A DNA stretch of 64,000 bases from an uncultured Alphaproteobacteria bacterium (GCA_902516235.1 CABXXO010000001.1:1-64000), one strand, 5' to 3'; counted from the stretch's first letter, positions 1-64,000 are shown. The notes: a model not told the origin generated them from the letters alone. Numbers and translations: made by a program.

Positions 1-563
1 CATTTATTAAACCATTGCCAAAGGAACTGTCTCCTGCAATAATTTCATTATTATCAATAACAGTTATATTTGTAACTCCTCCTACGTTCACAAATATAAC
101 TTTTTTTAAATCTAGTTGAGTAGCTATAGTTTTATGAAATTCTGGCATTATTGGAGCACCATTGCCCCCATTAAGTAAATCATTTTTTCTAAAATTACAA
201 ATAATAGGTAAATTAGTTTCAAATTTTAAGTTTTTATCAAAAAGCTGTATTGATATTTTGGTATTTTGATCGTGATAGATTGTTTGACCGTGCATAGCAA
301 TTAAGTCGATTTTAACTTTATTATTTTTTATAAATTGATTGATAGAATTCTTATACTCTTGGTTCAATAAGGTTAATACACGTGTGTCTATCAAATAACC
401 TTGGTTAATAATGTTATGTAGTTTATTTTGTAATTCGTTGCTATATGGAGTGAATTTATTTGATATTTCATTTGCGAAAGAAAGCCCATCTGATTTAATG
501 AGACTACAATCAATTCCATCTAATGATGTCCCTGACATGCATCCAAGTGCCATATATTCCATT
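1..563 (-). CDS. anmK: Anhydro-N-acetylmuramic acid kinase, 3' part truncated by window start
   Basis: Reverse-strand reading from ATG at 563 gives MEYMALGCMSGTSLDGIDCSLIKSDG..., then IDLIAMHGQTIYHD and NVGGVTNITVI, typical of AnmK; open to window edge, so absent from the ORF track. Confidence 0.88.
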
Positions 564-595
564 TGATATCTATAAAATTATGTTAATTATTATAT

Positions 596-1792
596 ATGAT
601 TGATTATATACAGTTATTTAAAGATAGACATCTATTCAATCAATCTACAAATGAAAATGAATTAAATACTTTATTAAATAAGAGAAAAGTAATTTTTTAT
701 ATCGGCTTTGACGCTACTGCAGATGCTTTACATGTGGGAAGCCTAGTACAATTAAGAGCGATAAAGACACTTATTAAGCACGATCATCAAGCAATAGTAC
801 TACTTGGTGGTGGAACCACAAAAGTTGGTGACCCCTCGGGCAAAGATACTGCAAGACAAATTTTAAGTTATGAAAACATTCAAGAAAATATTGATAATTT
901 TAAGAGAATATTTGAACATTATTTTAGAGATTATAAAGAAAATATAAAATTCATAAATAATGATCAATGGTTAGATAAATTAAATTATATCGAATTACTT
1001 AGAGACGTAGGAAGTCATGTGTCAATTAACAGAATGCTTACTTTTGAAAGTGTAAAAGAGAGGCTTAAAAGAGAACAATCTTTATCATTTTTAGAATTCA
1101 ACTACATGATCCTGCAAAGTTATGATTTCCTTTATTTAAATAAAAATGAAAAGTGTGATTTACAAATTGGTGGTTCAGATCAATGGGGGAATATAGTTTT
1201 AGGCATGGAAATAATATCTAAAATTAACAAAAAAAATGCGTTTGGACTTACAACACCTTTACTAACCACTTCAACTGGTAAAAAAATGGGTAAAACTGAA
1301 CAAGGTGCAGTATGGATAGATCAAAATAAATATAGTTCATTCGATTTCTATCAGTATTGGAGAAATGTGGATGATAATGATGTTGAAAAGTTACTACTAA
1401 TTTTTAGTGATTTAAATATCGAGGAAATAAAAATGTTAATCAAACAAGATATTAACAATGCAAAGAAAAAGTTAGCATATTTAGTTACAACAGATTGCCA
1501 CTCAGAAAATTCTGCAAAAGAGGCTGAAGAAAAAGCAAAATCAATTTTTGAAAATAATTCCTTCGATAAAATAGATGAAATTAGTTTCAAAGAAGACTTA
1601 AAGTTAATAGATACACTAACATCAAATAATATAATTGGATCAAAATCTGAAGCTAAGAGATTAATCGAAGGTGGAGGAATAAAAATTGAAGATAACCCAA
1701 TTAAAGATACCAATCTTGTAATAGACAAATCTTATGATAAAAAAATACTAAAAATTGGTAAGAAAAAATATTTTAAAATAATTATTAGTTAG
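596..1792 (+). CDS. tyrS: Tyrosyl-tRNA synthetase
   Basis: YIGFDATADALHVGSLVQL (HIGH-like), GGSDQWGNI and KMGKT (KMSKS-like) motifs, C-terminal S4-like domain. Confidence 0.95.
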   Translation: MIDYIQLFKDRHLFNQSTNENELNTLLNKRKVIFYIGFDATADALHVGSLVQLRAIKTLIKHDHQAIVLLGGGTTKVGDPSGKDTARQILSYENIQENIDNFKRIFEHYFRDYKENIKFINNDQWLDKLNYIELLRDVGSHVSINRMLTFESVKERLKREQSLSFLEFNYMILQSYDFLYLNKNEKCDLQIGGSDQWGNIVLGMEIISKINKKNAFGLTTPLLTTSTGKKMGKTEQGAVWIDQNKYSSFDFYQYWRNVDDNDVEKLLLIFSDLNIEEIKMLIKQDINNAKKKLAYLVTTDCHSENSAKEAEEKAKSIFENNSFDKIDEISFKEDLKLIDTLTSNNIIGSKSEAKRLIEGGGIKIEDNPIKDTNLVIDKSYDKKILKIGKKKYFKIIIS

Positions 1793-2801
1793 ACAAAATT
1801 TCTTTAATCACACTATTAATAAAATTTAGATCATCCTTAGATTTGCCGGCACCAGCATAGTGACCATAACTCGAGGGAATAGTGCGTAATTCACCATTCT
1901 TAATATTTTCTAATTCAATTTCATTATCCTCTGGTGGAAAATAAAGATCATTTTTTCCTGGCATCAATATGCATCTAGCAGATATTGCGTTTAGAGCTTT
2001 ATCAATTTGTTTATTAAATTTATCATTATTACTAATATCATGCTCCTGCCAAGTTCGTATCATTGCAATTAAATCATTAGCATCTTTTCTATAATAAATT
2101 CTATTCCATAGTTTATCTAAAACCTCTTTTGGGTTTTTATAACCATCATCAATGTATTTTTTCTCCCTAAACCAGTCTTGTCCGTGTGCCCAACCGGCCC
2201 ACACTCTCGCCATTGTTGTTTTTCCATTTTGTGGTTGTTTATCATAATCTCCAAAATTCCACTCCGGATCTGAAGTTAAAGCTGCGTACACACCCTCTAA
2301 AAAAACATATGTATGATCAGTGGTTTTAGCATGACCGCACATTGAAATCATATTTTCTATCATCTCTGGATAATACGAAGCCCATTGAAAAGCTTGTTGT
2401 CCCCCCATTGACCAACCGATAACTAGTTTTATTTTATCGAAGTCAAATATTTCTTTTAGCATTAAGTATTGTGCTTGGACGTTGTCATATACAGTGACCA
2501 ATGGAAAATTCGGCCCATTTAAAGGTTTATCAGTATTGCTTGGTGATGAGGAAACACCATTACAAAACATATTTGGAATAATGATAAAAAATTTATTTGG
2601 GTCTATAGGAAAATTATTACCGATAAGGTATCCTTGCTCTAAGTGCGTGCCAGCATATCTGGTGGGAAACAAAATAACATTTGATTTATCAGGATTAAGA
2701 TTGCCAAAAGCTAGATAGCTTAATTGTAAATTAACAACTTCACCAGATTTAAGTTTGAAATTATTTAATTGGTATTCGTATAGTTCCTGTTTATTAATCA
2801 A
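1785..2801 (-). CDS. Alpha/beta hydrolase of the homoserine O-acetyltransferase (MetX)-like family
   Basis: LVIGWSMGGQQAFQWA nucleophile elbow; MPGKNDLYFPPEDNE and YGHYAGAGK C-terminal segments. Confidence 0.8.
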   Translation of the reverse strand: MINKQELYEYQLNNFKLKSGEVVNLQLSYLAFGNLNPDKSNVILFPTRYAGTHLEQGYLIGNNFPIDPNKFFIIIPNMFCNGVSSSPSNTDKPLNGPNFPLVTVYDNVQAQYLMLKEIFDFDKIKLVIGWSMGGQQAFQWASYYPEMIENMISMCGHAKTTDHTYVFLEGVYAALTSDPEWNFGDYDKQPQNGKTTMARVWAGWAHGQDWFREKKYIDDGYKNPKEVLDKLWNRIYYRKDANDLIAMIRTWQEHDISNNDKFNKQIDKALNAISARCILMPGKNDLYFPPEDNEIELENIKNGELRTIPSSYGHYAGAGKSKDDLNFINSVIKEILSN

Positions 2802-2916
2802 TTAAAATAACTTAAATATTTTTATCCCACATTCATAACTCATTTTATTTTTGGAATTTTTAATTATTTTCATTATTTAATTCTTATTGAGGTATTTTCT
2901 AAAATAACTAATGTAA

Positions 2917-4404
2917 TTAACCACAAACAGTATTCATCTGAAAAATATCCCCACCACTTCCACCTGACCAACCAGATACCATATCTCCAATTCCTTTTCC
3001 TACCCATTTTAAGGCATCTACAACTTCACTTGAGGCACAAAAGGGAGTCAGATAATCTTTAACTGTCTTGGCTGAGAAAAAAGACTGCATCTGATTTGCA
3101 AAGCCGTTTATTTCATTCACAAAACTATTGGTTATATCTTCTACTGGGTTCTTAGGGAGAATATTAATACTTCCACCTGGGACTCCTATTTCACTTCCAT
3201 TTTTTATAACTAACAGAGTTTGATCGAGTGTAAGAGTAGGTAGTACAAAAGCATAATTACCAGCACTGGCACCACCTGAAGATATTCCAAAATTCACTCC
3301 CACAGCCATACTTCCTTGAAGAGGTGCTATGTTAAAGATTGCGTCAGCTGCAATACCTGGTGGGGTAATCGATGGGAATGTGTCAATAATTTCACAAAAC
3401 GGACTGTCATCAATTGAACTCATAACTCTCTCTCTTACATTACCTTTTTTTGCATTTTGATCGGAGTCTGACTCTCCAGATGCCCGAGTTTTTAGATCAT
3501 CCTTGGGTATATTCACTGATGAGGAATCAAATGCCTTATCAACCGTGTGTGTAGTAGTGGCTTCACCAGCAGCATCATCTCCAGTACCACCTAATTCAAA
3601 CTCATAAGAGGGCTCCACCTCTATTTCAGCTGGAACTAAAATTTCACTTGGGTTTGCAAGATTTCCAGGATCGAATTCTGGCGCTTCTATTCCTATATCT
3701 GTTGAATATGCAGAGCCATCTGAATTATCAATATTCGTTATTGTTCTGGAAATCATATCAAAAGTTATCTCAAAATCCCCACTTAACGGAAGTTTACACT
3801 CAATACCGTACTCTAAAGGAAAGCCATACATTTCCCCTTTAAGTATAGTACTAAATAATGCTGCTTCTGGAGAGTACTGGAGAATACCTGAACCACCAAT
3901 CTTGACATCGATGGCCTCCACATTTTGACATCTACTCACAGCGTTAATACCCGGAAATACTTTCCATGATACGGAGCTCCAACTTACCCCAGTTGGATAA
4001 TAGATACCTGTACATATATCGCTACATGCCATTTCCCAATTACATTTCCAAGAGTCGGGATTATACCAGTCACCAGAACATTTCAACTCAGGTAAACAAA
4101 TCGAACCACAAACTTCTGAGAACGATACACCACTTGGGTACGCAACTGAGATTGAGTAGGATGGTATTTCTGGAGTCTTGACACAGGCTTCTACATCTGT
4201 ATTCCAGCTAACCTGCTCATTAAAATCAAAAAAAGTATATGTGCCACCTAAAATATTACCAGCACTTTGTCCAGATGAACTTATTTCCTCTAAGCCTTCA
4301 GAAATTGTTCCCTGTATTAAATCTATCGTATTATCATTGTGATTATTTGCAAACGAAGATGAGTAAAAAAAAACAGAAAGTAATATTAATATAATTTTTT
4401 TCAT
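2917..4404 (-). CDS. Secreted Cys-rich protein of unknown function
   Basis: Signal peptide MKKIILILLSVFFYSSSFA; internal start at 4404 preferred over track start 4440, which overlaps the upstream gene; many Cys residues. Confidence 0.6.
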   Translation of the reverse strand: MKKIILILLSVFFYSSSFANNHNDNTIDLIQGTISEGLEEISSSGQSAGNILGGTYTFFDFNEQVSWNTDVEACVKTPEIPSYSISVAYPSGVSFSEVCGSICLPELKCSGDWYNPDSWKCNWEMACSDICTGIYYPTGVSWSSVSWKVFPGINAVSRCQNVEAIDVKIGGSGILQYSPEAALFSTILKGEMYGFPLEYGIECKLPLSGDFEITFDMISRTITNIDNSDGSAYSTDIGIEAPEFDPGNLANPSEILVPAEIEVEPSYEFELGGTGDDAAGEATTTHTVDKAFDSSSVNIPKDDLKTRASGESDSDQNAKKGNVRERVMSSIDDSPFCEIIDTFPSITPPGIAADAIFNIAPLQGSMAVGVNFGISSGGASAGNYAFVLPTLTLDQTLLVIKNGSEIGVPGGSINILPKNPVEDITNSFVNEINGFANQMQSFFSAKTVKDYLTPFCASSEVVDALKWVGKGIGDMVSGWSGGSGGDIFQMNTVCG

Positions 4405-4405
4405 G

Positions 4406-4984
4406 TTATTCCCAAAAAAATATTGCACTCCTAATTTCATTTAATATTTCGTTAGCAAAGTCACCTGATGCTCCAACCATGTTTCCAAATTCATTTAGTT
4501 GTTCATTAACTACATCAGAACAGCTCTTAGAATAAACAGTATTGTTATTTGTATCTAAAATTCTTCCACTCATATTTTGTACGATTGTATACATCATTAT
4601 GGAATTGGGATTGGCACTGCTTAATACGACACCTGCGGTAGCCATACCATCAATATATTGATCACTTACTTTTTGAGAATTTGTATCAACCATACCTACA
4701 AGATCAGATCCCAGTTCAGCTTGATATTGTGCTGATAAAACTGCGGCATTCATGGGATTCAAAATTACAAGACAAGTAAATTCCATAAGAGAGTCATACA
4801 TTTCTGTATTAAGAAAAGTTAAGGCTGGAAAAGCAATCGTATTAACAATATTGATTTCAAATACATACATATCATTATTGCTTTCAATAATAAATTTATA
4901 CTGTCTACTTTCGTAATCATCAGCCTTAGTGTTACTACTAATAAGTATAAATATTGATACAAATGCTGTTATTAAAAATTTCAC
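4406..4984 (-). CDS. Secreted hypothetical protein
   Basis: N-terminal signal peptide MKFLITAFVSIFILISSNTKA; abuts the downstream secreted protein gene. Confidence 0.6.
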   Translation of the reverse strand: MKFLITAFVSIFILISSNTKADDYESRQYKFIIESNNDMYVFEINIVNTIAFPALTFLNTEMYDSLMEFTCLVILNPMNAAVLSAQYQAELGSDLVGMVDTNSQKVSDQYIDGMATAGVVLSSANPNSIMMYTIVQNMSGRILDTNNNTVYSKSCSDVVNEQLNEFGNMVGASGDFANEILNEIRSAIFFWE

Positions 4985-5040
4985 GATTAAATATACAAAT
5001 TTATGGCAAAAGATGAATTAATAAATGTGAGTATTTTCAA

Positions 5041-5445
5041 TCATTTTTTTTTGAGCTCTTTGGATAAAACAACACAATTAACCCATTCATCATTGTCTTC
5101 AAGATGGACACTATCCATTATTTCATGAATAAAGAAGTTGCTTAGACCTCCCTCTTTTGAACTATTTTTTGGATTATTTGTTAAATCGTTATCTAGAAGC
5201 TTTTTTCCATTATCATAAAATTTTAAAATAATTTTATTTTCATCTTGAGCTATTTCGATTTTCATTGTCTTTTGCACATTTCCACCTTCATAACTGACTT
5301 TAACAGTATTTAACAAAGCTTCACCACAAGCAAATACTAATTCATTACGTTCATCATCAGAAATATCTATATTTTTTAAAGAATTCGAAACGAATTTTCT
5401 AAACTCTTTTAATTTTTCAGTTGTAGCAGATGACTCGAAATTCAT
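5041..5445 (-). CDS. RsbW-like serine kinase/anti-sigma HATPase
   Basis: ERNELVFACGEALLNTV N-box and KFYDNGKKL G1-like motif; abuts the hybrid kinase gene. Confidence 0.75.
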   Translation of the reverse strand: MNFESSATTEKLKEFRKFVSNSLKNIDISDDERNELVFACGEALLNTVKVSYEGGNVQKTMKIEIAQDENKIILKFYDNGKKLLDNDLTNNPKNSSKEGGLSNFFIHEIMDSVHLEDNDEWVNCVVLSKELKKK

Positions 5446-8400
5446 TTAAATTGATCTTTTAATTATATCTATTATCTCTTCATTTGTTAAGTCACCTTTT
5501 TTTAAAATCTTGAGAGAAGATTGTGACAAGATTTCTTTTTCAGTAACTGATAAATCTTTTGATGTAAAAACAATCACAGGCAAATTATGAAATTCAGTTT
5601 TTTCTCGTATTTTTTTCAAAAAAGTAAAGCCATCCATTTTTGGCATCATTAAATCTAAAATAACTAAGTCTGGATTTACTTCTTTATTTACTAATTTATT
5701 ATAACCATCTAAGCCATCAACAGCCTCATTAATTTTTATATTTAAAGGCTTCTCTAATAATTTTCTTAAAAAACTTCTCATGGAAGACTCGTCATCTATA
5801 ATTAAAATATTACTATTTTCATCAATGTATTTTTTTACCATTTCAACTAAATCAGCTTGATTAATTGGCTTTCCTAAAAATGCAGTATTATCAACTGGGT
5901 TATAACCACTATCAGATTTGACAAATTCGTTAAAAACAATTTTGGGTGTTAACCAAAAATCCTCTAAATTAGAAAAGTCTTGGAGAATGCTCTCATTTTC
6001 AAAGTCACTTTTGACTTTACTATTGATAACCAACAAGTTTGGTCGAATTTGTTTTGCCATTGTAATTGCTGATTTAGAAAATTTAGCTTTATAAACATCA
6101 TAGTTTTCTTTAGTGAGAATATCATAGTATTCGTCTAAAACCTTTTCATCTTCGTCGACAATTAAGATTTTCTTTTGCGTTTTTTCTATTGAGACTTTGT
6201 CAATTTCTTTTTTATTTTCAGCTTCGTCTTTTAAGGTTTCTTCGGTCAAAGTTTGAAGTATTTCAATGGAAAAAGTCGATCCCTCCCCTTCAACACTGGC
6301 TACATAAGTTGTGCCACCCATCATTTCAGCAAATTTTCTTGTAATGGATAATCCTAATCCTGTACCGCCATATTTTTTTGTAGTCGATGCATCCACTTGA
6401 GTAAATTCTTTAAATAATTTCTCTACGCCCTCAGGAGGGATGCCTATGCCGGAGTCAATAACATCAAATTTAAGAGTATTTTTATCATTTTTTTCTATAT
6501 TGCTTATTTTCAGAGTAATTGTTCCATTCTCAGTGAACTTTGCAGCATTAGAAATATAATTAAATAAACATTGGCGAAGTTTAGTTTCATCAGAAGAAAT
6601 AACTATTTCCCCATCCTCAACATCAAACACTAATTTATTTCCTTTTTTATCAGCTAAGGGAGTAGCAATTGATTTTATAGATTTGAGGAAGTCATTTAAT
6701 TTAAATTGTTCAATAAATAACTCCATTTTACCTGATTCAATTTTTGATAAATCCAAGATAGAGTTAATTAGCTGCAGTAAGTGCTTACCGGCATCATTAA
6801 TTTTGTTAAGGTCGTCTACTGCTGCATCATCACCTCGATCCTCTGCATCTTCACTTAAGATTTCTGTATATCCAATAATAGCATTCAAAGGTGTTCTTAA
6901 CTCATGACTCATATTTGCAATAAATGAACTTTTTGTATTACTGGCTTCAAGAGCTGCGTCTTTTGCTGCTTGCATCTCTTTCTCAAATACTTTTTGGTAA
7001 AATTCATTTCTACTTATTGCATTTGTCATGACATTAATTGCTCGTTGTAAGGTTCCAAATTCGTCTCTGCGTTTAGTCATCATTCTTATGGAATGATCAC
7101 CGTTTGTGAATAATTTAATTGACCTCACTGTATTACTTAAAGGTTTGATTAAAATTTTAGCAACAATTCCGTTTAAAAAAGCAAAAACTATCAAAACAAA
7201 TAATGAGATATAAATTATTGTCTTAGTGATGACGTCAAGTATTGACAAGATATCAGACACTTGTCTCTCCACCATAAAAACCCATCGAACATCAGGGATA
7301 TCTAATTTTGCAAAAGAGATAATGGAATCTTGATCAAAATAATTTTTCGATTCAATTGTTGAAGTATAGCCTAGTCTTGCAAATTTTATTGCATTATTAG
7401 TTAGTGTCATTCCATTGACGGGTTTTTGATTAAGTGCGAGTTTTTCGAGTAAATCTTGGTTATTCCTGTGCTTTGTTTTGATTATATAATAAGTGTTGTT
7501 ACTGTAATCATCAGTAACAGCATTTTCATCTAAATCAAAAACTTTCATTTCACTGACTAAATCATCTGAAAAATTTTGTAATTTTTCAACAAAAGTATCA
7601 TGATTTGAAATATTTTCTCTGATGTCAGTAATTACTTTATAATCTTTTGCATTTACAAGATAATGCATTCCTGTAGAACTATATCCGTTGGCTATCCAAT
7701 TTTTCTCACCGTCTAAAATTGATTGAAGTCTTGCTAGATCATATTTAAAGACGATTATTAGAGGTTTATCTGCCTCCTTTTGATCAGAAAAAGTCATAGT
7801 TATATAAAAACATGGCTCACTCAAATTCAAAGGATCTAGAAATACATTTGTTAATGTCAGTCCAAGGTCTTTTTCATCGCTATCATTTGATAATTTTTTT
7901 ATTTTTTGAAGAAAAATATCTTCAACGACCGGGACAGATGTATAAAACCAATTACGCTTTCTATCAATATTATTTAATATGTTGGTATATTTTAGAAAGG
8001 GGGTGTTGTGAGAATAAATAATTGTATTATCTGAAATAACAAAAAGATCATCGGATAGTGTCTGTTTCAAAAACTGATCAATAAATTTTTTTACGAGAGC
8101 TTGTGTTTCATCCTCTTGTTTTCTAAAACTCATATAGAAATCATTTGACTCTAATTCATTATTATTAACTCTGTACTGCATAAGATTTCCAAATTTAGAG
8201 CCAAACATATCAAAATGCTTGTAAAGTAAACTCATATTGTCCTCGAGATCGAGAGGGATTACTTGTTCAAGCGGTTTTTTTGTATAAGAGTCAAGAAAAA
8301 ATAAGTTTTCTGTTTTCTGAAGATCTTCTTTAATCTGCTCAACAGGGATATAGTCTTCATCCACCATTATTCTCATATTTAAGTCATTATTAAAAAAATC

Positions 8401-8664
8401 CTTTTCGATAAACTGTATTTCTCTGACGAAAGACTCATTTCTACCAAGCTCATCGACACTTTGAACAATTCGGTTGATATATTGCTCAATGGCCGATACT
8501 TTTGCATTTCTAATTGAGTCTAAGTTACTGTAGGCATCTTGCAGTGTTTTAGATTTAAAGTAGAAATTATTTGCATAATATAGTGTTACTGTCGTCAGTA
8601 ATATTGCCAGTGTAGATATAAAAATTATTTTTATTTCAAAAGTTATTCTAGAACTATCTCTCAT
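5446..8664 (-). CDS. Hybrid sensor histidine kinase with two C-terminal receiver domains
   Basis: Two TM segments flanking a large periplasmic sensor region, HAMP, FIANMSHELRTPLNAIIGYTEIL H-box, GGTGLGLSITRKFAEMMGG, C-terminal LVILDLMMPKMDGF receiver. Confidence 0.9.
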   Translation of the reverse strand: MRDSSRITFEIKIIFISTLAILLTTVTLYYANNFYFKSKTLQDAYSNLDSIRNAKVSAIEQYINRIVQSVDELGRNESFVREIQFIEKDFFNNDLNMRIMVDEDYIPVEQIKEDLQKTENLFFLDSYTKKPLEQVIPLDLEDNMSLLYKHFDMFGSKFGNLMQYRVNNNELESNDFYMSFRKQEDETQALVKKFIDQFLKQTLSDDLFVISDNTIIYSHNTPFLKYTNILNNIDRKRNWFYTSVPVVEDIFLQKIKKLSNDSDEKDLGLTLTNVFLDPLNLSEPCFYITMTFSDQKEADKPLIIVFKYDLARLQSILDGEKNWIANGYSSTGMHYLVNAKDYKVITDIRENISNHDTFVEKLQNFSDDLVSEMKVFDLDENAVTDDYSNNTYYIIKTKHRNNQDLLEKLALNQKPVNGMTLTNNAIKFARLGYTSTIESKNYFDQDSIISFAKLDIPDVRWVFMVERQVSDILSILDVITKTIIYISLFVLIVFAFLNGIVAKILIKPLSNTVRSIKLFTNGDHSIRMMTKRRDEFGTLQRAINVMTNAISRNEFYQKVFEKEMQAAKDAALEASNTKSSFIANMSHELRTPLNAIIGYTEILSEDAEDRGDDAAVDDLNKINDAGKHLLQLINSILDLSKIESGKMELFIEQFKLNDFLKSIKSIATPLADKKGNKLVFDVEDGEIVISSDETKLRQCLFNYISNAAKFTENGTITLKISNIEKNDKNTLKFDVIDSGIGIPPEGVEKLFKEFTQVDASTTKKYGGTGLGLSITRKFAEMMGGTTYVASVEGEGSTFSIEILQTLTEETLKDEAENKKEIDKVSIEKTQKKILIVDEDEKVLDEYYDILTKENYDVYKAKFSKSAITMAKQIRPNLLVINSKVKSDFENESILQDFSNLEDFWLTPKIVFNEFVKSDSGYNPVDNTAFLGKPINQADLVEMVKKYIDENSNILIIDDESSMRSFLRKLLEKPLNIKINEAVDGLDGYNKLVNKEVNPDLVILDLMMPKMDGFTFLKKIREKTEFHNLPVIVFTSKDLSVTEKEILSQSSLKILKKGDLTNEEIIDIIKRSI

Positions 8665-8688
8665 ATTAAGCTTTCAATATTTATCATT

Positions 8689-9357
8689 CTACATATATTC
8701 GATAATTAGTTTTTGGATAATTGCATTTGACTCTAGTCCATAGTCATCAGTGTCAACTGCAACAAAAATCTCATCAATTTGGCTGACATAGGTCTCCCAA
8801 AAGAAGACTTCAAAATCATCATTTGGCTTTATTTTATTTTTTGAAGCCTTTGAGGAATTAGTATTTTTACCATCAAGAGCTACGTAAACAGAATTATCTC
8901 CATCATACCAAAACTCTCCCTCGTTAAAATTACTACTCCAGACATAATGTATAGTTAAGTCCTGATCATTATTTTTAAGGATTAACATGACTGGAAAGTC
9001 TCTTTTATTTAACCTCTCATCATGCTCTAAGAAAAGTTCTCTGATTTTCCATTGTATTTCTATTGAAGTTTTATCAGTGAGAGGTATTTCTTCCTCTATT
9101 CCAAAACCAATAAAATTATTCTTGGAGGATATAACTAGATTTTTTCCACCCAACATTGGGGAGAAATTTTTAACTAAGTCATCATCACCTGAACTTGAGC
9201 TATTAAAAAAATTTAAAAAACCGCCATCATTTAGGTCTTTATATACGTAATCACCTAGTGATTTTTCACTAAATTTAAATCTTATTTTTTCTGCTAATAA
9301 ATTATTAAAAGAAAATAAAACAAAAAATGGGATAACTATTAAAGACTTAATACTCAT
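8689..9357 (-). CDS. Secreted protein, DUF3047-like
   Basis: Signal peptide; IQWKIRELFLEHDERLNKRDFPVMLILKN...IHYVWSSNF pattern resembling DUF3047. Confidence 0.5.
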   Translation of the reverse strand: MSIKSLIVIPFFVLFSFNNLLAEKIRFKFSEKSLGDYVYKDLNDGGFLNFFNSSSSGDDDLVKNFSPMLGGKNLVISSKNNFIGFGIEEEIPLTDKTSIEIQWKIRELFLEHDERLNKRDFPVMLILKNNDQDLTIHYVWSSNFNEGEFWYDGDNSVYVALDGKNTNSSKASKNKIKPNDDFEVFFWETYVSQIDEIFVAVDTDDYGLESNAIIQKLIIEYM

Positions 9358-9465
9358 TTTATTTACAAATTATAAGAAATCCACAGATATACAATTTAAA
9401 AAAAATTAAAAAATACATATTTCCGTTAAATAAGGTAATGTTAATTCTTACATTTAGGAGGATAA

Positions 9466-10554
9466 ATGCGATCTTTATATTTTTTTACTTTGATTAGTTT
9501 TCTATCAGCATTTTCACTTCACGCTGAAGTGTATAAATGTCAGGTAGCGGTTGGCCCTTATGATGATTATAACATTATGAATAATTTTGCAGAAGATATT
9601 GCCATTGCAACAAATGGTGAACTCGAATTTGTGATGGTTCCAAAAGGAGAAGATCAGCTAGTAGATCTTGTAGATCTCGTTGACTCGATCAGTGACGGAG
9701 ATATTCCTTGTGGTGTTGGTTGGACCCACTACTGGGATGATTATAGTCCAGCAGGTATGCTGTTTGGCTCACCAATTGCAGGGGCTGGCTTAGGTATTGA
9801 TCAATTTTCCTTTTTCTCATGGTTTATGTATGGGGGAGGAAAAGAACTTTATGATGAGATGTGGGGTGAAATGGGACTTAATATAAAAGGTCATTTTATA
9901 CTCCCAAAAGGTCCTGAGGCTTTGGGATGGTTTCCGGAGCCTATTAAATCAATGGATGATTTTAGAAAGTTAGTATTTAGAAGTCCTCCAGGTATACCTG
10001 GTCAAATTTATAATGACATAGGTGTTGAGTCTGTTGCCATGTCAGGAGATGAAATTAAGGCTGCTCTGGAAAGTGGGATGATCGATGCTGCGGAGTGGTG
10101 TTGTCCAAAACCCGACAAAGGATTTGGTATATCTGAATACCTCAAACATTATTATTTACAAGGACTTCACCAAGTTATTGTGAATATGGATTTTTATATT
10201 AACAAAGACCTTTATAATACTTTTAGTGACTCGCAGAAAAGAATTATTGAAGTAGCTTCAAACGGTTTGTTAATGGAAACCTATGCCTATAGAATTATTG
10301 AAGATGGAAAAGCATTAAAAGAACTTGTAAATAATGATGGTGTAAAACTACATGATACACCTACAGACTATTTTACAGAGTATTCGGCTGCAGCAAACGA
10401 AGCCTTAACTCTTTTAGCTGAAGAGGATGAATTTTTTGCTAAAGTATATTCATCAATGACAGAATTTGCTGAGATTGCTATTCCATATTGGAGTCAGGCA
10501 CAATTCTCAAATGCACAGTTAGGTAAGGCTTACGCAGCAACCTTAAGTGACTAA
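9466..10554 (+). CDS. TRAP transporter DctP-type substrate-binding protein
   Basis: Signal peptide; FRKLVFRSPPGIPGQIYNDIGVESVAMSGDEIKAALESGMIDAAEWCCP is DctP/SiaP-like; RBS aggagg upstream. Confidence 0.85.
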   Translation: MRSLYFFTLISFLSAFSLHAEVYKCQVAVGPYDDYNIMNNFAEDIAIATNGELEFVMVPKGEDQLVDLVDLVDSISDGDIPCGVGWTHYWDDYSPAGMLFGSPIAGAGLGIDQFSFFSWFMYGGGKELYDEMWGEMGLNIKGHFILPKGPEALGWFPEPIKSMDDFRKLVFRSPPGIPGQIYNDIGVESVAMSGDEIKAALESGMIDAAEWCCPKPDKGFGISEYLKHYYLQGLHQVIVNMDFYINKDLYNTFSDSQKRIIEVASNGLLMETYAYRIIEDGKALKELVNNDGVKLHDTPTDYFTEYSAAANEALTLLAEEDEFFAKVYSSMTEFAEIAIPYWSQAQFSNAQLGKAYAATLSD

Positions 10555-10565
10555 ACAATAATAAA

Positions 10566-10603
10566 TATTAGGGTTTGAATAAATTAAAATTCAAACCCTA
10601 ATA
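10566..10603. terminator. Bidirectional hairpin terminator between convergent genes
   Basis: Perfect 15-bp inverted repeat TATTAGGGTTTGAAT/ATTCAAACCCTAATA, 8-nt loop. Confidence 0.75.
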
Positions 10604-12179
10604 AAGTAATATCATCGTGTAACTTTACTTCATTTGAATAAATTAAAATATTTCTTATTTTGTCGATGGAGTCCTGACAATTATTTTCTTTAAAAATATC
10701 TTCAACTCCTTTTGACTCTAACATATCACCATTTTCCTTGTAACCCTCAGTGACTCCATCTGTATAAATTGCTAACTTCAAGTTTCTTTTTAATTCGATT
10801 TTTTCTTCCTGACATATAAACAAATTTTTATCAACTACTCCCAAAGGTGGACCAGAAGATTTGTAATAATTAATTTCATCTCCGAGAACTGAAAGCATGG
10901 GTTCATGTCCGGCATTACAAAAAGTAAATGTTCTCTCGTCACAGTGGCCTAAGACGGCTGTTGCAAACATTCCTTCAAAACTCTTGGATTGAAGCTCATG
11001 ATTAATCGTTCGTGTTAAATCTTCTACTGATACATCACTAAAATTTTCTGTAATATAGCTAAAAATACTAGATATTTTTGACATGAGCATACCTGCGTGA
11101 ACACCTTTTCCAGAAACGTCAGCTAAAATGAAATAACAGGAATTGTTGTCTTTTTTGACAACATCGTAAAAATCACCAGATATATTCTTAGCAGGAAAAT
11201 TAATAGCTTTTACATAATCTGGAAGTTCACTAGGCATCATTGCAGCTTGAATTCTTCTTCCTTTTCTGATCTCAGATAATTCTTTATCTCTTAATCTTTT
11301 TTTATCAATACAAGATTTAATTCTAGAATTTAAAATGGTGCTATTGAAAGGTTTAGATAAGTAATCATCAGCCCCAGCTTCAATACATTTAGTTACAAGC
11401 TCCGACTCTTGGAGACCAGATATCATAATTACAGGAATATCTTTAAAGCTATTAGAGCCTTTCATAAAACTAAGAACTTCAAAACCATTCATTTCCGGCA
11501 TAATCATATCTAAAAGGACTATCTCAATAGAGCCTTCTTGGTTTAAAACGTCACAAGCTATCTTACCATTACTAGCCTCGTGCACTACATGAGATTGTCT
11601 TTTTAAAAATTGTTTTAAAAAGTTTCTGTTACTATCATTATCATCAACTATTAAAAATGTAGCTTTAGGGATAGGCTCTTTTGTATTTTTTTTTGTTTCA
11701 ATCAAATCCATAATTTTGGAAATATCAAGATTAGATTTTGATGAAGAACTATCAGATTTATTAGTAGAAAAATTCACTAAACTAGACAATTGGTCATTTA
11801 ATGCTTTGGCTTCTGAGTGAATATTTTCGATAATACCAAAATTTTCTAATTGATTTTCTTCAGACTCTAGGTCTTCCAACATCATTTCTGAAAAACCAAT
11901 GATCACATTCAATGGATTTCTGATATCGTGTCGTATCTTTTTTTCCATTTCATCTTTATTATCCGATGAATTTATTTTTTCAACATCAAGCAAATCATTA
12001 ACAGTGTCATTAAGTTCGAATGAAGTTTGCTTAAGTTTTTCATAATCTTCAGCTCCCTCTTGTAAAAATTCAGAGAGACTATCCTCATTTAAAAAACCAA
12101 AGTAACCGGTTATTGAGTCAATGGGCGCTTTTAAAGACTGTTTTATTGTTTCAGCCTTTATGCGAAGTTCTTCAGACAA
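10584..12179 (-). CDS. DHp-like/receiver/PP2C (SpoIIE-type) phosphatase
   Basis: IRHDIRNPLNVIIGFSEMM H-box; IVLLDMIMPEMNGFEVL receiver; NISGDFYDVV...ILADVSGKGVHAGMLM and YTDGVTEGYKENG PP2C motifs. Confidence 0.85.
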   Translation of the reverse strand: MSEELRIKAETIKQSLKAPIDSITGYFGFLNEDSLSEFLQEGAEDYEKLKQTSFELNDTVNDLLDVEKINSSDNKDEMEKKIRHDIRNPLNVIIGFSEMMLEDLESEENQLENFGIIENIHSEAKALNDQLSSLVNFSTNKSDSSSSKSNLDISKIMDLIETKKNTKEPIPKATFLIVDDNDSNRNFLKQFLKRQSHVVHEASNGKIACDVLNQEGSIEIVLLDMIMPEMNGFEVLSFMKGSNSFKDIPVIMISGLQESELVTKCIEAGADDYLSKPFNSTILNSRIKSCIDKKRLRDKELSEIRKGRRIQAAMMPSELPDYVKAINFPAKNISGDFYDVVKKDNNSCYFILADVSGKGVHAGMLMSKISSIFSYITENFSDVSVEDLTRTINHELQSKSFEGMFATAVLGHCDERTFTFCNAGHEPMLSVLGDEINYYKSSGPPLGVVDKNLFICQEEKIELKRNLKLAIYTDGVTEGYKENGDMLESKGVEDIFKENNCQDSIDKIRNILIYSNEVKLHDDITLLGFEF

Positions 12180-12184
12180 ATGAT

Positions 12185-12544
12185 TTATTTTAATTCTAGA
12201 TTTTTAATCTTTTCGAGCAGCCTTGGAAAGTCAACAGGCTTTGTATCAAAATCATCACAACCTGCGTTCAGGCACTTTTCTCTATCAGATGCCATGGCGT
12301 GGGCTGTTAAAGCGATGATTGGAAGGTCAGGTTTCACTTTTTTTATTTCTTGAGTAGCTTCCCATCCATCAATTTCGGGCAAACTCATGTCCATTAAGAC
12401 AATGTTATAATCTGAGGCTAAAGCAGCATCAACACCTTTTCTTCCATCTATGGCAATATCTGTTTCGTAGCCTTTTCTGTTTAATCTTCTAGAAAGCATA
12501 TCTCTGTTCATTTCGTTATCTTCAACAATTAAAATTTTAGGCAT
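12185..12544 (-). CDS. Single-domain response regulator
   Basis: MPKILIVEDNEMNRDMLSRRLNRKGYE...IVLMDMSLPEIDGWEAT; internal start MPK preferred over track start 12559. Confidence 0.85.
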   Translation of the reverse strand: MPKILIVEDNEMNRDMLSRRLNRKGYETDIAIDGRKGVDAALASDYNIVLMDMSLPEIDGWEATQEIKKVKPDLPIIALTAHAMASDREKCLNAGCDDFDTKPVDFPRLLEKIKNLELK

Positions 12545-12636
12545 ATCCAATAATAGCACAAATTTAAATATCTTATATTGATTAATCGTCTCATATGATC
12601 TTTGATAATAGTAATTTCTGTTAATAACTTTTACGG

Positions 12637-13092
12637 TTATTCTTTTTGTTCTATTTCTTCAAAGGCAACTGGATATCCATTTGCAATCCATCCAAAACCA
12701 TTATCATTTCCCTCAACTCCATCGATAACTCTAAAAAATTTTTTCGATTTGTCAGGAAATATTGAAATTAGCGATTTAATAATATCATCGGTTTCATGAG
12801 TATTATTCTCTACTAAAGCACCTCTGATATATTTTTTTGGCTGAGATGACTCGCTATTTTCATTTGAGTTTTCTAAAAAAAAGACAATATGTTTATCATC
12901 AGGATTTAAAGAGGCTAACTTTTCAAAAAAAACCTTAATGTCAGGGTCGTGTTCACAGCGAAGTGCTCCTTTAGGTATACCTGTGTTATAAATTTGCTCA
13001 TCATTTCTGGTATCAATCATCATGACTTCTTTCAAGCCGCTGATTTTATATGCTTGGTGGCTAGTTATGTTTTGTGGTAATTTGTCTAACAT
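12637..13092 (-). CDS. Rhodanese-like domain protein, probably non-catalytic
   Basis: MMIDTRNDEQIYNTGIPKGALRCEH resembles rhodanese; no Cys at the expected active-site loop (FFLENSNENSE). Confidence 0.55.
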   Translation of the reverse strand: MLDKLPQNITSHQAYKISGLKEVMMIDTRNDEQIYNTGIPKGALRCEHDPDIKVFFEKLASLNPDDKHIVFFLENSNENSESSQPKKYIRGALVENNTHETDDIIKSLISIFPDKSKKFFRVIDGVEGNDNGFGWIANGYPVAFEEIEQKE

Positions 13093-13141
13093 AAAAATAT
13101 AACTTAATATCTAAATCAGGAAAAAGAAAGATTATTTATTA

Positions 13142-13546
13142 ATGAAAAATCATATTCGTTTTGAGGAACTGGTACCAAAGAATTTAAAAGAAATTCGAGA
13201 TTTTTTGGAGACATTTCTTGATAAAAACCATGTCAATAAAGATATAAAATTCTCACTAAAGCTTGCTTTAGATGAAGTTTGTCAAAATGTTATCAGACAT
13301 ACGTATAAAAAGGAGCCATTACCTCTCGAAGTATCGCTTGATTTAGACGACAGTATTTTGAAAATTTCTATAAGAGATTTCGCCAAACACAAAACTACAT
13401 TGGAGGACTTTCAGCCAAGAGACTTAGATGATATCAAGGTTGGAGGCTTAGGAATTACGTTTATTAAAAATTCTGTTGATGAAATATACTTTAGTGATGA
13501 TATGGAAACGGGAAACTGTTTAAATTTAGTAAAAAAAATTCTTTAA
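13142..13546 (+). CDS. RsbW-like HATPase (anti-sigma/serine kinase type)
   Basis: KLALDEVCQNVIRHTY N-box and KVGGLGITFIKNSVDEI G2-like motif. Confidence 0.8.
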   Translation: MKNHIRFEELVPKNLKEIRDFLETFLDKNHVNKDIKFSLKLALDEVCQNVIRHTYKKEPLPLEVSLDLDDSILKISIRDFAKHKTTLEDFQPRDLDDIKVGGLGITFIKNSVDEIYFSDDMETGNCLNLVKKIL

Positions 13547-14269
13547 AAAAACGTTTTGTTGAATAATCATTACAGTCATTCCTGCTAAACACAAAAAGCT
13601 ACCAAAAGCAATCTTGGCATAGACATTAGAGATTTGTCCACTCGCTACTATATAAAAGGTCGCATATATAGATGCTAAGAAAAAGCAGATAAAAGAGTTA
13701 ATTAATCCAAGCCAAGAGCCTATTCCAGATAACAAAAACACATCTCCCATTCCAATACCTTGTTTTTTTTTGATTACATAATATGCGCCATTTGTAATTA
13801 ACACTAAGGCTGCTGCTGCGATTGCTCCCAAAATAAAATTAAAAAAATTAATGCTGAATATATAATTATATACTAATCCTGAGGCAATAAGGGACCAGCT
13901 AAATACATGTGGGATAATTAAATGCTGCCAATCAATAAAAATTATCACAATCATTAAAAGAAAAAACAAAGATACAAAAATAAACTCTTCAGTTGTACCA
14001 TTAGATTGGAATGAAAATACTAGCAAAAGTGGAAATATTAATTCCACAACTGGATATTGGGCACTAATCTTTTTTTTACAGCACCTAGATTTTCCTTTTA
14101 AAATCACATAGCTTAAAATTGGAATGTTATCAAAAATTGGTATCTTTTTATTACACAAAGTGCAACTGGACGGCGTTAAAATACTCTTTTCAAGAGGTAT
14201 TCTGTAGATCAGCACATTAAGAAAGCTTCCAATGCACAATCCCAAAAGGAAAATCAAAAAAAATAACAA
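13526..14269 (-). CDS. Prepilin peptidase (PilD type)
   Basis: LCIGSFLNVLIYRIP, CTLCNKKIPIFDNIPILSY...CCKK, GIGMGDVFLLSGIGSWLG (GxGD Asp). Confidence 0.92.
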   Translation of the reverse strand: MLFFLIFLLGLCIGSFLNVLIYRIPLEKSILTPSSCTLCNKKIPIFDNIPILSYVILKGKSRCCKKKISAQYPVVELIFPLLLVFSFQSNGTTEEFIFVSLFFLLMIVIIFIDWQHLIIPHVFSWSLIASGLVYNYIFSINFFNFILGAIAAAALVLITNGAYYVIKKKQGIGMGDVFLLSGIGSWLGLINSFICFFLASIYATFYIVASGQISNVYAKIAFGSFLCLAGMTVMIIQQNVFLKNFFY

Positions 14270-14273
14270 AAAA

Positions 14274-14579
14274 TTAAGCTTTTTTGATTTTTAAAATTTT
14301 ATCAAGAAACGCTAATTCAATTACTTTCATTACCTCATCGCTGGGGCTGTCAACTATAAAAGTGAGGTTTTTCTTAGCTGCTTGTTGAGTGCCTTCAATT
14401 AAGCAAGATATTCCAGATGAGTCAATATAAGTAACACCAGAAAGGTTAAAATCAATATTTTTCCCCGCATCTAAGTGCTCCATGATTTTGGCTCTAACCT
14501 CAGAGGATTTATCTAAATCAATCTCTCCTGTTATGGTAATTTTGCATGGGTCAATATCGTCTTGGACTGTAATTTCCAT
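14274..14579 (-). CDS. STAS-domain anti-anti-sigma factor
   Basis: NIDFNLSGVTYIDSSGISCLIEG STAS phosphoserine loop. Confidence 0.85.
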   Translation of the reverse strand: MEITVQDDIDPCKITITGEIDLDKSSEVRAKIMEHLDAGKNIDFNLSGVTYIDSSGISCLIEGTQQAAKKNLTFIVDSPSDEVMKVIELAFLDKILKIKKA

Positions 14580-14681
14580 GATCTATAAATACAATAATAC
14601 CATTAAAATTAATAGTTTTTTGTTCAAATTTTAAAAAAAAACTTTAAATTAAATAAAAAACTAATCGGAGGTTTAAACCAA

Positions 14682-15347
14682 ATGAAAACTTTAAATAAAG
14701 GTTTCTCTCTAGTCGAACTATTGGTAGTTATTGCTATCATAGGAGTTCTGGCTGCTGTGGGTGTTACAACTTATCAAGGGTACATTCAATCAGCCAAAGA
14801 GGGTAATGTTGCAACTAATCATAATGCATTAGTGGCTTATATGACTGCTGAAGTTTCAAGATGTCAATTAGGATCAGGAAGTTTCGCTGGTTCTGATGGA
14901 ACAACTACAGGCTCTAATCTTTCAGGTGCTGTATCTTGCCAGAATTTAGAGGCAAATGATGTTGCTGACGCTCTACAAAACTATGTCATAAATGTAGCTG
15001 CGTATGAAAATCCTAATTTTGGAACAACATACACTGAAGCAAGTGTCATGTCTGCTAATGACGACACAGATGAATCTGGTGTGACTCACACTATCAGGGA
15101 CTCAGATGATGCAGCATGTGATTTAAGCACAATTCAATCATGTCCTGATGGTTCTACTACAAGTGGTGATATTGATGGTGCAGCCGTAGCTACAAGATGT
15201 GCAACAGATGATCAATTCGGTAATATTTATATCTTATCTGATCAAATTGATCCGGGCGCAGACTATATTGTTATCCAATCATGTCAGAACCCAGATGATG
15301 GTGCTGATGGAATGCTTGTTACTAACGCAATTGAGATATCAAGATAA
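14682..15347 (+). CDS. Type IV pilin, candidate major pilin
   Basis: Prepilin motif KGFSLVELLVVIAIIGVLAAVGVTTYQGY; strong RBS (ggagg); monocistronic with adjacent terminator. Confidence 0.9.
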   Translation: MKTLNKGFSLVELLVVIAIIGVLAAVGVTTYQGYIQSAKEGNVATNHNALVAYMTAEVSRCQLGSGSFAGSDGTTTGSNLSGAVSCQNLEANDVADALQNYVINVAAYENPNFGTTYTEASVMSANDDTDESGVTHTIRDSDDAACDLSTIQSCPDGSTTSGDIDGAAVATRCATDDQFGNIYILSDQIDPGADYIVIQSCQNPDDGADGMLVTNAIEISR

Positions 15348-15361
15348 TTAACATTAAATTT

Positions 15362-15388
15362 TAAGGGGTATATTTTATGTGCCCCTTA
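15362..15388. terminator. Hairpin between pilin and convergent pilC-like gene
   Basis: TAAGGGG...CCCCTTA inverted repeat after the pilin stop. Confidence 0.55.
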
Positions 15389-15392
15389 TGCC

Positions 15393-16598
15393 TTAACCGG
15401 CAAACAGTGCACCTGCATTAAAGATAGGCAGGTACATACCTAAAAGGAGTGCAGCAACGATACCTCCGACTAAGACAATCATAAGTGGTTCAATTGCTGC
15501 ACTCAAAGCTCCTACTGCTAGGTCAAACTCTTCCTCATAATATGAGGCTAACGAATTTAGCATTTCATCCACATTACCTGTTTTCTCTCCAACTGAGATC
15601 AACTGAGCTAACTCTGGAGGAAACAAATTATCTCTTCGAAATAAAACTGATAATTCTTTTCCTGTAAGTACGTCCTTTTTAACGTTGGAAAGAGCGTCTT
15701 TAATGGGCAAGTTGGTAGAAACATTCGTGCCAATTTCAAGAACATTGATGATGGGCACACCCGCTTTCATCAAATTTGCCATCACAAGAGTTAGCCTTGA
15801 AAAGGTTGATTTAAAAATTAAATTTCCAAATAACGGTAATTTTAAAGTAATTTTATGCCAAGTTTTCCTTAACTTTAGGGAGCTTTTTAATGCAAAATTA
15901 AAAAGAAAGAAAAAAGCAATTACAGAGATGAAAGTAAGTCCTCCTTTACTTGGATCTCTTAAAAATTCACTGACTGCAATTAAAGCTTTAGTAAATGATG
16001 GTAGATCAACCCCCATTCCTCCATACATTTCTTGAAATATAGGTATCACTTTAATTAACATAAACGTGGAAATACCAAGCGCGATAACCATTACTATAAT
16101 GGGGTATGTGAAGGCTTTCTTTAAACCTTTTGCTATTTTATCTCTTTTTTCCATCATTACTGCTAACTTTCCTAAAAACTCATCAAGCGCACCAGACTCT
16201 TCTCCGGCACTGATGATATTTAGATAAATATTATCAAAAACTTTAGGATGTCTTCCAAAGGCCTCAGAGATTGTGCTTCCTGTATTAAGATCTCTATAAA
16301 CACTACTTAAAACATATTTCATACCATATGATTTTGCCTGACCTTTTAGTATTGAAATAGTTTCCACAACAGGAAGTCCCGCTTTTACCATAGAGGACAT
16401 TTTCTTTGTGACCTGCATTAATTCAGTGCTTTTAACTTTTTTTCTAGCGAGAAGTGGTTTAGCGTCTTCTTTTATTTTTGTAACCTTGATTTTTCTTTTT
16501 CTTAAAAGAGTTAAGGCTTGTTTTTCATCTTTAGCTTCAATGCTGTCTTTAACAACATCCCCCATATTGTCAAAACCTTCAAAAAGAAATTCTTGCAT
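15393..16598 (-). CDS. Type IV pilus inner-membrane platform protein (PilC/MshG, GspF family)
   Basis: KKMSSMVKAGLPVVETI, GEESGALDEFLGKLA, SVGEKTGNVDEMLNSLASYYEEEF; three TM segments. Confidence 0.92.
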   Translation of the reverse strand: MQEFLFEGFDNMGDVVKDSIEAKDEKQALTLLRKRKIKVTKIKEDAKPLLARKKVKSTELMQVTKKMSSMVKAGLPVVETISILKGQAKSYGMKYVLSSVYRDLNTGSTISEAFGRHPKVFDNIYLNIISAGEESGALDEFLGKLAVMMEKRDKIAKGLKKAFTYPIIVMVIALGISTFMLIKVIPIFQEMYGGMGVDLPSFTKALIAVSEFLRDPSKGGLTFISVIAFFFLFNFALKSSLKLRKTWHKITLKLPLFGNLIFKSTFSRLTLVMANLMKAGVPIINVLEIGTNVSTNLPIKDALSNVKKDVLTGKELSVLFRRDNLFPPELAQLISVGEKTGNVDEMLNSLASYYEEEFDLAVGALSAAIEPLMIVLVGGIVAALLLGMYLPIFNAGALFAG

Positions 16599-16605
16599 TT
16601 AGTGA

Positions 16606-18336
16606 TTAACTTGTCAAAACTCTTTGGAATTCTTCAACAGATATTATGCCTTCCATAATAAATTTTCTTCCTGTCTCAGGCATAGTGAGAAAACCGTCTT
16701 TTTTTGCAATTTCTAATAGTTCTGGTGCTTGTAAATTATTGAGAATACCAGATGCGAGCTTTGGTGTGTTCTGAAGAACCTCATAAATACCCTGTCTTCC
16801 TTTGTAACCTGAACCACCACAATTACTGCATCCTGCACCCCTAAAGGCAGTAACTTTTGGAATATCTTCTTTATCAAAACCAACATCTAAAAGGTGGCTC
16901 GTGTTTACTTGATCATCAGGTATCTTGCAACTTTTGCATATTCTTCTGGCTAGTCTTTGAGCAACAATAAGAGTTAATGCAGATGAAACCATAAAATTTG
17001 GCACTCCCATGTTTAAGAGTCGAACAACGGTCGCAATTGCATCATTGGTATGAAGTGTGCTTAATAATAAGTGTCCTGTCAGTGCTGCCTTAATAGATAT
17101 ATCAACTGTTTCTTTATCTCTGATTTCACCAACTAAAATTACCTCTGGATCTTGACGTAAAAAAGATCTTAATATAGCAGAAAAAGTTAATCCAATCGAC
17201 TCGTTTGCTTGAACTTGACCCAATCCCTCTAAATAATATTCAACCGGATCCTCAGCGGTAAGAATGCTTTTTTTTGGATTATTTATTTTTTGAAGAGCTG
17301 CATACAATGTTGTACTTTTTCCACTCCCTGTTGGGCCAGTTACTAAAACCATACCTTGTGGTGCATTCATAGCATCAAGTACTTTTTTATAATCACTTTC
17401 ATCAAAACCAATTTTATCTAATGCTAATTCAGGACTTCCTTTTAATATCCTCATAACAAGTCTTTCGCCATATTTTGCAGGACAAGCCGAAAATCTTACG
17501 TCAATCCAATCTCCTCTTGGATTATTAATATCCTTGAATTGTAAAACTCCATCTTGGGGGAGTCTTTTTTCCTGAATATTACAATTAGCCATTACTTTAA
17601 GTCTTGTAACAATCGCACCATAATTATCTCTTAGAAATTTTGTGTAACTATTCATAATTTTTAGAACACCATTTACTCTGAAACGAATTCGAGATACACC
17701 ATCTCTAAAAGGCTCTATGTGAATATCACTTGTATCTAGGGAGAGAGCATGGCTTAAAAGATGATCGACAAATTCAACTGCACCCTTCGTCGCTTTAGCT
17801 GATAGTTTTTCAGGTGCTTCCTCGGTGCCCTCCTCCTCTTTAGGAGCTGATCCATTGGTTTTTTCTTCAGATTTTGTCTCACTAATAGAGTCGTCCAGTG
17901 ATCGAGAGTCCAGCGCCTCATCGATAACCGAGGGTTTTGCTATAAAAAGTTTAATACCTTTTGTGTTGAACTGTCTTAATCGAGGGCCCAACATTGCAAT
18001 TTTCATGGGATCTGCCGATGCTACACTCAATATTTCGTCATCAATTTTAAATGGAATTACCTCATATTTTTTAATAATTTTTAAAGGTATTTTTTTTAAT
18101 ACATTTTCAGGTACTGAAGATGGATCAAATTCAGTTGATGGTATCTTATAAGTTGAGGAGGTGATTTTTAGAACTTCATCTTCTTTTACATGATTTTTTT
18201 CTAATAAAAATTTTAATAAATTTCCTGATGTTCCCTCGGAATTGAGAGCTTGTTGAAAAACTTGTTTATTTATTATGCCTTGATCCTTCAACATAGAGGA
18301 TACTTTTGCACTAACTTCTCTTGAGATTGCTGCCAT
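16606..18336 (-). CDS. Type IV pilus extension ATPase (PilB/MshE, GspE family)
   Basis: GPTGSGKSTTLYAALQ Walker A, VILVGEIRDKETVDI Walker B, GCSNCGGSGYKGRQGIYEVL; N-terminal MshEN-like region. Confidence 0.93.
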   Translation of the reverse strand: MAAISREVSAKVSSMLKDQGIINKQVFQQALNSEGTSGNLLKFLLEKNHVKEDEVLKITSSTYKIPSTEFDPSSVPENVLKKIPLKIIKKYEVIPFKIDDEILSVASADPMKIAMLGPRLRQFNTKGIKLFIAKPSVIDEALDSRSLDDSISETKSEEKTNGSAPKEEEGTEEAPEKLSAKATKGAVEFVDHLLSHALSLDTSDIHIEPFRDGVSRIRFRVNGVLKIMNSYTKFLRDNYGAIVTRLKVMANCNIQEKRLPQDGVLQFKDINNPRGDWIDVRFSACPAKYGERLVMRILKGSPELALDKIGFDESDYKKVLDAMNAPQGMVLVTGPTGSGKSTTLYAALQKINNPKKSILTAEDPVEYYLEGLGQVQANESIGLTFSAILRSFLRQDPEVILVGEIRDKETVDISIKAALTGHLLLSTLHTNDAIATVVRLLNMGVPNFMVSSALTLIVAQRLARRICKSCKIPDDQVNTSHLLDVGFDKEDIPKVTAFRGAGCSNCGGSGYKGRQGIYEVLQNTPKLASGILNNLQAPELLEIAKKDGFLTMPETGRKFIMEGIISVEEFQRVLTS

Positions 18337-18337
18337 T

Positions 18338-18787
18338 TTAATTTGAACTATTCCTATGATAAGTTGAAGTTTTAAAGCCAGTTGAGTTTATCTCTGCACA
18401 CACTTCACCAGCTGTATCACAAATGCTTACTGTTTGGTTTGATTTAAGAATATCAAGTGTATCTTCAGTCAAACTAAGTGTTTGACCCTCCTTCAAACCT
18501 AAAATGGTCTCTTGAGACAATGAAATCTCTTGGATTTCTCTAAGTTTTTCAATAGATTTATCAGATAATTCAACTTTCTGAGTTTCGTTTAGAATTTTAG
18601 CAATTTTATTAATTGTATTATCTCCTAATTCTATAACTAGAACTTGTTGCGCACTATCCTCATGATAATCTGCGGAAGCGGGTGTTATTGAGTCTTTAAA
18701 TGTTATTAACGTTACCAAAATAAGAGCAATTAGTATTAACACATACAATTTACTGTCTAATTTAATAGTAAGTTGTTTATCTGTCAT
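18338..18787 (-). CDS. Single-pass membrane protein with 16-residue repeats, within pilus operon
   Basis: TM near N terminus; repeats QKVELSDKSIEKLREI / QEISLSQETILGLKEG / QTLSLTEDTLDILKSN. Confidence 0.7.
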   Translation of the reverse strand: MTDKQLTIKLDSKLYVLILIALILVTLITFKDSITPASADYHEDSAQQVLVIELGDNTINKIAKILNETQKVELSDKSIEKLREIQEISLSQETILGLKEGQTLSLTEDTLDILKSNQTVSICDTAGEVCAEINSTGFKTSTYHRNSSN

Positions 18788-18804
18788 AATTTACAAAGTT
18801 CATT

Positions 18805-20337
18805 TTAAACTATTTGAGGAATTATAAATATAAATATTTCTTGTTGATCGTCATTAACACTCTTGTTACTAGTTAGCCATCTTAATATAGGAACTTCCCC
18901 AATACCCGGTACTTTTTGTTTTTGCACGGTGTCAGTGACAGTAAATATTCCACCCAACACCATAATTTGATTATTTTTAATGAACATTTCTGTTTCTTCA
19001 ATTTCAGTTACAAGAGTTGGTGGTGGTGTTGTCATATCATCAGTAATTGTAGCAGAGGACTCTGATATTGCATAAGTAACTTTTATATTATCATCCGTAC
19101 CAATGAGAGGAGTAATGGAGAAATCTAAACCAACTGAGCCACTTTCTATTGAAGGCTCTCCTTCACCAATCGGGTAAATTACAACTTGATAATCTTGTTG
19201 TTGACGTATTGCTCCTCTTTTTCCATTTGCAACAAGCAACTTAGGTGAGGAAATAGTTGTGCTAATAGCATCTTGTTCTAGTAAATCCAAAGTTGCTTTA
19301 AACACATTATTATCAATATCTGCTATTAAACCAACACCAGACGTGCCTGTGATCAAACCATCAAAAAGAGATCCAGTGGTGCTATCAAAAGCAATATCTG
19401 AGCTACTAGTGGCTGCTGTTCCAACCCCTCCTGAGAGTGTTACGACATCATTACCTTGAGTTGATTGACCAAATAAACCTAATCTTGCCCCAAATTCTTC
19501 CTCAAAATTATCAGATGCAGTAACAATAAAAACTTCAAAGTAAACTTGCTGAAGTTTAATATCAAGTAAATCAAGTATATTTTCAATTTTATTAAGAATA
19601 TCATCAGGACCAGAGGCTACAATAGTTTGAGAAACATCATCAGCCTGAAATACTTCTAATGCATTTAACTCTTGGGATGATAGGAAACCCAGACTGGCGC
19701 TATCCTCCTCAGTGGTATCTCCATCACCCTTAATTGAAGCCAACATAGTTGTTGCAGAATTATAATATACACTGAAGAAAGCAGTGTCATAGTAAGTGCT
19801 TTCTTCAACAACATCTAAGTCTAGTTTCTCCTTAGTGACTCTTGTTAGAACCTTCAATGTATCTGTGTTATCTGATTCAACTACAAACAAGTCATTTAAC
19901 TCTAAAATTGATTTAAAAACGTTTGACCAGGGTTCATTGTAGAGTTCCATTTCTACTTCACCTTTAATTTCTGGATCTAATATTATATTTCTATCAATGA
20001 TTGTTGCTAATGTAGAAAGAGCAGTTTTTGTAGGTATTCCATCAAAATTAATTGAAATTAGGTCTGATGGTAGTGATATATCTTCAGTTGGAGTTTGTTG
20101 TAAATTTGTATCTTGAGATTTATATTTATTTGAAGAGGTTATCCTTCTAGGACGCTCTTTCACAATATTTTCTTCAATTAAATCATTTGCTGAAGCTATG
20201 TCTTGAACTTTTTCTTTTATGAATGATCTGTCTAATTTTACATCAAAGGCAGAGGAGTTGTCGACATTATTCATTTTTTCTTGGGATGAACAAGAAACAA
20301 AAAAAATAAAAGAGATAAAAAATAGTGATAGTCTCAT
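18805..20337 (-). CDS. Secretin lipoprotein (PilQ/MshL type)
   Basis: Internal start gives lipoprotein signal MRLSLFFISFIFFVSC; ISINFDGIPTKTALSTLATIIDRNIILD; C-terminal VLGGIFTVTDTVQKQKVPGIGEVPILRWLTSNKSVNDDQQEIFIFIIPQIV. Confidence 0.92.
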   Translation of the reverse strand: MRLSLFFISFIFFVSCSSQEKMNNVDNSSAFDVKLDRSFIKEKVQDIASANDLIEENIVKERPRRITSSNKYKSQDTNLQQTPTEDISLPSDLISINFDGIPTKTALSTLATIIDRNIILDPEIKGEVEMELYNEPWSNVFKSILELNDLFVVESDNTDTLKVLTRVTKEKLDLDVVEESTYYDTAFFSVYYNSATTMLASIKGDGDTTEEDSASLGFLSSQELNALEVFQADDVSQTIVASGPDDILNKIENILDLLDIKLQQVYFEVFIVTASDNFEEEFGARLGLFGQSTQGNDVVTLSGGVGTAATSSSDIAFDSTTGSLFDGLITGTSGVGLIADIDNNVFKATLDLLEQDAISTTISSPKLLVANGKRGAIRQQQDYQVVIYPIGEGEPSIESGSVGLDFSITPLIGTDDNIKVTYAISESSATITDDMTTPPPTLVTEIEETEMFIKNNQIMVLGGIFTVTDTVQKQKVPGIGEVPILRWLTSNKSVNDDQQEIFIFIIPQIV

Positions 20338-20410
20338 AATTAAATTTCTTAAAAAACGATGAATAGCGATCACCTTAGATAATTTTGAAAAGATATAGGT
20401 TTTTATATAA

Positions 20411-22429
20411 TTATTCAATGCCATACTCTCTTTTTGTTGCCTCGCAACCTTCCTGATCATCAAAATATGAACAAGATACATTTTCTAAAAACTCTTCTGG
20501 GCTAGTCGCATTAAATCCCTGAAGTTCCTCATCGTATTCAAGGCCCATATCAGTAAATTCACTTACATCACCACCTTGAGAAACATACGTTTCCATATCA
20601 AATTCTGTTGTTCTTGTGGTCTCTGAGACAACCTCATATGGATTTTCTTGCAGTAGTGTATCTATATCTACTGGCTCCACTGTAGGCGTGTTAGGCAAGT
20701 AATCCCCTAGAGTAGATAATCGAATATTTTCATCAAATTGTGCATCAACCTCTTCATCTACTTCCAAACTTATTGTTCCAAGAGAGCTATTGAAAGAGTT
20801 AGTTGCTGCATCATAAACATAAACAGATGGGTCTAAGTCTTCAAGAGTAGTAATGTTAGGCATTCCCTCAACCATTTCACCATCCTCATTTGTAGAATAT
20901 ATTTTTGTAGCCATTGGAGTTTCTAAAGATGGATCCAGGCATCCTTTTTCAGAGTTATAATAAATTGGTTCACCAGATACTATAGAACCCCCCACACAAA
21001 CGTCAGAGTTTAAAACCTCGTCTGAAACTTGAGTGTAATAAGTATCTTCCAGGTACAGAGAAGAGACATCTTGCTCATCCGAAGTTTCAGGTTTATTAGC
21101 TATTAAGGGTGGATCGAAATATTCATCTGCTAATATATTGTCTCTAAAACCATCGTTATTTTCTAAGACTACTCTTCTAGATTTACTAAAATATAAATTT
21201 ACCTCACTGCCTAATTTTGACAAAATAATTTTATCTGGAAGGATTTTAACAATTCTGGCGTCATCATTACCAAGATGATCCCCTTCAAAAACTTTAATAA
21301 TATTTCCGCTAGGTGTAGTGACTAATGCCATACTTTTCCCTCGTCTATTATCTGTGGAGTTGCCTGTAAATTCAGATAGGTCATTGTTTGAAGATTTAAA
21401 ATCTATTTCCATAACCTTATTTTTTTTAGCATATTGAAACCTATAATTAAGTATAGAAACGACATCATCTGCCTCTTGTGACTTCGAATAAGGACCAACC
21501 TCAATAACATAAAGAGTTTCATTTCTTGGTCTTACTCTCATAGTTTTACCATAAAAAATATCCTCAAAATTACTTCGGTAATAAGATATTTTTTCCTCAA
21601 TTGCTTTCTTAGATAAGTCTGAAGACAGTTCTATCCAATAGGATCCATGTTCAAAGCCACTAATATCCTCTGAACTCATTGAAGAGTCTTTTAAAATTTT
21701 ATTTGTATATACCACAGAGGGAGAGAAAATATTAACTGTACTGCCTGCCTTCATCTTATTTGGCACAATATTGGGATTAGCTATAATTAACTCCTCTAAG
21801 GTAAGATCAAATTTTTTTGCTATAGATGAAAGGGTATCACCTTTTTTTACAATATAATTGTAATCAAGTTCAGGGGTGGATTTCATAGCTATCGCAATAA
21901 TTATAAACTTCGATATATCTGAGCTAAGATTTTCCTCTATGAACTTATTTCTATCAACAATTTCAAAATCAAATAAATTGTTGCTAGGTACTAAAGATTT
22001 GTCTTTTTTCTGAGTAGATAAAATTTCTTGGGAGGTATCACTTTGCACTTCAACATTATTATTATTTTGGGACTCTATCGCATCTGCAATTATTTCAAGA
22101 GCAGATTTTTGTTTTTCTTCAAAAGGTTTTTGTTCTTTGTTTAAACTTTCTTCCATTTTTTTGTCTGTTGTATCGACATTTGTTTCTACTTGTTCTATTT
22201 CTTTAGTTAATTCAACCTCTTGGACTTTTTCTTCTTGTTTAAAAATTATTTCATCCTCTTCAACCACTACATCTTTTACATCACCTTGAATAAGAATTGA
22301 CTCTAAAGATTTAGTATAAGGATCAGGAAATTGGTTATAAAAATTTTCTAAGGACTTCTCTTGGGCATAAGAACCAGATATTAGAAAAAAAGATAATGTT
22401 AAAATTATAAACCAATTAAATTGTTTCAT
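20411..22429 (-). CDS. LysM- and SPOR-containing protein of the pilus operon
   Basis: Signal peptide from internal start MKQFNWFIILTLSFFLISGSYA; LysM YIVKKGDTLSSIAKKFDLTLEELIIANPNI; SPOR-like GSYWIELSSDLSKKAIEEKISYYRS...YVIEVGPYSKSQEADDV. Confidence 0.75.
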   Translation of the reverse strand: MKQFNWFIILTLSFFLISGSYAQEKSLENFYNQFPDPYTKSLESILIQGDVKDVVVEEDEIIFKQEEKVQEVELTKEIEQVETNVDTTDKKMEESLNKEQKPFEEKQKSALEIIADAIESQNNNNVEVQSDTSQEILSTQKKDKSLVPSNNLFDFEIVDRNKFIEENLSSDISKFIIIAIAMKSTPELDYNYIVKKGDTLSSIAKKFDLTLEELIIANPNIVPNKMKAGSTVNIFSPSVVYTNKILKDSSMSSEDISGFEHGSYWIELSSDLSKKAIEEKISYYRSNFEDIFYGKTMRVRPRNETLYVIEVGPYSKSQEADDVVSILNYRFQYAKKNKVMEIDFKSSNNDLSEFTGNSTDNRRGKSMALVTTPSGNIIKVFEGDHLGNDDARIVKILPDKIILSKLGSEVNLYFSKSRRVVLENNDGFRDNILADEYFDPPLIANKPETSDEQDVSSLYLEDTYYTQVSDEVLNSDVCVGGSIVSGEPIYYNSEKGCLDPSLETPMATKIYSTNEDGEMVEGMPNITTLEDLDPSVYVYDAATNSFNSSLGTISLEVDEEVDAQFDENIRLSTLGDYLPNTPTVEPVDIDTLLQENPYEVVSETTRTTEFDMETYVSQGGDVSEFTDMGLEYDEELQGFNATSPEEFLENVSCSYFDDQEGCEATKREYGIE

Positions 22430-22482
22430 AATTAGATTTTTAGATATGTCAAATACCATTGAATATTTCACTCGCATAATCA

Positions 22483-23760
22483 TTAATTAACTTTCTCAAG
22501 TACCTCGAAACTAAGATTGATTAACAAATTATAATCTTCTCGATCAGACATATTATTACTTTGACTTTCCCCCGCATTATCGTCAATAGACTTAATATCT
22601 TCTGAAAGTATTCTAACATTCATTCCAGACTCAACAAGTGCCTTATATCTAAACTTTAGGTAATTAATATATGAGGATTCAACCGACAATACTACAGTTA
22701 CAACTTTATATAGGGATTCCTTAGATTTGCTAGAGACACTTAGTGGTCTGGAGTCTTTTTCACTAAATGACATTTTAATATCATACTCAAGAGACGCAGC
22801 TGTAAGATCAGCGTATAATTTGTCTAAATCATTTTGCTGAAAAGTTTTAGTATCAAATAAAGAGACTTTATCATTAATGTCCTCTATTTTTTTGTTTAAA
22901 GCAGGTATTTGGTAACCTAATGTATTGGCTTCTTGTTCTAAGTCATTTTGAGTTTTAATGTTATCTCTTTGCTTATTTAAAATTGGGTTCAAAATCGACT
23001 GTGAGATAAAAAAATATGAGGAAATTATAATAACCAAGAGGACTGAGAGAGCTACTATTCCATTAATTGAAGTGGAGATGTTTTCAGGTTTAAATTTAAA
23101 TTTTTTTAATTTTTTTTCGTATGGAAATTCTGAGACAGATGTTTTAAGTGCGCCTGTGATGAGTAACTTTTTTGCCTCATCAGAGTATTCTTTGATGTTA
23201 TCACTCTCACCAAGTTTAGGATCATTATTTTTAAAAAAAGAAAATTTAGTTCGATTTGACTTTTTTGATTGAGTATCTGTTGTAATTTCGTCTTTTGGAT
23301 TAGTTTTCTTTTTTGATAAAAATGATTTTTTATTAGTTTTAATTTTTTGTTTTTTTTGTTTGATTGGTTTTTTTACTTTTTGGGTAAATAGGCCTCGACT
23401 AATAATATTATTGTCTAAATTAGAAGATGGAGTTTGTTTTTCAGATTGATTAGTTGAATTATTTTTTTGCTTTGTCACTGAAAATTTATATGTAAATTCT
23501 TTTTTAGGTTTGTTTTTCTTTATAGTACTAGTTTTAAAAATTTCTTGAGCAGTATCTTTATTTTGTTTATCTTTTTTTGACTTAAAAAAACTAAAAGATG
23601 ACTTTTTCTTTTGTCTAGTTTTAGAACTTTCTTGAGCAGTATCTTTATTTTGTTTATCTTTTTTTGACTTAAAAAAACTAAAAGATGACTTTTTCTTCTG
23701 CTCTGTTTTTTTTACAGGTTTTTTTATAGTTATTACTTTTTTTTTTGTTAGCAAACCCAT
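22483..23760 (-). CDS. PilO/GspM-like pilus assembly protein with long basic cytoplasmic N-terminus
   Basis: Position between PilMN-like and LysM/secretin genes; single TM (SINGIVALSVLLVIIISSYFFI) then coiled coil and small periplasmic domain; Lys-rich N-terminal about 210 aa. Confidence 0.6.
   Translation of the reverse strand: MGLLTKKKVITIKKPVKKTEQKKKSSFSFFKSKKDKQNKDTAQESSKTRQKKKSSFSFFKSKKDKQNKDTAQEIFKTSTIKKNKPKKEFTYKFSVTKQKNNSTNQSEKQTPSSNLDNNIISRGLFTQKVKKPIKQKKQKIKTNKKSFLSKKKTNPKDEITTDTQSKKSNRTKFSFFKNNDPKLGESDNIKEYSDEAKKLLITGALKTSVSEFPYEKKLKKFKFKPENISTSINGIVALSVLLVIIISSYFFISQSILNPILNKQRDNIKTQNDLEQEANTLGYQIPALNKKIEDINDKVSLFDTKTFQQNDLDKLYADLTAASLEYDIKMSFSEKDSRPLSVSSKSKESLYKVVTVVLSVESSYINYLKFRYKALVESGMNVRILSEDIKSIDDNAGESQSNNMSDREDYNLLINLSFEVLEKVN
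23541..23697 (-). repeat. In-frame tandem duplication, period 87 bp, within the PilO-like gene
   Basis: 70 bp TTTCTTGAGCAGTATC...GACTTTTTCTT at 23541-23610 repeated exactly at 23628-23697; encodes 29-aa unit KKKSSFSFFKSKKDKQNKDTAQE. Confidence 0.92.
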
Positions 23761-23775
23761 TGTTTTATTCCAAGA

Positions 23776-25518
23776 TTAGTCATCAGTTTTTTCACTCATT
23801 GGTAATTGATTATCAAGATGATATTTTAAAATTACATCCATCGTAAAATCTAATAGTTGTTCGTTTGGATTAGTTTGCAAAATAACATCATATAAACGAT
23901 CGCTTCCCTTTAAGTTTTGAAGGAAAATTGTAATGTTAAAATCATCTATAGACTGGCCCTGAATAATATACTTAGAGGGAGTAGAAGAAACTACCTTTCC
24001 TTTTTTGTCATACTTTAAAACTCCAGGATCAAAGTCCATTGAATTAAATTTAATACCTTTAGGAACTGAACTTAAAATATCATTATGTACCAAAGTGGTT
24101 AAAGCCAAGTTTGGTGAAACAGATTGATTATCTATGACTTTACTTACATTATTAGCATCTGCTAGTATTTTTGAGAGACTTTCATTCTCTTTTTTTAATT
24201 TGCTGTGATCGGCCTTAACAGTCTTAAATTTTATTAATTCGTTCCTATTTGAGTTTATTTCAGGAATGGAATTTAAAGACAACAAACTGAAAAAAATTGC
24301 AAAGAAAACTACATTTGACCATAATAAAAGTTTATTGATTGCCTTAAATTTCCTCGATTTTTTTAGATTTTCCAGGTCATTGAGTAAATTAAATCTGGTT
24401 ATAGAATTATCTTTGTAGTCAATATCAAAAAAATTTAATTTGGCCATACCTGTGCCAATTACTTTTAAGAATATAGATTTATTTTGAAAACTATCTACAT
24501 ACGCTTTAGCTTTTGGACTTAAAGTGATTTCTTCAAAGGGATTCATTGTTTCCACATTGAAATCAATAATCGACTCTTTCAATCCTTGTAAATACTTATC
24601 AATCTTAGGTCTATTCGATATAAAGAATAATTTTTCTACTTTATTTTCTTTAAACTTTTTGTTGTAAGCGTCAATTGCTGTTTCTATAGGCTCAGCTATT
24701 CTTGAAAAAACCTCTTTCCAAACAGTTCCAGAAATATCTTCAACATCTTCAACGTGAAGTAAAAGGACTTTATCAGCATCGTTAAATTCGACTTCTTTAA
24801 TAACTATCCCATCTTTACTTCCAATTATTAAATACGAATAATTTTCTGTACTAACTAAAAATGCAGTTGGAGCGAGAAATGCATCATTACCAAATTGTAC
24901 AGCCAATGAATTCAATATTGATGAGACTTCTGGTTCAGCAAGAACAGGATTTAAACCTGCTCTAGATAAAATAGTTTCAGAAGATTGTAATTTCTCTTGA
25001 TCTCCTATAACAAAGGCTAATTTCATCGTACCATAATCTTCATCTTTACTGATAATTGAGAAGTCAAAATTACGCTTATAATTTAAATAATTTTTAGAAA
25101 TTTCTTTTGGTAACTCTGGAAATAAATCATTGAAAGTGCCCTCCTCTATCATATCCGTAACTTCTTCCCTGGGCATTAACTCCATATCTAAAATAAACAC
25201 CTGACAATCATGAAAAGGAATAATAATTGCCCCATCTAAGCCCACACAATTTGTTTTTAACAGCATGGTTCTAAGTTTTGAAACATAGAAGCCTATGTCT
25301 GAGTTAAATGGATTTTCTCCATCAGGTGCTATAAAAGTCTCATGAAGAGTTGATTCTATTTGCCATTTTTTTTTCTTAAAGGCTAATTTTGAAATGGTAA
25401 TTGACTCAATTTGAATATCTACGGCAACAATTTTCTCTTTTCCAATGGAAAATAAACCAAATGGGATAGAAATTGACTTTCCAACTTTTTTTAAATCATC
25501 TGTTATTGATTTAGCCAT
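23776..25518 (-). CDS. PilM-PilN-like fusion protein (MshI/GspL-like)
   Basis: N-terminal actin-like half (IVAVDIQIESITISKL...), central TM KLLLWSNVVFFAIFFSLLSL, C-terminal PilN-like periplasmic half with LTTLVHNDILSSVPKGIKFNSMDF. Confidence 0.7.
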   Translation of the reverse strand: MAKSITDDLKKVGKSISIPFGLFSIGKEKIVAVDIQIESITISKLAFKKKKWQIESTLHETFIAPDGENPFNSDIGFYVSKLRTMLLKTNCVGLDGAIIIPFHDCQVFILDMELMPREEVTDMIEEGTFNDLFPELPKEISKNYLNYKRNFDFSIISKDEDYGTMKLAFVIGDQEKLQSSETILSRAGLNPVLAEPEVSSILNSLAVQFGNDAFLAPTAFLVSTENYSYLIIGSKDGIVIKEVEFNDADKVLLLHVEDVEDISGTVWKEVFSRIAEPIETAIDAYNKKFKENKVEKLFFISNRPKIDKYLQGLKESIIDFNVETMNPFEEITLSPKAKAYVDSFQNKSIFLKVIGTGMAKLNFFDIDYKDNSITRFNLLNDLENLKKSRKFKAINKLLLWSNVVFFAIFFSLLSLNSIPEINSNRNELIKFKTVKADHSKLKKENESLSKILADANNVSKVIDNQSVSPNLALTTLVHNDILSSVPKGIKFNSMDFDPGVLKYDKKGKVVSSTPSKYIIQGQSIDDFNITIFLQNLKGSDRLYDVILQTNPNEQLLDFTMDVILKYHLDNQLPMSEKTDD

Positions 25519-25614
25519 GTGGATAACTTATAAACTACTTTCATTATAATAAAATTATATTTTTCACAGTTTTTGACCTATATTTGTGATAGATATCTTA
25601 TATATTATTTAAAT

Positions 25615-26634
25615 ATGTCAAAAATTGATCAATTATTGCTTAGTCTACCTTCTCAGTTTGAAGGACTCTCAGATATCCATCTTTCCTCAGGGAAAAAAGC
25701 AGCTGTAAGGTACAAAGGTGATATCGTAAAAACTGAGGACGTAATTACCATCCAAGACATGCAAGAATTTCTGAAAAAACACCTAAATAAAGATCAAATG
25801 AAGGAATATCTTGACACATTTGACCTAGATTTTGCAGTTGTAATTGAAAAGCAAAGATTTAGAGCAAATGCTTTTAGAACCATGACAGGTCACTCTTTAG
25901 TCTTAAGATTAATAGTGACAGAAATACCTGATATTAAAATACTGAACCTTCCAAGTGCTGTATTCAATGTCCTAAATAAACATGCAGGTCTGGTCTTGGT
26001 CACTGGTCAAACTGGATCTGGAAAATCAACCTCGCTTGCTGCTATGATTGATCAATTAAACAAAAATCGTGACTCTCATATAATAACTATTGAAGATCCA
26101 ATTGAATTTACTCACGAAGATAAAAAATCTGTTATATCACAAAGAGAAGTTGGAAGAGATACCTCCTCGTTTGCCAGAGCTTTAAAAGCAGCATTAAGAG
26201 AGGATCCAGATATAATTTTACTTGGTGAACTTAGAGATTATGAAACTGTATCTATGGCTTTAACTGCAGCAGAAACTGGCCATTTGGTATTTGGAACTCT
26301 TCACACAAGCGGTGCGTCATCAACAATCAATAGAATAATTGATGCTTATCCAGCTGCAGAACAAGATCAAGCGCGTTCACAGTTGTCGACCTCTTTGCAA
26401 ATGGTCATGACTCAAAGGTTATTTAAGAAAAAAAAAGGAGGAAGAGTTGGCGCATTTGAAGTTATGGTTTGTACGTCAGCTATCAGAAATTTAATAAGAG
26501 AAAATAAAATACCTCAAATAGATCAAATGATAGAAACAGGTTCTAGAGATGGCATGATAAGGATGGAGGCTTATATCTCTGATTTAGTCTCAAAAGGAAT
26601 TATTGATGAACCAGAAGAAGATTCATCTCACTAA
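25615..26634 (+). CDS. PilT/PilU-family pilus retraction ATPase
   Basis: DIHLSSGKKAAVRYKG, VTGQTGSGKSTSLAAMI Walker A, ALREDPDIILLGELRDYETVSMALTAAETGHLVFGTLHT; internal start MSKIDQ preferred. Confidence 0.93.
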   Translation: MSKIDQLLLSLPSQFEGLSDIHLSSGKKAAVRYKGDIVKTEDVITIQDMQEFLKKHLNKDQMKEYLDTFDLDFAVVIEKQRFRANAFRTMTGHSLVLRLIVTEIPDIKILNLPSAVFNVLNKHAGLVLVTGQTGSGKSTSLAAMIDQLNKNRDSHIITIEDPIEFTHEDKKSVISQREVGRDTSSFARALKAALREDPDIILLGELRDYETVSMALTAAETGHLVFGTLHTSGASSTINRIIDAYPAAEQDQARSQLSTSLQMVMTQRLFKKKKGGRVGAFEVMVCTSAIRNLIRENKIPQIDQMIETGSRDGMIRMEAYISDLVSKGIIDEPEEDSSH

Positions 26635-27208
26635 AGGTTTTTCATTAGTAGAACTACTTGTAGTAATTGCGATAATCGGAGTGATTGCGGGAGCAGGCTT
26701 TCTCGTCACCACAAGTTTTGTTGGAACATCAAAATTATCGAACGAGTACACTCACTTAATTCAATTGGTAAAAAAATACTACAAACTTTCAAATGCTCAA
26801 AATGAACCGATGTTCATGACTTTTGATTCTGATGAAACAAATTATTTAACAGAAGCTTCTATAATAAAATTTTCGGACGATGATTACTCACGATTTGGGT
26901 TAGATGTTGATTGTTCTGGGTTAATTGGCTCAACATCCTATGAAGAAGTAAACAACGCCATTCAACCTGATGATTATAATTTTCAAGGTATGAGAATTCT
27001 TGTTTGCCCACAAGACGGTTATACCTTAACCTTTAATGGAATTTGTTTTAATGGAAAAAATGAATTAGCTGAAACGGTAGTGCTTTATATTCACTCTATG
27101 TCAGATAGTACTCTTAGTTGTGATAGTATAGAAACACTCAAGTCAGATTTTAGAAAAAAATTAACGTTCTATAGCACTGGTTATGTTGAAGATGAAAGAA
27201 ATTTTTAA
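26603..27208 (+). CDS. Minor pilin/pseudopilin
   Basis: KGFSLVELLVVIAIIGVIAGAGFLV prepilin motif; overlaps pilT and the next gene. Confidence 0.87.
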   Translation: MMNQKKIHLTKGFSLVELLVVIAIIGVIAGAGFLVTTSFVGTSKLSNEYTHLIQLVKKYYKLSNAQNEPMFMTFDSDETNYLTEASIIKFSDDDYSRFGLDVDCSGLIGSTSYEEVNNAIQPDDYNFQGMRILVCPQDGYTLTFNGICFNGKNELAETVVLYIHSMSDSTLSCDSIETLKSDFRKKLTFYSTGYVEDERNF

Positions 27209-28499
27209 AAAGAACAACGGTTTTGGTATAGTAGAAGCAATAATTGCTTTAGCAATTTTAGCTATAGCTGTAGCTGCACTAATGCAAACTACATCAGTGA
27301 TGTTTGACTCGTTAAGCACTGATAACAGAATAACTAGAGATAATACATTTTGTGAGAATGTATTTAATGACATTGGTTTAATTTACGATGATACATTTGA
27401 TACTTATGAAGCTGCAACTGTAAATACAAACTCAAGTGATGCGGGAGAGCGTAAATTAACTATTGATGGTGCTGTTATTTCTGATGATACTTATACTTCC
27501 TTCAATGAGGGAACATTGTCTGTTCCTAGTATTTCAAATAATTTAGAAGTTTATTATTCTGCAGCAAACGATACTCAATATGATTTAGAAATAAAAAATC
27601 CTTTTATTTTATATGATAGTACAGGAACATCAGCACTTTCCGATGATAATGGAATTTATATTTTAGACAATGATGAGACTTTTAATGATTATAATGAATT
27701 CTTAGATGTTACTTCAAGAGATGAAATATTTATTAATAATCGTGAAGAAAACTCAGGAATAGTTGTGAATGACTCAACCACTACTTATAGTATTTCTACA
27801 TTAGATATGCAGGTGAGTTATAATTATTGCAATAGTTCATATGCATCGACAACCGATACTGTTTCAAATGCATTAATCGTACAATTTGATGAGTTGGGTG
27901 ATTATCCTACAAAAACTCCTTACGGTAAATCTCCTACCCTGAACGGCATCATCATAGAGGAAAATGATGTAGGAGCGATGATCGCTTCTTGGGAAAGGGT
28001 ATGCCTTGCAACTTCTAATTGCACAAGTGACAGTGAAAGAGATTGTGTTAGTAATGCTTTATCGGGACTAGATGATGAGGAAATTTCAGAAGCAGGAGAT
28101 TTATATTTCTTATTCACACTTAAAAATTCTATTTTAGATATTGATAATGGAGATCCAATATCATTTACTTATCTGGAAACAACAGAGGTGGATGGGTTTC
28201 GAGTTGAAAAGACATATCAAGACTCCTTTAGTGAGGGGTCTGATATGATTAAATTAGATGACGGTTATGAAAGTGATTTGACTACAAGCTTAGACTCACC
28301 TTTCATAGAGATTGTAGATGGATGGCGAACTCTAGCTAATGAAAAATTAAGACATAATGATGTCGATATTGTTATAAGTTGTGAGGCTACAGACACTGAC
28401 GGTAATTGTGACTCTTCAAGTAGAGTTGCTAGCTGTCAAGTAAATAACTCTGAAGGAGCACACATGAAATTTAGTCGAGTATTCAGAAAGGCTCTTTAA
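27183..28499 (+). CDS. Minor pilin (MshD/PilV-like)
   Basis: NNGFGIVEAIIALAILAIAVAALMQTT prepilin motif; long Asp-rich extracellular part. Confidence 0.83.
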   Translation: MLKMKEIFKKNNGFGIVEAIIALAILAIAVAALMQTTSVMFDSLSTDNRITRDNTFCENVFNDIGLIYDDTFDTYEAATVNTNSSDAGERKLTIDGAVISDDTYTSFNEGTLSVPSISNNLEVYYSAANDTQYDLEIKNPFILYDSTGTSALSDDNGIYILDNDETFNDYNEFLDVTSRDEIFINNREENSGIVVNDSTTTYSISTLDMQVSYNYCNSSYASTTDTVSNALIVQFDELGDYPTKTPYGKSPTLNGIIIEENDVGAMIASWERVCLATSNCTSDSERDCVSNALSGLDDEEISEAGDLYFLFTLKNSILDIDNGDPISFTYLETTEVDGFRVEKTYQDSFSEGSDMIKLDDGYESDLTTSLDSPFIEIVDGWRTLANEKLRHNDVDIVISCEATDTDGNCDSSSRVASCQVNNSEGAHMKFSRVFRKAL

Positions 28500-28501
28500 C
28501 A

Positions 28502-29098
28502 ATGAAAATGAAACTTAATGGTTTTTCTTTAGTTGAGCTCATTATTTCTATTGCAATTATAACAATGGTTATTGCAGGAGCTCTTTTTGCATTTCAAATA
28601 ATGCAACAAAACACATCCTCTGGCATAGCTATCTCAAAAGCAAATGAAATTTCTGAACATATTTTTGACAATATCGAAAGAGATTTAAAACAGACTGGTA
28701 TTTTTTATAATATTGATACAACCTCAGGTTATGATGAAACTCTTGTAAATCCTGATAATAATTATGACCCTGACTTAGTATATGTAGTAGATGAAACTAA
28801 TGACCTTAACTGGACAATCAATATCTGTTATGATCTAAATGATCAAGAAAGGGTCATAATATTATACGAATATATTCAAGAAAATGAATATGAAGATGGA
28901 GCATTAACAAGAAGTAAAACTAATGTTGGAAATGGTACATGTACAGACACAACCAATTCTCAAGAACCAGTTGCAAGTGCTCTTCTCGCTTTTTTAATTA
29001 CTAAGTCTGATAGTAAATTTACATTAGATTTATCCTTTCCTGGAGCTCAAGATAAAACCTATGATTATAAAAAAATTATATCAGTACCTCAGTTATAA
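28502..29098 (+). CDS. Minor pilin (MshO/PilW-like)
   Basis: LNGFSLVELIISIAIITMVIAGALFAFQIM prepilin motif. Confidence 0.85.
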   Translation: MKMKLNGFSLVELIISIAIITMVIAGALFAFQIMQQNTSSGIAISKANEISEHIFDNIERDLKQTGIFYNIDTTSGYDETLVNPDNNYDPDLVYVVDETNDLNWTINICYDLNDQERVIILYEYIQENEYEDGALTRSKTNVGNGTCTDTTNSQEPVASALLAFLITKSDSKFTLDLSFPGAQDKTYDYKKIISVPQL

Positions 29099-30437
29099 AA
29101 TTTCTAAACTTCCAAATGATGGTATGGCAATTGCTATCGTTACATTAATTGCTTTAATGATGACACTTAGCACAATGGCACTTTATTACCTTACTTCAGG
29201 TTTTAGTAAATCAACAGTCACAGACTCATATAAAAAACAATCTGATTATTTAGCTGAGTCAGCTGCAGATAAAGCTTTAATAATATTAAATGAAAGAACT
29301 GGTGATAGCGGACATCAAGATGTGGTTAATACAAATGACTCAATTTCTATTCAGGATGTGACAGATGAGAATTTTTTGAAATGTTTAGGATTACATGGTT
29401 ATAATTCCAATGGAGATCCTTACATTTACAATGTTGGTTGGGGAGGTCCTAGCTATATGCCAGATGAGGATTTAGCTGACTTTTCAGGTTATTACATAAT
29501 TCAAAAATTATCAGAAGAAACGGATGCACTAGTATTTGATAACTCAACAACTCTCGAACTTTTGGGTAGCTTTGATAATGCGAATTCAAGTGGATCAAGA
29601 TTATTTCAATCTGCATTTTCAATCGAATTAAACGTACATCTTGACTCTATTTCAGAGGGCTCCTTATTCCAGTTATATGACGACATTAACTCGAGTCGTG
29701 AAATAGTAATTGGGTTTAATTCAGATGAAGAAGTAATAGTTAGTTTTTACAGTGGAGGATCTTATGTAACTTTTGACTCTAATATCACATTACACCCAAC
29801 TAATCCGTCTCATATAATTGTTACATATAGTGATGCAAGTCAAAATATAACTGTATATGTAGATGGTGCGGGTTCTCAAGCCTATGTAACAAATGGTATA
29901 GACCTTGCCGAAAGTAATTCACTTTACACATTTGAATATGTCAATACCAGTGGTATATCCGGCTACACCACAATGTTAAGAATTTGGAATAGAGAATTAG
30001 GATCTGATGAAGTTACAGGTTTGATAAATGATTATGTTTTCAGCTCTGTTACAAACCCTGATCTATTAACAGCATTTCATTTTGACGAAAATTCAAATGA
30101 TAGATTTCAAAATAAATATGATACATCAGTAGATGTATGTAATAATGGAGATTATTGTTACTTTACTGTCAGTGATGCATCTGAGATGCTTGCAAAAGCA
30201 GTCGATAATTTTACTCAATCAGGTACTATTGAAGATCCAACGGAGAGTACAATTGATCCTTCAACTGGAGAACCTTATGTAAATTCCTTGCCTTCGGTTA
30301 TTTCTTATTCCTCGATTTATAAAATCTTATCTTGCGGCATAGGACTTAATGATATTATTACAGGATCAGAAAGATTAGTTGAATATGAGGGATTTGCTTC
30401 AATTAACCAATCAATAGTTGGGGAGCGAAAATTTTAA
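29061..30437 (+). CDS. PilX/MshP-like minor pilin with LamG/concanavalin-like domain
   Basis: NDGMAIAIVTLIALMMTLSTMALYYLTSGF PilX-like N-terminus; LamG-like FSIELNVHLDSISEGSLFQL...HIIVTYSDASQNITVYVDGAG...MLRIWNRELGSDEV. Confidence 0.75.
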   Translation: MIIKKLYQYLSYKISKLPNDGMAIAIVTLIALMMTLSTMALYYLTSGFSKSTVTDSYKKQSDYLAESAADKALIILNERTGDSGHQDVVNTNDSISIQDVTDENFLKCLGLHGYNSNGDPYIYNVGWGGPSYMPDEDLADFSGYYIIQKLSEETDALVFDNSTTLELLGSFDNANSSGSRLFQSAFSIELNVHLDSISEGSLFQLYDDINSSREIVIGFNSDEEVIVSFYSGGSYVTFDSNITLHPTNPSHIIVTYSDASQNITVYVDGAGSQAYVTNGIDLAESNSLYTFEYVNTSGISGYTTMLRIWNRELGSDEVTGLINDYVFSSVTNPDLLTAFHFDENSNDRFQNKYDTSVDVCNNGDYCYFTVSDASEMLAKAVDNFTQSGTIEDPTESTIDPSTGEPYVNSLPSVISYSSIYKILSCGIGLNDIITGSERLVEYEGFASINQSIVGERKF

Positions 30438-30841
30438 ATAAATAGTTTTCTACACACAGTTTTTCTTTGATCTTCTGTTAATTTGTAAAAAACAAATGAA
30501 ACTTGTGGTTCAATAATATTTAGTCTGTAGTTATAATTATATTCACTTATCTCTGATGCAACTATACTTACCTCCATTAAGCGATCTAAAAAAAGCCTAG
30601 AGTCTTCAAATCTATATTCAAAACCTGGAAAAGAGGTTGAGCATTCTTCCAGAATGACAATTTTAGATTGGATGCTATCTAAAAAGTCCATATCACCATA
30701 GATATCTGCTGATTTGAAATCTAGTTTATTAGAAAACTCTAATAGATCATCATGGAGTATTGAATATTGAAGAGATTTATCTAATTGAGCGTGACTGTTT
30801 AATGAAAAAATAAATACAAACAAAAAGATAGCGAATCTCAT
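30434..30841 (-). CDS. Small secreted hypothetical protein
   Basis: Internal start at 30841 gives signal peptide MRFAIFLFVFIFSLNSHA. Confidence 0.5.
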   Translation of the reverse strand: MRFAIFLFVFIFSLNSHAQLDKSLQYSILHDDLLEFSNKLDFKSADIYGDMDFLDSIQSKIVILEECSTSFPGFEYRFEDSRLFLDRLMEVSIVASEISEYNYNYRLNIIEPQVSFVFYKLTEDQRKTVCRKLFI

Positions 30842-30904
30842 AAAAATAATCTTACATATATGTTTGTTAAAATCTACATTAAGGTATATAAGTAATTTCG
30901 TGCT

Positions 30905-31816
30905 ATGACCGATAATGATAAGCATATCGAACCATCTTTAACACCAAAAGAGGATGAAGAATTTGATCTAGATCTTGAAAACTCTCAAGAAACTAACATT
31001 GAAGAAATAAATTTTGATGAGTCTGACTTCGATAATGGCTCAAATAATGACATAGATCTTGGAGATTTTGAGTCAGTAGAAGAAAAAACTGAAGAAAACC
31101 AACTAAGTGATAATTTAGATTTAGATAATGGTCATAAGGAAGATCAAACAAATGAAGTAGCTAATAAAAATGATGAAAATATTTCAAATGACCATATTTC
31201 ACCTCTAGATAATCTTGTTAAGATCCAAACAGATACTATAAATCATTTAGACAAGCTAATAAGTACTTCTGAAAAATTTTTACCAGATATAGTAAATATA
31301 AAAAACGAAATGGTAAATGTTAAAGAAAAGCTTAATGAAATAGAAATTAATCTAAATAATAAAATTGATAATTTAAATGCTAACGCTGGGACTAATTCGC
31401 CAGACTCAAATAATGCTGATGAGGAGATTTCTATTTTCCAAAAATCTGAAACTTCGACTTATGATGACTCAGGTTTGTTAAAACCCTCAAAACCATCTTT
31501 AGAAAGCTCAGATGTGTCAAAAGAAGTAACATCAGAACAAAATAGTGAACCTGAACTATCTAAATCTGAAATTGAAAAAGTTAAAGATAAAGAGTCAGAT
31601 ACGGCCGATGAGGAAATTCAAAATGAAGAAGTAAAAACTAAAACAGTTACTCAATTAACTCCTCTTGGCAGTTTCATTATTATTTTTGTCTTCCTCTTAT
31701 TTATAATGGGTCTACTTGCGTTTGTTGATAAAACAGCTGGTTTACCAAATGTAGGTATCATAAAAATTTTAAAACCAGCGTTTAAATTATTTGAACCATT
31801 ATTATTTTTTTTATAA
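30905..31816 (+). CDS. Very acidic protein with one C-terminal TM segment
   Basis: Asp/Glu/Asn-rich disordered N-terminus, coiled coil, FIIIFVFLLFIMGLLAFV. Confidence 0.65.
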   Translation: MTDNDKHIEPSLTPKEDEEFDLDLENSQETNIEEINFDESDFDNGSNNDIDLGDFESVEEKTEENQLSDNLDLDNGHKEDQTNEVANKNDENISNDHISPLDNLVKIQTDTINHLDKLISTSEKFLPDIVNIKNEMVNVKEKLNEIEINLNNKIDNLNANAGTNSPDSNNADEEISIFQKSETSTYDDSGLLKPSKPSLESSDVSKEVTSEQNSEPELSKSEIEKVKDKESDTADEEIQNEEVKTKTVTQLTPLGSFIIIFVFLLFIMGLLAFVDKTAGLPNVGIIKILKPAFKLFEPLLFFL

Positions 31817-31894
31817 ATAGACTTCCTATTAAATTCAAATTTTTTTATAATTTAAATCCTTTGGTGTTAAGACTTATTGTGGTAAAAGCAAACT

Positions 31895-32389
31895 ATGAAA
31901 TTTGTCTTATTAATATTTTTAATCTTACCAAATATAATCTTAGGATCTGAATTAGATGCAAGAAAACTTTATATTGATGCAAAGATGCAAAGTTTGAGTA
32001 ATGGATGTAATGTACAAACTATCGCTCTAAAAGTATCATCTTCTTTTATGCCCTCACAACGGGGCAGTGATTTAAGTGGTTTAACCAAAGCTATCTTTTG
32101 CCTAGAGAATTATAAAAGTAATATTCTGCCAATTTATGAGGAGATTTTAGCAAAATATCCTTACTCAGAAGTCTCTTATGATTTATTATCAGGGTTTTTT
32201 TTAGATAGACAAACATTTAGTGAATTAGAAATACTTTTGCTATCCTCACTGCAATCTGATTTTAAAATCACAAATTTGGAAGAATTAAGTCAAATGTTTA
32301 ACAATCTTCAGTTGATGCAGAGTAACACAAATAATGAGAACTCTAGCAACAGTGACCTATCAATTGATGACCTATTATTAGAAGAATAG
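31895..32389 (+). CDS. Secreted hypothetical protein
   Basis: Signal peptide MKFVLLIFLILPNIILG; helical body. Confidence 0.55.
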   Translation: MKFVLLIFLILPNIILGSELDARKLYIDAKMQSLSNGCNVQTIALKVSSSFMPSQRGSDLSGLTKAIFCLENYKSNILPIYEEILAKYPYSEVSYDLLSGFFLDRQTFSELEILLLSSLQSDFKITNLEELSQMFNNLQLMQSNTNNENSSNSDLSIDDLLLEE

Positions 32390-32403
32390 AGTTTCTTCTA
32401 ATA
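32376..32403. terminator. Hairpin spanning the stop codon of 31895..32389
   Basis: 11-bp perfect inverted repeat TATTAGAAGAA / TTCTTCTAATA around TAGAGT loop. Confidence 0.45.
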
Positions 32404-32455
32404 TAATCATTTGATAAATTTTGTATAAATAAAAATTAAGTAATTAAATTTTGCA

Positions 32456-32782
32456 ATGAATGTCTTATTTATTTTCCTATTCTTAATTCTTATTACTAGT
32501 GTTTGGTTCATAAGAAAGGACATAAAAAAACTTTATAAAATTATTTATGAAATTAGAGAAAATATGCCAGATAAACTAAGCGAAGAAGAAAAAAAGATTG
32601 AAATTAAAAAAAAATATTATTCGTCTCTAAAAGATAATTCATCTCTAGATATAAAAGATAAGTTAACAAATAAAGATTTAAATGAAAAAAATGAGTTTGA
32701 TGAAATAATGTCTAAAGTAGTAACAGACGACAAAATTAGAGATAAAATTAGCAATATCTATAAAAAGAATAAAAATAAATAA
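32456..32782 (+). CDS. Single-pass membrane hypothetical, Lys-rich
   Basis: N-terminal TM VLFIFLFLILITSVWFI; directly upstream of glutaminase ATG. Confidence 0.6.
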   Translation: MNVLFIFLFLILITSVWFIRKDIKKLYKIIYEIRENMPDKLSEEEKKIEIKKKYYSSLKDNSSLDIKDKLTNKDLNEKNEFDEIMSKVVTDDKIRDKISNIYKKNKNK

Positions 32783-34804
32783 ATGAATAATAACATAGAC
32801 CCAAAACTTAATTGGTTAAAAAATATTCCTAAACGAGCTGGTGATCTATACTTTTCTCTTTGTGAGAGCAAAGGAAATGCAATCCATAAAAATGAATTTC
32901 AAGCTTATGTATTTGATGCAGGTCTAACATCAATTGACTTTAGATTGAAAAATTTTTTTGAAATGCTTGATAGTATGGGTGAAACAATAAATTTTGAAGA
33001 ATTTATTAATTTAATGAATTTAGGAGGTTTATTAATTGAAAGAGCATTGAGAGGAGAGTTAGCAGTACCTGATTTTAAAAAATTCTCAAATAACTTAGAT
33101 AAAATTTATGACGAAGTTATAGATAATAAAAGTGGTGAATTAGCAAATTACATACCACCACTTGCAGAGGTCAATCCAGAGCAATTTGGAATAGCAGTTG
33201 TTACAGCAGATGGTCAAGTATATCAGCGTGGTGATACAAATGTTGATTTTTCGATACAATCGATGTGTAAACCATTTAACTATTGTATCGCAATTGAGGA
33301 ATTAGGTTTAGAAAAGGTAAATGAACATGTTGGCGCTGAGCCGTCTGGTAGACTATTTAATGATCTTACTTTAATGATGCGTAATATGGTTAGTGAAAAT
33401 TTATCATCTGATAGCAAAATACCTTTTAATCCTATGGTGAACCCTGGTGCTATTATGACTACAAGTTTAATAAAATCTAAATCATCTACCACAGAAAGAC
33501 TAAATTACGTAAGAGAACAAATTGGGAAATCAATTGGTTGGGATAGTGAGGGTAAATCTGGCATAGACATACCACGATTTAATAAAAATATGGCCCGTCA
33601 GGAAAATTTTAAAGGATATAATAATATTGCTGCAGGCTTTTTATTGATGGCAACTGGTAATATCCCCTATTCAGACTCTACTCTTCCTAAAGATAAACTT
33701 GCAAATGATAAATATGACTATGATTTTTATTTTGAACCTGCAGTAACAGATGCATTAAAAGTTTATTTCAGTTTATGTTCTTTAGAAATGACTGCAAAAG
33801 ATGTTGCTGTAGCAGCAGCTACTTTAGCAAATGGTGGAGTTTGTCCACTTACTCAACAAAGAGTATTTGGCCAAAAAACTATTCGAGATGTATTGCCTGT
33901 TGTTCAAACATCTGGCATGTACAACAGTAGTGGACAATTTTTTCAAGAAATTGGTTTACCCTCAAAAAGTGGAGTTGGTGGTGGGATATTATTAGTAGTT
34001 CCAAAAGTTATGGGCATATGTATATTTTCGCCGCGTTTGGATTTAGCTGGCAACAGTGTTCGTGGGATAGAGGTAGCTCGAAAAATTACATCTAAGTATT
34101 TAGTTCATATTTTTGATAGCACTATGACAGATATTGATCGTGTTGATCCAAGATTGAAGATAGCAAAATGGAGAGCAAATAATTGTGGTGAAGCAATTTG
34201 GGCAGCTAGCTATGGAGATGTAAGAACTTTAGAGAAGTTGTTAGGACAACAAAGAGATTTAAAATATGGTAATTATGACATTCGCACTCCTTTGCATTTG
34301 GCATCAGCTGAGGGTCAGTTAGATGTTGTAAAATTTTTATTAGAAAATGGTGTGAAACCGATACCTGATAGATGGGGAGGTTACCCAATTTCTGATGCTA
34401 GAAATAATAATCATCTAGAAATTGTTGATGAGTTTTTAAAGTTAGATATTGATTACTCTGAACCTTTTCATTTAATTGAAGAACCAAATGGTAAAACTGA
34501 TAAAATTGAAAAATATGATGATGAATTAGCGATTATTGAATTTCTTTTTGCAGCATCTGAAAACGATGTTGATGGTCTTAGACAATTAGTTGCCAAGGGA
34601 ATACCAATAAATGTAGGAGATAAAGACTCAAGGACTTCTTTACATTTAGCTGCAGCTGAGGGAAGTTTAGAAGCCGTAAAATATTTAATTAACCATGGTC
34701 ATCCCCTATCTGTTCGCGATAGATGGGGAGCCACTCCATTAGATGAAGCTATAAGAGAAAAACGTCAGCATGTGATTGAATATATTAAAGAGTTAAGTAA
34801 ATAG
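32783..34804 (+). CDS. glsA: Glutaminase with N-terminal EF-hand-like region and C-terminal ankyrin repeats
   Basis: FSIQSMCKPFNYCIAIEELG (SxxK), VNPGAIMTTSLI, SGVGGGILLVVPKVMGICIFSPRLD; ankyrins DIRTPLHLASAEGQLDVVKFLLENG and DSRTSLHLAAAEGSLEAVKYLINHG. Confidence 0.93.
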   Translation: MNNNIDPKLNWLKNIPKRAGDLYFSLCESKGNAIHKNEFQAYVFDAGLTSIDFRLKNFFEMLDSMGETINFEEFINLMNLGGLLIERALRGELAVPDFKKFSNNLDKIYDEVIDNKSGELANYIPPLAEVNPEQFGIAVVTADGQVYQRGDTNVDFSIQSMCKPFNYCIAIEELGLEKVNEHVGAEPSGRLFNDLTLMMRNMVSENLSSDSKIPFNPMVNPGAIMTTSLIKSKSSTTERLNYVREQIGKSIGWDSEGKSGIDIPRFNKNMARQENFKGYNNIAAGFLLMATGNIPYSDSTLPKDKLANDKYDYDFYFEPAVTDALKVYFSLCSLEMTAKDVAVAAATLANGGVCPLTQQRVFGQKTIRDVLPVVQTSGMYNSSGQFFQEIGLPSKSGVGGGILLVVPKVMGICIFSPRLDLAGNSVRGIEVARKITSKYLVHIFDSTMTDIDRVDPRLKIAKWRANNCGEAIWAASYGDVRTLEKLLGQQRDLKYGNYDIRTPLHLASAEGQLDVVKFLLENGVKPIPDRWGGYPISDARNNNHLEIVDEFLKLDIDYSEPFHLIEEPNGKTDKIEKYDDELAIIEFLFAASENDVDGLRQLVAKGIPINVGDKDSRTSLHLAAAEGSLEAVKYLINHGHPLSVRDRWGATPLDEAIREKRQHVIEYIKELSK

Positions 34805-34997
34805 ATTTATTATTAGTTTTAGAATATCGAGAATATATGTTGGATTTCATAAATTCTCTTTACTCCGATTAAATTTATGAGGTGTTGTTTTTACTTTTGA
34901 GTCATTTTACTATTGCTCATCTATAAATTAACAATCATTAAAATTTTAGTTTGTTATTATTTAATTAGTATTTGTAAAGTTTCAGTTTATTGATTAA

Positions 34998-36395
34998 TTA
35001 AAATAACTTTAAATATTCTTTGATTTCCCAATCAGTAGTAGTCGTATGATATCTTGACCACTCATCGTATTTATATCCTACAAAATTATTTATCATGGCT
35101 TCAGAAAATACTTCTTTAGTTAAAGGGTCTGCAGCAAAAGCATCAATTGCCTCTAGTAAATTTCTTGGAAGACTAGTTACTTGTTTTTTCTCTTTTTCAG
35201 TTAAATCATACAAACTTTTATTAGTGGCTTTAGGAGGTTTCATGTTCTTATCTATGCCCTCTGTAGCCGCAGCAGCTAATAATGAGAAAGTGAGGTATGG
35301 ATTTTGAGTTAAATCTGAAGCTCTATCCTCAATGCAAAATCTGTTTTGTGGTAATCTTATCATTGCTGATCTATTATTATTTCCATAAGTCATGTGAGTT
35401 GGTGCCCAAGTATGCATCCCACCATCTAAGCCCTCAACGGTAGGTACAAAGCCATTATATGAGTTTACTGTGGGGCATGCTAAAGCCGTTATGGCAGCGC
35501 CATGCTTTAGTATACCTGCAACAGCGTTATAAGCTTTGTTAGAAAATTTTTCTCCATCTTTATATATATTTTTATTTTTATTTTTAATGGAAGCTACACT
35601 ATGGTTGATATGAGCACCAGATCGCCAGTCACTGATAGTAGTTTTTGGCATGAAAGAGACAAAATATCCATATTTTTTTGCTATTTCTTTTAGTAGAACT
35701 CTTAGAAATACAAACCTATCAGCCATTCCTAGTATATCCGTATAACCAAAATCTAATTCATATTGACCATATGCACCTTCCGCAACGACGTCATGAAGAT
35801 CCCATTTCAAATCGTTGTTTAAAATATCAATAATTTCTTTTAAAAAATGCATACCATCTATTGAATATTCAGAGTCATATCCGAAAGCTTGCCTTCTTAA
35901 ATCTATAGGATCTCTATCGATTGCCTTTACAGGTTTATCACCCTCCCACTTCATAAGAAAAAATTCTGGCTCAATACCAACAAAAAATTTAAGGTCAGAT
36001 TTAGCGCTTTGCTTTATCTGTTTTTTTAATGTCATTCTTGGACATACATCGTAAGGTTTATCATTCCAATATAAATCTGCAAAGACCCATGCACATGTTT
36101 TATCCCATGGACATATGAGAAGACTATCTAAATCAGGTAATGGAATTTGATCATTGTCTGCAGGTGTTAATTCTGGAACAAAGGAAACAGAATGAACAGC
36201 AAATTGAGGACCTTTACCCATACAAAGATCTTCAAAGTCAGATATCGGCATAGGTTTAGTCTTTGGACTACCTAAAAAGTCAATCCAATTCGAATAAATA
36301 TACTTTACACCTTTCTTTTCTAATTGTTTTTTTAATTGTTTTACTTTTTTTATATCAGGTAAGGCGTCTTTAAAATTTTCAAAATAATCACTCAA
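34998..36395 (-). CDS. Glutamine synthetase family protein (GlnT-like paralogue 1)
   Basis: KYIYSNWIDFLGSPKTKPMP, GIEPEFFLMKW, GAHINHSV, RLPQNRFCIEDRASDLTQNPYLTFSLL. Confidence 0.88.
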   Translation of the reverse strand: MSDYFENFKDALPDIKKVKQLKKQLEKKGVKYIYSNWIDFLGSPKTKPMPISDFEDLCMGKGPQFAVHSVSFVPELTPADNDQIPLPDLDSLLICPWDKTCAWVFADLYWNDKPYDVCPRMTLKKQIKQSAKSDLKFFVGIEPEFFLMKWEGDKPVKAIDRDPIDLRRQAFGYDSEYSIDGMHFLKEIIDILNNDLKWDLHDVVAEGAYGQYELDFGYTDILGMADRFVFLRVLLKEIAKKYGYFVSFMPKTTISDWRSGAHINHSVASIKNKNKNIYKDGEKFSNKAYNAVAGILKHGAAITALACPTVNSYNGFVPTVEGLDGGMHTWAPTHMTYGNNNRSAMIRLPQNRFCIEDRASDLTQNPYLTFSLLAAAATEGIDKNMKPPKATNKSLYDLTEKEKKQVTSLPRNLLEAIDAFAADPLTKEVFSEAMINNFVGYKYDEWSRYHTTTTDWEIKEYLKLF

Positions 36396-36466
36396 AAGAA
36401 TTTCTCGCTTTCCGATTTAACAAATTGAAATTATAAGACCATAATATAAAATTTCTACTTGAATTT

Positions 36467-36712
36467 ATGAATATAGAATTTTTTAAAAGATCTTGGATGA
36501 AATTTTATAAAAGAGGTTTCATAACTGGGTTCTTAGTACTGACTTTTATGTTAGTAATTGATCAGTTTTTACAAAATCCCCTTTTTTTTAGTAAAATAAC
36601 AAGCATCACGGTTTTTATTTATATTGTCTCTACTATTTTTTTTGCAGCAATATTTTGTGGATTATTAGCTGTAATTTTCACAGGAGTAGTGACAATTGTT
36701 ACAAAAAAATAA
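36467..36712 (+). CDS. Small two-TM membrane protein
   Basis: Two hydrophobic segments in 81 aa. Confidence 0.5.
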   Translation: MNIEFFKRSWMKFYKRGFITGFLVLTFMLVIDQFLQNPLFFSKITSITVFIYIVSTIFFAAIFCGLLAVIFTGVVTIVTKK

Positions 36713-37453
36713 TTAATTTTCTAAACCGTTCAGCCAATTTACTAACTCGAGTTTACGATCATAAAAATCACTACTCTCTAATTGTTCCAAGTTATGAATA
36801 AGTTCGCTAAATTTCTCACCAGTCATTTTATCAAGATAATTTGTTTTCCAGTATGTCATTAAATTTCCTATAAAATTGTAAGGAAGCTCAGGGTGATATT
36901 GAGTACAGGTTATATTATATTTTTTATGAACAATAGACTGGATAGAAAAATCATTTTCAGATATGACTTTAAAATCATTTGGAATATTTTCAACACTATC
37001 ATAATGATGTCCTGGTGCAGTAAATAGATCTTTTTTGTTTCTATAAATGTAATGATCATTTTTTATTTTTATATTATTTGCAAACCCAAATTCAGGTATT
37101 GATGATTTAGTAATTTTGCCTCCAAGAACGGTTACAAAAACTTGCAATCCCCAACAGCTGCCCCAAATAGGTTTACCAAGTTCAACTATTTTAGTAAATA
37201 TTTCTAATTGTTTTTTGTTATGTGAGTTGTTTTCGTAAATATTACCTAAGCCTCCAGTCCATAAAAAAGCATCATAATGAGAAAAATCATATTCATTAAT
37301 GTCAATTAAATATGACTTAAGAACTTTAGTTGTATATTTTGAGTTGTAGTCTTTTATAATCTTCTCAAAAAAAGTGTGTTGGAAAGGGCAATTTGATTTT
37401 ACATGCTGATCATCATGGTTTTTATCCATACCACTGATAATTAGTAAATTCAA
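36713..37453 (-). CDS. Class I glutamine amidotransferase-like protein
   Basis: GKPIWGSCWGLQVFVTVLGG (nucleophile Cys elbow), TCTQYHPELP catalytic His/Glu. Confidence 0.85.
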   Translation of the reverse strand: MNLLIISGMDKNHDDQHVKSNCPFQHTFFEKIIKDYNSKYTTKVLKSYLIDINEYDFSHYDAFLWTGGLGNIYENNSHNKKQLEIFTKIVELGKPIWGSCWGLQVFVTVLGGKITKSSIPEFGFANNIKIKNDHYIYRNKKDLFTAPGHHYDSVENIPNDFKVISENDFSIQSIVHKKYNITCTQYHPELPYNFIGNLMTYWKTNYLDKMTGEKFSELIHNLEQLESSDFYDRKLELVNWLNGLEN

Positions 37454-37459
37454 AGAAGT

Positions 37460-37630
37460 TTATTTATCTCTTGTCCACTTTTTTTTTAAAATTAAATCAT
37501 AATCACTTTTTGCTACTCTTCTTAAAATAAAATACATAAAGGCAATCCATATTAAAGCAGCTAATAATTTATTATTTATTACAGCTTGAATTATGTTTTG
37601 GAAGAGTAGGTTTGTGGTATTGTAATCCAT
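37460..37630 (-). CDS. Small membrane protein, 56 aa, not in ORF track
   Basis: MDYNTTNLLFQNIIQAVINNKLLAALIWIAFMYFILRRVAKSDYDLILKKKWTRDK. Confidence 0.6.
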   Translation of the reverse strand: MDYNTTNLLFQNIIQAVINNKLLAALIWIAFMYFILRRVAKSDYDLILKKKWTRDK

Positions 37631-37635
37631 ATTTT

Positions 37636-37660
37636 AAGGCGGGGATTTTTTCCCCGCCTT
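37636..37660. terminator. Strong GC-rich terminator hairpin downstream of the amt unit
   Basis: AAGGCGGGGA-TTTTT-TCCCCGCCTT. Confidence 0.85.
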
Positions 37661-37670
37661 AATTATAACA

Positions 37671-37844
37671 TTATTTAGTTTTTTTTGCAGTATCTGACTC
37701 ATGTTTTGCTGCAGCAAATGTAGCAAATATACACAAAGCAATAACAACAAGAGTCCAAAAGATTAGAGTACCTTCACTGTCAGCAGATGTAAAATAAGCG
37801 TCAACACCTTCCCAACTATTTTCAGGTCCTGGCCATGAATTCAT
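37671..37844 (-). CDS. Small single-TM protein, 57 aa, directly downstream of amt, not in ORF track
   Basis: MNSWPGPENSWEGVDAYFTSADSEGTLIFWTLVVIALCIFATFAAAKHESDTAKKTK; 20 nt after amt stop, RBS ggagaaat. Confidence 0.7.
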   Translation of the reverse strand: MNSWPGPENSWEGVDAYFTSADSEGTLIFWTLVVIALCIFATFAAAKHESDTAKKTK

Positions 37845-37864
37845 GATTTCTCCTTCCTCATTCG

Positions 37865-39142
37865 TTATTGATAAGCTTTTAAACCAAGCTCAGCACTGTC
37901 AATTCCAGCTTTTTGTACCGCATCTGGTACACGAAGCCAGCCCATCATCTTCATGATATAGGAAAGGCCATATCCTGGAACAAATCCAAGTAAGAACATA
38001 ACAATTGCCCCTACCAATTGACCTCCAAAGCTAGTTGGTGGAATATCGCCGGATGCTGGGTAACCAGAAGCAAAAAGCCCCATTGCTAATACACCCCAAA
38101 TACCTGCTACACCGTGAACTGAAATAGCACCAACTGGATCATCGATCTTGAAAATACTGTGTAAATAATTATTCGCAGGAATAATAATTACACCACCAAC
38201 AAAACCTAATACAAAAGCTAATCCTGGATACCAGACATCTAGACCAGAAGCGCATGAGAATATACCTGCAAGTCCTCCAGACATCATCCAAAATGGATTA
38301 CCTTTACTCATCCAGAATGCACCGATCATTCCTCCACCAAGACCCATTAGGGTATTGAAAGCAAATGATGAGAGAGTAGCTGGAGCACCATAAATATTGA
38401 TCCATCCACCAAGTTCAGCACCTCCCCATATCAAACAACCACCGAGGAATCCAAAGAAACCAACAATAATCATTAATAAGCCTATGAATGAAAAACGAAG
38501 GTCATGACCTTCAATTTCATTAGCTGTGCCGTCAGCATTATATTTACCAACCCTTGGTCCTAGGTTTAGTACTACACCAAATGCAAACCAACCTGCTATC
38601 ATGTGAACCACACCTGCAGCTCCGACGTCATGATAACCAAATTGGGTTACTAACCATCCATCAGCATGCCAGCCCCATGAAGCTCCGAGTATCCAAGCTC
38701 CTGATCCAAGAACTACTGCTAAGAAAACAAAAGAACTAATTCTTATTCTTTCTAAAACAGATCCAGAGAAAATGGATGCAGTTGTACATGCAAACAATGT
38801 AAATGCTGCCCAGAATATACCTGTGGCTTGATCACTTAACATTGGTCCCATTGATACATTCCATGGTGTTCCATAACCCTCAAGGTCTATTGGTGTAAAA
38901 CCACCTGGGAATGCAAGATAAATATACCAACCAAATAACCAGAAAGTTGGTATCATGAATGCGAATGCTAAAAGATTTTTACAAGCGGAGGATACAGCAT
39001 TTTTAAAACGCGATGATCCAACCTCATACATCAAGAAGCCGACGTGAATAGCAATCATTAACGCAGTACACCACCAATAAAATGCTTCGGTACTAACATT
39101 TGCTTGCATCATCACAAACGATTCAAGTTCTTCAAGTGTCAT
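37865..39142 (-). CDS. amt: Ammonium transporter
   Basis: 11-TM Amt/Mep pattern: NLLAFAFMIPTFWLFGW, GVVHMIAGWFAFGVVLNLGPR, DDPVGAISVHGVAGIWGVLAMGLFA. Confidence 0.93.
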   Translation of the reverse strand: MTLEELESFVMMQANVSTEAFYWWCTALMIAIHVGFLMYEVGSSRFKNAVSSACKNLLAFAFMIPTFWLFGWYIYLAFPGGFTPIDLEGYGTPWNVSMGPMLSDQATGIFWAAFTLFACTTASIFSGSVLERIRISSFVFLAVVLGSGAWILGASWGWHADGWLVTQFGYHDVGAAGVVHMIAGWFAFGVVLNLGPRVGKYNADGTANEIEGHDLRFSFIGLLMIIVGFFGFLGGCLIWGGAELGGWINIYGAPATLSSFAFNTLMGLGGGMIGAFWMSKGNPFWMMSGGLAGIFSCASGLDVWYPGLAFVLGFVGGVIIIPANNYLHSIFKIDDPVGAISVHGVAGIWGVLAMGLFASGYPASGDIPPTSFGGQLVGAIVMFLLGFVPGYGLSYIMKMMGWLRVPDAVQKAGIDSAELGLKAYQ

Positions 39143-39349
39143 GTATGACCTCCTTTATGAATTAACAAAATAAAAAAGATAAAAAAGATTACTTAAGAAT
39201 CATTTATATTATCTTTATGTATTTTACTTTTTAATAACTAAATTATAAAATTAATAAAATTAAAAAATAAATTTAAAAATTAAATATTATCAATGTGTTT
39301 TTAACATATGCAATAAACGCATGTTGAATTATGAAAGAGGAGAAAATAA

Positions 39350-40657
39350 ATGGTAACCAATCTTCATCAGTTCGCTAAGAAAAATGGAGTGAAATATTTT
39401 TTTGTAAGTTTTGTAGATTTATTCGGTGTTCTGAGATCAAAACTTGTGCCTGCAACAGCTATAGATGAAATTCAATCAGAAGGAGCAGGATTTGCTGGTT
39501 TTGCAACATGGTTAGACATGTCACCAGCAGACTCAGATATGTTTGGTATGCCTGATGGTGATAGTGTTATCCAACTTCCTTGGAATAAGGAAATAGCTTG
39601 GGTTGCATCCGATTTATACATGGACGGCAAACCAGTAGAAGCATCACCACGAATTGCATTGAAAAGACAAATAGAAAAAGCAGCAAAAAAAAATCTTCAT
39701 ATGAAATCTGGAGTTGAATGTGAGTTTTTTTTGGTAAACGAGGATGGAACTTCTTTGTCAGATGTGAGGGATACACAAGCTAAACCTTGTTATGACTCTT
39801 CTGCCTTAATGAGAAGATATGATGTTATCACAGAGATATGTGACTCAATGATTTCATTAGGTTGGAAGCCTTATCAAAATGATCATGAAGATGCAAATGG
39901 GCAATTTGAAATGAACTGGGATTTTTCAGATTGTTTAATTACTGCCGATAGACATGCATTTTTTAAATTTATGGTAAAATCAATTGCTGAAAAACATTCG
40001 TTAAGAGCAACTTTCATGCCAAAACCTTTCACAAATTTAACAGGTAACGGATGTCATTGTCATATATCAATCTGGGATAAAGCAGGTAAAAAAAATATGT
40101 TTTTAGATGAAAAAGATGAATTAGGTTTATCAAAAACTGGTTACAATTTCTTGGGCGGCATAATCGAAAGTGCAGACAAAATGGCTGCTGTTTTTAATCC
40201 TACAGTAAACTCTTATAAAAGAATTAATGGAAGTGTCACTACATCAGGTGCAACATGGTCTCCAAGTTCCATTACATGGGCTGGTAACAATAGAACACAC
40301 ATGGTTAGAGTTCCTGGAGCAGGTAGATTTGAATTAAGACTTATGGATGGAGCTACAAATCCATATTTACTTCAAGCAGGCATTCTTCTTTTAGGTTTAG
40401 ATGGTTTCAATAATAAAAGAGATCCAGGGAAACGATTAGACATTAACATGTACACAGAGGGTCACAAAGCTGGAAAGGTAAAAAAACTTCCTTTAAACCT
40501 TCTTGATGCTATTCGTGATTTTGATAAATCAAAAATTATAAGAGCAGGATTTGGTGATGATTTAGTTAATAGTTATGTAAAACTTAAAAATCAAGATTGG
40601 GGTACCTTTAACAAACATCTTTCTAGTTGGGAGAGAGAAACCACTCTAGACTGTTAA
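39350..40657 (+). CDS. gmaS: Type III glutamate-ammonia ligase-like, probable gamma-glutamylmethylamide synthetase
   Basis: KKNGVKYFFVSFVDLFGVLRSKLVPATAIDEIQSEGAGFAGFATWLDMSPADSDMF resembles the GlnT/GmaS subgroup; NGCHCHISIWDKAG; RFELRLMDGATNPYL. Confidence 0.78.
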   Translation: MVTNLHQFAKKNGVKYFFVSFVDLFGVLRSKLVPATAIDEIQSEGAGFAGFATWLDMSPADSDMFGMPDGDSVIQLPWNKEIAWVASDLYMDGKPVEASPRIALKRQIEKAAKKNLHMKSGVECEFFLVNEDGTSLSDVRDTQAKPCYDSSALMRRYDVITEICDSMISLGWKPYQNDHEDANGQFEMNWDFSDCLITADRHAFFKFMVKSIAEKHSLRATFMPKPFTNLTGNGCHCHISIWDKAGKKNMFLDEKDELGLSKTGYNFLGGIIESADKMAAVFNPTVNSYKRINGSVTTSGATWSPSSITWAGNNRTHMVRVPGAGRFELRLMDGATNPYLLQAGILLLGLDGFNNKRDPGKRLDINMYTEGHKAGKVKKLPLNLLDAIRDFDKSKIIRAGFGDDLVNSYVKLKNQDWGTFNKHLSSWERETTLDC

Positions 40658-40661
40658 ACGA

Positions 40662-41216
40662 ATGACTCCAGAGGTATTACAAGAAAAATTTCTTGATTGG
40701 CAATGTCAATCAAGAATTCAAGCATTTAGGACACAAAGTGGTAGACCCAATTCTTCTATGGCTCCGATATTACTTGATAAGAAAGGTAATGAACTCCTAA
40801 GAATTATTGTTGTAATATCTGAAAATGATCCAGTAAACACTACAAAACTTTTTGAACATACTTTTAAACGAACATACGATCCTGCTGACAGATTTGATAA
40901 GATGAATAAATTTTTATCTTCTGAATATTTTATGAATAAAGATAAATTTTCAGACTCTTTGTTTGCTACTTTTCCAAAGAGCTCAAGTATTTCCAAAAAA
41001 GTAGTTAAAGAAGGGTCGTGTATCCTTGATTTTATTCATTTATCAACAAATTACAGGTTGTTTTGTTCTCCATTTATTTTAGATAAAAATGAGGAACATT
41101 GGGAAAATATTTTCTGGCATAATAAAAATTTTAATCCGGGATTGGGGAATGACATCGATGTTATAAAATTTATTCCAAACTGGAAAAAGTCAAAGCTAAT
41201 TAGGATTAAAGATTAA
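40662..41216 (+). CDS. Conserved-looking hypothetical protein coupled to gmaS
   Basis: Begins 4 nt after the gmaS stop; no motif recognised. Confidence 0.6.
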   Translation: MTPEVLQEKFLDWQCQSRIQAFRTQSGRPNSSMAPILLDKKGNELLRIIVVISENDPVNTTKLFEHTFKRTYDPADRFDKMNKFLSSEYFMNKDKFSDSLFATFPKSSSISKKVVKEGSCILDFIHLSTNYRLFCSPFILDKNEEHWENIFWHNKNFNPGLGNDIDVIKFIPNWKKSKLIRIKD

Positions 41217-41220
41217 ATAT

Positions 41221-41250
41221 TTTAGCTTTGGGGGGGGCTAAAGCCCCCTA
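41221..41250. terminator. Bidirectional terminator between convergent operons
   Basis: GGGGGC-TAAA-GCCCCC, with overlapping alternative stem TTTAGC/GCTAAA. Confidence 0.75.
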
Positions 41251-41262
41251 ATTTAATAAAAC

Positions 41263-41736
41263 TTATTCGACTAACTTAAAGTTTTCACCTTTAGCATAGG
41301 TTCTTTTTAATTGAACCAATGGATGATTGGGTGACATTTGAAATTTAATAAGTAACTCTCTTGCCAACATATCTCTGTCTTGTTGGTTTTTTGGAAGTTT
41401 AATTTTTTTAGGAAGAGTTATCCAAGCATTTGCGTTTCTGTCAAATACAGCGGGTGTGTCTCCCTCAAAACCCATATGAATATCTTCTAACCAGTTTAAA
41501 TCATCCCATCCCATAATCTCAATGTATTGCTTTAAGAAAGGAGTTAGGTGTTTGTAATCGGGAATTAAGTTTACATCATAACGATAACCGATATGTTGAC
41601 CGATCATTTTTTCTCTTGATGTTTTAATTTCTTTATCTTTTAGCTTAGCCCCACCTACAACTTGGTAACCTTTTGGTTTAGAAGATTTTTTAGCAGTTTT
41701 TTTTGATTTTGCTGATGATGTTTTCTTTTTAACCAT
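41263..41736 (-). CDS. Hypothetical protein, last gene of the FAD-oxidase/GS/glutamate-synthase-like operon
   Basis: Lys/Ser-rich N-terminus then globular YDVNLIPDYKHLTPFLKQYIEIMGWDDLNWLEDIHMGFEGDTP; 9-nt gap to upstream gene. Confidence 0.65.
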   Translation of the reverse strand: MVKKKTSSAKSKKTAKKSSKPKGYQVVGGAKLKDKEIKTSREKMIGQHIGYRYDVNLIPDYKHLTPFLKQYIEIMGWDDLNWLEDIHMGFEGDTPAVFDRNANAWITLPKKIKLPKNQQDRDMLARELLIKFQMSPNHPLVQLKRTYAKGENFKLVE

Positions 41737-41745
41737 TTTTGTCTC

Positions 41746-43080
41746 CTAGATTGAGTGGTAGTTATCGACACCTACAGTCAAATCTGTTCCAGCTAAAGGT
41801 ACTTTAGCCATTGCTGATGACTCCATTGTTAGTGCTGCTAAGTCTTCTGGTTCAAGAGAGTGGATATTTGTTTTACCACATGCTCTTGCTAACATTTGGC
41901 ACTCAAGAGTCATTGTGCTTAATAAATTATAAACTCTCTCGGCAGCCTCTGTTGGATCTAATCTACTTCTAAGAACAGGATCTTGTGTGGCTACACCGAC
42001 AGGACACCTACCAGTATGACAGTGATAACAATAACCTGCTTCAACACCCATTTCTTTTTCATAATCGGCTTCAGGAATATCTTTATTACAGTTCAAGGCA
42101 ACTAAACCAGCTGTTCCAATAGCTATTGCGTCAGCTCCTAAGGCTAAAGCTTTGGCCATGTCAGCACCATCTCTGATACCACCAGCGAAAACTAATGAAA
42201 TTTCCCCAGTTTTACCCACGTCGTCAAGAGCTCTTCTTGCTTCTCGAATAGCGCCGATACCAGGAATACCAGTATTTGCTGCTGCTATATGAGGACCAGC
42301 AGCTGTAGAACCTTCCATGGAGTCTAAAAATATTGAGTCAGGATCGCATTTTGCTGCCATTCTAACATCATCATAAACCCTTGAAGCACCTAACTTCAAC
42401 TGAATTGGAACTTGATTGTCAGTTAACTCTCTTAATTCTTGTACTTTAAGAGCTAAGTCATCTGGGCCCATCCAGTCTGGGTGTCTAGCAGGAGATCTTT
42501 GATCAATACCAGCAGGTAAAGATCTCATTTCAGCTACTTGGTCTGTAACTTTTTGGCCCATTAAGTGGCCGCCCATTCCAACTTTTTGACCTTGTCCAAT
42601 AAATACTTCAATTGCATCAGCTAGTTGAGCATGGTGCGGATTAAAACCATATCTTGATTGAATACATTGATAGTACCATTTATGAGAATATCTTCTTTCA
42701 TCAGGTATCATTCCGCCTTCTCCAGAGCAAGTAGCACTTCCTGCCATTGATGATCCTCTTGCTAAAGCAGTTTTTGCTTCATAAGAAAGAGCACCAAAAC
42801 TCATGCTTGTTATGTAAACAGGTATATCAAGTTTAATAGGATTTTTTGCTCTAGGGCCTATGATAGTCTCGGTTAAACATTTCTCTCTGTAACCCTCGAT
42901 AACAAATCGTGTTAATGTTCCAGGTAAAAATACTAAATCATCCCAGTGAGGAATTTTTTTCATTAAGGCCATGCCACGCATACGATAACGACCTAGTTGT
43001 GATTTAATGTGAATATCATCCATTACCTCTGGGGTAAAGATTGAGTTTTGTCCTAATAATTGTGTATTACGTTTTGCCAT
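41746..43080 (-). CDS. FMN-binding glutamate synthase-like subunit (GlxD/MgsC family), copy 1
   Basis: MSFGALSYEAKTALARGSSMAGSATCSGEGGM, GGIRDGADMAKALALGADAIAIGTAGL, Cys motif GYCYHCHTGRCPVGVATQDP. Confidence 0.88.
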   Translation of the reverse strand: MAKRNTQLLGQNSIFTPEVMDDIHIKSQLGRYRMRGMALMKKIPHWDDLVFLPGTLTRFVIEGYREKCLTETIIGPRAKNPIKLDIPVYITSMSFGALSYEAKTALARGSSMAGSATCSGEGGMIPDERRYSHKWYYQCIQSRYGFNPHHAQLADAIEVFIGQGQKVGMGGHLMGQKVTDQVAEMRSLPAGIDQRSPARHPDWMGPDDLALKVQELRELTDNQVPIQLKLGASRVYDDVRMAAKCDPDSIFLDSMEGSTAAGPHIAAANTGIPGIGAIREARRALDDVGKTGEISLVFAGGIRDGADMAKALALGADAIAIGTAGLVALNCNKDIPEADYEKEMGVEAGYCYHCHTGRCPVGVATQDPVLRSRLDPTEAAERVYNLLSTMTLECQMLARACGKTNIHSLEPEDLAALTMESSAMAKVPLAGTDLTVGVDNYHSI

Positions 43081-43916
43081 TATCCTAATATTCCTTTCTT
43101 TTCTGCTGGCTCTAGATTGTCATAATTCCAAAGCATTCTACCTGCAACGTATTTTTTAAATTTAGATGCTGGAACCTTGCAATCAATCTCAGCATTTTTG
43201 ATTTTTTGTTCTAGCCATCTAACCTCATGTTCATTCATTTCACCAGGAACGCAGTCAGTTCCTAGGGAATGAGGTTCTCCTCCAACAAAAATGATACCAT
43301 CGTACATAGAGTCACCCATGTTTGCGTTTACATTGCCACAAACAATAATTCTACCTCTTTGCATCATAAATCCAGTGTAAGCACCGGCATTACCACCGAT
43401 TAAAATAGTACCACCTTTCATGTCAATTCCAGTTCTTGCGCCAGCGTCACCTTTAACAATTAAGTCTCCGCCTCTTAAAGCGGCTCCAAAACAAGATCCA
43501 GCGTTATTTTCAACAACAACTTTTCCTGACATCATATTTTCTGCACAAGACCATCCAACTCTTCCGTTAACTCTAACAGTTGGGCCATCAATGCATCCAA
43601 TACCGAAGTAGCCTAAGCTTCCTTCAAAAATTAAGTTAAGCTTATTTAATATCCCTACTCCAAGAGAGTGTTTAGCTCCTGGATTTTTTATTACTATAGA
43701 TCCATAACCTTTTCGAATTGAGTCTCTAATTTTTTGATTTAATTCGTGTGCGTTAATCCCTTCACAGTCAATAGAAGTTCTCTTATTAAAATCAACCTCG
43801 TGGTTTCCATAGTAGGTATAATTCTCTTCTTCGGTTACCTCAAAAAATAGTTTTTGGGATCTACCTGATAAATTTTCATCATCAAAAGCAGATGTTTTTT
43901 TTGTTAAGCCTGCCAT
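43080..43916 (-). CDS. GXGXG glutamate synthase-like subunit (GlxC/MgsB family), copy 1
   Basis: NNAGSCFGAALRGGDLIVKGDAGARTGIDMKGGTILIGGNAGAYTGFMMQRGRIIVCG beta-helix repeats. Confidence 0.88.
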   Translation of the reverse strand: MAGLTKKTSAFDDENLSGRSQKLFFEVTEEENYTYYGNHEVDFNKRTSIDCEGINAHELNQKIRDSIRKGYGSIVIKNPGAKHSLGVGILNKLNLIFEGSLGYFGIGCIDGPTVRVNGRVGWSCAENMMSGKVVVENNAGSCFGAALRGGDLIVKGDAGARTGIDMKGGTILIGGNAGAYTGFMMQRGRIIVCGNVNANMGDSMYDGIIFVGGEPHSLGTDCVPGEMNEHEVRWLEQKIKNAEIDCKVPASKFKKYVAGRMLWNYDNLEPAEKKGILG

Positions 43917-44845
43917 ACTTTCACCTCCGCTTCATAAGGGTCATAAGTTTTAATTTCGTGAGGAAAGATATTCCTAATAGCAACTTCCTCTGATGCACAT
44001 GCTACGATATCTTTGCTTTCATAGATTACCATTGGCTTTGCAGCCATGTGATCTTTGGCCATTCCAAGTTGATCTTTCGTAGCTACAACATATGTAAAAA
44101 CTCCATCTAGTTCGTCTAAACTGTCATGCATCGCTTTTTCAAGTTCAATCCCATTAGCCATTTTGTCTGCTATATATACTGCAATAATCTCTGAGTCACA
44201 GTTTGAATTGAATCTATAACCTTTTCTTTCAAGTACCCTTCTGTTACCCCAATAGTTTGTCAATTGGCCGTTGTGAACAACTGATACATCTTCAAAAGGA
44301 AAAGCCCAGTAAGGGTGAGCAGATTTTATGTCAACATCCGACTCCGTAGCCATTCTTGTATGACCTATGCCATGAGTACCCATAAACTTATTTAGTCCGT
44401 ACTGATCTGAAACAGTTGTAGCGTCCCCTAAATCTTTTATAAGTTCAAGACCTTTACCTATTGATAATATCTCTGTTTTTTCGACTGTCTCAATTTCTGT
44501 TGCTAAATCTGTAAGATCACCTTTAAAGTCAAATATATATCGAAAAGCGTATGGAGTGCTGGAGCTTTGTTTTGTTACTTTCGCACCATGTTTTTTTAAA
44601 ATAGCATCGACAGCGTTTTTTCTATTTTTTAAATCAACAGGTGAGTCAACATTTGCATTTACTTTTTCAGCTTCATTTTCAGATATTTTAAATCTCATTA
44701 CGAAACCTTTTTTGAGTGGTGTCCCATACATAGCGTAACCAGTTGAGTCTGGTCCTCTATGTTTTAGTCCTTGTAACATAAGGCCCATCTGTTCACCTAC
44801 GTTGACCGTCTTTTGTTTATTTATTACTCCAGCTATTCCACACAT
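43904..44845 (-). CDS. Class II glutamine amidotransferase-like subunit (GlxB/MgsA family), copy 1
   Basis: MCGIAGVIN N-terminal Cys, GLKHRGPDSTGYAMY, IGHTRMATESDVDIKSAHPYW, NSNCDSEIIA. Confidence 0.9.
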   Translation of the reverse strand: MCGIAGVINKQKTVNVGEQMGLMLQGLKHRGPDSTGYAMYGTPLKKGFVMRFKISENEAEKVNANVDSPVDLKNRKNAVDAILKKHGAKVTKQSSSTPYAFRYIFDFKGDLTDLATEIETVEKTEILSIGKGLELIKDLGDATTVSDQYGLNKFMGTHGIGHTRMATESDVDIKSAHPYWAFPFEDVSVVHNGQLTNYWGNRRVLERKGYRFNSNCDSEIIAVYIADKMANGIELEKAMHDSLDELDGVFTYVVATKDQLGMAKDHMAAKPMVIYESKDIVACASEEVAIRNIFPHEIKTYDPYEAEVKVWQA

Positions 44846-44863
44846 ACTTTACTCCTATCTATT

Positions 44864-46333
44864 TTATGGTAAGCAATCCAAGTATTTATCGAGATCCCAT
44901 TGAGTTGGAGTGGCTAAAAATTCTTCCCACTCATCCCGTTTGTACTCCATAAACACTTTCATCATGTCACCAGGTAGCCCTTCTTGAATAACTTTGTCAC
45001 TTTCTAAACGATCTAAAGCTTCACCCAGTGTCATTGGTAATTTTTCAACTTGCTTACCAGCTTTCATTTGTTCATACATATTCTGTTGTTCTGGTTTTCC
45101 AGGGTCCATCTTCTCAGAAATACCGTGATCAAATGCTTTCAATAAACCACTACCCATGAGGTATGGATTATGTGCTGAGTCTACCGAACGGTATTCAAAT
45201 CTTCCTGGTGCAGATACTCTTAGGCCACAGGTTCTATTTTGGTAACCCCAATCAGCATAAACTGGTGCCCAAAAACCTGTATCCCACAGTCTTCTATAAG
45301 AATTCACGGTGGATGATCCTAATGCGGTTAATGCAGGAAGATGTTCCATCACACCCCCAATTGCCTGAAGCCCTATTTTGCCAGGAATTCTCTGATCTTT
45401 TCCATCAGGCATAAAGGCATTAGTTCCACCTCTTCTATGATGGAAGACATTTTCCATACCCGGAATACTTTTGTTTCCGCATGGAATGAGCTCATCTTTG
45501 CCGCCTTTCCATAAAGAGACGTTTGTATGACAACCAGATGCAGAAACCCCAACGAAAGGTTTACTAAGAAAACATGCTATTAAGTTAAATTCTCTTGCAA
45601 CTTGCGCACAAATTTGTCTGTATGTTGACAATCTGTCAGCATTTCTTAAAACATCATCATAATTAAAGTTTAATTCTAATTGACCAGGTGCATCCTCATG
45701 ATCACCTTGGATTATATCTAAACCCATAGCACGAGAGTATTCTATTACTTTCATGTATACGGGTCTAAGAGATTCAAATTGATCAATATGATAACAGTAT
45801 GGCTTAGAAAAACCGGAACCTGTTGGGCTACCATCTTCATTCTTAGTTAACCACATCATTTCAGGCTCTGTACCTGCTCTTAATTCTAATTTATGTTTCT
45901 TTTTAAAATCTTCGTGAGCTCTTTTTAGATTACCTCTACAATCAGAAGTTAAGTAACCACCTGGATCGTTTTCTTCTTCTCTGTTTCTAAAACATGTACA
46001 AAATACTCGGGCTATTCTTTTATCCCATGGAATTTGTACAAAAGTTTCTGGGTCAGGTATTCCGACTAATTCGTGAGCTTCTGGACCATAGCCAATATAA
46101 TCACCATGCCTATTTGTAAATAAGTTAGCAGTAGCACCATAAACTAATTGAAAACCTTTGTTTGCTATACTTTCCCAGTGATCAGCAGGTACACCCTTAC
46201 CAACAATTCTTCCAGTTACAGAAATAAATTGATAATAGATATACTCTATACCTAACTTATCAATTTTTTTTCTAACTTGTTTTATATAGTCTTGTCTTTT
46301 TTTATCCTTAACGTACGTTTCTAGCGCTGTCAT
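44864..46333 (-). CDS. Glutamine synthetase family protein (GlnT-like paralogue 2)
   Basis: YIYYQFISVTGRIVGKGVPADHW, GTEPEMMWL, GDHEDAPGQLELNFNYDD, SGCHTNVSLW, RFEYRSVDSAHNPYL. Confidence 0.9.
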   Translation of the reverse strand: MTALETYVKDKKRQDYIKQVRKKIDKLGIEYIYYQFISVTGRIVGKGVPADHWESIANKGFQLVYGATANLFTNRHGDYIGYGPEAHELVGIPDPETFVQIPWDKRIARVFCTCFRNREEENDPGGYLTSDCRGNLKRAHEDFKKKHKLELRAGTEPEMMWLTKNEDGSPTGSGFSKPYCYHIDQFESLRPVYMKVIEYSRAMGLDIIQGDHEDAPGQLELNFNYDDVLRNADRLSTYRQICAQVAREFNLIACFLSKPFVGVSASGCHTNVSLWKGGKDELIPCGNKSIPGMENVFHHRRGGTNAFMPDGKDQRIPGKIGLQAIGGVMEHLPALTALGSSTVNSYRRLWDTGFWAPVYADWGYQNRTCGLRVSAPGRFEYRSVDSAHNPYLMGSGLLKAFDHGISEKMDPGKPEQQNMYEQMKAGKQVEKLPMTLGEALDRLESDKVIQEGLPGDMMKVFMEYKRDEWEEFLATPTQWDLDKYLDCLP

Positions 46334-46350
46334 TTTATTCCTCCTCTACA

Positions 46351-47697
46351 TCAACTCCAAGGGAACGGGCTCTTTGAAACCGGATGCAACTTCCCTTCTT
46401 CATATCGAGAAAATCTGAAAGGTTCTAGAATTTCAGACTTTCCTCCAAGCAATTCATCAGATACTAAATCACCAACTCCGGCCATTTTATATCCATGGTT
46501 TGCGTCTGCTATAATATACACATTTTCTCTATATTGGTCGAATACAGGAAAACGGTCAGGAGTCACACATCCTATACCGCCAGCATTTTGCTTTTTATAC
46601 TTACTGTGACACCCATCAAATTGCTTCTGACAAAAAGCCAGAGCAGAAGTCCATTTATCCTCAAAAGACGATCTTGGTTGAAACTCAAGAGAGTCGTGCC
46701 CATAAGGGTCTAGTTTAATATCATTTACAGGTTTAGTTACATCGTATGGAGATGAACCACCTTGAATACCATTTCTGTAAACATCTGGTTTATAGTAAAA
46801 ACCCCACATTACATTTTCATGAATAACATCACCTGTTTTATTTGAGACAAGCGTAGACTCAGTATCAACATGAATTACAGGATATTCACTTCCCTTTGCA
46901 GTTTTATAACTTCGTGGATCAACTTCAAGTTCACCTTCTTCAAGAGCCATGTATGACCACATAGGTATTTCATTAGTGAAAGTTCCATCAGGTTTTTTGA
47001 TTTTTACAGAATTTGGTAATTCTAAAATTTCCCAAAACTTTCTAACCCAAGGACCAGCAGCAACAACTAGTTGTGTGCACTCAATTGTTCCCTCAGATGT
47101 TTCTACTGCTTTTACAGCACCACTACCATTTGAGGAGATTAAATTATTTGCTTCAACACCCTCAATAACTTTTGCACCAGATGAAATGGCTAATTTATGA
47201 AACCCTTCGATTGCTCCTCTGTTAGCTCCGTAACCAGTCTTTTTTTCATGCAAGACTGAGGATATTCCTTGTGCTTGCCAATCTGGAAGCATGTCCTTCA
47301 TATACTTTTCGCAGTCACTAGCTCCCTCAATAAATTCTGAGTCAAAACCAATTTCCTTTTGTTGGTGATAAACTTCAGACATTCCCTCTTGCATTAATTG
47401 TGAATTGATCTGCATGTAACCCACTGGTTTATATGTTAATGCATCAGCATTTTCATTCCATATATCAACAGAGTGAGCCATTAAACTTCTCATGGCAGGT
47501 TGATAGTAGTTATTTCTTACGATTCCACATGCTACACCACTTGCACCATTCGCAACCTTTGTTTTTTCTATAACAATAACTGAATTTTCTTTTAATTGTC
47601 CTTTACTAGATAGCTTTTTACATAAATGCCAAGCTGTGCTTAAGCCGTGTATACCAGCACCGATTATTAAATATTCACATTTGGACGGCAGACTCAT
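46351..47697 (-). CDS. FAD-dependent oxidoreductase of DAO/sarcosine oxidase beta-like family
   Basis: YLIIGAGIHGLSTAWHL dinucleotide fold; C-terminal GIGCVTPDRFPVFDQYRENVYIIADANHGYKMAG. Confidence 0.88.
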   Translation of the reverse strand: MSLPSKCEYLIIGAGIHGLSTAWHLCKKLSSKGQLKENSVIVIEKTKVANGASGVACGIVRNNYYQPAMRSLMAHSVDIWNENADALTYKPVGYMQINSQLMQEGMSEVYHQQKEIGFDSEFIEGASDCEKYMKDMLPDWQAQGISSVLHEKKTGYGANRGAIEGFHKLAISSGAKVIEGVEANNLISSNGSGAVKAVETSEGTIECTQLVVAAGPWVRKFWEILELPNSVKIKKPDGTFTNEIPMWSYMALEEGELEVDPRSYKTAKGSEYPVIHVDTESTLVSNKTGDVIHENVMWGFYYKPDVYRNGIQGGSSPYDVTKPVNDIKLDPYGHDSLEFQPRSSFEDKWTSALAFCQKQFDGCHSKYKKQNAGGIGCVTPDRFPVFDQYRENVYIIADANHGYKMAGVGDLVSDELLGGKSEILEPFRFSRYEEGKLHPVSKSPFPWS

Positions 47698-47753
47698 TTT
47701 TATTTAATCCTCCACTATAAAATCATTTTGAATGGGGATATTAAAAAAAACAC

Positions 47754-47780
47754 ATTTTGTTTCAAATAATGAAACAAAAT
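47754..47780. promoter_or_regulatory. Operator-like palindrome upstream of the 47697 operon (candidate IclR site 1)
   Basis: Perfect 11-bp arms ATTTTGTTTCA-AATAA-TGAAACAAAAT. Confidence 0.75.
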
Positions 47781-47795
47781 TTCATCAGAAAAGGA

Positions 47796-48566
47796 TTAGT
47801 TATTAACAATTAATTTAGAAATTTTAATAGATGCGTCTTGCAACAGATTGATATAATTAGCCATTGTTTTTGGATTTAAAATATTTTTACTTCCAGAGAA
47901 AGCGACTCCTGCAAAAGATCTTTTATCTTTATCTAAGATAGCTACACCAATACCATAAGAGTTTTCGAAAGCTTCACCATGATTTAAGGCATAACCATTA
48001 GTTCTAATTTTTGTTAGTTGTTTTCTTAGATCATTTAAATTAACAATAGTGTTATTTGTATGCGGGTAAAAATTATAACTTCTATAAATCGTGGAAATTT
48101 CATTTTCAGGTCTGTAAGCAAGCATCACTTTTCCCAGAGCACAACAGTGTGCGTCTAGTCTCATTCTAAAAGTTCTTATTGTTGCATCATCTGTATTATT
48201 TGAAATTTTATCAGAGTGAACAATTTGTGAACCCTCCAACATAGCTAAGTATGTTATCAAATTTGTTTGACTTGAAATATCTTTTAAAATCTCTCTTGAT
48301 GTTTCGGAAATAGACTGAAGATAATCAGAGGTTTCACCGAATTGAAATGCCTTGTGTCCCATAGTATAGGTGTTTGAACTTAAATTTTTATGAATGTATC
48401 CAAGATCACTAAGAACAGATAATAATCTAAAAGTTGTCGTTCTTGAGAGAGCTGCCTTACGAGAAATATTAGAGGCTTTTAATGGAAAAATTGATTTTGA
48501 GAGTATTTCTAAAATTTTGAAAGATTTTTCTAAAGACTTATTTATGTACTTTAAACCCTGTCCCAT
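47796..48566 (-). CDS. IclR-family transcriptional regulator
   Basis: wHTH FPLKASNISRKAALSRTTTFRLLSVLSDLGYIHK; effector-domain motifs MRLDAHCCALGKVMLAY and GVAFSG. Confidence 0.92.
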   Translation of the reverse strand: MGQGLKYINKSLEKSFKILEILSKSIFPLKASNISRKAALSRTTTFRLLSVLSDLGYIHKNLSSNTYTMGHKAFQFGETSDYLQSISETSREILKDISSQTNLITYLAMLEGSQIVHSDKISNNTDDATIRTFRMRLDAHCCALGKVMLAYRPENEISTIYRSYNFYPHTNNTIVNLNDLRKQLTKIRTNGYALNHGEAFENSYGIGVAILDKDKRSFAGVAFSGSKNILNPKTMANYINLLQDASIKISKLIVNN

Positions 48567-48580
48567 TTAAAGTTTCTCCT

Positions 48581-48599
48581 TGTTTCAAATTATGAAACA
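48581..48599. promoter_or_regulatory. Operator-like palindrome upstream of the iclR gene (candidate IclR site 2)
   Basis: TGTTTCA-AATTA-TGAAACA, about 15 nt upstream of the iclR ATG. Confidence 0.72.
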
Positions 48600-48718
48600 G
48601 TAAATTAACACTGCTGTTGCATCATCACAACTTAATTCTGTGTCTATTTTGAAATTAATTTTTATATAGATTGATATATAAAATTTGCATGTAGTAAGTT
48701 TTTAATTAAATAAATTAT

Positions 48719-50041
48719 TTAAAACTTTGATCCTGGGATCCATCCGGTACCTGCTAATGGTACTCTAGCCATTGCGGCAGCCTCAACAGTTAGAGCACAC
48801 AAGTCTTCTGGTTCTAAATTATGTAAACTGTTTTTACCACAAGCTCTTGCAATTGTCTGGGCTTCTAATGTCATTACCTTTAAATAATTTGATAAACGTT
48901 TACCCGCTTTAACAGGGTCTAGTCTTTTCATTAATTTAGGATCTTGAGTATTAATTCCAGAGGGATCTTTTCCTTCGTGCCAGTCATCATAAGCACCTGC
49001 AGTTGTGCCTAATTTTTTGTAATCACTCTCCCATTTAGGATCATTATCTCCAAGAGCTATTAAAGCAGATGAGCCTATTGAAACAGCGTCAGCTCCTAGG
49101 GCCATAGCCTTAGCAACGTCTGCACCATTTCTTATGCCACCAGATACTATCAACTGGACTTTTCTATGCATGTCTAAATCTAAAAGAGCATCAACAGCAG
49201 GCCTAATACATGCTAAAGTGGGTTGACCTACATTTTCAATAAATACCTCTTGTGTTGCGGCAGTTCCACCCTGCATTCCATCTAGAACAACAACATCTGC
49301 TCCTGCTTTTACAGCAAGAGCTGTATCGTAGTATGGTCTAGCTCCTGCTAATTTAACAAAAATAGGAACTTTCCAGCCAGTAATTTCTCTAATTTCAAGA
49401 ATTTTTATTTCTAAATCATCGGGCCCTGTCCAATCAGGATGGCGGCATGCGGATCTTTGATCAATTCCTTTTGGGAGAGTACGCATCTCAGCAACCCGAT
49501 CACTAATTTTTTGACCAAGTAGCATTCCTCCGCCACCAGGTTTTGCACCTTGTCCAATAACTACCTCTATGGCATCTGCTTTTCTTAAATCTTCTGGATT
49601 CATTCCATATCTTGAGGGAAGTAATTGGTAGACTAAATGTTTAGATTGTCCTCTTTCTTCTGGAGTCATTCCGCCATCACCTGTAGTGGTTGAAGTGCCT
49701 GAAATACTAGCACCTCTACCAAGTGCCTCTTTTGCAGGACCAGATAAAGCTCCAAAGCTCATACCTGCGATCGTTATAGGAATATCAAGTTCCAATGGAT
49801 TTTTTGCATGTCTAGTCCCTAAAGTAACGTTTGTTGAACATTTCTCTCTATAACCCTCGAGTGGGTATCTTGACATTGACGCTCCTAAAAATAATAAATC
49901 ATCAAAATGAGGTAGTCTTTTTTTTGAACCACCTCCTCGTATGTCATAAATTCCAGTTTCTGCAGCTCTTCTTATTTCTGAGTTTGTGTAATCATCAAAA
50001 GTCCATGATTTTCTTGGAACGGTTTTAAATTTTTCAGACAT
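48719..50041 (-). CDS. mgsC: N-methylglutamate synthase FMN subunit-like (MgsC), copy 2
   Basis: Glutamate synthase FMN barrel: ITIAGMSFGALSGPAKEALGRGASISGTSTTTGDGGM, GGIRNGADVAKAMALGADAVSIGSSAL; linked to mgdABCD-like genes. Confidence 0.8.
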   Translation of the reverse strand: MSEKFKTVPRKSWTFDDYTNSEIRRAAETGIYDIRGGGSKKRLPHFDDLLFLGASMSRYPLEGYREKCSTNVTLGTRHAKNPLELDIPITIAGMSFGALSGPAKEALGRGASISGTSTTTGDGGMTPEERGQSKHLVYQLLPSRYGMNPEDLRKADAIEVVIGQGAKPGGGGMLLGQKISDRVAEMRTLPKGIDQRSACRHPDWTGPDDLEIKILEIREITGWKVPIFVKLAGARPYYDTALAVKAGADVVVLDGMQGGTAATQEVFIENVGQPTLACIRPAVDALLDLDMHRKVQLIVSGGIRNGADVAKAMALGADAVSIGSSALIALGDNDPKWESDYKKLGTTAGAYDDWHEGKDPSGINTQDPKLMKRLDPVKAGKRLSNYLKVMTLEAQTIARACGKNSLHNLEPEDLCALTVEAAAMARVPLAGTGWIPGSKF

Positions 50042-50727
50042 TAATACTCCGATACATTATCTATATTAAAATTATAAAGCTTTCTTGCTGAGCCATACAT
50101 TTTAAAATGTGTTAATTGATTTTCATCAATGTTTGCTTTTTTCAAAAGAGATTTTAGAAGGTCTTGATCTTTTTTATTCATATTTTTTTTTTCACAATCA
50201 GCTCCTAAGGATTTAGGTTCTCCTTTCATAAAAATTTTTGCTTCATAAATACTATCTCCTAACGCATCACCAGCATCTCCACAAATTACTAAGTTGCCTG
50301 ACTGTGCCATAAAGGCAGACATATGACCTACAGAGCCTTTTACAATAATATCGATGCCCTTCATAGAAATTCCACAACGAGAGCTTGTATCTCCGTCAAC
50401 AATTAACGTCCCCCCATGAGCAGTAGCACCAGCCGACTGAGAAGCATTACCTTTTACGTGAACAGATCCTGACATCATATTCTCAGCTACCCCTGTTCCT
50501 ACATTACCATTTACAATAACATCAGCTTTCATATTCATCCCTGCACAGTAATAACCAACATGACCTTCAATGGTTACATCCATTTCATCTTTTAAACCCG
50601 CACAAATTGCATGATTACCATCTGGATTGATTATTTTAAAACTTCTATCATTTGATTTTTGGTCAAGATTTTGAAGTAACTCGTTAACTTTTCTCAAAGA
50701 GTCTTTTTTAAGATTTAATTTAATCAT
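50041..50727 (-). CDS. mgsB: N-methylglutamate synthase GXGXG subunit-like (MgsB), copy 2
   Basis: GXGXG repeats GNVGTGVAENMMSGSVHVKGNASQSAGATAHGGTLIVDG. Confidence 0.8.
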   Translation of the reverse strand: MIKLNLKKDSLRKVNELLQNLDQKSNDRSFKIINPDGNHAICAGLKDEMDVTIEGHVGYYCAGMNMKADVIVNGNVGTGVAENMMSGSVHVKGNASQSAGATAHGGTLIVDGDTSSRCGISMKGIDIIVKGSVGHMSAFMAQSGNLVICGDAGDALGDSIYEAKIFMKGEPKSLGADCEKKNMNKKDQDLLKSLLKKANIDENQLTHFKMYGSARKLYNFNIDNVSEY

Positions 50728-51605
50728 TTTCCCCAGCTGTATACTAAACCAGGTTCAGGTTCAAAAATTTTTGCTTTGTTAACATTAGGTAAATGAGCCA
50801 TTGCTTGAAACTCTGAAGCTATAGCAACGTAATCCTTTGTTTCTGCCACAACAGCAGGCTTACAAGCAATTTCATCTCTTACTATTGCTAAACCATTTTT
50901 GGTACCAGAAATAAAAGTATAAAAACCATCTAAGTCTTTTAATCCATCAATTAATGTCTCTTTTAAAGATTTCTTATTTGATAAACCATTTGAAATGTAA
51001 CCAGCAGCTACCTCTGTGTCGTTTTGAGATTTAATTTCTATTCCCTTTTTTTTTAGTGTTCTTCTTAAATTGTTATGATTTGACAGTGAGCCATTGTGAA
51101 CTAGGCACTCATCCTCTCCTGTTGAATAAGGATGTGATCCATCTGTTGTAATTGCACTTTCTGTAGCCATTCTTGTATGTCCAATAGCATGAGTACCAGA
51201 AAAATTTTTAAGTGAAAAATTATTTACAACATCTCTTGGATTTCCAACCTGTTTAAATATTTCAATTGAACTTCCATAGCCAACTAAATTTAAATTATTA
51301 TAACTCTTGATAATACTTATTACTTTTACAGGTTTTAATGATGTCTCTAAGACAAAATGATCAGATATTATTTTTATTTTTGCATCTTTGATTTCTTTAC
51401 TAAGATTTTTTTTAATTTCTTTGATATTATTTTTGTTATAGCAAATAGAATATTTGTATTTCTTTTTTCTTTCAGTTGAATAGATTGCAAAACCTGCACT
51501 GTCAGGTCCTCGAGTAGACATATTATTCATCATTCCGGTTAAAAATTTACCAAGATCTTTATTGTACTTTTTATTCTTTAGGTAAAGACCGACTATTCCA
51601 CACAT
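50724..51605 (-). CDS. mgsA: N-methylglutamate synthase class II amidotransferase-like subunit (MgsA), copy 2
   Basis: MCGIVGLYL, STRGPDSAGFAIYS, IGHTRMATESAITTDGSHPYS. Confidence 0.82.
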   Translation of the reverse strand: MCGIVGLYLKNKKYNKDLGKFLTGMMNNMSTRGPDSAGFAIYSTERKKKYKYSICYNKNNIKEIKKNLSKEIKDAKIKIISDHFVLETSLKPVKVISIIKSYNNLNLVGYGSSIEIFKQVGNPRDVVNNFSLKNFSGTHAIGHTRMATESAITTDGSHPYSTGEDECLVHNGSLSNHNNLRRTLKKKGIEIKSQNDTEVAAGYISNGLSNKKSLKETLIDGLKDLDGFYTFISGTKNGLAIVRDEIACKPAVVAETKDYVAIASEFQAMAHLPNVNKAKIFEPEPGLVYSWGK

Positions 51606-51610
51606 CTTTG

Positions 51611-52207
51611 TTATATGGCTTCATAACCATACTCTAAACATGAGTCAGTTATACTATGATAAAAAGAGCCTCCAAAACTTCTGAGGGCAAAAAGATTAAA
51701 GCAGTCTGGTTTTTCACTAATAAAATCAATAATAATATTAATTCCATTATAAGTTGTGTTAGCACAATTATTCGGTTTAAACATATCGTTGTTGAAGTTT
51801 AACGGTGAACCTTTTTTTAATACGTCCTTTGACTTTGAGCCACTGATTTCAATGACTGCTCTTGATTGAGAGATGTCAGTAACAGCAAAATCATTTTCAT
51901 TAAAAATATTATGAATATCCTCAATGAGTTTTTTATCTCTAGATATAATCAACCATGTATCAGGACCTACCCATAAAATCCTAGCAATATTATCTGAAGT
52001 AACTGTTAGACTTTTAGTTGGTAATTTTAAATTATTAAAAATTATTTGATTTATATCAACGTTACTTTTTTTAAATTTAGCAATTTGAAAAATAGATAAT
52101 TCTTTTACTTCAGTTAATTTAAGTATGTCATCTTTATTTTCATAATCTCCATAAAAACCAAGTTTATGATCAAAGTGAAGTGGTGAAATATTCTCTATAA
52201 CAGGCAT
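51611..52207 (-). CDS. mgdD: Sarcosine oxidase gamma-like/N-methylglutamate dehydrogenase subunit
   Basis: LWVGPDTWLIIS, VTDISQSRAVIEISGSKSKDVLKKG typical of SoxG; start MPVIEN at 52207 preferred. Confidence 0.75.
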   Translation of the reverse strand: MPVIENISPLHFDHKLGFYGDYENKDDILKLTEVKELSIFQIAKFKKSNVDINQIIFNNLKLPTKSLTVTSDNIARILWVGPDTWLIISRDKKLIEDIHNIFNENDFAVTDISQSRAVIEISGSKSKDVLKKGSPLNFNNDMFKPNNCANTTYNGINIIIDFISEKPDCFNLFALRSFGGSFYHSITDSCLEYGYEAI

Positions 52208-52208
52208 A

Positions 52209-55208
52209 TTAAGATCTAACTCTCTCGCCATCTGGATCAACGTAATGAGAAGAAACAACCTCAACTGGAATTGAAATATCTTTTAAAGGGGATACAGCAA
52301 AAAGATTTTTTCCTATTTTATTTTTTCCATCTTTTATTATTGCTATAGAAAATGGGTTATTATATTCCACACTCCAACAAGATGAAGATACATGACCTAG
52401 TTTTGGTACAGGAGATGCTACTTTATCATTCTCAACGATATGAGAACCTTCAGGAATTTTAGTTCTTTTATCAAGTGGAACTAATCCAACAATAGTTTGT
52501 CTGTCTTCTGATGAGAACGCTTCTTTAGATAGAGATCTTTTACCAATGAAATCTTTTTTCTTACTTACCATTCCATTTAAACCCACGTCAAAAGGAACTG
52601 CTCTTCCATCTAACTCAGCACCAGCAACGTGACCCATTTCAATTCTAAGTGTGGACAATGCTTCTGTACCATAAGGCTCTATATTAAAAGCTTTACCCTC
52701 ATCCATAATCCTCTTCCACATATGAAGACCAAAATTAGACTCAACATTTACTTCATAAGCTAACTCTCCGGAGAAAGATATTCGATAAATTCTAGCAAAA
52801 ATACCATCAATGTTGGTGTCAACTAATCCCATAAACGGCAATCCTTCATTAGATAAATCTATATTGGGAAATAATTTTGATAAAAGTTCTCTGGACTTTG
52901 GTCCCGCAACAGCAATACCTGACCACTGTTCAGTTGTTGATAAAACATTAACATCTAATTCAGGCCAGACGACTTGAAGATAATATTCTAAGTGAGAGAG
53001 AACATTCGCTGCTTGTGCTGTAGTAGTCGTCATATGAAAATGATTTTCTGATAGCCTTGAAGTAGTACCATCATCAAAAACCATACCATCTTCTCGAAGC
53101 ATCACACCGTATCTAGCTTTACCTACAGGTAATTTTAACCAAGCATTTGTGTAAACTCTGTTTAAAAACTCTGGAGCATCTGGGCCTTTAATATCTATTT
53201 TTCCAAGTGTTGTAACATCACATATTCCAACATTTTTTCTAACATTTGCAGCTTCCCTATTTACAGCATCATTCATATTTTCTGACTCTTTGGGATAATA
53301 TCTAGGTCTTTGCCATAATCCTGCTGCAACAAAAACAGCATTTTTTTCTTCATGCCAATTATGAATTGGAGATTTCCTAGTTGGTAAGTAATGGTTTCCA
53401 ACTTCTCTACCTACAATTGCTCCAATAGTTACAGGAGTATAAGGTGGTCGAAATGTTGTATGACCAACCTCAGGGACAATTTTCTTTTCAATGTTTGAGA
53501 CATACTGAAGACCATTTAGATTACTGGTTTTACCTTGGTCTCCAGCCATTCCTAAAGTTGTATATCTTTTTACGTGTTCAATAGATCTGAAGCCCTCTCT
53601 GATAGCTAATTCAACATCGGACACTGCAACATCATTTTGAAAGTCAATGAAACGCTTTGGTTTTTTTCCTTGTGGTAAAGGCATACACCATAATCTTTCA
53701 TGTTTTTCGTATTTTGGTTCTTTTGAATTTGGTGTGTTAGTTTCAATATTATTATCTGTAAACTTATTTGATAGATCAAATCCAACTTGAAAACCTTCGG
53801 CTAAAGATTGGTTTAGTGTAAATGATCCATTAGCTGCTCCCACTGCGCTTTCTCTTTGTCTTTTTTTGTCAGGAACAAAAGCATCTATTTCTTCATTAAA
53901 TTTTAATTTATTACCGGCTTGAGATGATAAATGAACTGTTGGAGTCCAACCACCAGACATACAAATGCAATCACAATCAATACTCTCCAAGCTAGTAAAG
54001 TTTTCTTTGTCTTTATCTAATTCACCGATGACCGCAGATTTAATTTTTAAATGACCTTTTGTGTCAGCAATACCAGAATTAAATCTAATGTTGACACCTT
54101 TTTGTTTAACTTCCTTAACCAACTCGCCGTTAGAATTATTTCTAGTGTCTAAAATTACAGGAGTGATGTCATTTTTTAAAAATTCTAGGGCAGTTGAATA
54201 AGCAGTGTCATTGTTCGTAAAAATAATTGGTTTCTTACCAACCAACGTCTCGTAAACTGTCATATATTCTTTGGCTGCAGATGCTAACAAAATCCCTGGT
54301 CTGTCATTATTACCAAAAGAAATTGGTCTTTCTATAGAGCCCGTTGATACGATTACCTCACCTGCTCTAATATAATGTAATCTTTGTCTTGGAGTATATT
54401 TAGATGGATTTTCTTGGTGATCGCTGACCCTTTCGATCATCACAGTCATATTATGATCATAGTATCCAAAAACCTGAGATCTTTTTTTCAAAATTACATT
54501 GGGCAAACTTTTTAATTGAGCAACAGTATCATTAGCCCACTCTTTACCAGACATGTTTCCAATTGTGACCTCATCGGTAAGAAGCGATCCTCCAAAGTTA
54601 GCTTTATCTTCAGCAAGAATGACTCTGGCACCATTTTTTGCAGCTGCTAATGCACTGGCTAAACCAGAGGGGCCAGAACCAACAACAAGAACATCACAGT
54701 GTTCGTAATTATGTTCATATCTATCGGGATCAGGTTGTAGTGGAGCCACTCCCATTCCTGCAGCTTTTCTGATAAAAGGTTCATATATTTTCATCCAAAA
54801 ACTTTTTGGCCACATAAATGTTTTGTAATAAAAACCTGCTGGGAAAAAACGATTAAGCAAATTATTCACTTCCCCTATATCAAATTGCACTGAGGGCCAA
54901 CAATTTTGACTTTTCGCTTTAAGCCCTTCAACAAGTTCAACTTCGGTTGCAATAATATTGGGTTCTGACTTATTACCTTCATGTAATTGAACCATTGCAT
55001 TTGGTTCCTCTACTCCAACTCCTAAAAAACCTCTTGGTCGATGATATTTAAAACTTCTTCCAATCAAATGGATACCATTAGATATCAATGCAGATGCTAA
55101 AGTGTCACCCTCGTATCCATGATAAGTGTGGCCATTAAAAGAAAAATTAATTTTTTTATTTTTATTTATTAAGCCAGTTGAATTTTTTGTTCTATAAGCA
55201 TTACTCAT
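52209..55208 (-). CDS. mgdC: Sarcosine oxidase alpha-like/N-methylglutamate dehydrogenase subunit
   Basis: FSFNGHTYHGYEGDTLASALISNG 2Fe-2S-like N-terminus, VLVVGSGPSGLASALAAAKNGARV, C-terminal GcvT-like domain. Confidence 0.83.
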   Translation of the reverse strand: MSNAYRTKNSTGLINKNKKINFSFNGHTYHGYEGDTLASALISNGIHLIGRSFKYHRPRGFLGVGVEEPNAMVQLHEGNKSEPNIIATEVELVEGLKAKSQNCWPSVQFDIGEVNNLLNRFFPAGFYYKTFMWPKSFWMKIYEPFIRKAAGMGVAPLQPDPDRYEHNYEHCDVLVVGSGPSGLASALAAAKNGARVILAEDKANFGGSLLTDEVTIGNMSGKEWANDTVAQLKSLPNVILKKRSQVFGYYDHNMTVMIERVSDHQENPSKYTPRQRLHYIRAGEVIVSTGSIERPISFGNNDRPGILLASAAKEYMTVYETLVGKKPIIFTNNDTAYSTALEFLKNDITPVILDTRNNSNGELVKEVKQKGVNIRFNSGIADTKGHLKIKSAVIGELDKDKENFTSLESIDCDCICMSGGWTPTVHLSSQAGNKLKFNEEIDAFVPDKKRQRESAVGAANGSFTLNQSLAEGFQVGFDLSNKFTDNNIETNTPNSKEPKYEKHERLWCMPLPQGKKPKRFIDFQNDVAVSDVELAIREGFRSIEHVKRYTTLGMAGDQGKTSNLNGLQYVSNIEKKIVPEVGHTTFRPPYTPVTIGAIVGREVGNHYLPTRKSPIHNWHEEKNAVFVAAGLWQRPRYYPKESENMNDAVNREAANVRKNVGICDVTTLGKIDIKGPDAPEFLNRVYTNAWLKLPVGKARYGVMLREDGMVFDDGTTSRLSENHFHMTTTTAQAANVLSHLEYYLQVVWPELDVNVLSTTEQWSGIAVAGPKSRELLSKLFPNIDLSNEGLPFMGLVDTNIDGIFARIYRISFSGELAYEVNVESNFGLHMWKRIMDEGKAFNIEPYGTEALSTLRIEMGHVAGAELDGRAVPFDVGLNGMVSKKKDFIGKRSLSKEAFSSEDRQTIVGLVPLDKRTKIPEGSHIVENDKVASPVPKLGHVSSSCWSVEYNNPFSIAIIKDGKNKIGKNLFAVSPLKDISIPVEVVSSHYVDPDGERVRS

Positions 55209-55473
55209 TGAAAGCCTCGTTCATTTTACATGTATCAAAAATTTCATGAGTAGCAGTATCTCTGGAAGCCTTAAACCATTGTCTACACCCAGAAACGTGA
55301 TGCCATAGTTCTGTATGTTTACCTCTAGGGTTGTCTCTAAAATATACAAAGTTGTCCCAATCTTCTGTTGAGATTTCTTCACCTAGCATAGGACGTTTGA
55401 CAGTAGCGTCTCCGCCATAAGAAAATTCATTTTGAGATCGTTTGCCACAATAAGGGCATTTTATTTCTAACAT
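55201..55473 (-). CDS. mgdB: Sarcosine oxidase delta-like/N-methylglutamate dehydrogenase subunit
   Basis: CPYCGKRSQNEFSYGGDA...ELWHHVSGCRQWFKASRDTATHEI. Confidence 0.83.
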   Translation of the reverse strand: MLEIKCPYCGKRSQNEFSYGGDATVKRPMLGEEISTEDWDNFVYFRDNPRGKHTELWHHVSGCRQWFKASRDTATHEIFDTCKMNEAFNE

Positions 55474-55476
55474 TAA

Positions 55477-56733
55477 TTAACCGATCCAGGGCTTAGGGCC
55501 GACACCTTTTTCGTCAATAATTTTACCAGTATGAAAACGTTCTAAATTAAAGTCGGAATTTAATTCATGCACCTTGTCATGAGCAATTGTATGAGCAAAA
55601 ACCCATCCTGATGAAGGAGTTGCTTTGAACCCTCCGTAGCACCAGCCACAATTTAAATAGACACCACCTATATGCGTTTTATCTATTATAGGAGAACCAT
55701 CCATGGACATATCCATAATTCCACCCCAAGTTCTCAGCATTTTCAGTCTGCTAAAGTTTGGAAATACTGCTAATCCACCTGTGAGAACGTGTTGTATCAT
55801 AGGCATATTACCTCTTTGGGCATAACTATTATATCCGTCTAGGTCGCCGCCCATAACCATTTCGCCCTTGTCAGACTGACTACAATAAAAGTGTCCTGCT
55901 CCAAAAGTTACAACTTGATGCAGTAATGGTTTTACAGGTTCAGAGACACAAGCTTGCAGCACATGAGCTTCGATTGGTAGTCTCATATTTAACATGTCTG
56001 CGAGAAGAGTTGTGCTACCGGCAACACATAGTCCGACTTTTTTTGTTTTAATACTTCCTCTTGATGTTTGAACACCTTCAATTTTTCCGTTATTGACATC
56101 AAAACCTGTGACTTCACAATTTTGAATAATATCAACACCCATTGAGTCCGCTTGTCTAGCGTAACCCCAAGCAACAGCATCGTGTCTTGCTGTTCCCCCT
56201 CGAGGTTGCATTAGTCCACCATGTATTGGAAAACGACAATTTTCAGAAAAATCTGCAAATGGGATCATTTGTTTAATTTCATCCCTTCCAAGTAGAATTG
56301 CATCTATACCATTAAGTCTCATTGAATTACCTCTTCTTGCATAAGCATTCATTTGTGCATCAGAGTGAGCTAGGTTAATAATTCCTCTTGGTGAATACAT
56401 GACATTATAATTAAGTTCTTGACTAAGTGTTTCCCATAATTTCATTCCAAATTCATAAAAATGGGCATTTGAGTCAAACATGTAATTCGATCGAAGGATC
56501 GTTGTATTTCTTCCTACATTACCCCCACCTATCCAACCCTTCTCTAAAATAGCAACATTAGTAATGCCGTGCTCTTTTGCGAGATAGTATGCTGTTGCTA
56601 GACCGTGACCACCGCCACCTATGATAATTACATCATACTCTTTTTTAGGTTCAGGGTCTTTCCAAGCAACTTCCCAGTCTTGATGGTTAGTGAAAGCATT
56701 TTTAACTAAGCTGAAGACAGAATATTTTTGCAT
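55477..56733 (-). CDS. mgdA: Sarcosine oxidase beta-like/N-methylglutamate dehydrogenase subunit
   Basis: YDVIIIGGGGHGLATAYYLAKEHG, WIGGGNVGRNTTILRSNY, CGWCYGGFKATPSSGWVFA. Confidence 0.83.
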   Translation of the reverse strand: MQKYSVFSLVKNAFTNHQDWEVAWKDPEPKKEYDVIIIGGGGHGLATAYYLAKEHGITNVAILEKGWIGGGNVGRNTTILRSNYMFDSNAHFYEFGMKLWETLSQELNYNVMYSPRGIINLAHSDAQMNAYARRGNSMRLNGIDAILLGRDEIKQMIPFADFSENCRFPIHGGLMQPRGGTARHDAVAWGYARQADSMGVDIIQNCEVTGFDVNNGKIEGVQTSRGSIKTKKVGLCVAGSTTLLADMLNMRLPIEAHVLQACVSEPVKPLLHQVVTFGAGHFYCSQSDKGEMVMGGDLDGYNSYAQRGNMPMIQHVLTGGLAVFPNFSRLKMLRTWGGIMDMSMDGSPIIDKTHIGGVYLNCGWCYGGFKATPSSGWVFAHTIAHDKVHELNSDFNLERFHTGKIIDEKGVGPKPWIG

Positions 56734-56789
56734 GATTCAAATTTACCTATTCGAAAATATATAAATAAATTAATTGCTTCAATAATGAC

Positions 56790-56806
56790 GTTCCATAATA
56801 TGAAAC
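56790..56806. promoter_or_regulatory. Operator-like palindrome between divergent mgdA and tmm (candidate IclR site 3)
   Basis: GTTCCA-TAATA-TGAAAC, one mismatch to sites 1 and 2, same 5-bp spacer. Confidence 0.65.
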
Positions 56807-56908
56807 AATATTTTATTTATCCTTTATTCTGTTACCTTAATGACTAAAAAATGGATTGGAAATTTATTTATAATATTTAATATATTCTCAATTCAGGGGA
56901 GAATATTT

Positions 56909-58243
56909 ATGACAAAAGTAGCTTTAATTGGTACCGGTCCATGTGGTTTATCATTTCTTAGATCTTTATATCAAGCCAAAAAAAAAGGAGAGAATATACC
57001 GGAAGTAGTAGCATTTGATAAACAGTCTGATTGGGGTGGGCTTTGGAATTACAGCTGGAGAACAGGATCTGATGAATACGGTGATCCTATTCCTAATAGT
57101 ATGTACAGGTATCTATGGTCGAATGGTCCAAAGGAATGCTTAGAGTTTGCCGATTATTCTTTTGATGAGCATTTTAACAAGCCTATACCCTCCTTCCCCC
57201 CAAGAGAAGTTTTAAAAGATTATATTATTGGTAGGGCAGAAAAATCAGAATTAAAAAAAAATGTAAAGTTTAATACTACTGTCACTAGTGTTACCAGTGA
57301 TGGAGATGCATTTAATGTTTCTTACAAGGATAAGGTTGAAGATAAGATTAGTAGTGAGAGATTTGATAACGTTGTTGTAGCTACAGGTCACTTTTCAGTT
57401 CCTTATATACCTGAGTATAAAGGTATGAGTTCTTTTCCTGGAAGAATTATGCACTCACATGACTTTAGGGATGCAGAAGAGTTTCGAAATAAAAATGTTG
57501 TAGTGTTAGGAAGTAGTTATTCTGCAGAGGATGTTGCCTTACAGTGCCATAAATATGGAGCTAAGTCTGTAACTATTGGTTATAGAAATAATCCTATGGG
57601 ATTCCATTGGCCAGAGGGAATGAAAGAGGTTCATTATATGGATAGGATCGAGGGTAATAAGGCAATATTTAAAGATGGTACTATTCAAGAGATGGATGCT
57701 CTAATTTTGTGTACTGGCTACCTTCATCATTTTCCTTTTTTATCTGAAGAATTAAAATTAAAAACTCATAATAGATTATACCCTCCTAAACTTTACAAAG
57801 GTATTGCTTGGCAAGATAATCCTAATTTGTTTTATTTAGGTATGCAGGACCAGTTTCATACATTTAATATGTTTGATGCTCAAGCTTGGTATGTCAGAGA
57901 CATCATCATGAATAAAATTTCCCTTCCTTCCAACGATGAAATGGAAAAGGACATTAATAACTGGGTTAGTAAAGAGGAAGCATTAGAAGATGCCCATCAG
58001 ATGATAGATTTTCAAACAGATTACTGTGTTGATCTTTGTTCATCTATTGACTATCCCAGGATTGATTTTGAGTTAATTCGTAAAAATTTTTATGAATGGG
58101 AGGATCACAAAGAGGAAAATATTCTGACTTACAGAGATAAATCCTTTCCCTCACCAGTCACTGGAACAGTTGGACCGTCACACCACACCACATGGTTAGA
58201 GGCAATGGACGACTCTATGCAAACATACTTAAAAACTAAATAA
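56909..58243 (+). CDS. tmm: Trimethylamine monooxygenase (flavin-containing monooxygenase family)
   Basis: VALIGTGPCGLSFLRSL FAD motif, FPGRIMHSHDF matches FxGxxxHxxxF FMO signature, VVLGSSYSAEDVALQ NADPH motif; internal start with RBS gggga preferred. Confidence 0.85.
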   Translation: MTKVALIGTGPCGLSFLRSLYQAKKKGENIPEVVAFDKQSDWGGLWNYSWRTGSDEYGDPIPNSMYRYLWSNGPKECLEFADYSFDEHFNKPIPSFPPREVLKDYIIGRAEKSELKKNVKFNTTVTSVTSDGDAFNVSYKDKVEDKISSERFDNVVVATGHFSVPYIPEYKGMSSFPGRIMHSHDFRDAEEFRNKNVVVLGSSYSAEDVALQCHKYGAKSVTIGYRNNPMGFHWPEGMKEVHYMDRIEGNKAIFKDGTIQEMDALILCTGYLHHFPFLSEELKLKTHNRLYPPKLYKGIAWQDNPNLFYLGMQDQFHTFNMFDAQAWYVRDIIMNKISLPSNDEMEKDINNWVSKEEALEDAHQMIDFQTDYCVDLCSSIDYPRIDFELIRKNFYEWEDHKEENILTYRDKSFPSPVTGTVGPSHHTTWLEAMDDSMQTYLKTK

Positions 58244-58251
58244 CTAAACAA

Positions 58252-58425
58252 ATGTCCAATAAATCCCTCAATTTTATTGGATGGATTTTGTTTATAATTT
58301 CTGCTGTCGGTTTTATCATATCTAGCATAGGTAGTTTTTGGGCTATGTTTGGAAGTCTCTTTTTTTTTGTAGCATGTTTTGTCTTTCTAATACCGTTCTT
58401 TAGAAAAGAGAAAAATAAAGATTAA
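58252..58425 (+). CDS. Small two-TM membrane protein, 57 aa, directly downstream of tmm, not in ORF track
   Basis: MSNKSLNFIGWILFIISAVGFIISSIGSFWAMFGSLFFFVACFVFLIPFFRKEKNKD. Confidence 0.6.
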   Translation: MSNKSLNFIGWILFIISAVGFIISSIGSFWAMFGSLFFFVACFVFLIPFFRKEKNKD

Positions 58426-59591
58426 GGAATTTTTCTATCAATACCTTTAGGTATAAGTTTTTTTTTGTCATAAAAGGGAAGGTCTACGATTTCACAATCT
58501 GTAAAATTATCATTGGTAGACTGTACTTTAACTTTAAAATCTTTCCATTCACCTGGATAATCAAAACGAACATAACCTACATATTTTTGTAATGTAGGAG
58601 ACCAAGTAGATGCAGATAGATATCCAATTTTTTGTTCATTAGATGCTAAATAAACTTTTGCTCTGTGTGTAATTTCTTTTTGAGAAGTTATACCAAATAG
58701 TCTCTTCCCAAATTTTCTTGATAGAAATTCTAAAGCTTTTTTTCCAATGAAATTTTCCTTGTTTAAATCTACTAGAGAGCCTAGTCCGATTTCATAAGGA
58801 TTCATCGTAGAGTCAAAATCAGTATTGTTGTCTAAAATACCTGCCTCAATTCTTCTAATATCCATAGACTCAAGTCCATCAAATGTCAGACCCATTGGAT
58901 ATCCTATTTCACAAATAGTATCCCAAATTTTTTTAGAATTAGTTTTATTTCCTAAAGTGTAAATTTCAAAACCTAGTTCAGATGTCCACCCTGTTCTTGA
59001 GACATATACATCCTGATCAGCTATTTTAAAATATCCAGAGTGATAATATTTGAAGTCATCATTGATTTCACTATTTGTAAGTTTTGAAATAATATCTTTT
59101 GAGATTGGGCCTTGAATTTGAATAACACGGGAGTTTGGGTCTGAAATAGTAACTTCAAAGTTTTTTTGATGAGCTTTTAGCCACGTCTCAAGTGGTCCAT
59201 CAGGTTGTACATACCAGAACTTATTTTGCTCCACTCTAAAAAGGACACCGTCTATAAAAATCCCGCCATTTTCATAACAGGCGATTGCATATTTGCCCCT
59301 TCCAACTTTCATATCTTTGATTTTTCTACAAAATATTTTATCTAAAAATTCTTCTGATTGTGGGCCTTCAATTTGTATAGGTTTTTCTGGAACATCATAC
59401 ATGACAGCTTTTCTTCTTAAATTCCAATAACTATCAGATATTTTATTACCAACAGATATAGCAAAATAACGATCAGCGTATACTCCATAAGTATTATTCT
59501 CTTTATGATAAAAATTAAAAAAAGGTCCTTTATCAAACCTTTTATCACTAATTGGTAAAGTATTAGATTTATCTAAAAAAACTGAGCTCAT
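58422..59591 (-). CDS. Stand-alone GcvT-like aminomethyltransferase/folate-dependent demethylase
   Basis: KPIQIEGPQSEEFLDKIFCRKIKDMKVGRGKYAIACYENGGIFIDGVLFR; VSRTGWTSELGFEIY; MDIRRIEAGILDNNTDF. Confidence 0.82.
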   Translation of the reverse strand: MSSVFLDKSNTLPISDKRFDKGPFFNFYHKENNTYGVYADRYFAISVGNKISDSYWNLRRKAVMYDVPEKPIQIEGPQSEEFLDKIFCRKIKDMKVGRGKYAIACYENGGIFIDGVLFRVEQNKFWYVQPDGPLETWLKAHQKNFEVTISDPNSRVIQIQGPISKDIISKLTNSEINDDFKYYHSGYFKIADQDVYVSRTGWTSELGFEIYTLGNKTNSKKIWDTICEIGYPMGLTFDGLESMDIRRIEAGILDNNTDFDSTMNPYEIGLGSLVDLNKENFIGKKALEFLSRKFGKRLFGITSQKEITHRAKVYLASNEQKIGYLSASTWSPTLQKYVGYVRFDYPGEWKDFKVKVQSTNDNFTDCEIVDLPFYDKKKLIPKGIDRKIP

Positions 59592-59605
59592 TTAAACTTT
59601 AATAT

Positions 59606-61957
59606 TTAAGATTTTACTCTTGATTTTGTTGGATCATAAAATGGAAATGGAACAACCCTAGCTTTTATTCTTTTTTGATGGCCATCTAACTTTCCAATTT
59701 CAACTTCAGTGTCAAGTTCACTATATTTGATATTAATTTTACAAAGTGCAATATTCTTATTTAAAACTGGGGACTTCATACCACTTGTAATAACTCCTAT
59801 TTGTTCTCTTCCATTATTTGAAGGATGAACACAGTCACCGTGCCCACATATCTCATTACCTTCAATTTCAAGTCCAATTAACTTTTTTTGAGGATTTGCC
59901 TTTCTTTCAATCAAGGCTTGTTTTCCAATAAAATTATCTTCTTTTGATTTAAGTGGGACAGTAAAACCAATACCCGCTTCAAAGGGATCTGTTTGATCAT
60001 CAAATTCATAATTAGCAAATATTAATCCTGACTCAATCCTTACTAAATCTAATGCGTCTAACCCCATTGGAATAATTTCAAACTCTTCTCCTGCTTTCAT
60101 AACTGCATCCCAAACCTCTGTAGCCTTACTTGGGTGACAAAAAATTTCATATCCTAGTTCACCTGTATATCCTGTTCGAGATACCATCAATGGAATTCCA
60201 TCTAGAGTATTTAATCTAGCTATAGAAAATCTAAACCAATCTAAATCAGTCAACGATGTTTGATGAGGGGGTGTCCATATTATCTTTTTTAAAATTTCTC
60301 TACTTTTAGGACCTTGAACCGATACATTGTGTAAGTTATTGGTCGATGATTTAATCCATACCTTTAAGTTATGATCCTTTGCTTTTTCTCTTAACCATTC
60401 CCCGCAATACTCATCACCACAAATCCATCTAAAATTATCATTGGTCATTTTAAAAACTGTGCCGTCATCAAGCATGCCACCGTGTTCGTAACACATAGCA
60501 GTGTAAACAACTTGCCCAACGGATAATTTTCTAATGTTTCTCGTACAAGTCATTTGTAAAAGTTCTTCGGCATCTGGGCCGCTTACTTCAAATTTACGAA
60601 GAGCAGATAAATCCATTATTATTGCTCGCTCTCTGCAAGCCTCATACTCTTTAAGAGCTCCGTGATTGTTGTAATTGGAGGCTAACCAGAAACCCTTATA
60701 TTCAACAATATTTTCCGTTAGAGTTGACACTCTTGGGTAAAAACCAGTTTCTTGGGTTAATTTAGGTTCAGAGTCCGCTTTCATTCTAAATGCCATTCCT
60801 TTGCTAAAAGGTTTATTTGGCCTATAAACTCTAACAAAAATATCCGTAGGATTCCATCCATTAGCTGCATCAACATCATCTGGACAGGCGGAAGAGACAC
60901 AAACTAAATTTTTCAGTGCTTTAAACATGACATAATCTCCAGGTCTAGACCAAGGCTCATCAAATATTAAAGCATTGTTTGCGTCAATGGCCGTATTGTA
61001 AAATAAATTTATAGCGTTCCATCCAAGTCTTTTTCTGACAGTAAATTTATCTAATACATTATTGAAATTATCAGAACAATTTGGATGACCAAAATAGCCG
61101 ATGTCGTCATAAAATTTTGAGGTACATGCAGTACCAAAGGTATCATGTCTACCTACAGTGTCTCTGTAGACCTCCACCATAGGTAATTGATTTTCATCGT
61201 AGTATTTTGAATGAAGACCTGGCATGGGAAATGCACTCCCCATGAGATATCTACTATTTGTTGTGTCTATTGACAACTCTTCTCCTTTTTGGAGCTTCTC
61301 TGAGTCAAATGCCATAAAATCAGAACATTGTCTTCCATAAACATCTATTATTTGAATATAATCTCCCTCTTTCACCTCATAGGCCATTGCTGTATATCTC
61401 TTTACAAAAATTTCCTCGACAGGGTCCATTAAGGGATCTGGCAGTAAAAATTCTCCTTCCTGACGTTTTTTATTTCTTTGGACTATTACTCTGAGTTCAG
61501 ATGCTGGCATACTCTCATGTGTAATTTCACTTTGACCTGGTGCAGAAATTATACAGACACATGTATCATTTGTTTTAAATTCTTCAATAGAACCAGCGAT
61601 GGAGTTTTGAGAAAAAACTAAAATAGATTTGTTAATAGAGTCTACCTCGTATCCGAGCTTTTTAAGTTTAGTTTTTGCTGTTAGAGCTGACTCATCCCCA
61701 CTTGTTAATATATTTTTTGTTAATTGACCGTTGTGTTCGTTATTAAGACCTAATGCTGATAAATTACATTCACCTTTTGAATTAAAACAGACAACTTCTG
61801 CCTGTTGAAAACCCTCTAGGTTAATTATTTTGAATTTATCATTTGGTTCAAATTTTAATGTGAGAGAGCCTCCACCTAATACTAAATAATTTTCTAAGTC
61901 ATTTCCTAAAGCGGGCAGTCCAGGTTCATAAGGTTGAGTTATTCTAGGGATGATCAT
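59606..61957 (-). CDS. tdm: TMAO demethylase (DUF1989-like N-terminus plus GcvT-like C-terminus)
   Basis: DUF1989-type YEVKEGDYIQIIDVYGRQCSDFMAFD...HDTFGTACTSKFYDD followed by GcvT domain SRTGYTGELGYEIFCHPSKATEVW; neighbours tmm and permease. Confidence 0.82.
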   Translation of the reverse strand: MIIPRITQPYEPGLPALGNDLENYLVLGGGSLTLKFEPNDKFKIINLEGFQQAEVVCFNSKGECNLSALGLNNEHNGQLTKNILTSGDESALTAKTKLKKLGYEVDSINKSILVFSQNSIAGSIEEFKTNDTCVCIISAPGQSEITHESMPASELRVIVQRNKKRQEGEFLLPDPLMDPVEEIFVKRYTAMAYEVKEGDYIQIIDVYGRQCSDFMAFDSEKLQKGEELSIDTTNSRYLMGSAFPMPGLHSKYYDENQLPMVEVYRDTVGRHDTFGTACTSKFYDDIGYFGHPNCSDNFNNVLDKFTVRKRLGWNAINLFYNTAIDANNALIFDEPWSRPGDYVMFKALKNLVCVSSACPDDVDAANGWNPTDIFVRVYRPNKPFSKGMAFRMKADSEPKLTQETGFYPRVSTLTENIVEYKGFWLASNYNNHGALKEYEACRERAIIMDLSALRKFEVSGPDAEELLQMTCTRNIRKLSVGQVVYTAMCYEHGGMLDDGTVFKMTNDNFRWICGDEYCGEWLREKAKDHNLKVWIKSSTNNLHNVSVQGPKSREILKKIIWTPPHQTSLTDLDWFRFSIARLNTLDGIPLMVSRTGYTGELGYEIFCHPSKATEVWDAVMKAGEEFEIIPMGLDALDLVRIESGLIFANYEFDDQTDPFEAGIGFTVPLKSKEDNFIGKQALIERKANPQKKLIGLEIEGNEICGHGDCVHPSNNGREQIGVITSGMKSPVLNKNIALCKINIKYSELDTEVEIGKLDGHQKRIKARVVPFPFYDPTKSRVKS

Positions 61958-61960
61958 TCT

Positions 61961-64000
61961 TTATGCCAATCCGAGAGCTTTTTTTCTATCTTCTGCCCAA
62001 TTTCTGACAATTACGTCTACACATATGGCTATGAGTGATACAAATATTCCGAGTGTTAAGGCAACGCCGGCTCCATCTTTAGTTCTTGATAGTGCGCCAA
62101 AAATAATTTGGCCAAGGTCTTCAGTTCCAATAAGAGCCCCTAAAATTACCATTTGAAGAGAAAAAACTACTGTTTGATTAACTCCTAGCATAACTGTAGG
62201 AAAAGCTATTGGTATTTCAATATTTGTCCATCTCTGAAACGCTGAGACACCTGACATAGTTCCTGCTTCATGAAGGGAGAGTGGTACGCTTTTTAGTCCC
62301 CAGACTGTATACCTTGTAGCTGGTACAGTAGCATAAACAATAGCTGCAATTAAAACTGAGGTGTCTGTAATGTTAAATAAGAATATGACAGGTATTAGAT
62401 AAACAAAAGATGGGAACGTCTCAAAAAAATCACAAAAAGACAAAAGTATTCTTCCACCTCTCTCTGTTCTTCCAAATATTGATCCTAAAAAAATTCCATT
62501 TAAAGAAGCCATAATTACTGCAAATGATCCCATATACATTGTGATCAATGCTCTATCCCAATACTCAGATAAAGCGATGAATAAAAGCATTCCCCCAACA
62601 ATTAATGCAGTTCTAATATTTCCAACAATAAAAGCAGCTCCCATTGCTAAAGTGAATGTTGCTATTACTGGCATACCTAAGTAGGCTTGCTTCATTGGAC
62701 CAAGTACTTGAGTTAATAGAAATTTATTAAAAGAATTAAGAGAATAAAAAAAAGTTTCCCACACCCAATCAACACCAGCATCAATGAAATGTGCAATAGT
62801 TAGTCCTTTTTCAATTGGTATTACGTAAAGATAATTAATTTTATCAAAGTATCCATCTGATATAAATGCAACTATTGAAAAAATTACAATGGAAAAAGCG
62901 AAAATAATTAAAAATTTATTGCGTTGAATAAAAGATAAATTTTCAAAATAATTTTTTTGTTTATCTGCCCAGGCTTTTGTAAATCTATCTAGAATAACTG
63001 CTATTATGACAATACACAAACCTGCCTCTGCAGCCTTTCCAATTTTTAAACTGTTAAGTGCAATTTTTAAATTTAATCCAAGTCCTTTAGCACCAACAAA
63101 TGATGCAATAACTACCATTGCCAAACACTGCATTATTACCGTGTTAACACCATTAAGAATATCTCTCCTGGCTGCAGGAATTAAAACCTGAAAAAGTAGT
63201 TGTGGTTTTGTGCAGCCACTCATCAACCCAGCCTCTACAACCTCAGGTGAAATTCTTTTTAAACCAAGAATAGTGTTTCTTATCATTGGAGGAGTAGCTA
63301 TTATGATTGTTGCAATAGATCCTGCGTGATCACCTAAGCCAAATAAGGCAATAATTGGAACTAAATAAGCAAATTGTGGCATTGTTTGCATTACATTAAG
63401 AACTGGTTGAAGTGCAGTCTCAACTTTTTTATCTAAATAACCCCAGATCCCAAAAGATAGTCCCAAGACAAAACAAATCGGTGTAGTTATTAGAACAAAG
63501 GATAATGTTTGAATAGAGGGGACATAGTTTCCAAAGACAGATATATAAAGTGCCCCAATACCTCCAAGTAAACCAAGTCTTATACCATTTAACTGGTAGC
63601 CAAGAAGAAATGCCCCAACAGTAGTAGCGGTCCATGGAAGTGCAGGCCAACTTAACCAGTCATTTTCCTTAAGCCATGCATCATTAACAAAGACATCTAT
63701 TATTTTATCACCACCAAGCAAAAGTTCTCTTACAACTGTAATTAAGAAGAGCAAACCTTGAGAGACAGCCTTAGTAAATTCTCTGAAGGCTGCTTTTTCT
63801 TCATACATTTCAAAAACTGGATCCCAGACTTTCAAAGGGAACCATTCATACAATGCATTAAAGATTACATTATTAATTGCTAATGGAATTCCTTTAAGTA
63901 AGGACGGTAGTCTCCACAAATAATTATTTTCACTTTGAGGTATTAAAAAATAAAGAGTTAAAAATATAAATATAAGTAAGCCAAATTGAACTGGCTTAGA
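61961..64000 (-). CDS. tmoW: Betaine/TMAO-type ABC transporter permease with two fused permease domains, 5' end beyond window
   Basis: Two ProW-like segments (PVLNVMQTMPQFAYLVPIIALFGLGDHAG; LLSFCDFFETFPSFVYLIPVIFLF); reading frame stays open through 63920-64000 (SKPVQFGLLIFIFLTLYFLIPQSENNYLWRLPS), so track start 63919 is not the true start. Confidence 0.8.
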   Translation of the reverse strand, partial: SKPVQFGLLIFIFLTLYFLIPQSENNYLWRLPSLLKGIPLAINNVIFNALYEWFPLKVWDPVFEMYEEKAAFREFTKAVSQGLLFLITVVRELLLGGDKIIDVFVNDAWLKENDWLSWPALPWTATTVGAFLLGYQLNGIRLGLLGGIGALYISVFGNYVPSIQTLSFVLITTPICFVLGLSFGIWGYLDKKVETALQPVLNVMQTMPQFAYLVPIIALFGLGDHAGSIATIIIATPPMIRNTILGLKRISPEVVEAGLMSGCTKPQLLFQVLIPAARRDILNGVNTVIMQCLAMVVIASFVGAKGLGLNLKIALNSLKIGKAAEAGLCIVIIAVILDRFTKAWADKQKNYFENLSFIQRNKFLIIFAFSIVIFSIVAFISDGYFDKINYLYVIPIEKGLTIAHFIDAGVDWVWETFFYSLNSFNKFLLTQVLGPMKQAYLGMPVIATFTLAMGAAFIVGNIRTALIVGGMLLFIALSEYWDRALITMYMGSFAVIMASLNGIFLGSIFGRTERGGRILLSFCDFFETFPSFVYLIPVIFLFNITDTSVLIAAIVYATVPATRYTVWGLKSVPLSLHEAGTMSGVSAFQRWTNIEIPIAFPTVMLGVNQTVVFSLQMVILGALIGTEDLGQIIFGALSRTKDGAGVALTLGIFVSLIAICVDVIVRNWAEDRKKALGLA

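Follow-up and report, generated by a model that had tools for sequence, protein, structure and literature searches.

The six-gene operon described here (Table 1) is probably a catabolic module for dimethylamine (DMA) that replaces the DMA monooxygenase in bacteria producing DMA from trimethylamine (TMA) or TMAO. This proposal builds on the observed gene order, the linkage to tdm, tmm and mgd genes, a shared operator, the mutual exclusion with Dmm and the retention of catalytic residues; genomics strongly supports DMA as the probable substrate that we infer. A large share of the organic nitrogen in the sea consists of methylated amines, which also feed the formation of aerosols. The TMAO demethylase Tdm releases DMA, the next enzyme known is Dmm, and to our knowledge Dmm is the only enzyme known for DMA. 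SAR11 bacteria lack dmm, a gap that has been interpreted as a bottleneck from which DMA escapes into the atmosphere (PMC5520151), and HTCC1062 can use TMAO as its only source of nitrogen, for which an isoenzyme not yet known is said to be needed (PMC8918994). Because SAR11 lacks dmm yet grows on TMAO, we tested the operon as a replacement for Dmm. It is a concrete candidate for the missing DMA step in bacteria that are among the most abundant of the sea: If the proposal is true, the "dmm bottleneck" reported for marine methylamine degradation would be closed, dmm counts in metagenomes would strongly underestimate DMA-degrading capacity, and GSL and UNK would be the proper marker genes for DMA degradation.

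The window, i. e. the whole stretch of 64,000 nucleotides that was analysed, comes from a genome of 1.02 Mb (69% complete) that probably belongs to the HIMB59 group. All six open reading frames lie on the minus strand between positions 41263 and 47697 in the order DAO-GSL-GlxB-GlxC-GlxD-UNK, with neighbours 9-18 bp apart or overlapping, and they are surrounded by a full trimethylamine cluster (tmm, tdm, mgdABCD, mgsABC, gmaS and amt). The closely packed minus-strand genes and the protein families that had been proposed from the DNA sequence only (the sequence-only reading) are borne out by the open reading frames with their coordinates and by domain matches. This includes the MgsABC-like trio: GlxBCD are a three-gene set of GATase, GXGXG and FMN proteins of the MgsABC type encoded in one operon. 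The genes of hyp184 and UNK are convergent, and a perfect GC-rich hairpin, GGGGGCTAAAGCCCCC, separates them at positions 41233-41248; it is probably a terminator common to both. Positions 32783-37453 hold a further glutamyl cluster, in which a glutaminase carrying ankyrin repeats is accompanied by a third GS-like protein (34998-36395) and by a class-I GATase (36713-37453).

Table 1. The proposed DMA operon, neighbouring genes and operator sites (positions in the window).
Feature	Position	Strand	Description
DAO	46351-47697	-	FAD-dependent amino-acid-type oxidase, 448 aa; proposed N,N-dimethylglutamate demethylase; PF01266; R61 and K404 invariant
GSL	44864-46333	-	GS-superfamily gamma-glutamyl-amide ligase, 489 aa; proposed gamma-glutamyl-dimethylamide synthetase; PF00120 (Gln-synt_C)
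GlxB	43904-44845	-	MgsA-like class-II glutamine amidotransferase, N-terminal Cys; GATase_6/7
GlxC	43080-43916	-	MgsB-like GXGXG subunit; PF01493
GlxD	41746-43080	-	MgsC-like FMN subunit (Glu_synthase); PF01645; CxxCxxxxC motif
UNK	41263-41736	-	Conserved 157-aa operon protein; operon marker; 51 invariant columns
IclR-family regulator	47796-48566	-	PF09339 and PF01614; presumed operator binder
mgsCBA	48719-51605	-	Canonical N-methylglutamate synthase (48719-50041, 50041-50727, 50724-51605)
mgdDCBA	51611-56733	-	Canonical N-methylglutamate dehydrogenase (51611-52264, 52209-55208, 55201-55473, 55477-56733)
gmaS	39350-40657	+	Gamma-glutamylmethylamide synthetase; TIGR03105, 643.7 bits
hyp184	40662-41216	+	FMN-split-barrel (PNPOx-like) protein; model pLDDT 96, Foldseek matches
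amt	37865-39142	-	Ammonium/methylammonium transporter family; domain match
tmm	56840-58243	+	Trimethylamine monooxygenase; NF058570 above curated cut-off
tdm	59606-61957	-	TMAO demethylase (makes DMA); NF053776 above curated cut-off
Operator GTTTCA-N5-TGAAAC	47759-47775		Upstream of DAO; conserved in relatives
Operator GTTTCA-N5-TGAAAC	48582-48598		Upstream of iclR
Operator, 1 mismatch	56790-56806		Between mgdA and tmm

The distribution of the operon follows that of Tdm and excludes that of Dmm. Among 386 alphaproteobacterial genomes, UNK was present in 37, Tdm in 36 and both in 28 (Fisher p ~1e-27, a value that ignores relatedness); nine operon genomes had no Tdm. In this set, DmmA occurred in none of the Tdm-bearing genomes with the operon and in five without it. 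The family f22, which we infer to be the Rhodobacteraceae, comprises 299 genomes, essentially one per genus, and 68 of these had Tdm over the cut-off: 24 with UNK only, 40 with DmmA only, none with both and four with neither. For 21 of the 24 genomes with UNK, the distance between UNK and tdm was no more than 13 kb. When pooled, the 99 genomes with Tdm over the cut-off fall into 50 with the operon only, 44 with DmmA only, none with both and five with neither (p ~7e-23, relatedness being ignored, with the f22 part represented by one genome per genus). DmmA stands here for a PF11927 protein of about 350 aa with at least 215 bits, plus three contig-edge fragments, a class that was split from the weaker PF11927 paralogues after the scores had been seen and was checked on few loci; in the inspected loci, a 2Fe-2S reductase gene comes directly after it or tdm is nearby. 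Taking all PF11927 matches as Dmm was rejected, as a second paralogue family (~129-190 bits, ~250-300 aa) is encoded elsewhere in most f22 genomes. A third family is present in HIMB59-type genomes, and the window genome has PF11927 only as a weak paralogue without the reductase. None of the operon proteins matched the Dmm pair of PF11927 heme subunit and 2Fe-2S reductase.

Since the module takes the place of Dmm in Tdm-bearing genomes, the related N-alkyl substrate anticipated by the sequence-only reading can be narrowed to DMA. It is unlikely that the operon is a second module that applies glutamyl-amide chemistry to another small primary amine such as ethylamine, ethanolamine, taurine or a polyamine: The GSL superfamily does glutamylate varied amines, and plasmids carry distant GSL relatives together with P450 and aldehyde dehydrogenase genes, but such a substrate leaves the mutual exclusion with Dmm and the linkage to tdm and tmm unexplained, and the annotated recurrent neighbours of the complete operon include no aldehyde dehydrogenase. 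A polyamine role was rejected, as putrescine in SAR11 has been assigned to transamination and not to these genes (PMC8437039).

The order DAO-GSL-glxB-glxC-glxD-UNK recurs in SAR11 single-cell genomes, Rhodobacterales, Kiloniellales, Methyloceanibacter and others (some contigs stop before UNK), it is kept in far more genomes than expected by chance, and the operon lies in or beside a TMA/TMAO cluster with tmm, tdm, the tmo transporter, amt, gmaS, mgsABC and mgdABCD. The operon fills the same step as DmmDABC and often the same spot in tmm-tdm clusters, as can be seen from the Dmm-type cluster of G510 (tmm-AMT-dmmB-dmmA-tdm-mgdA-mgdC) and the operon-type cluster of G376 (tmm-tdm-GSL-glxBCD-UNK-hyp184; G369 is alike, with no hyp184 in the stretch). 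The two systems are not homologous: Dmm consists of a heme oxygenase and a reductase, whereas the operon encodes an ATP-dependent ligase, a glutamate-synthase-like trio and a flavin oxidase. In G445, G522, G675 and G473, GSL-glxBCD-UNK adjoins hyp184-tmm-tdm, and G494 and G602 have the operon-type neighbourhood with DAO in place. As to the genomes with neither system, the contig of G046 ends directly after tdm (L225), that of G580 is 5.5 kb long, the Tdm score of G515 is borderline, and in G631 and G646 GSL is followed by a cytochrome P450 gene beside tmm-tdm and mgsABC-gmaS. Because the operon-type clusters and this P450 variant all carry GSL, GSL is the element common to the informative dmm-less Tdm clusters. 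GSL directly followed by P450 was seen in tmm-tdm clusters without Dmm, and a related pair of P450 and GSL (51-53% identity) is encoded on Paracoccus and Ruegeria plasmids (L239:1410-4096 and L240:478-3140; also L034 and L035).

The top match of GSL in the PDB is the glutamate-methylamine ligase 9qur, and GSL scores 300.7 bits against TIGR03105, the GmaS equivalog, below the cut-off of 469.6, whereas the gmaS product of the window reaches 643.7; the view of the sequence-only reading that this is a GS-family enzyme different from gmaS holds. The active-site comparison with GmaS suggested in that reading, with residue roles and numbering carried over from PMC7948447, showed that the catalytic residues Asp177, Glu186 and Arg312 and the amine-pocket residues Lys30', Tyr147, Gln175 and Asn188 are identical in all 68 GSL sequences, and that the pocket neighbours Tyr174 and Asn176 are replaced by Ile and Gly. 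Asp50' and the flap Glu of the ammonia-dependent glutamine synthetases are Val and Trp, respectively (68/68 each), and for this reason an ordinary role in the GS/GOGAT pathway was rejected. It is accordingly very improbable that the operon encodes a plain glutamine/glutamate synthase for ammonium assimilation, as the annotation (glnT, glxBCD) has it: amt is often adjacent and GlxD keeps the glutamate-synthase-like CxxCxxxxC motif, but this function explains neither DAO nor the link to Tdm.

GlxB starts with CGI in 64 of 67 homologues, the nucleophilic Cys being kept, and CxxCxxxxC is present in 58 of 63 GlxD sequences (five were not parsed). This motif is the kind of Fe-S site found in glutamate synthases; MgsC mostly reads DDWHEGKDP at that position (10 of 13 parsable sequences), and the MgsC of the window lacks the motif. 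CxxCxxxxC in GlxD gives a hint that the reaction is reductive and draws its electrons from an external donor. With GltB, GlxBCD share the motif and the GATase, FMN and GXGXG domains; they differ from it by being split over three genes, with UNK, beside an amine ligase. UNK has its invariant columns across 22 homologues, and profile searches gave no Pfam or NCBIfam match; a single weak PDB sequence match (E 0.002) is not believed, and a fold search with its structure model (pLDDT 70, moderate confidence) returned no match. The unannotated 184-aa protein hyp184 accompanies the operon; it was found in 28 loci, and in many genomes its gene has gmaS, amt and the operon as neighbours. Its model is confidently assigned to the FMN-split-barrel (PNPOx-like) fold, and one may speculate that it takes part in electron supply. 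G254, which has no Tdm, GSL or DAO, carries gmaS-glxBCD-UNK-mgdA-mgdC, a pairing with gmaS from which it follows that GlxBCD and UNK are not DMA-specific and can apparently serve methylamine; the specificity for DMA should for this reason reside in GSL and DAO. At L242:5595-16456 the order is gmaS-glxBCD-UNK-CN_hydrolase-hyp184-mgdA-mgdC, with no GSL, DAO or Tdm, so that GlxBCD and UNK are paired with GmaS.

PDB profile searches matched DAO to SoxB and dimethylglycine oxidase. In the alignment, its invariant R61 and K404 fall on the Arg and Lys of the SoxB substrate positions, which bind a carboxylate, a group that DMA does not have; this favours an N-methylated amino acid and argues against free DMA as the substrate. 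DAO reached none of the cut-offs of the curated named subfamilies (best TIGR01373 with 63.6 vs. 529.45 bits). DAO has the fold and the conserved Arg and Lys positions of the sarcosine and N,N-dimethylglycine oxidases of its family; it differs from them by low identity and the absence of a folate domain. The genes of DAO homologues are also found apart from GSL-GlxBCD in several genomes, and DAO was rejected as a marker of the operon, as there are solo copies, which are interspersed with operon copies in its tree. Solo copies are repeatedly linked to mgdABCD, and DAO alone is found near Rieske oxygenases, including in the Dmm-containing genome G192. The solo homologues at L100, L101, L104, L112, L138 and L163 lie beside Rieske oxygenases (GbcA-like), LysR/AraC regulators or mgd/sox genes and are candidate dimethylglycine or N,N-dimethyl-amino-acid oxidases. 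A long branch sets the HIMB59-type DAO apart (~54% identity to all others), although the identity of GSL and GlxD is 70-90%; replacement or divergence of the DAO gene may account for this.

This solo occurrence, and the pairing of an MgsABC-like trio with GmaS in G254, could suggest that DAO oxidizes free DMA to methylamine and formaldehyde, with GSL-GlxBCD-UNK as a second enzyme set for methylamine. We regard this as quite improbable: The carboxylate-binding residues of SoxB that align with the Arg and Lys of DAO would have nothing to bind in DMA, gmaS and mgsABC are already there for methylamine, and it is GSL, not DAO, that accompanies tdm in the clusters of G376 and G369 as well as in those of G631 and G646, which lack dmm.

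The sequence-only reading had DAO "instead of" the four-subunit dehydrogenase, which is probably wrong: A SoxB/MgdA-type gene is present in 61 of the 61 operon-bearing genomes tested, and it is for this reason more likely that DAO supplies MgdABCD with N-methylglutamate, as an upstream step rather than a replacement. MgdABCD has four subunits with a folate-binding MgdC; the operon has a single DAO, and mgdABCD is encoded separately. In G223, a genome without gmaS, mgdA adjoins the operon. By membership tests the module is neither GmaS nor MgdABCD, yet it seems to work like the N-methylglutamate pathway (GmaS, MgsABC, MgdABCD), with which it shares the logic, a homologous ligase, the GlxBCD trio and the genomic place, MgdABCD probably being the common last step. 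It differs by the separate family of GSL, by the CxxCxxxxC motif of GlxD, by the addition of DAO and UNK and by the substrate, probably DMA.

We suggest that GSL would join DMA to glutamate at the expense of ATP to yield gamma-glutamyl-dimethylamide; GlxB would then free DMA, which GlxBCD with UNK would add reductively to 2-oxoglutarate to form N,N-dimethylglutamate. DAO would oxidatively strip one methyl group to give N-methylglutamate and formaldehyde, and the neighbouring MgdABCD would convert N-methylglutamate to glutamate and a C1 unit. We lean towards the view that SAR11, HIMB59-type and many other alphaproteobacteria degrade DMA via these two intermediates, with the same ligase and a P450 as a second variant. 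In reductive amination a secondary amine is a less usual partner than a primary one, which counts against the route. A search of openly accessible journal papers returned neither N,N-dimethylglutamate nor gamma-glutamyl-dimethylamide in bacterial amine metabolism. The gamma-glutamyl-dimethylamide made by GSL could also be demethylated as the amide to gamma-glutamylmethylamide rather than pass through N,N-dimethylglutamate. The clusters of G631 and G646 with GSL and P450 followed by mgsABC-gmaS would agree with this, but as far as we know DAO-family flavoenzymes act on amines and not on amides, and together with the repeated linkage of solo DAO to mgdABCD this makes demethylation of the amide doubtful.

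The shared operator noted by the sequence-only reading is real: GTTTCA-N5-TGAAAC was found three times in the 64-kb window with at most one mismatch, at DAO, at iclR and between mgdA and tmm, as compared to 0.28 expected. The operator was counted in the window and in the inspected loci. At the DAO site, the arms are conserved among relatives and the spacer is variable; of the HIMB59-type loci inspected, nearly all have the exact site (one mismatch in L092 and L094), as do seven sister-lineage loci. We presume that the IclR-family regulator binds this operator. The idea of a second amine-glutamate module is supported as well.

SAR11 has tmoX, tdm, a gene for 116 aa, DAO, GSL, glxBCD, UNK and amt in this order, followed by gmaS or mgsABC. 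The published HTCC1062 locus names, i. e. SAR11_1302 opuAC, 1304 "monomeric sarcosine oxidase", 1305 glnT, 1309 hypothetical and 1310 amt (PMC3160333, PMC5069961, PMC2704228), fit this order, and by synteny SAR11_1304-1309 is therefore the same operon. SAR11_1313-1316, treated as N-methylglutamate synthase in PMC3160333, is the other, canonical set and distinct from SAR11_1304-1309. The 116-aa gene (family 22; L140:9570-9920) between tdm and DAO is SAR11-specific and has no Pfam match, and in HIMB59 sister lineages a choline/ethanolamine-kinase-like protein (L125:8199-9074; best NCBIfam GntI) is encoded adjoining tdm, as is by eye also the case in G631.
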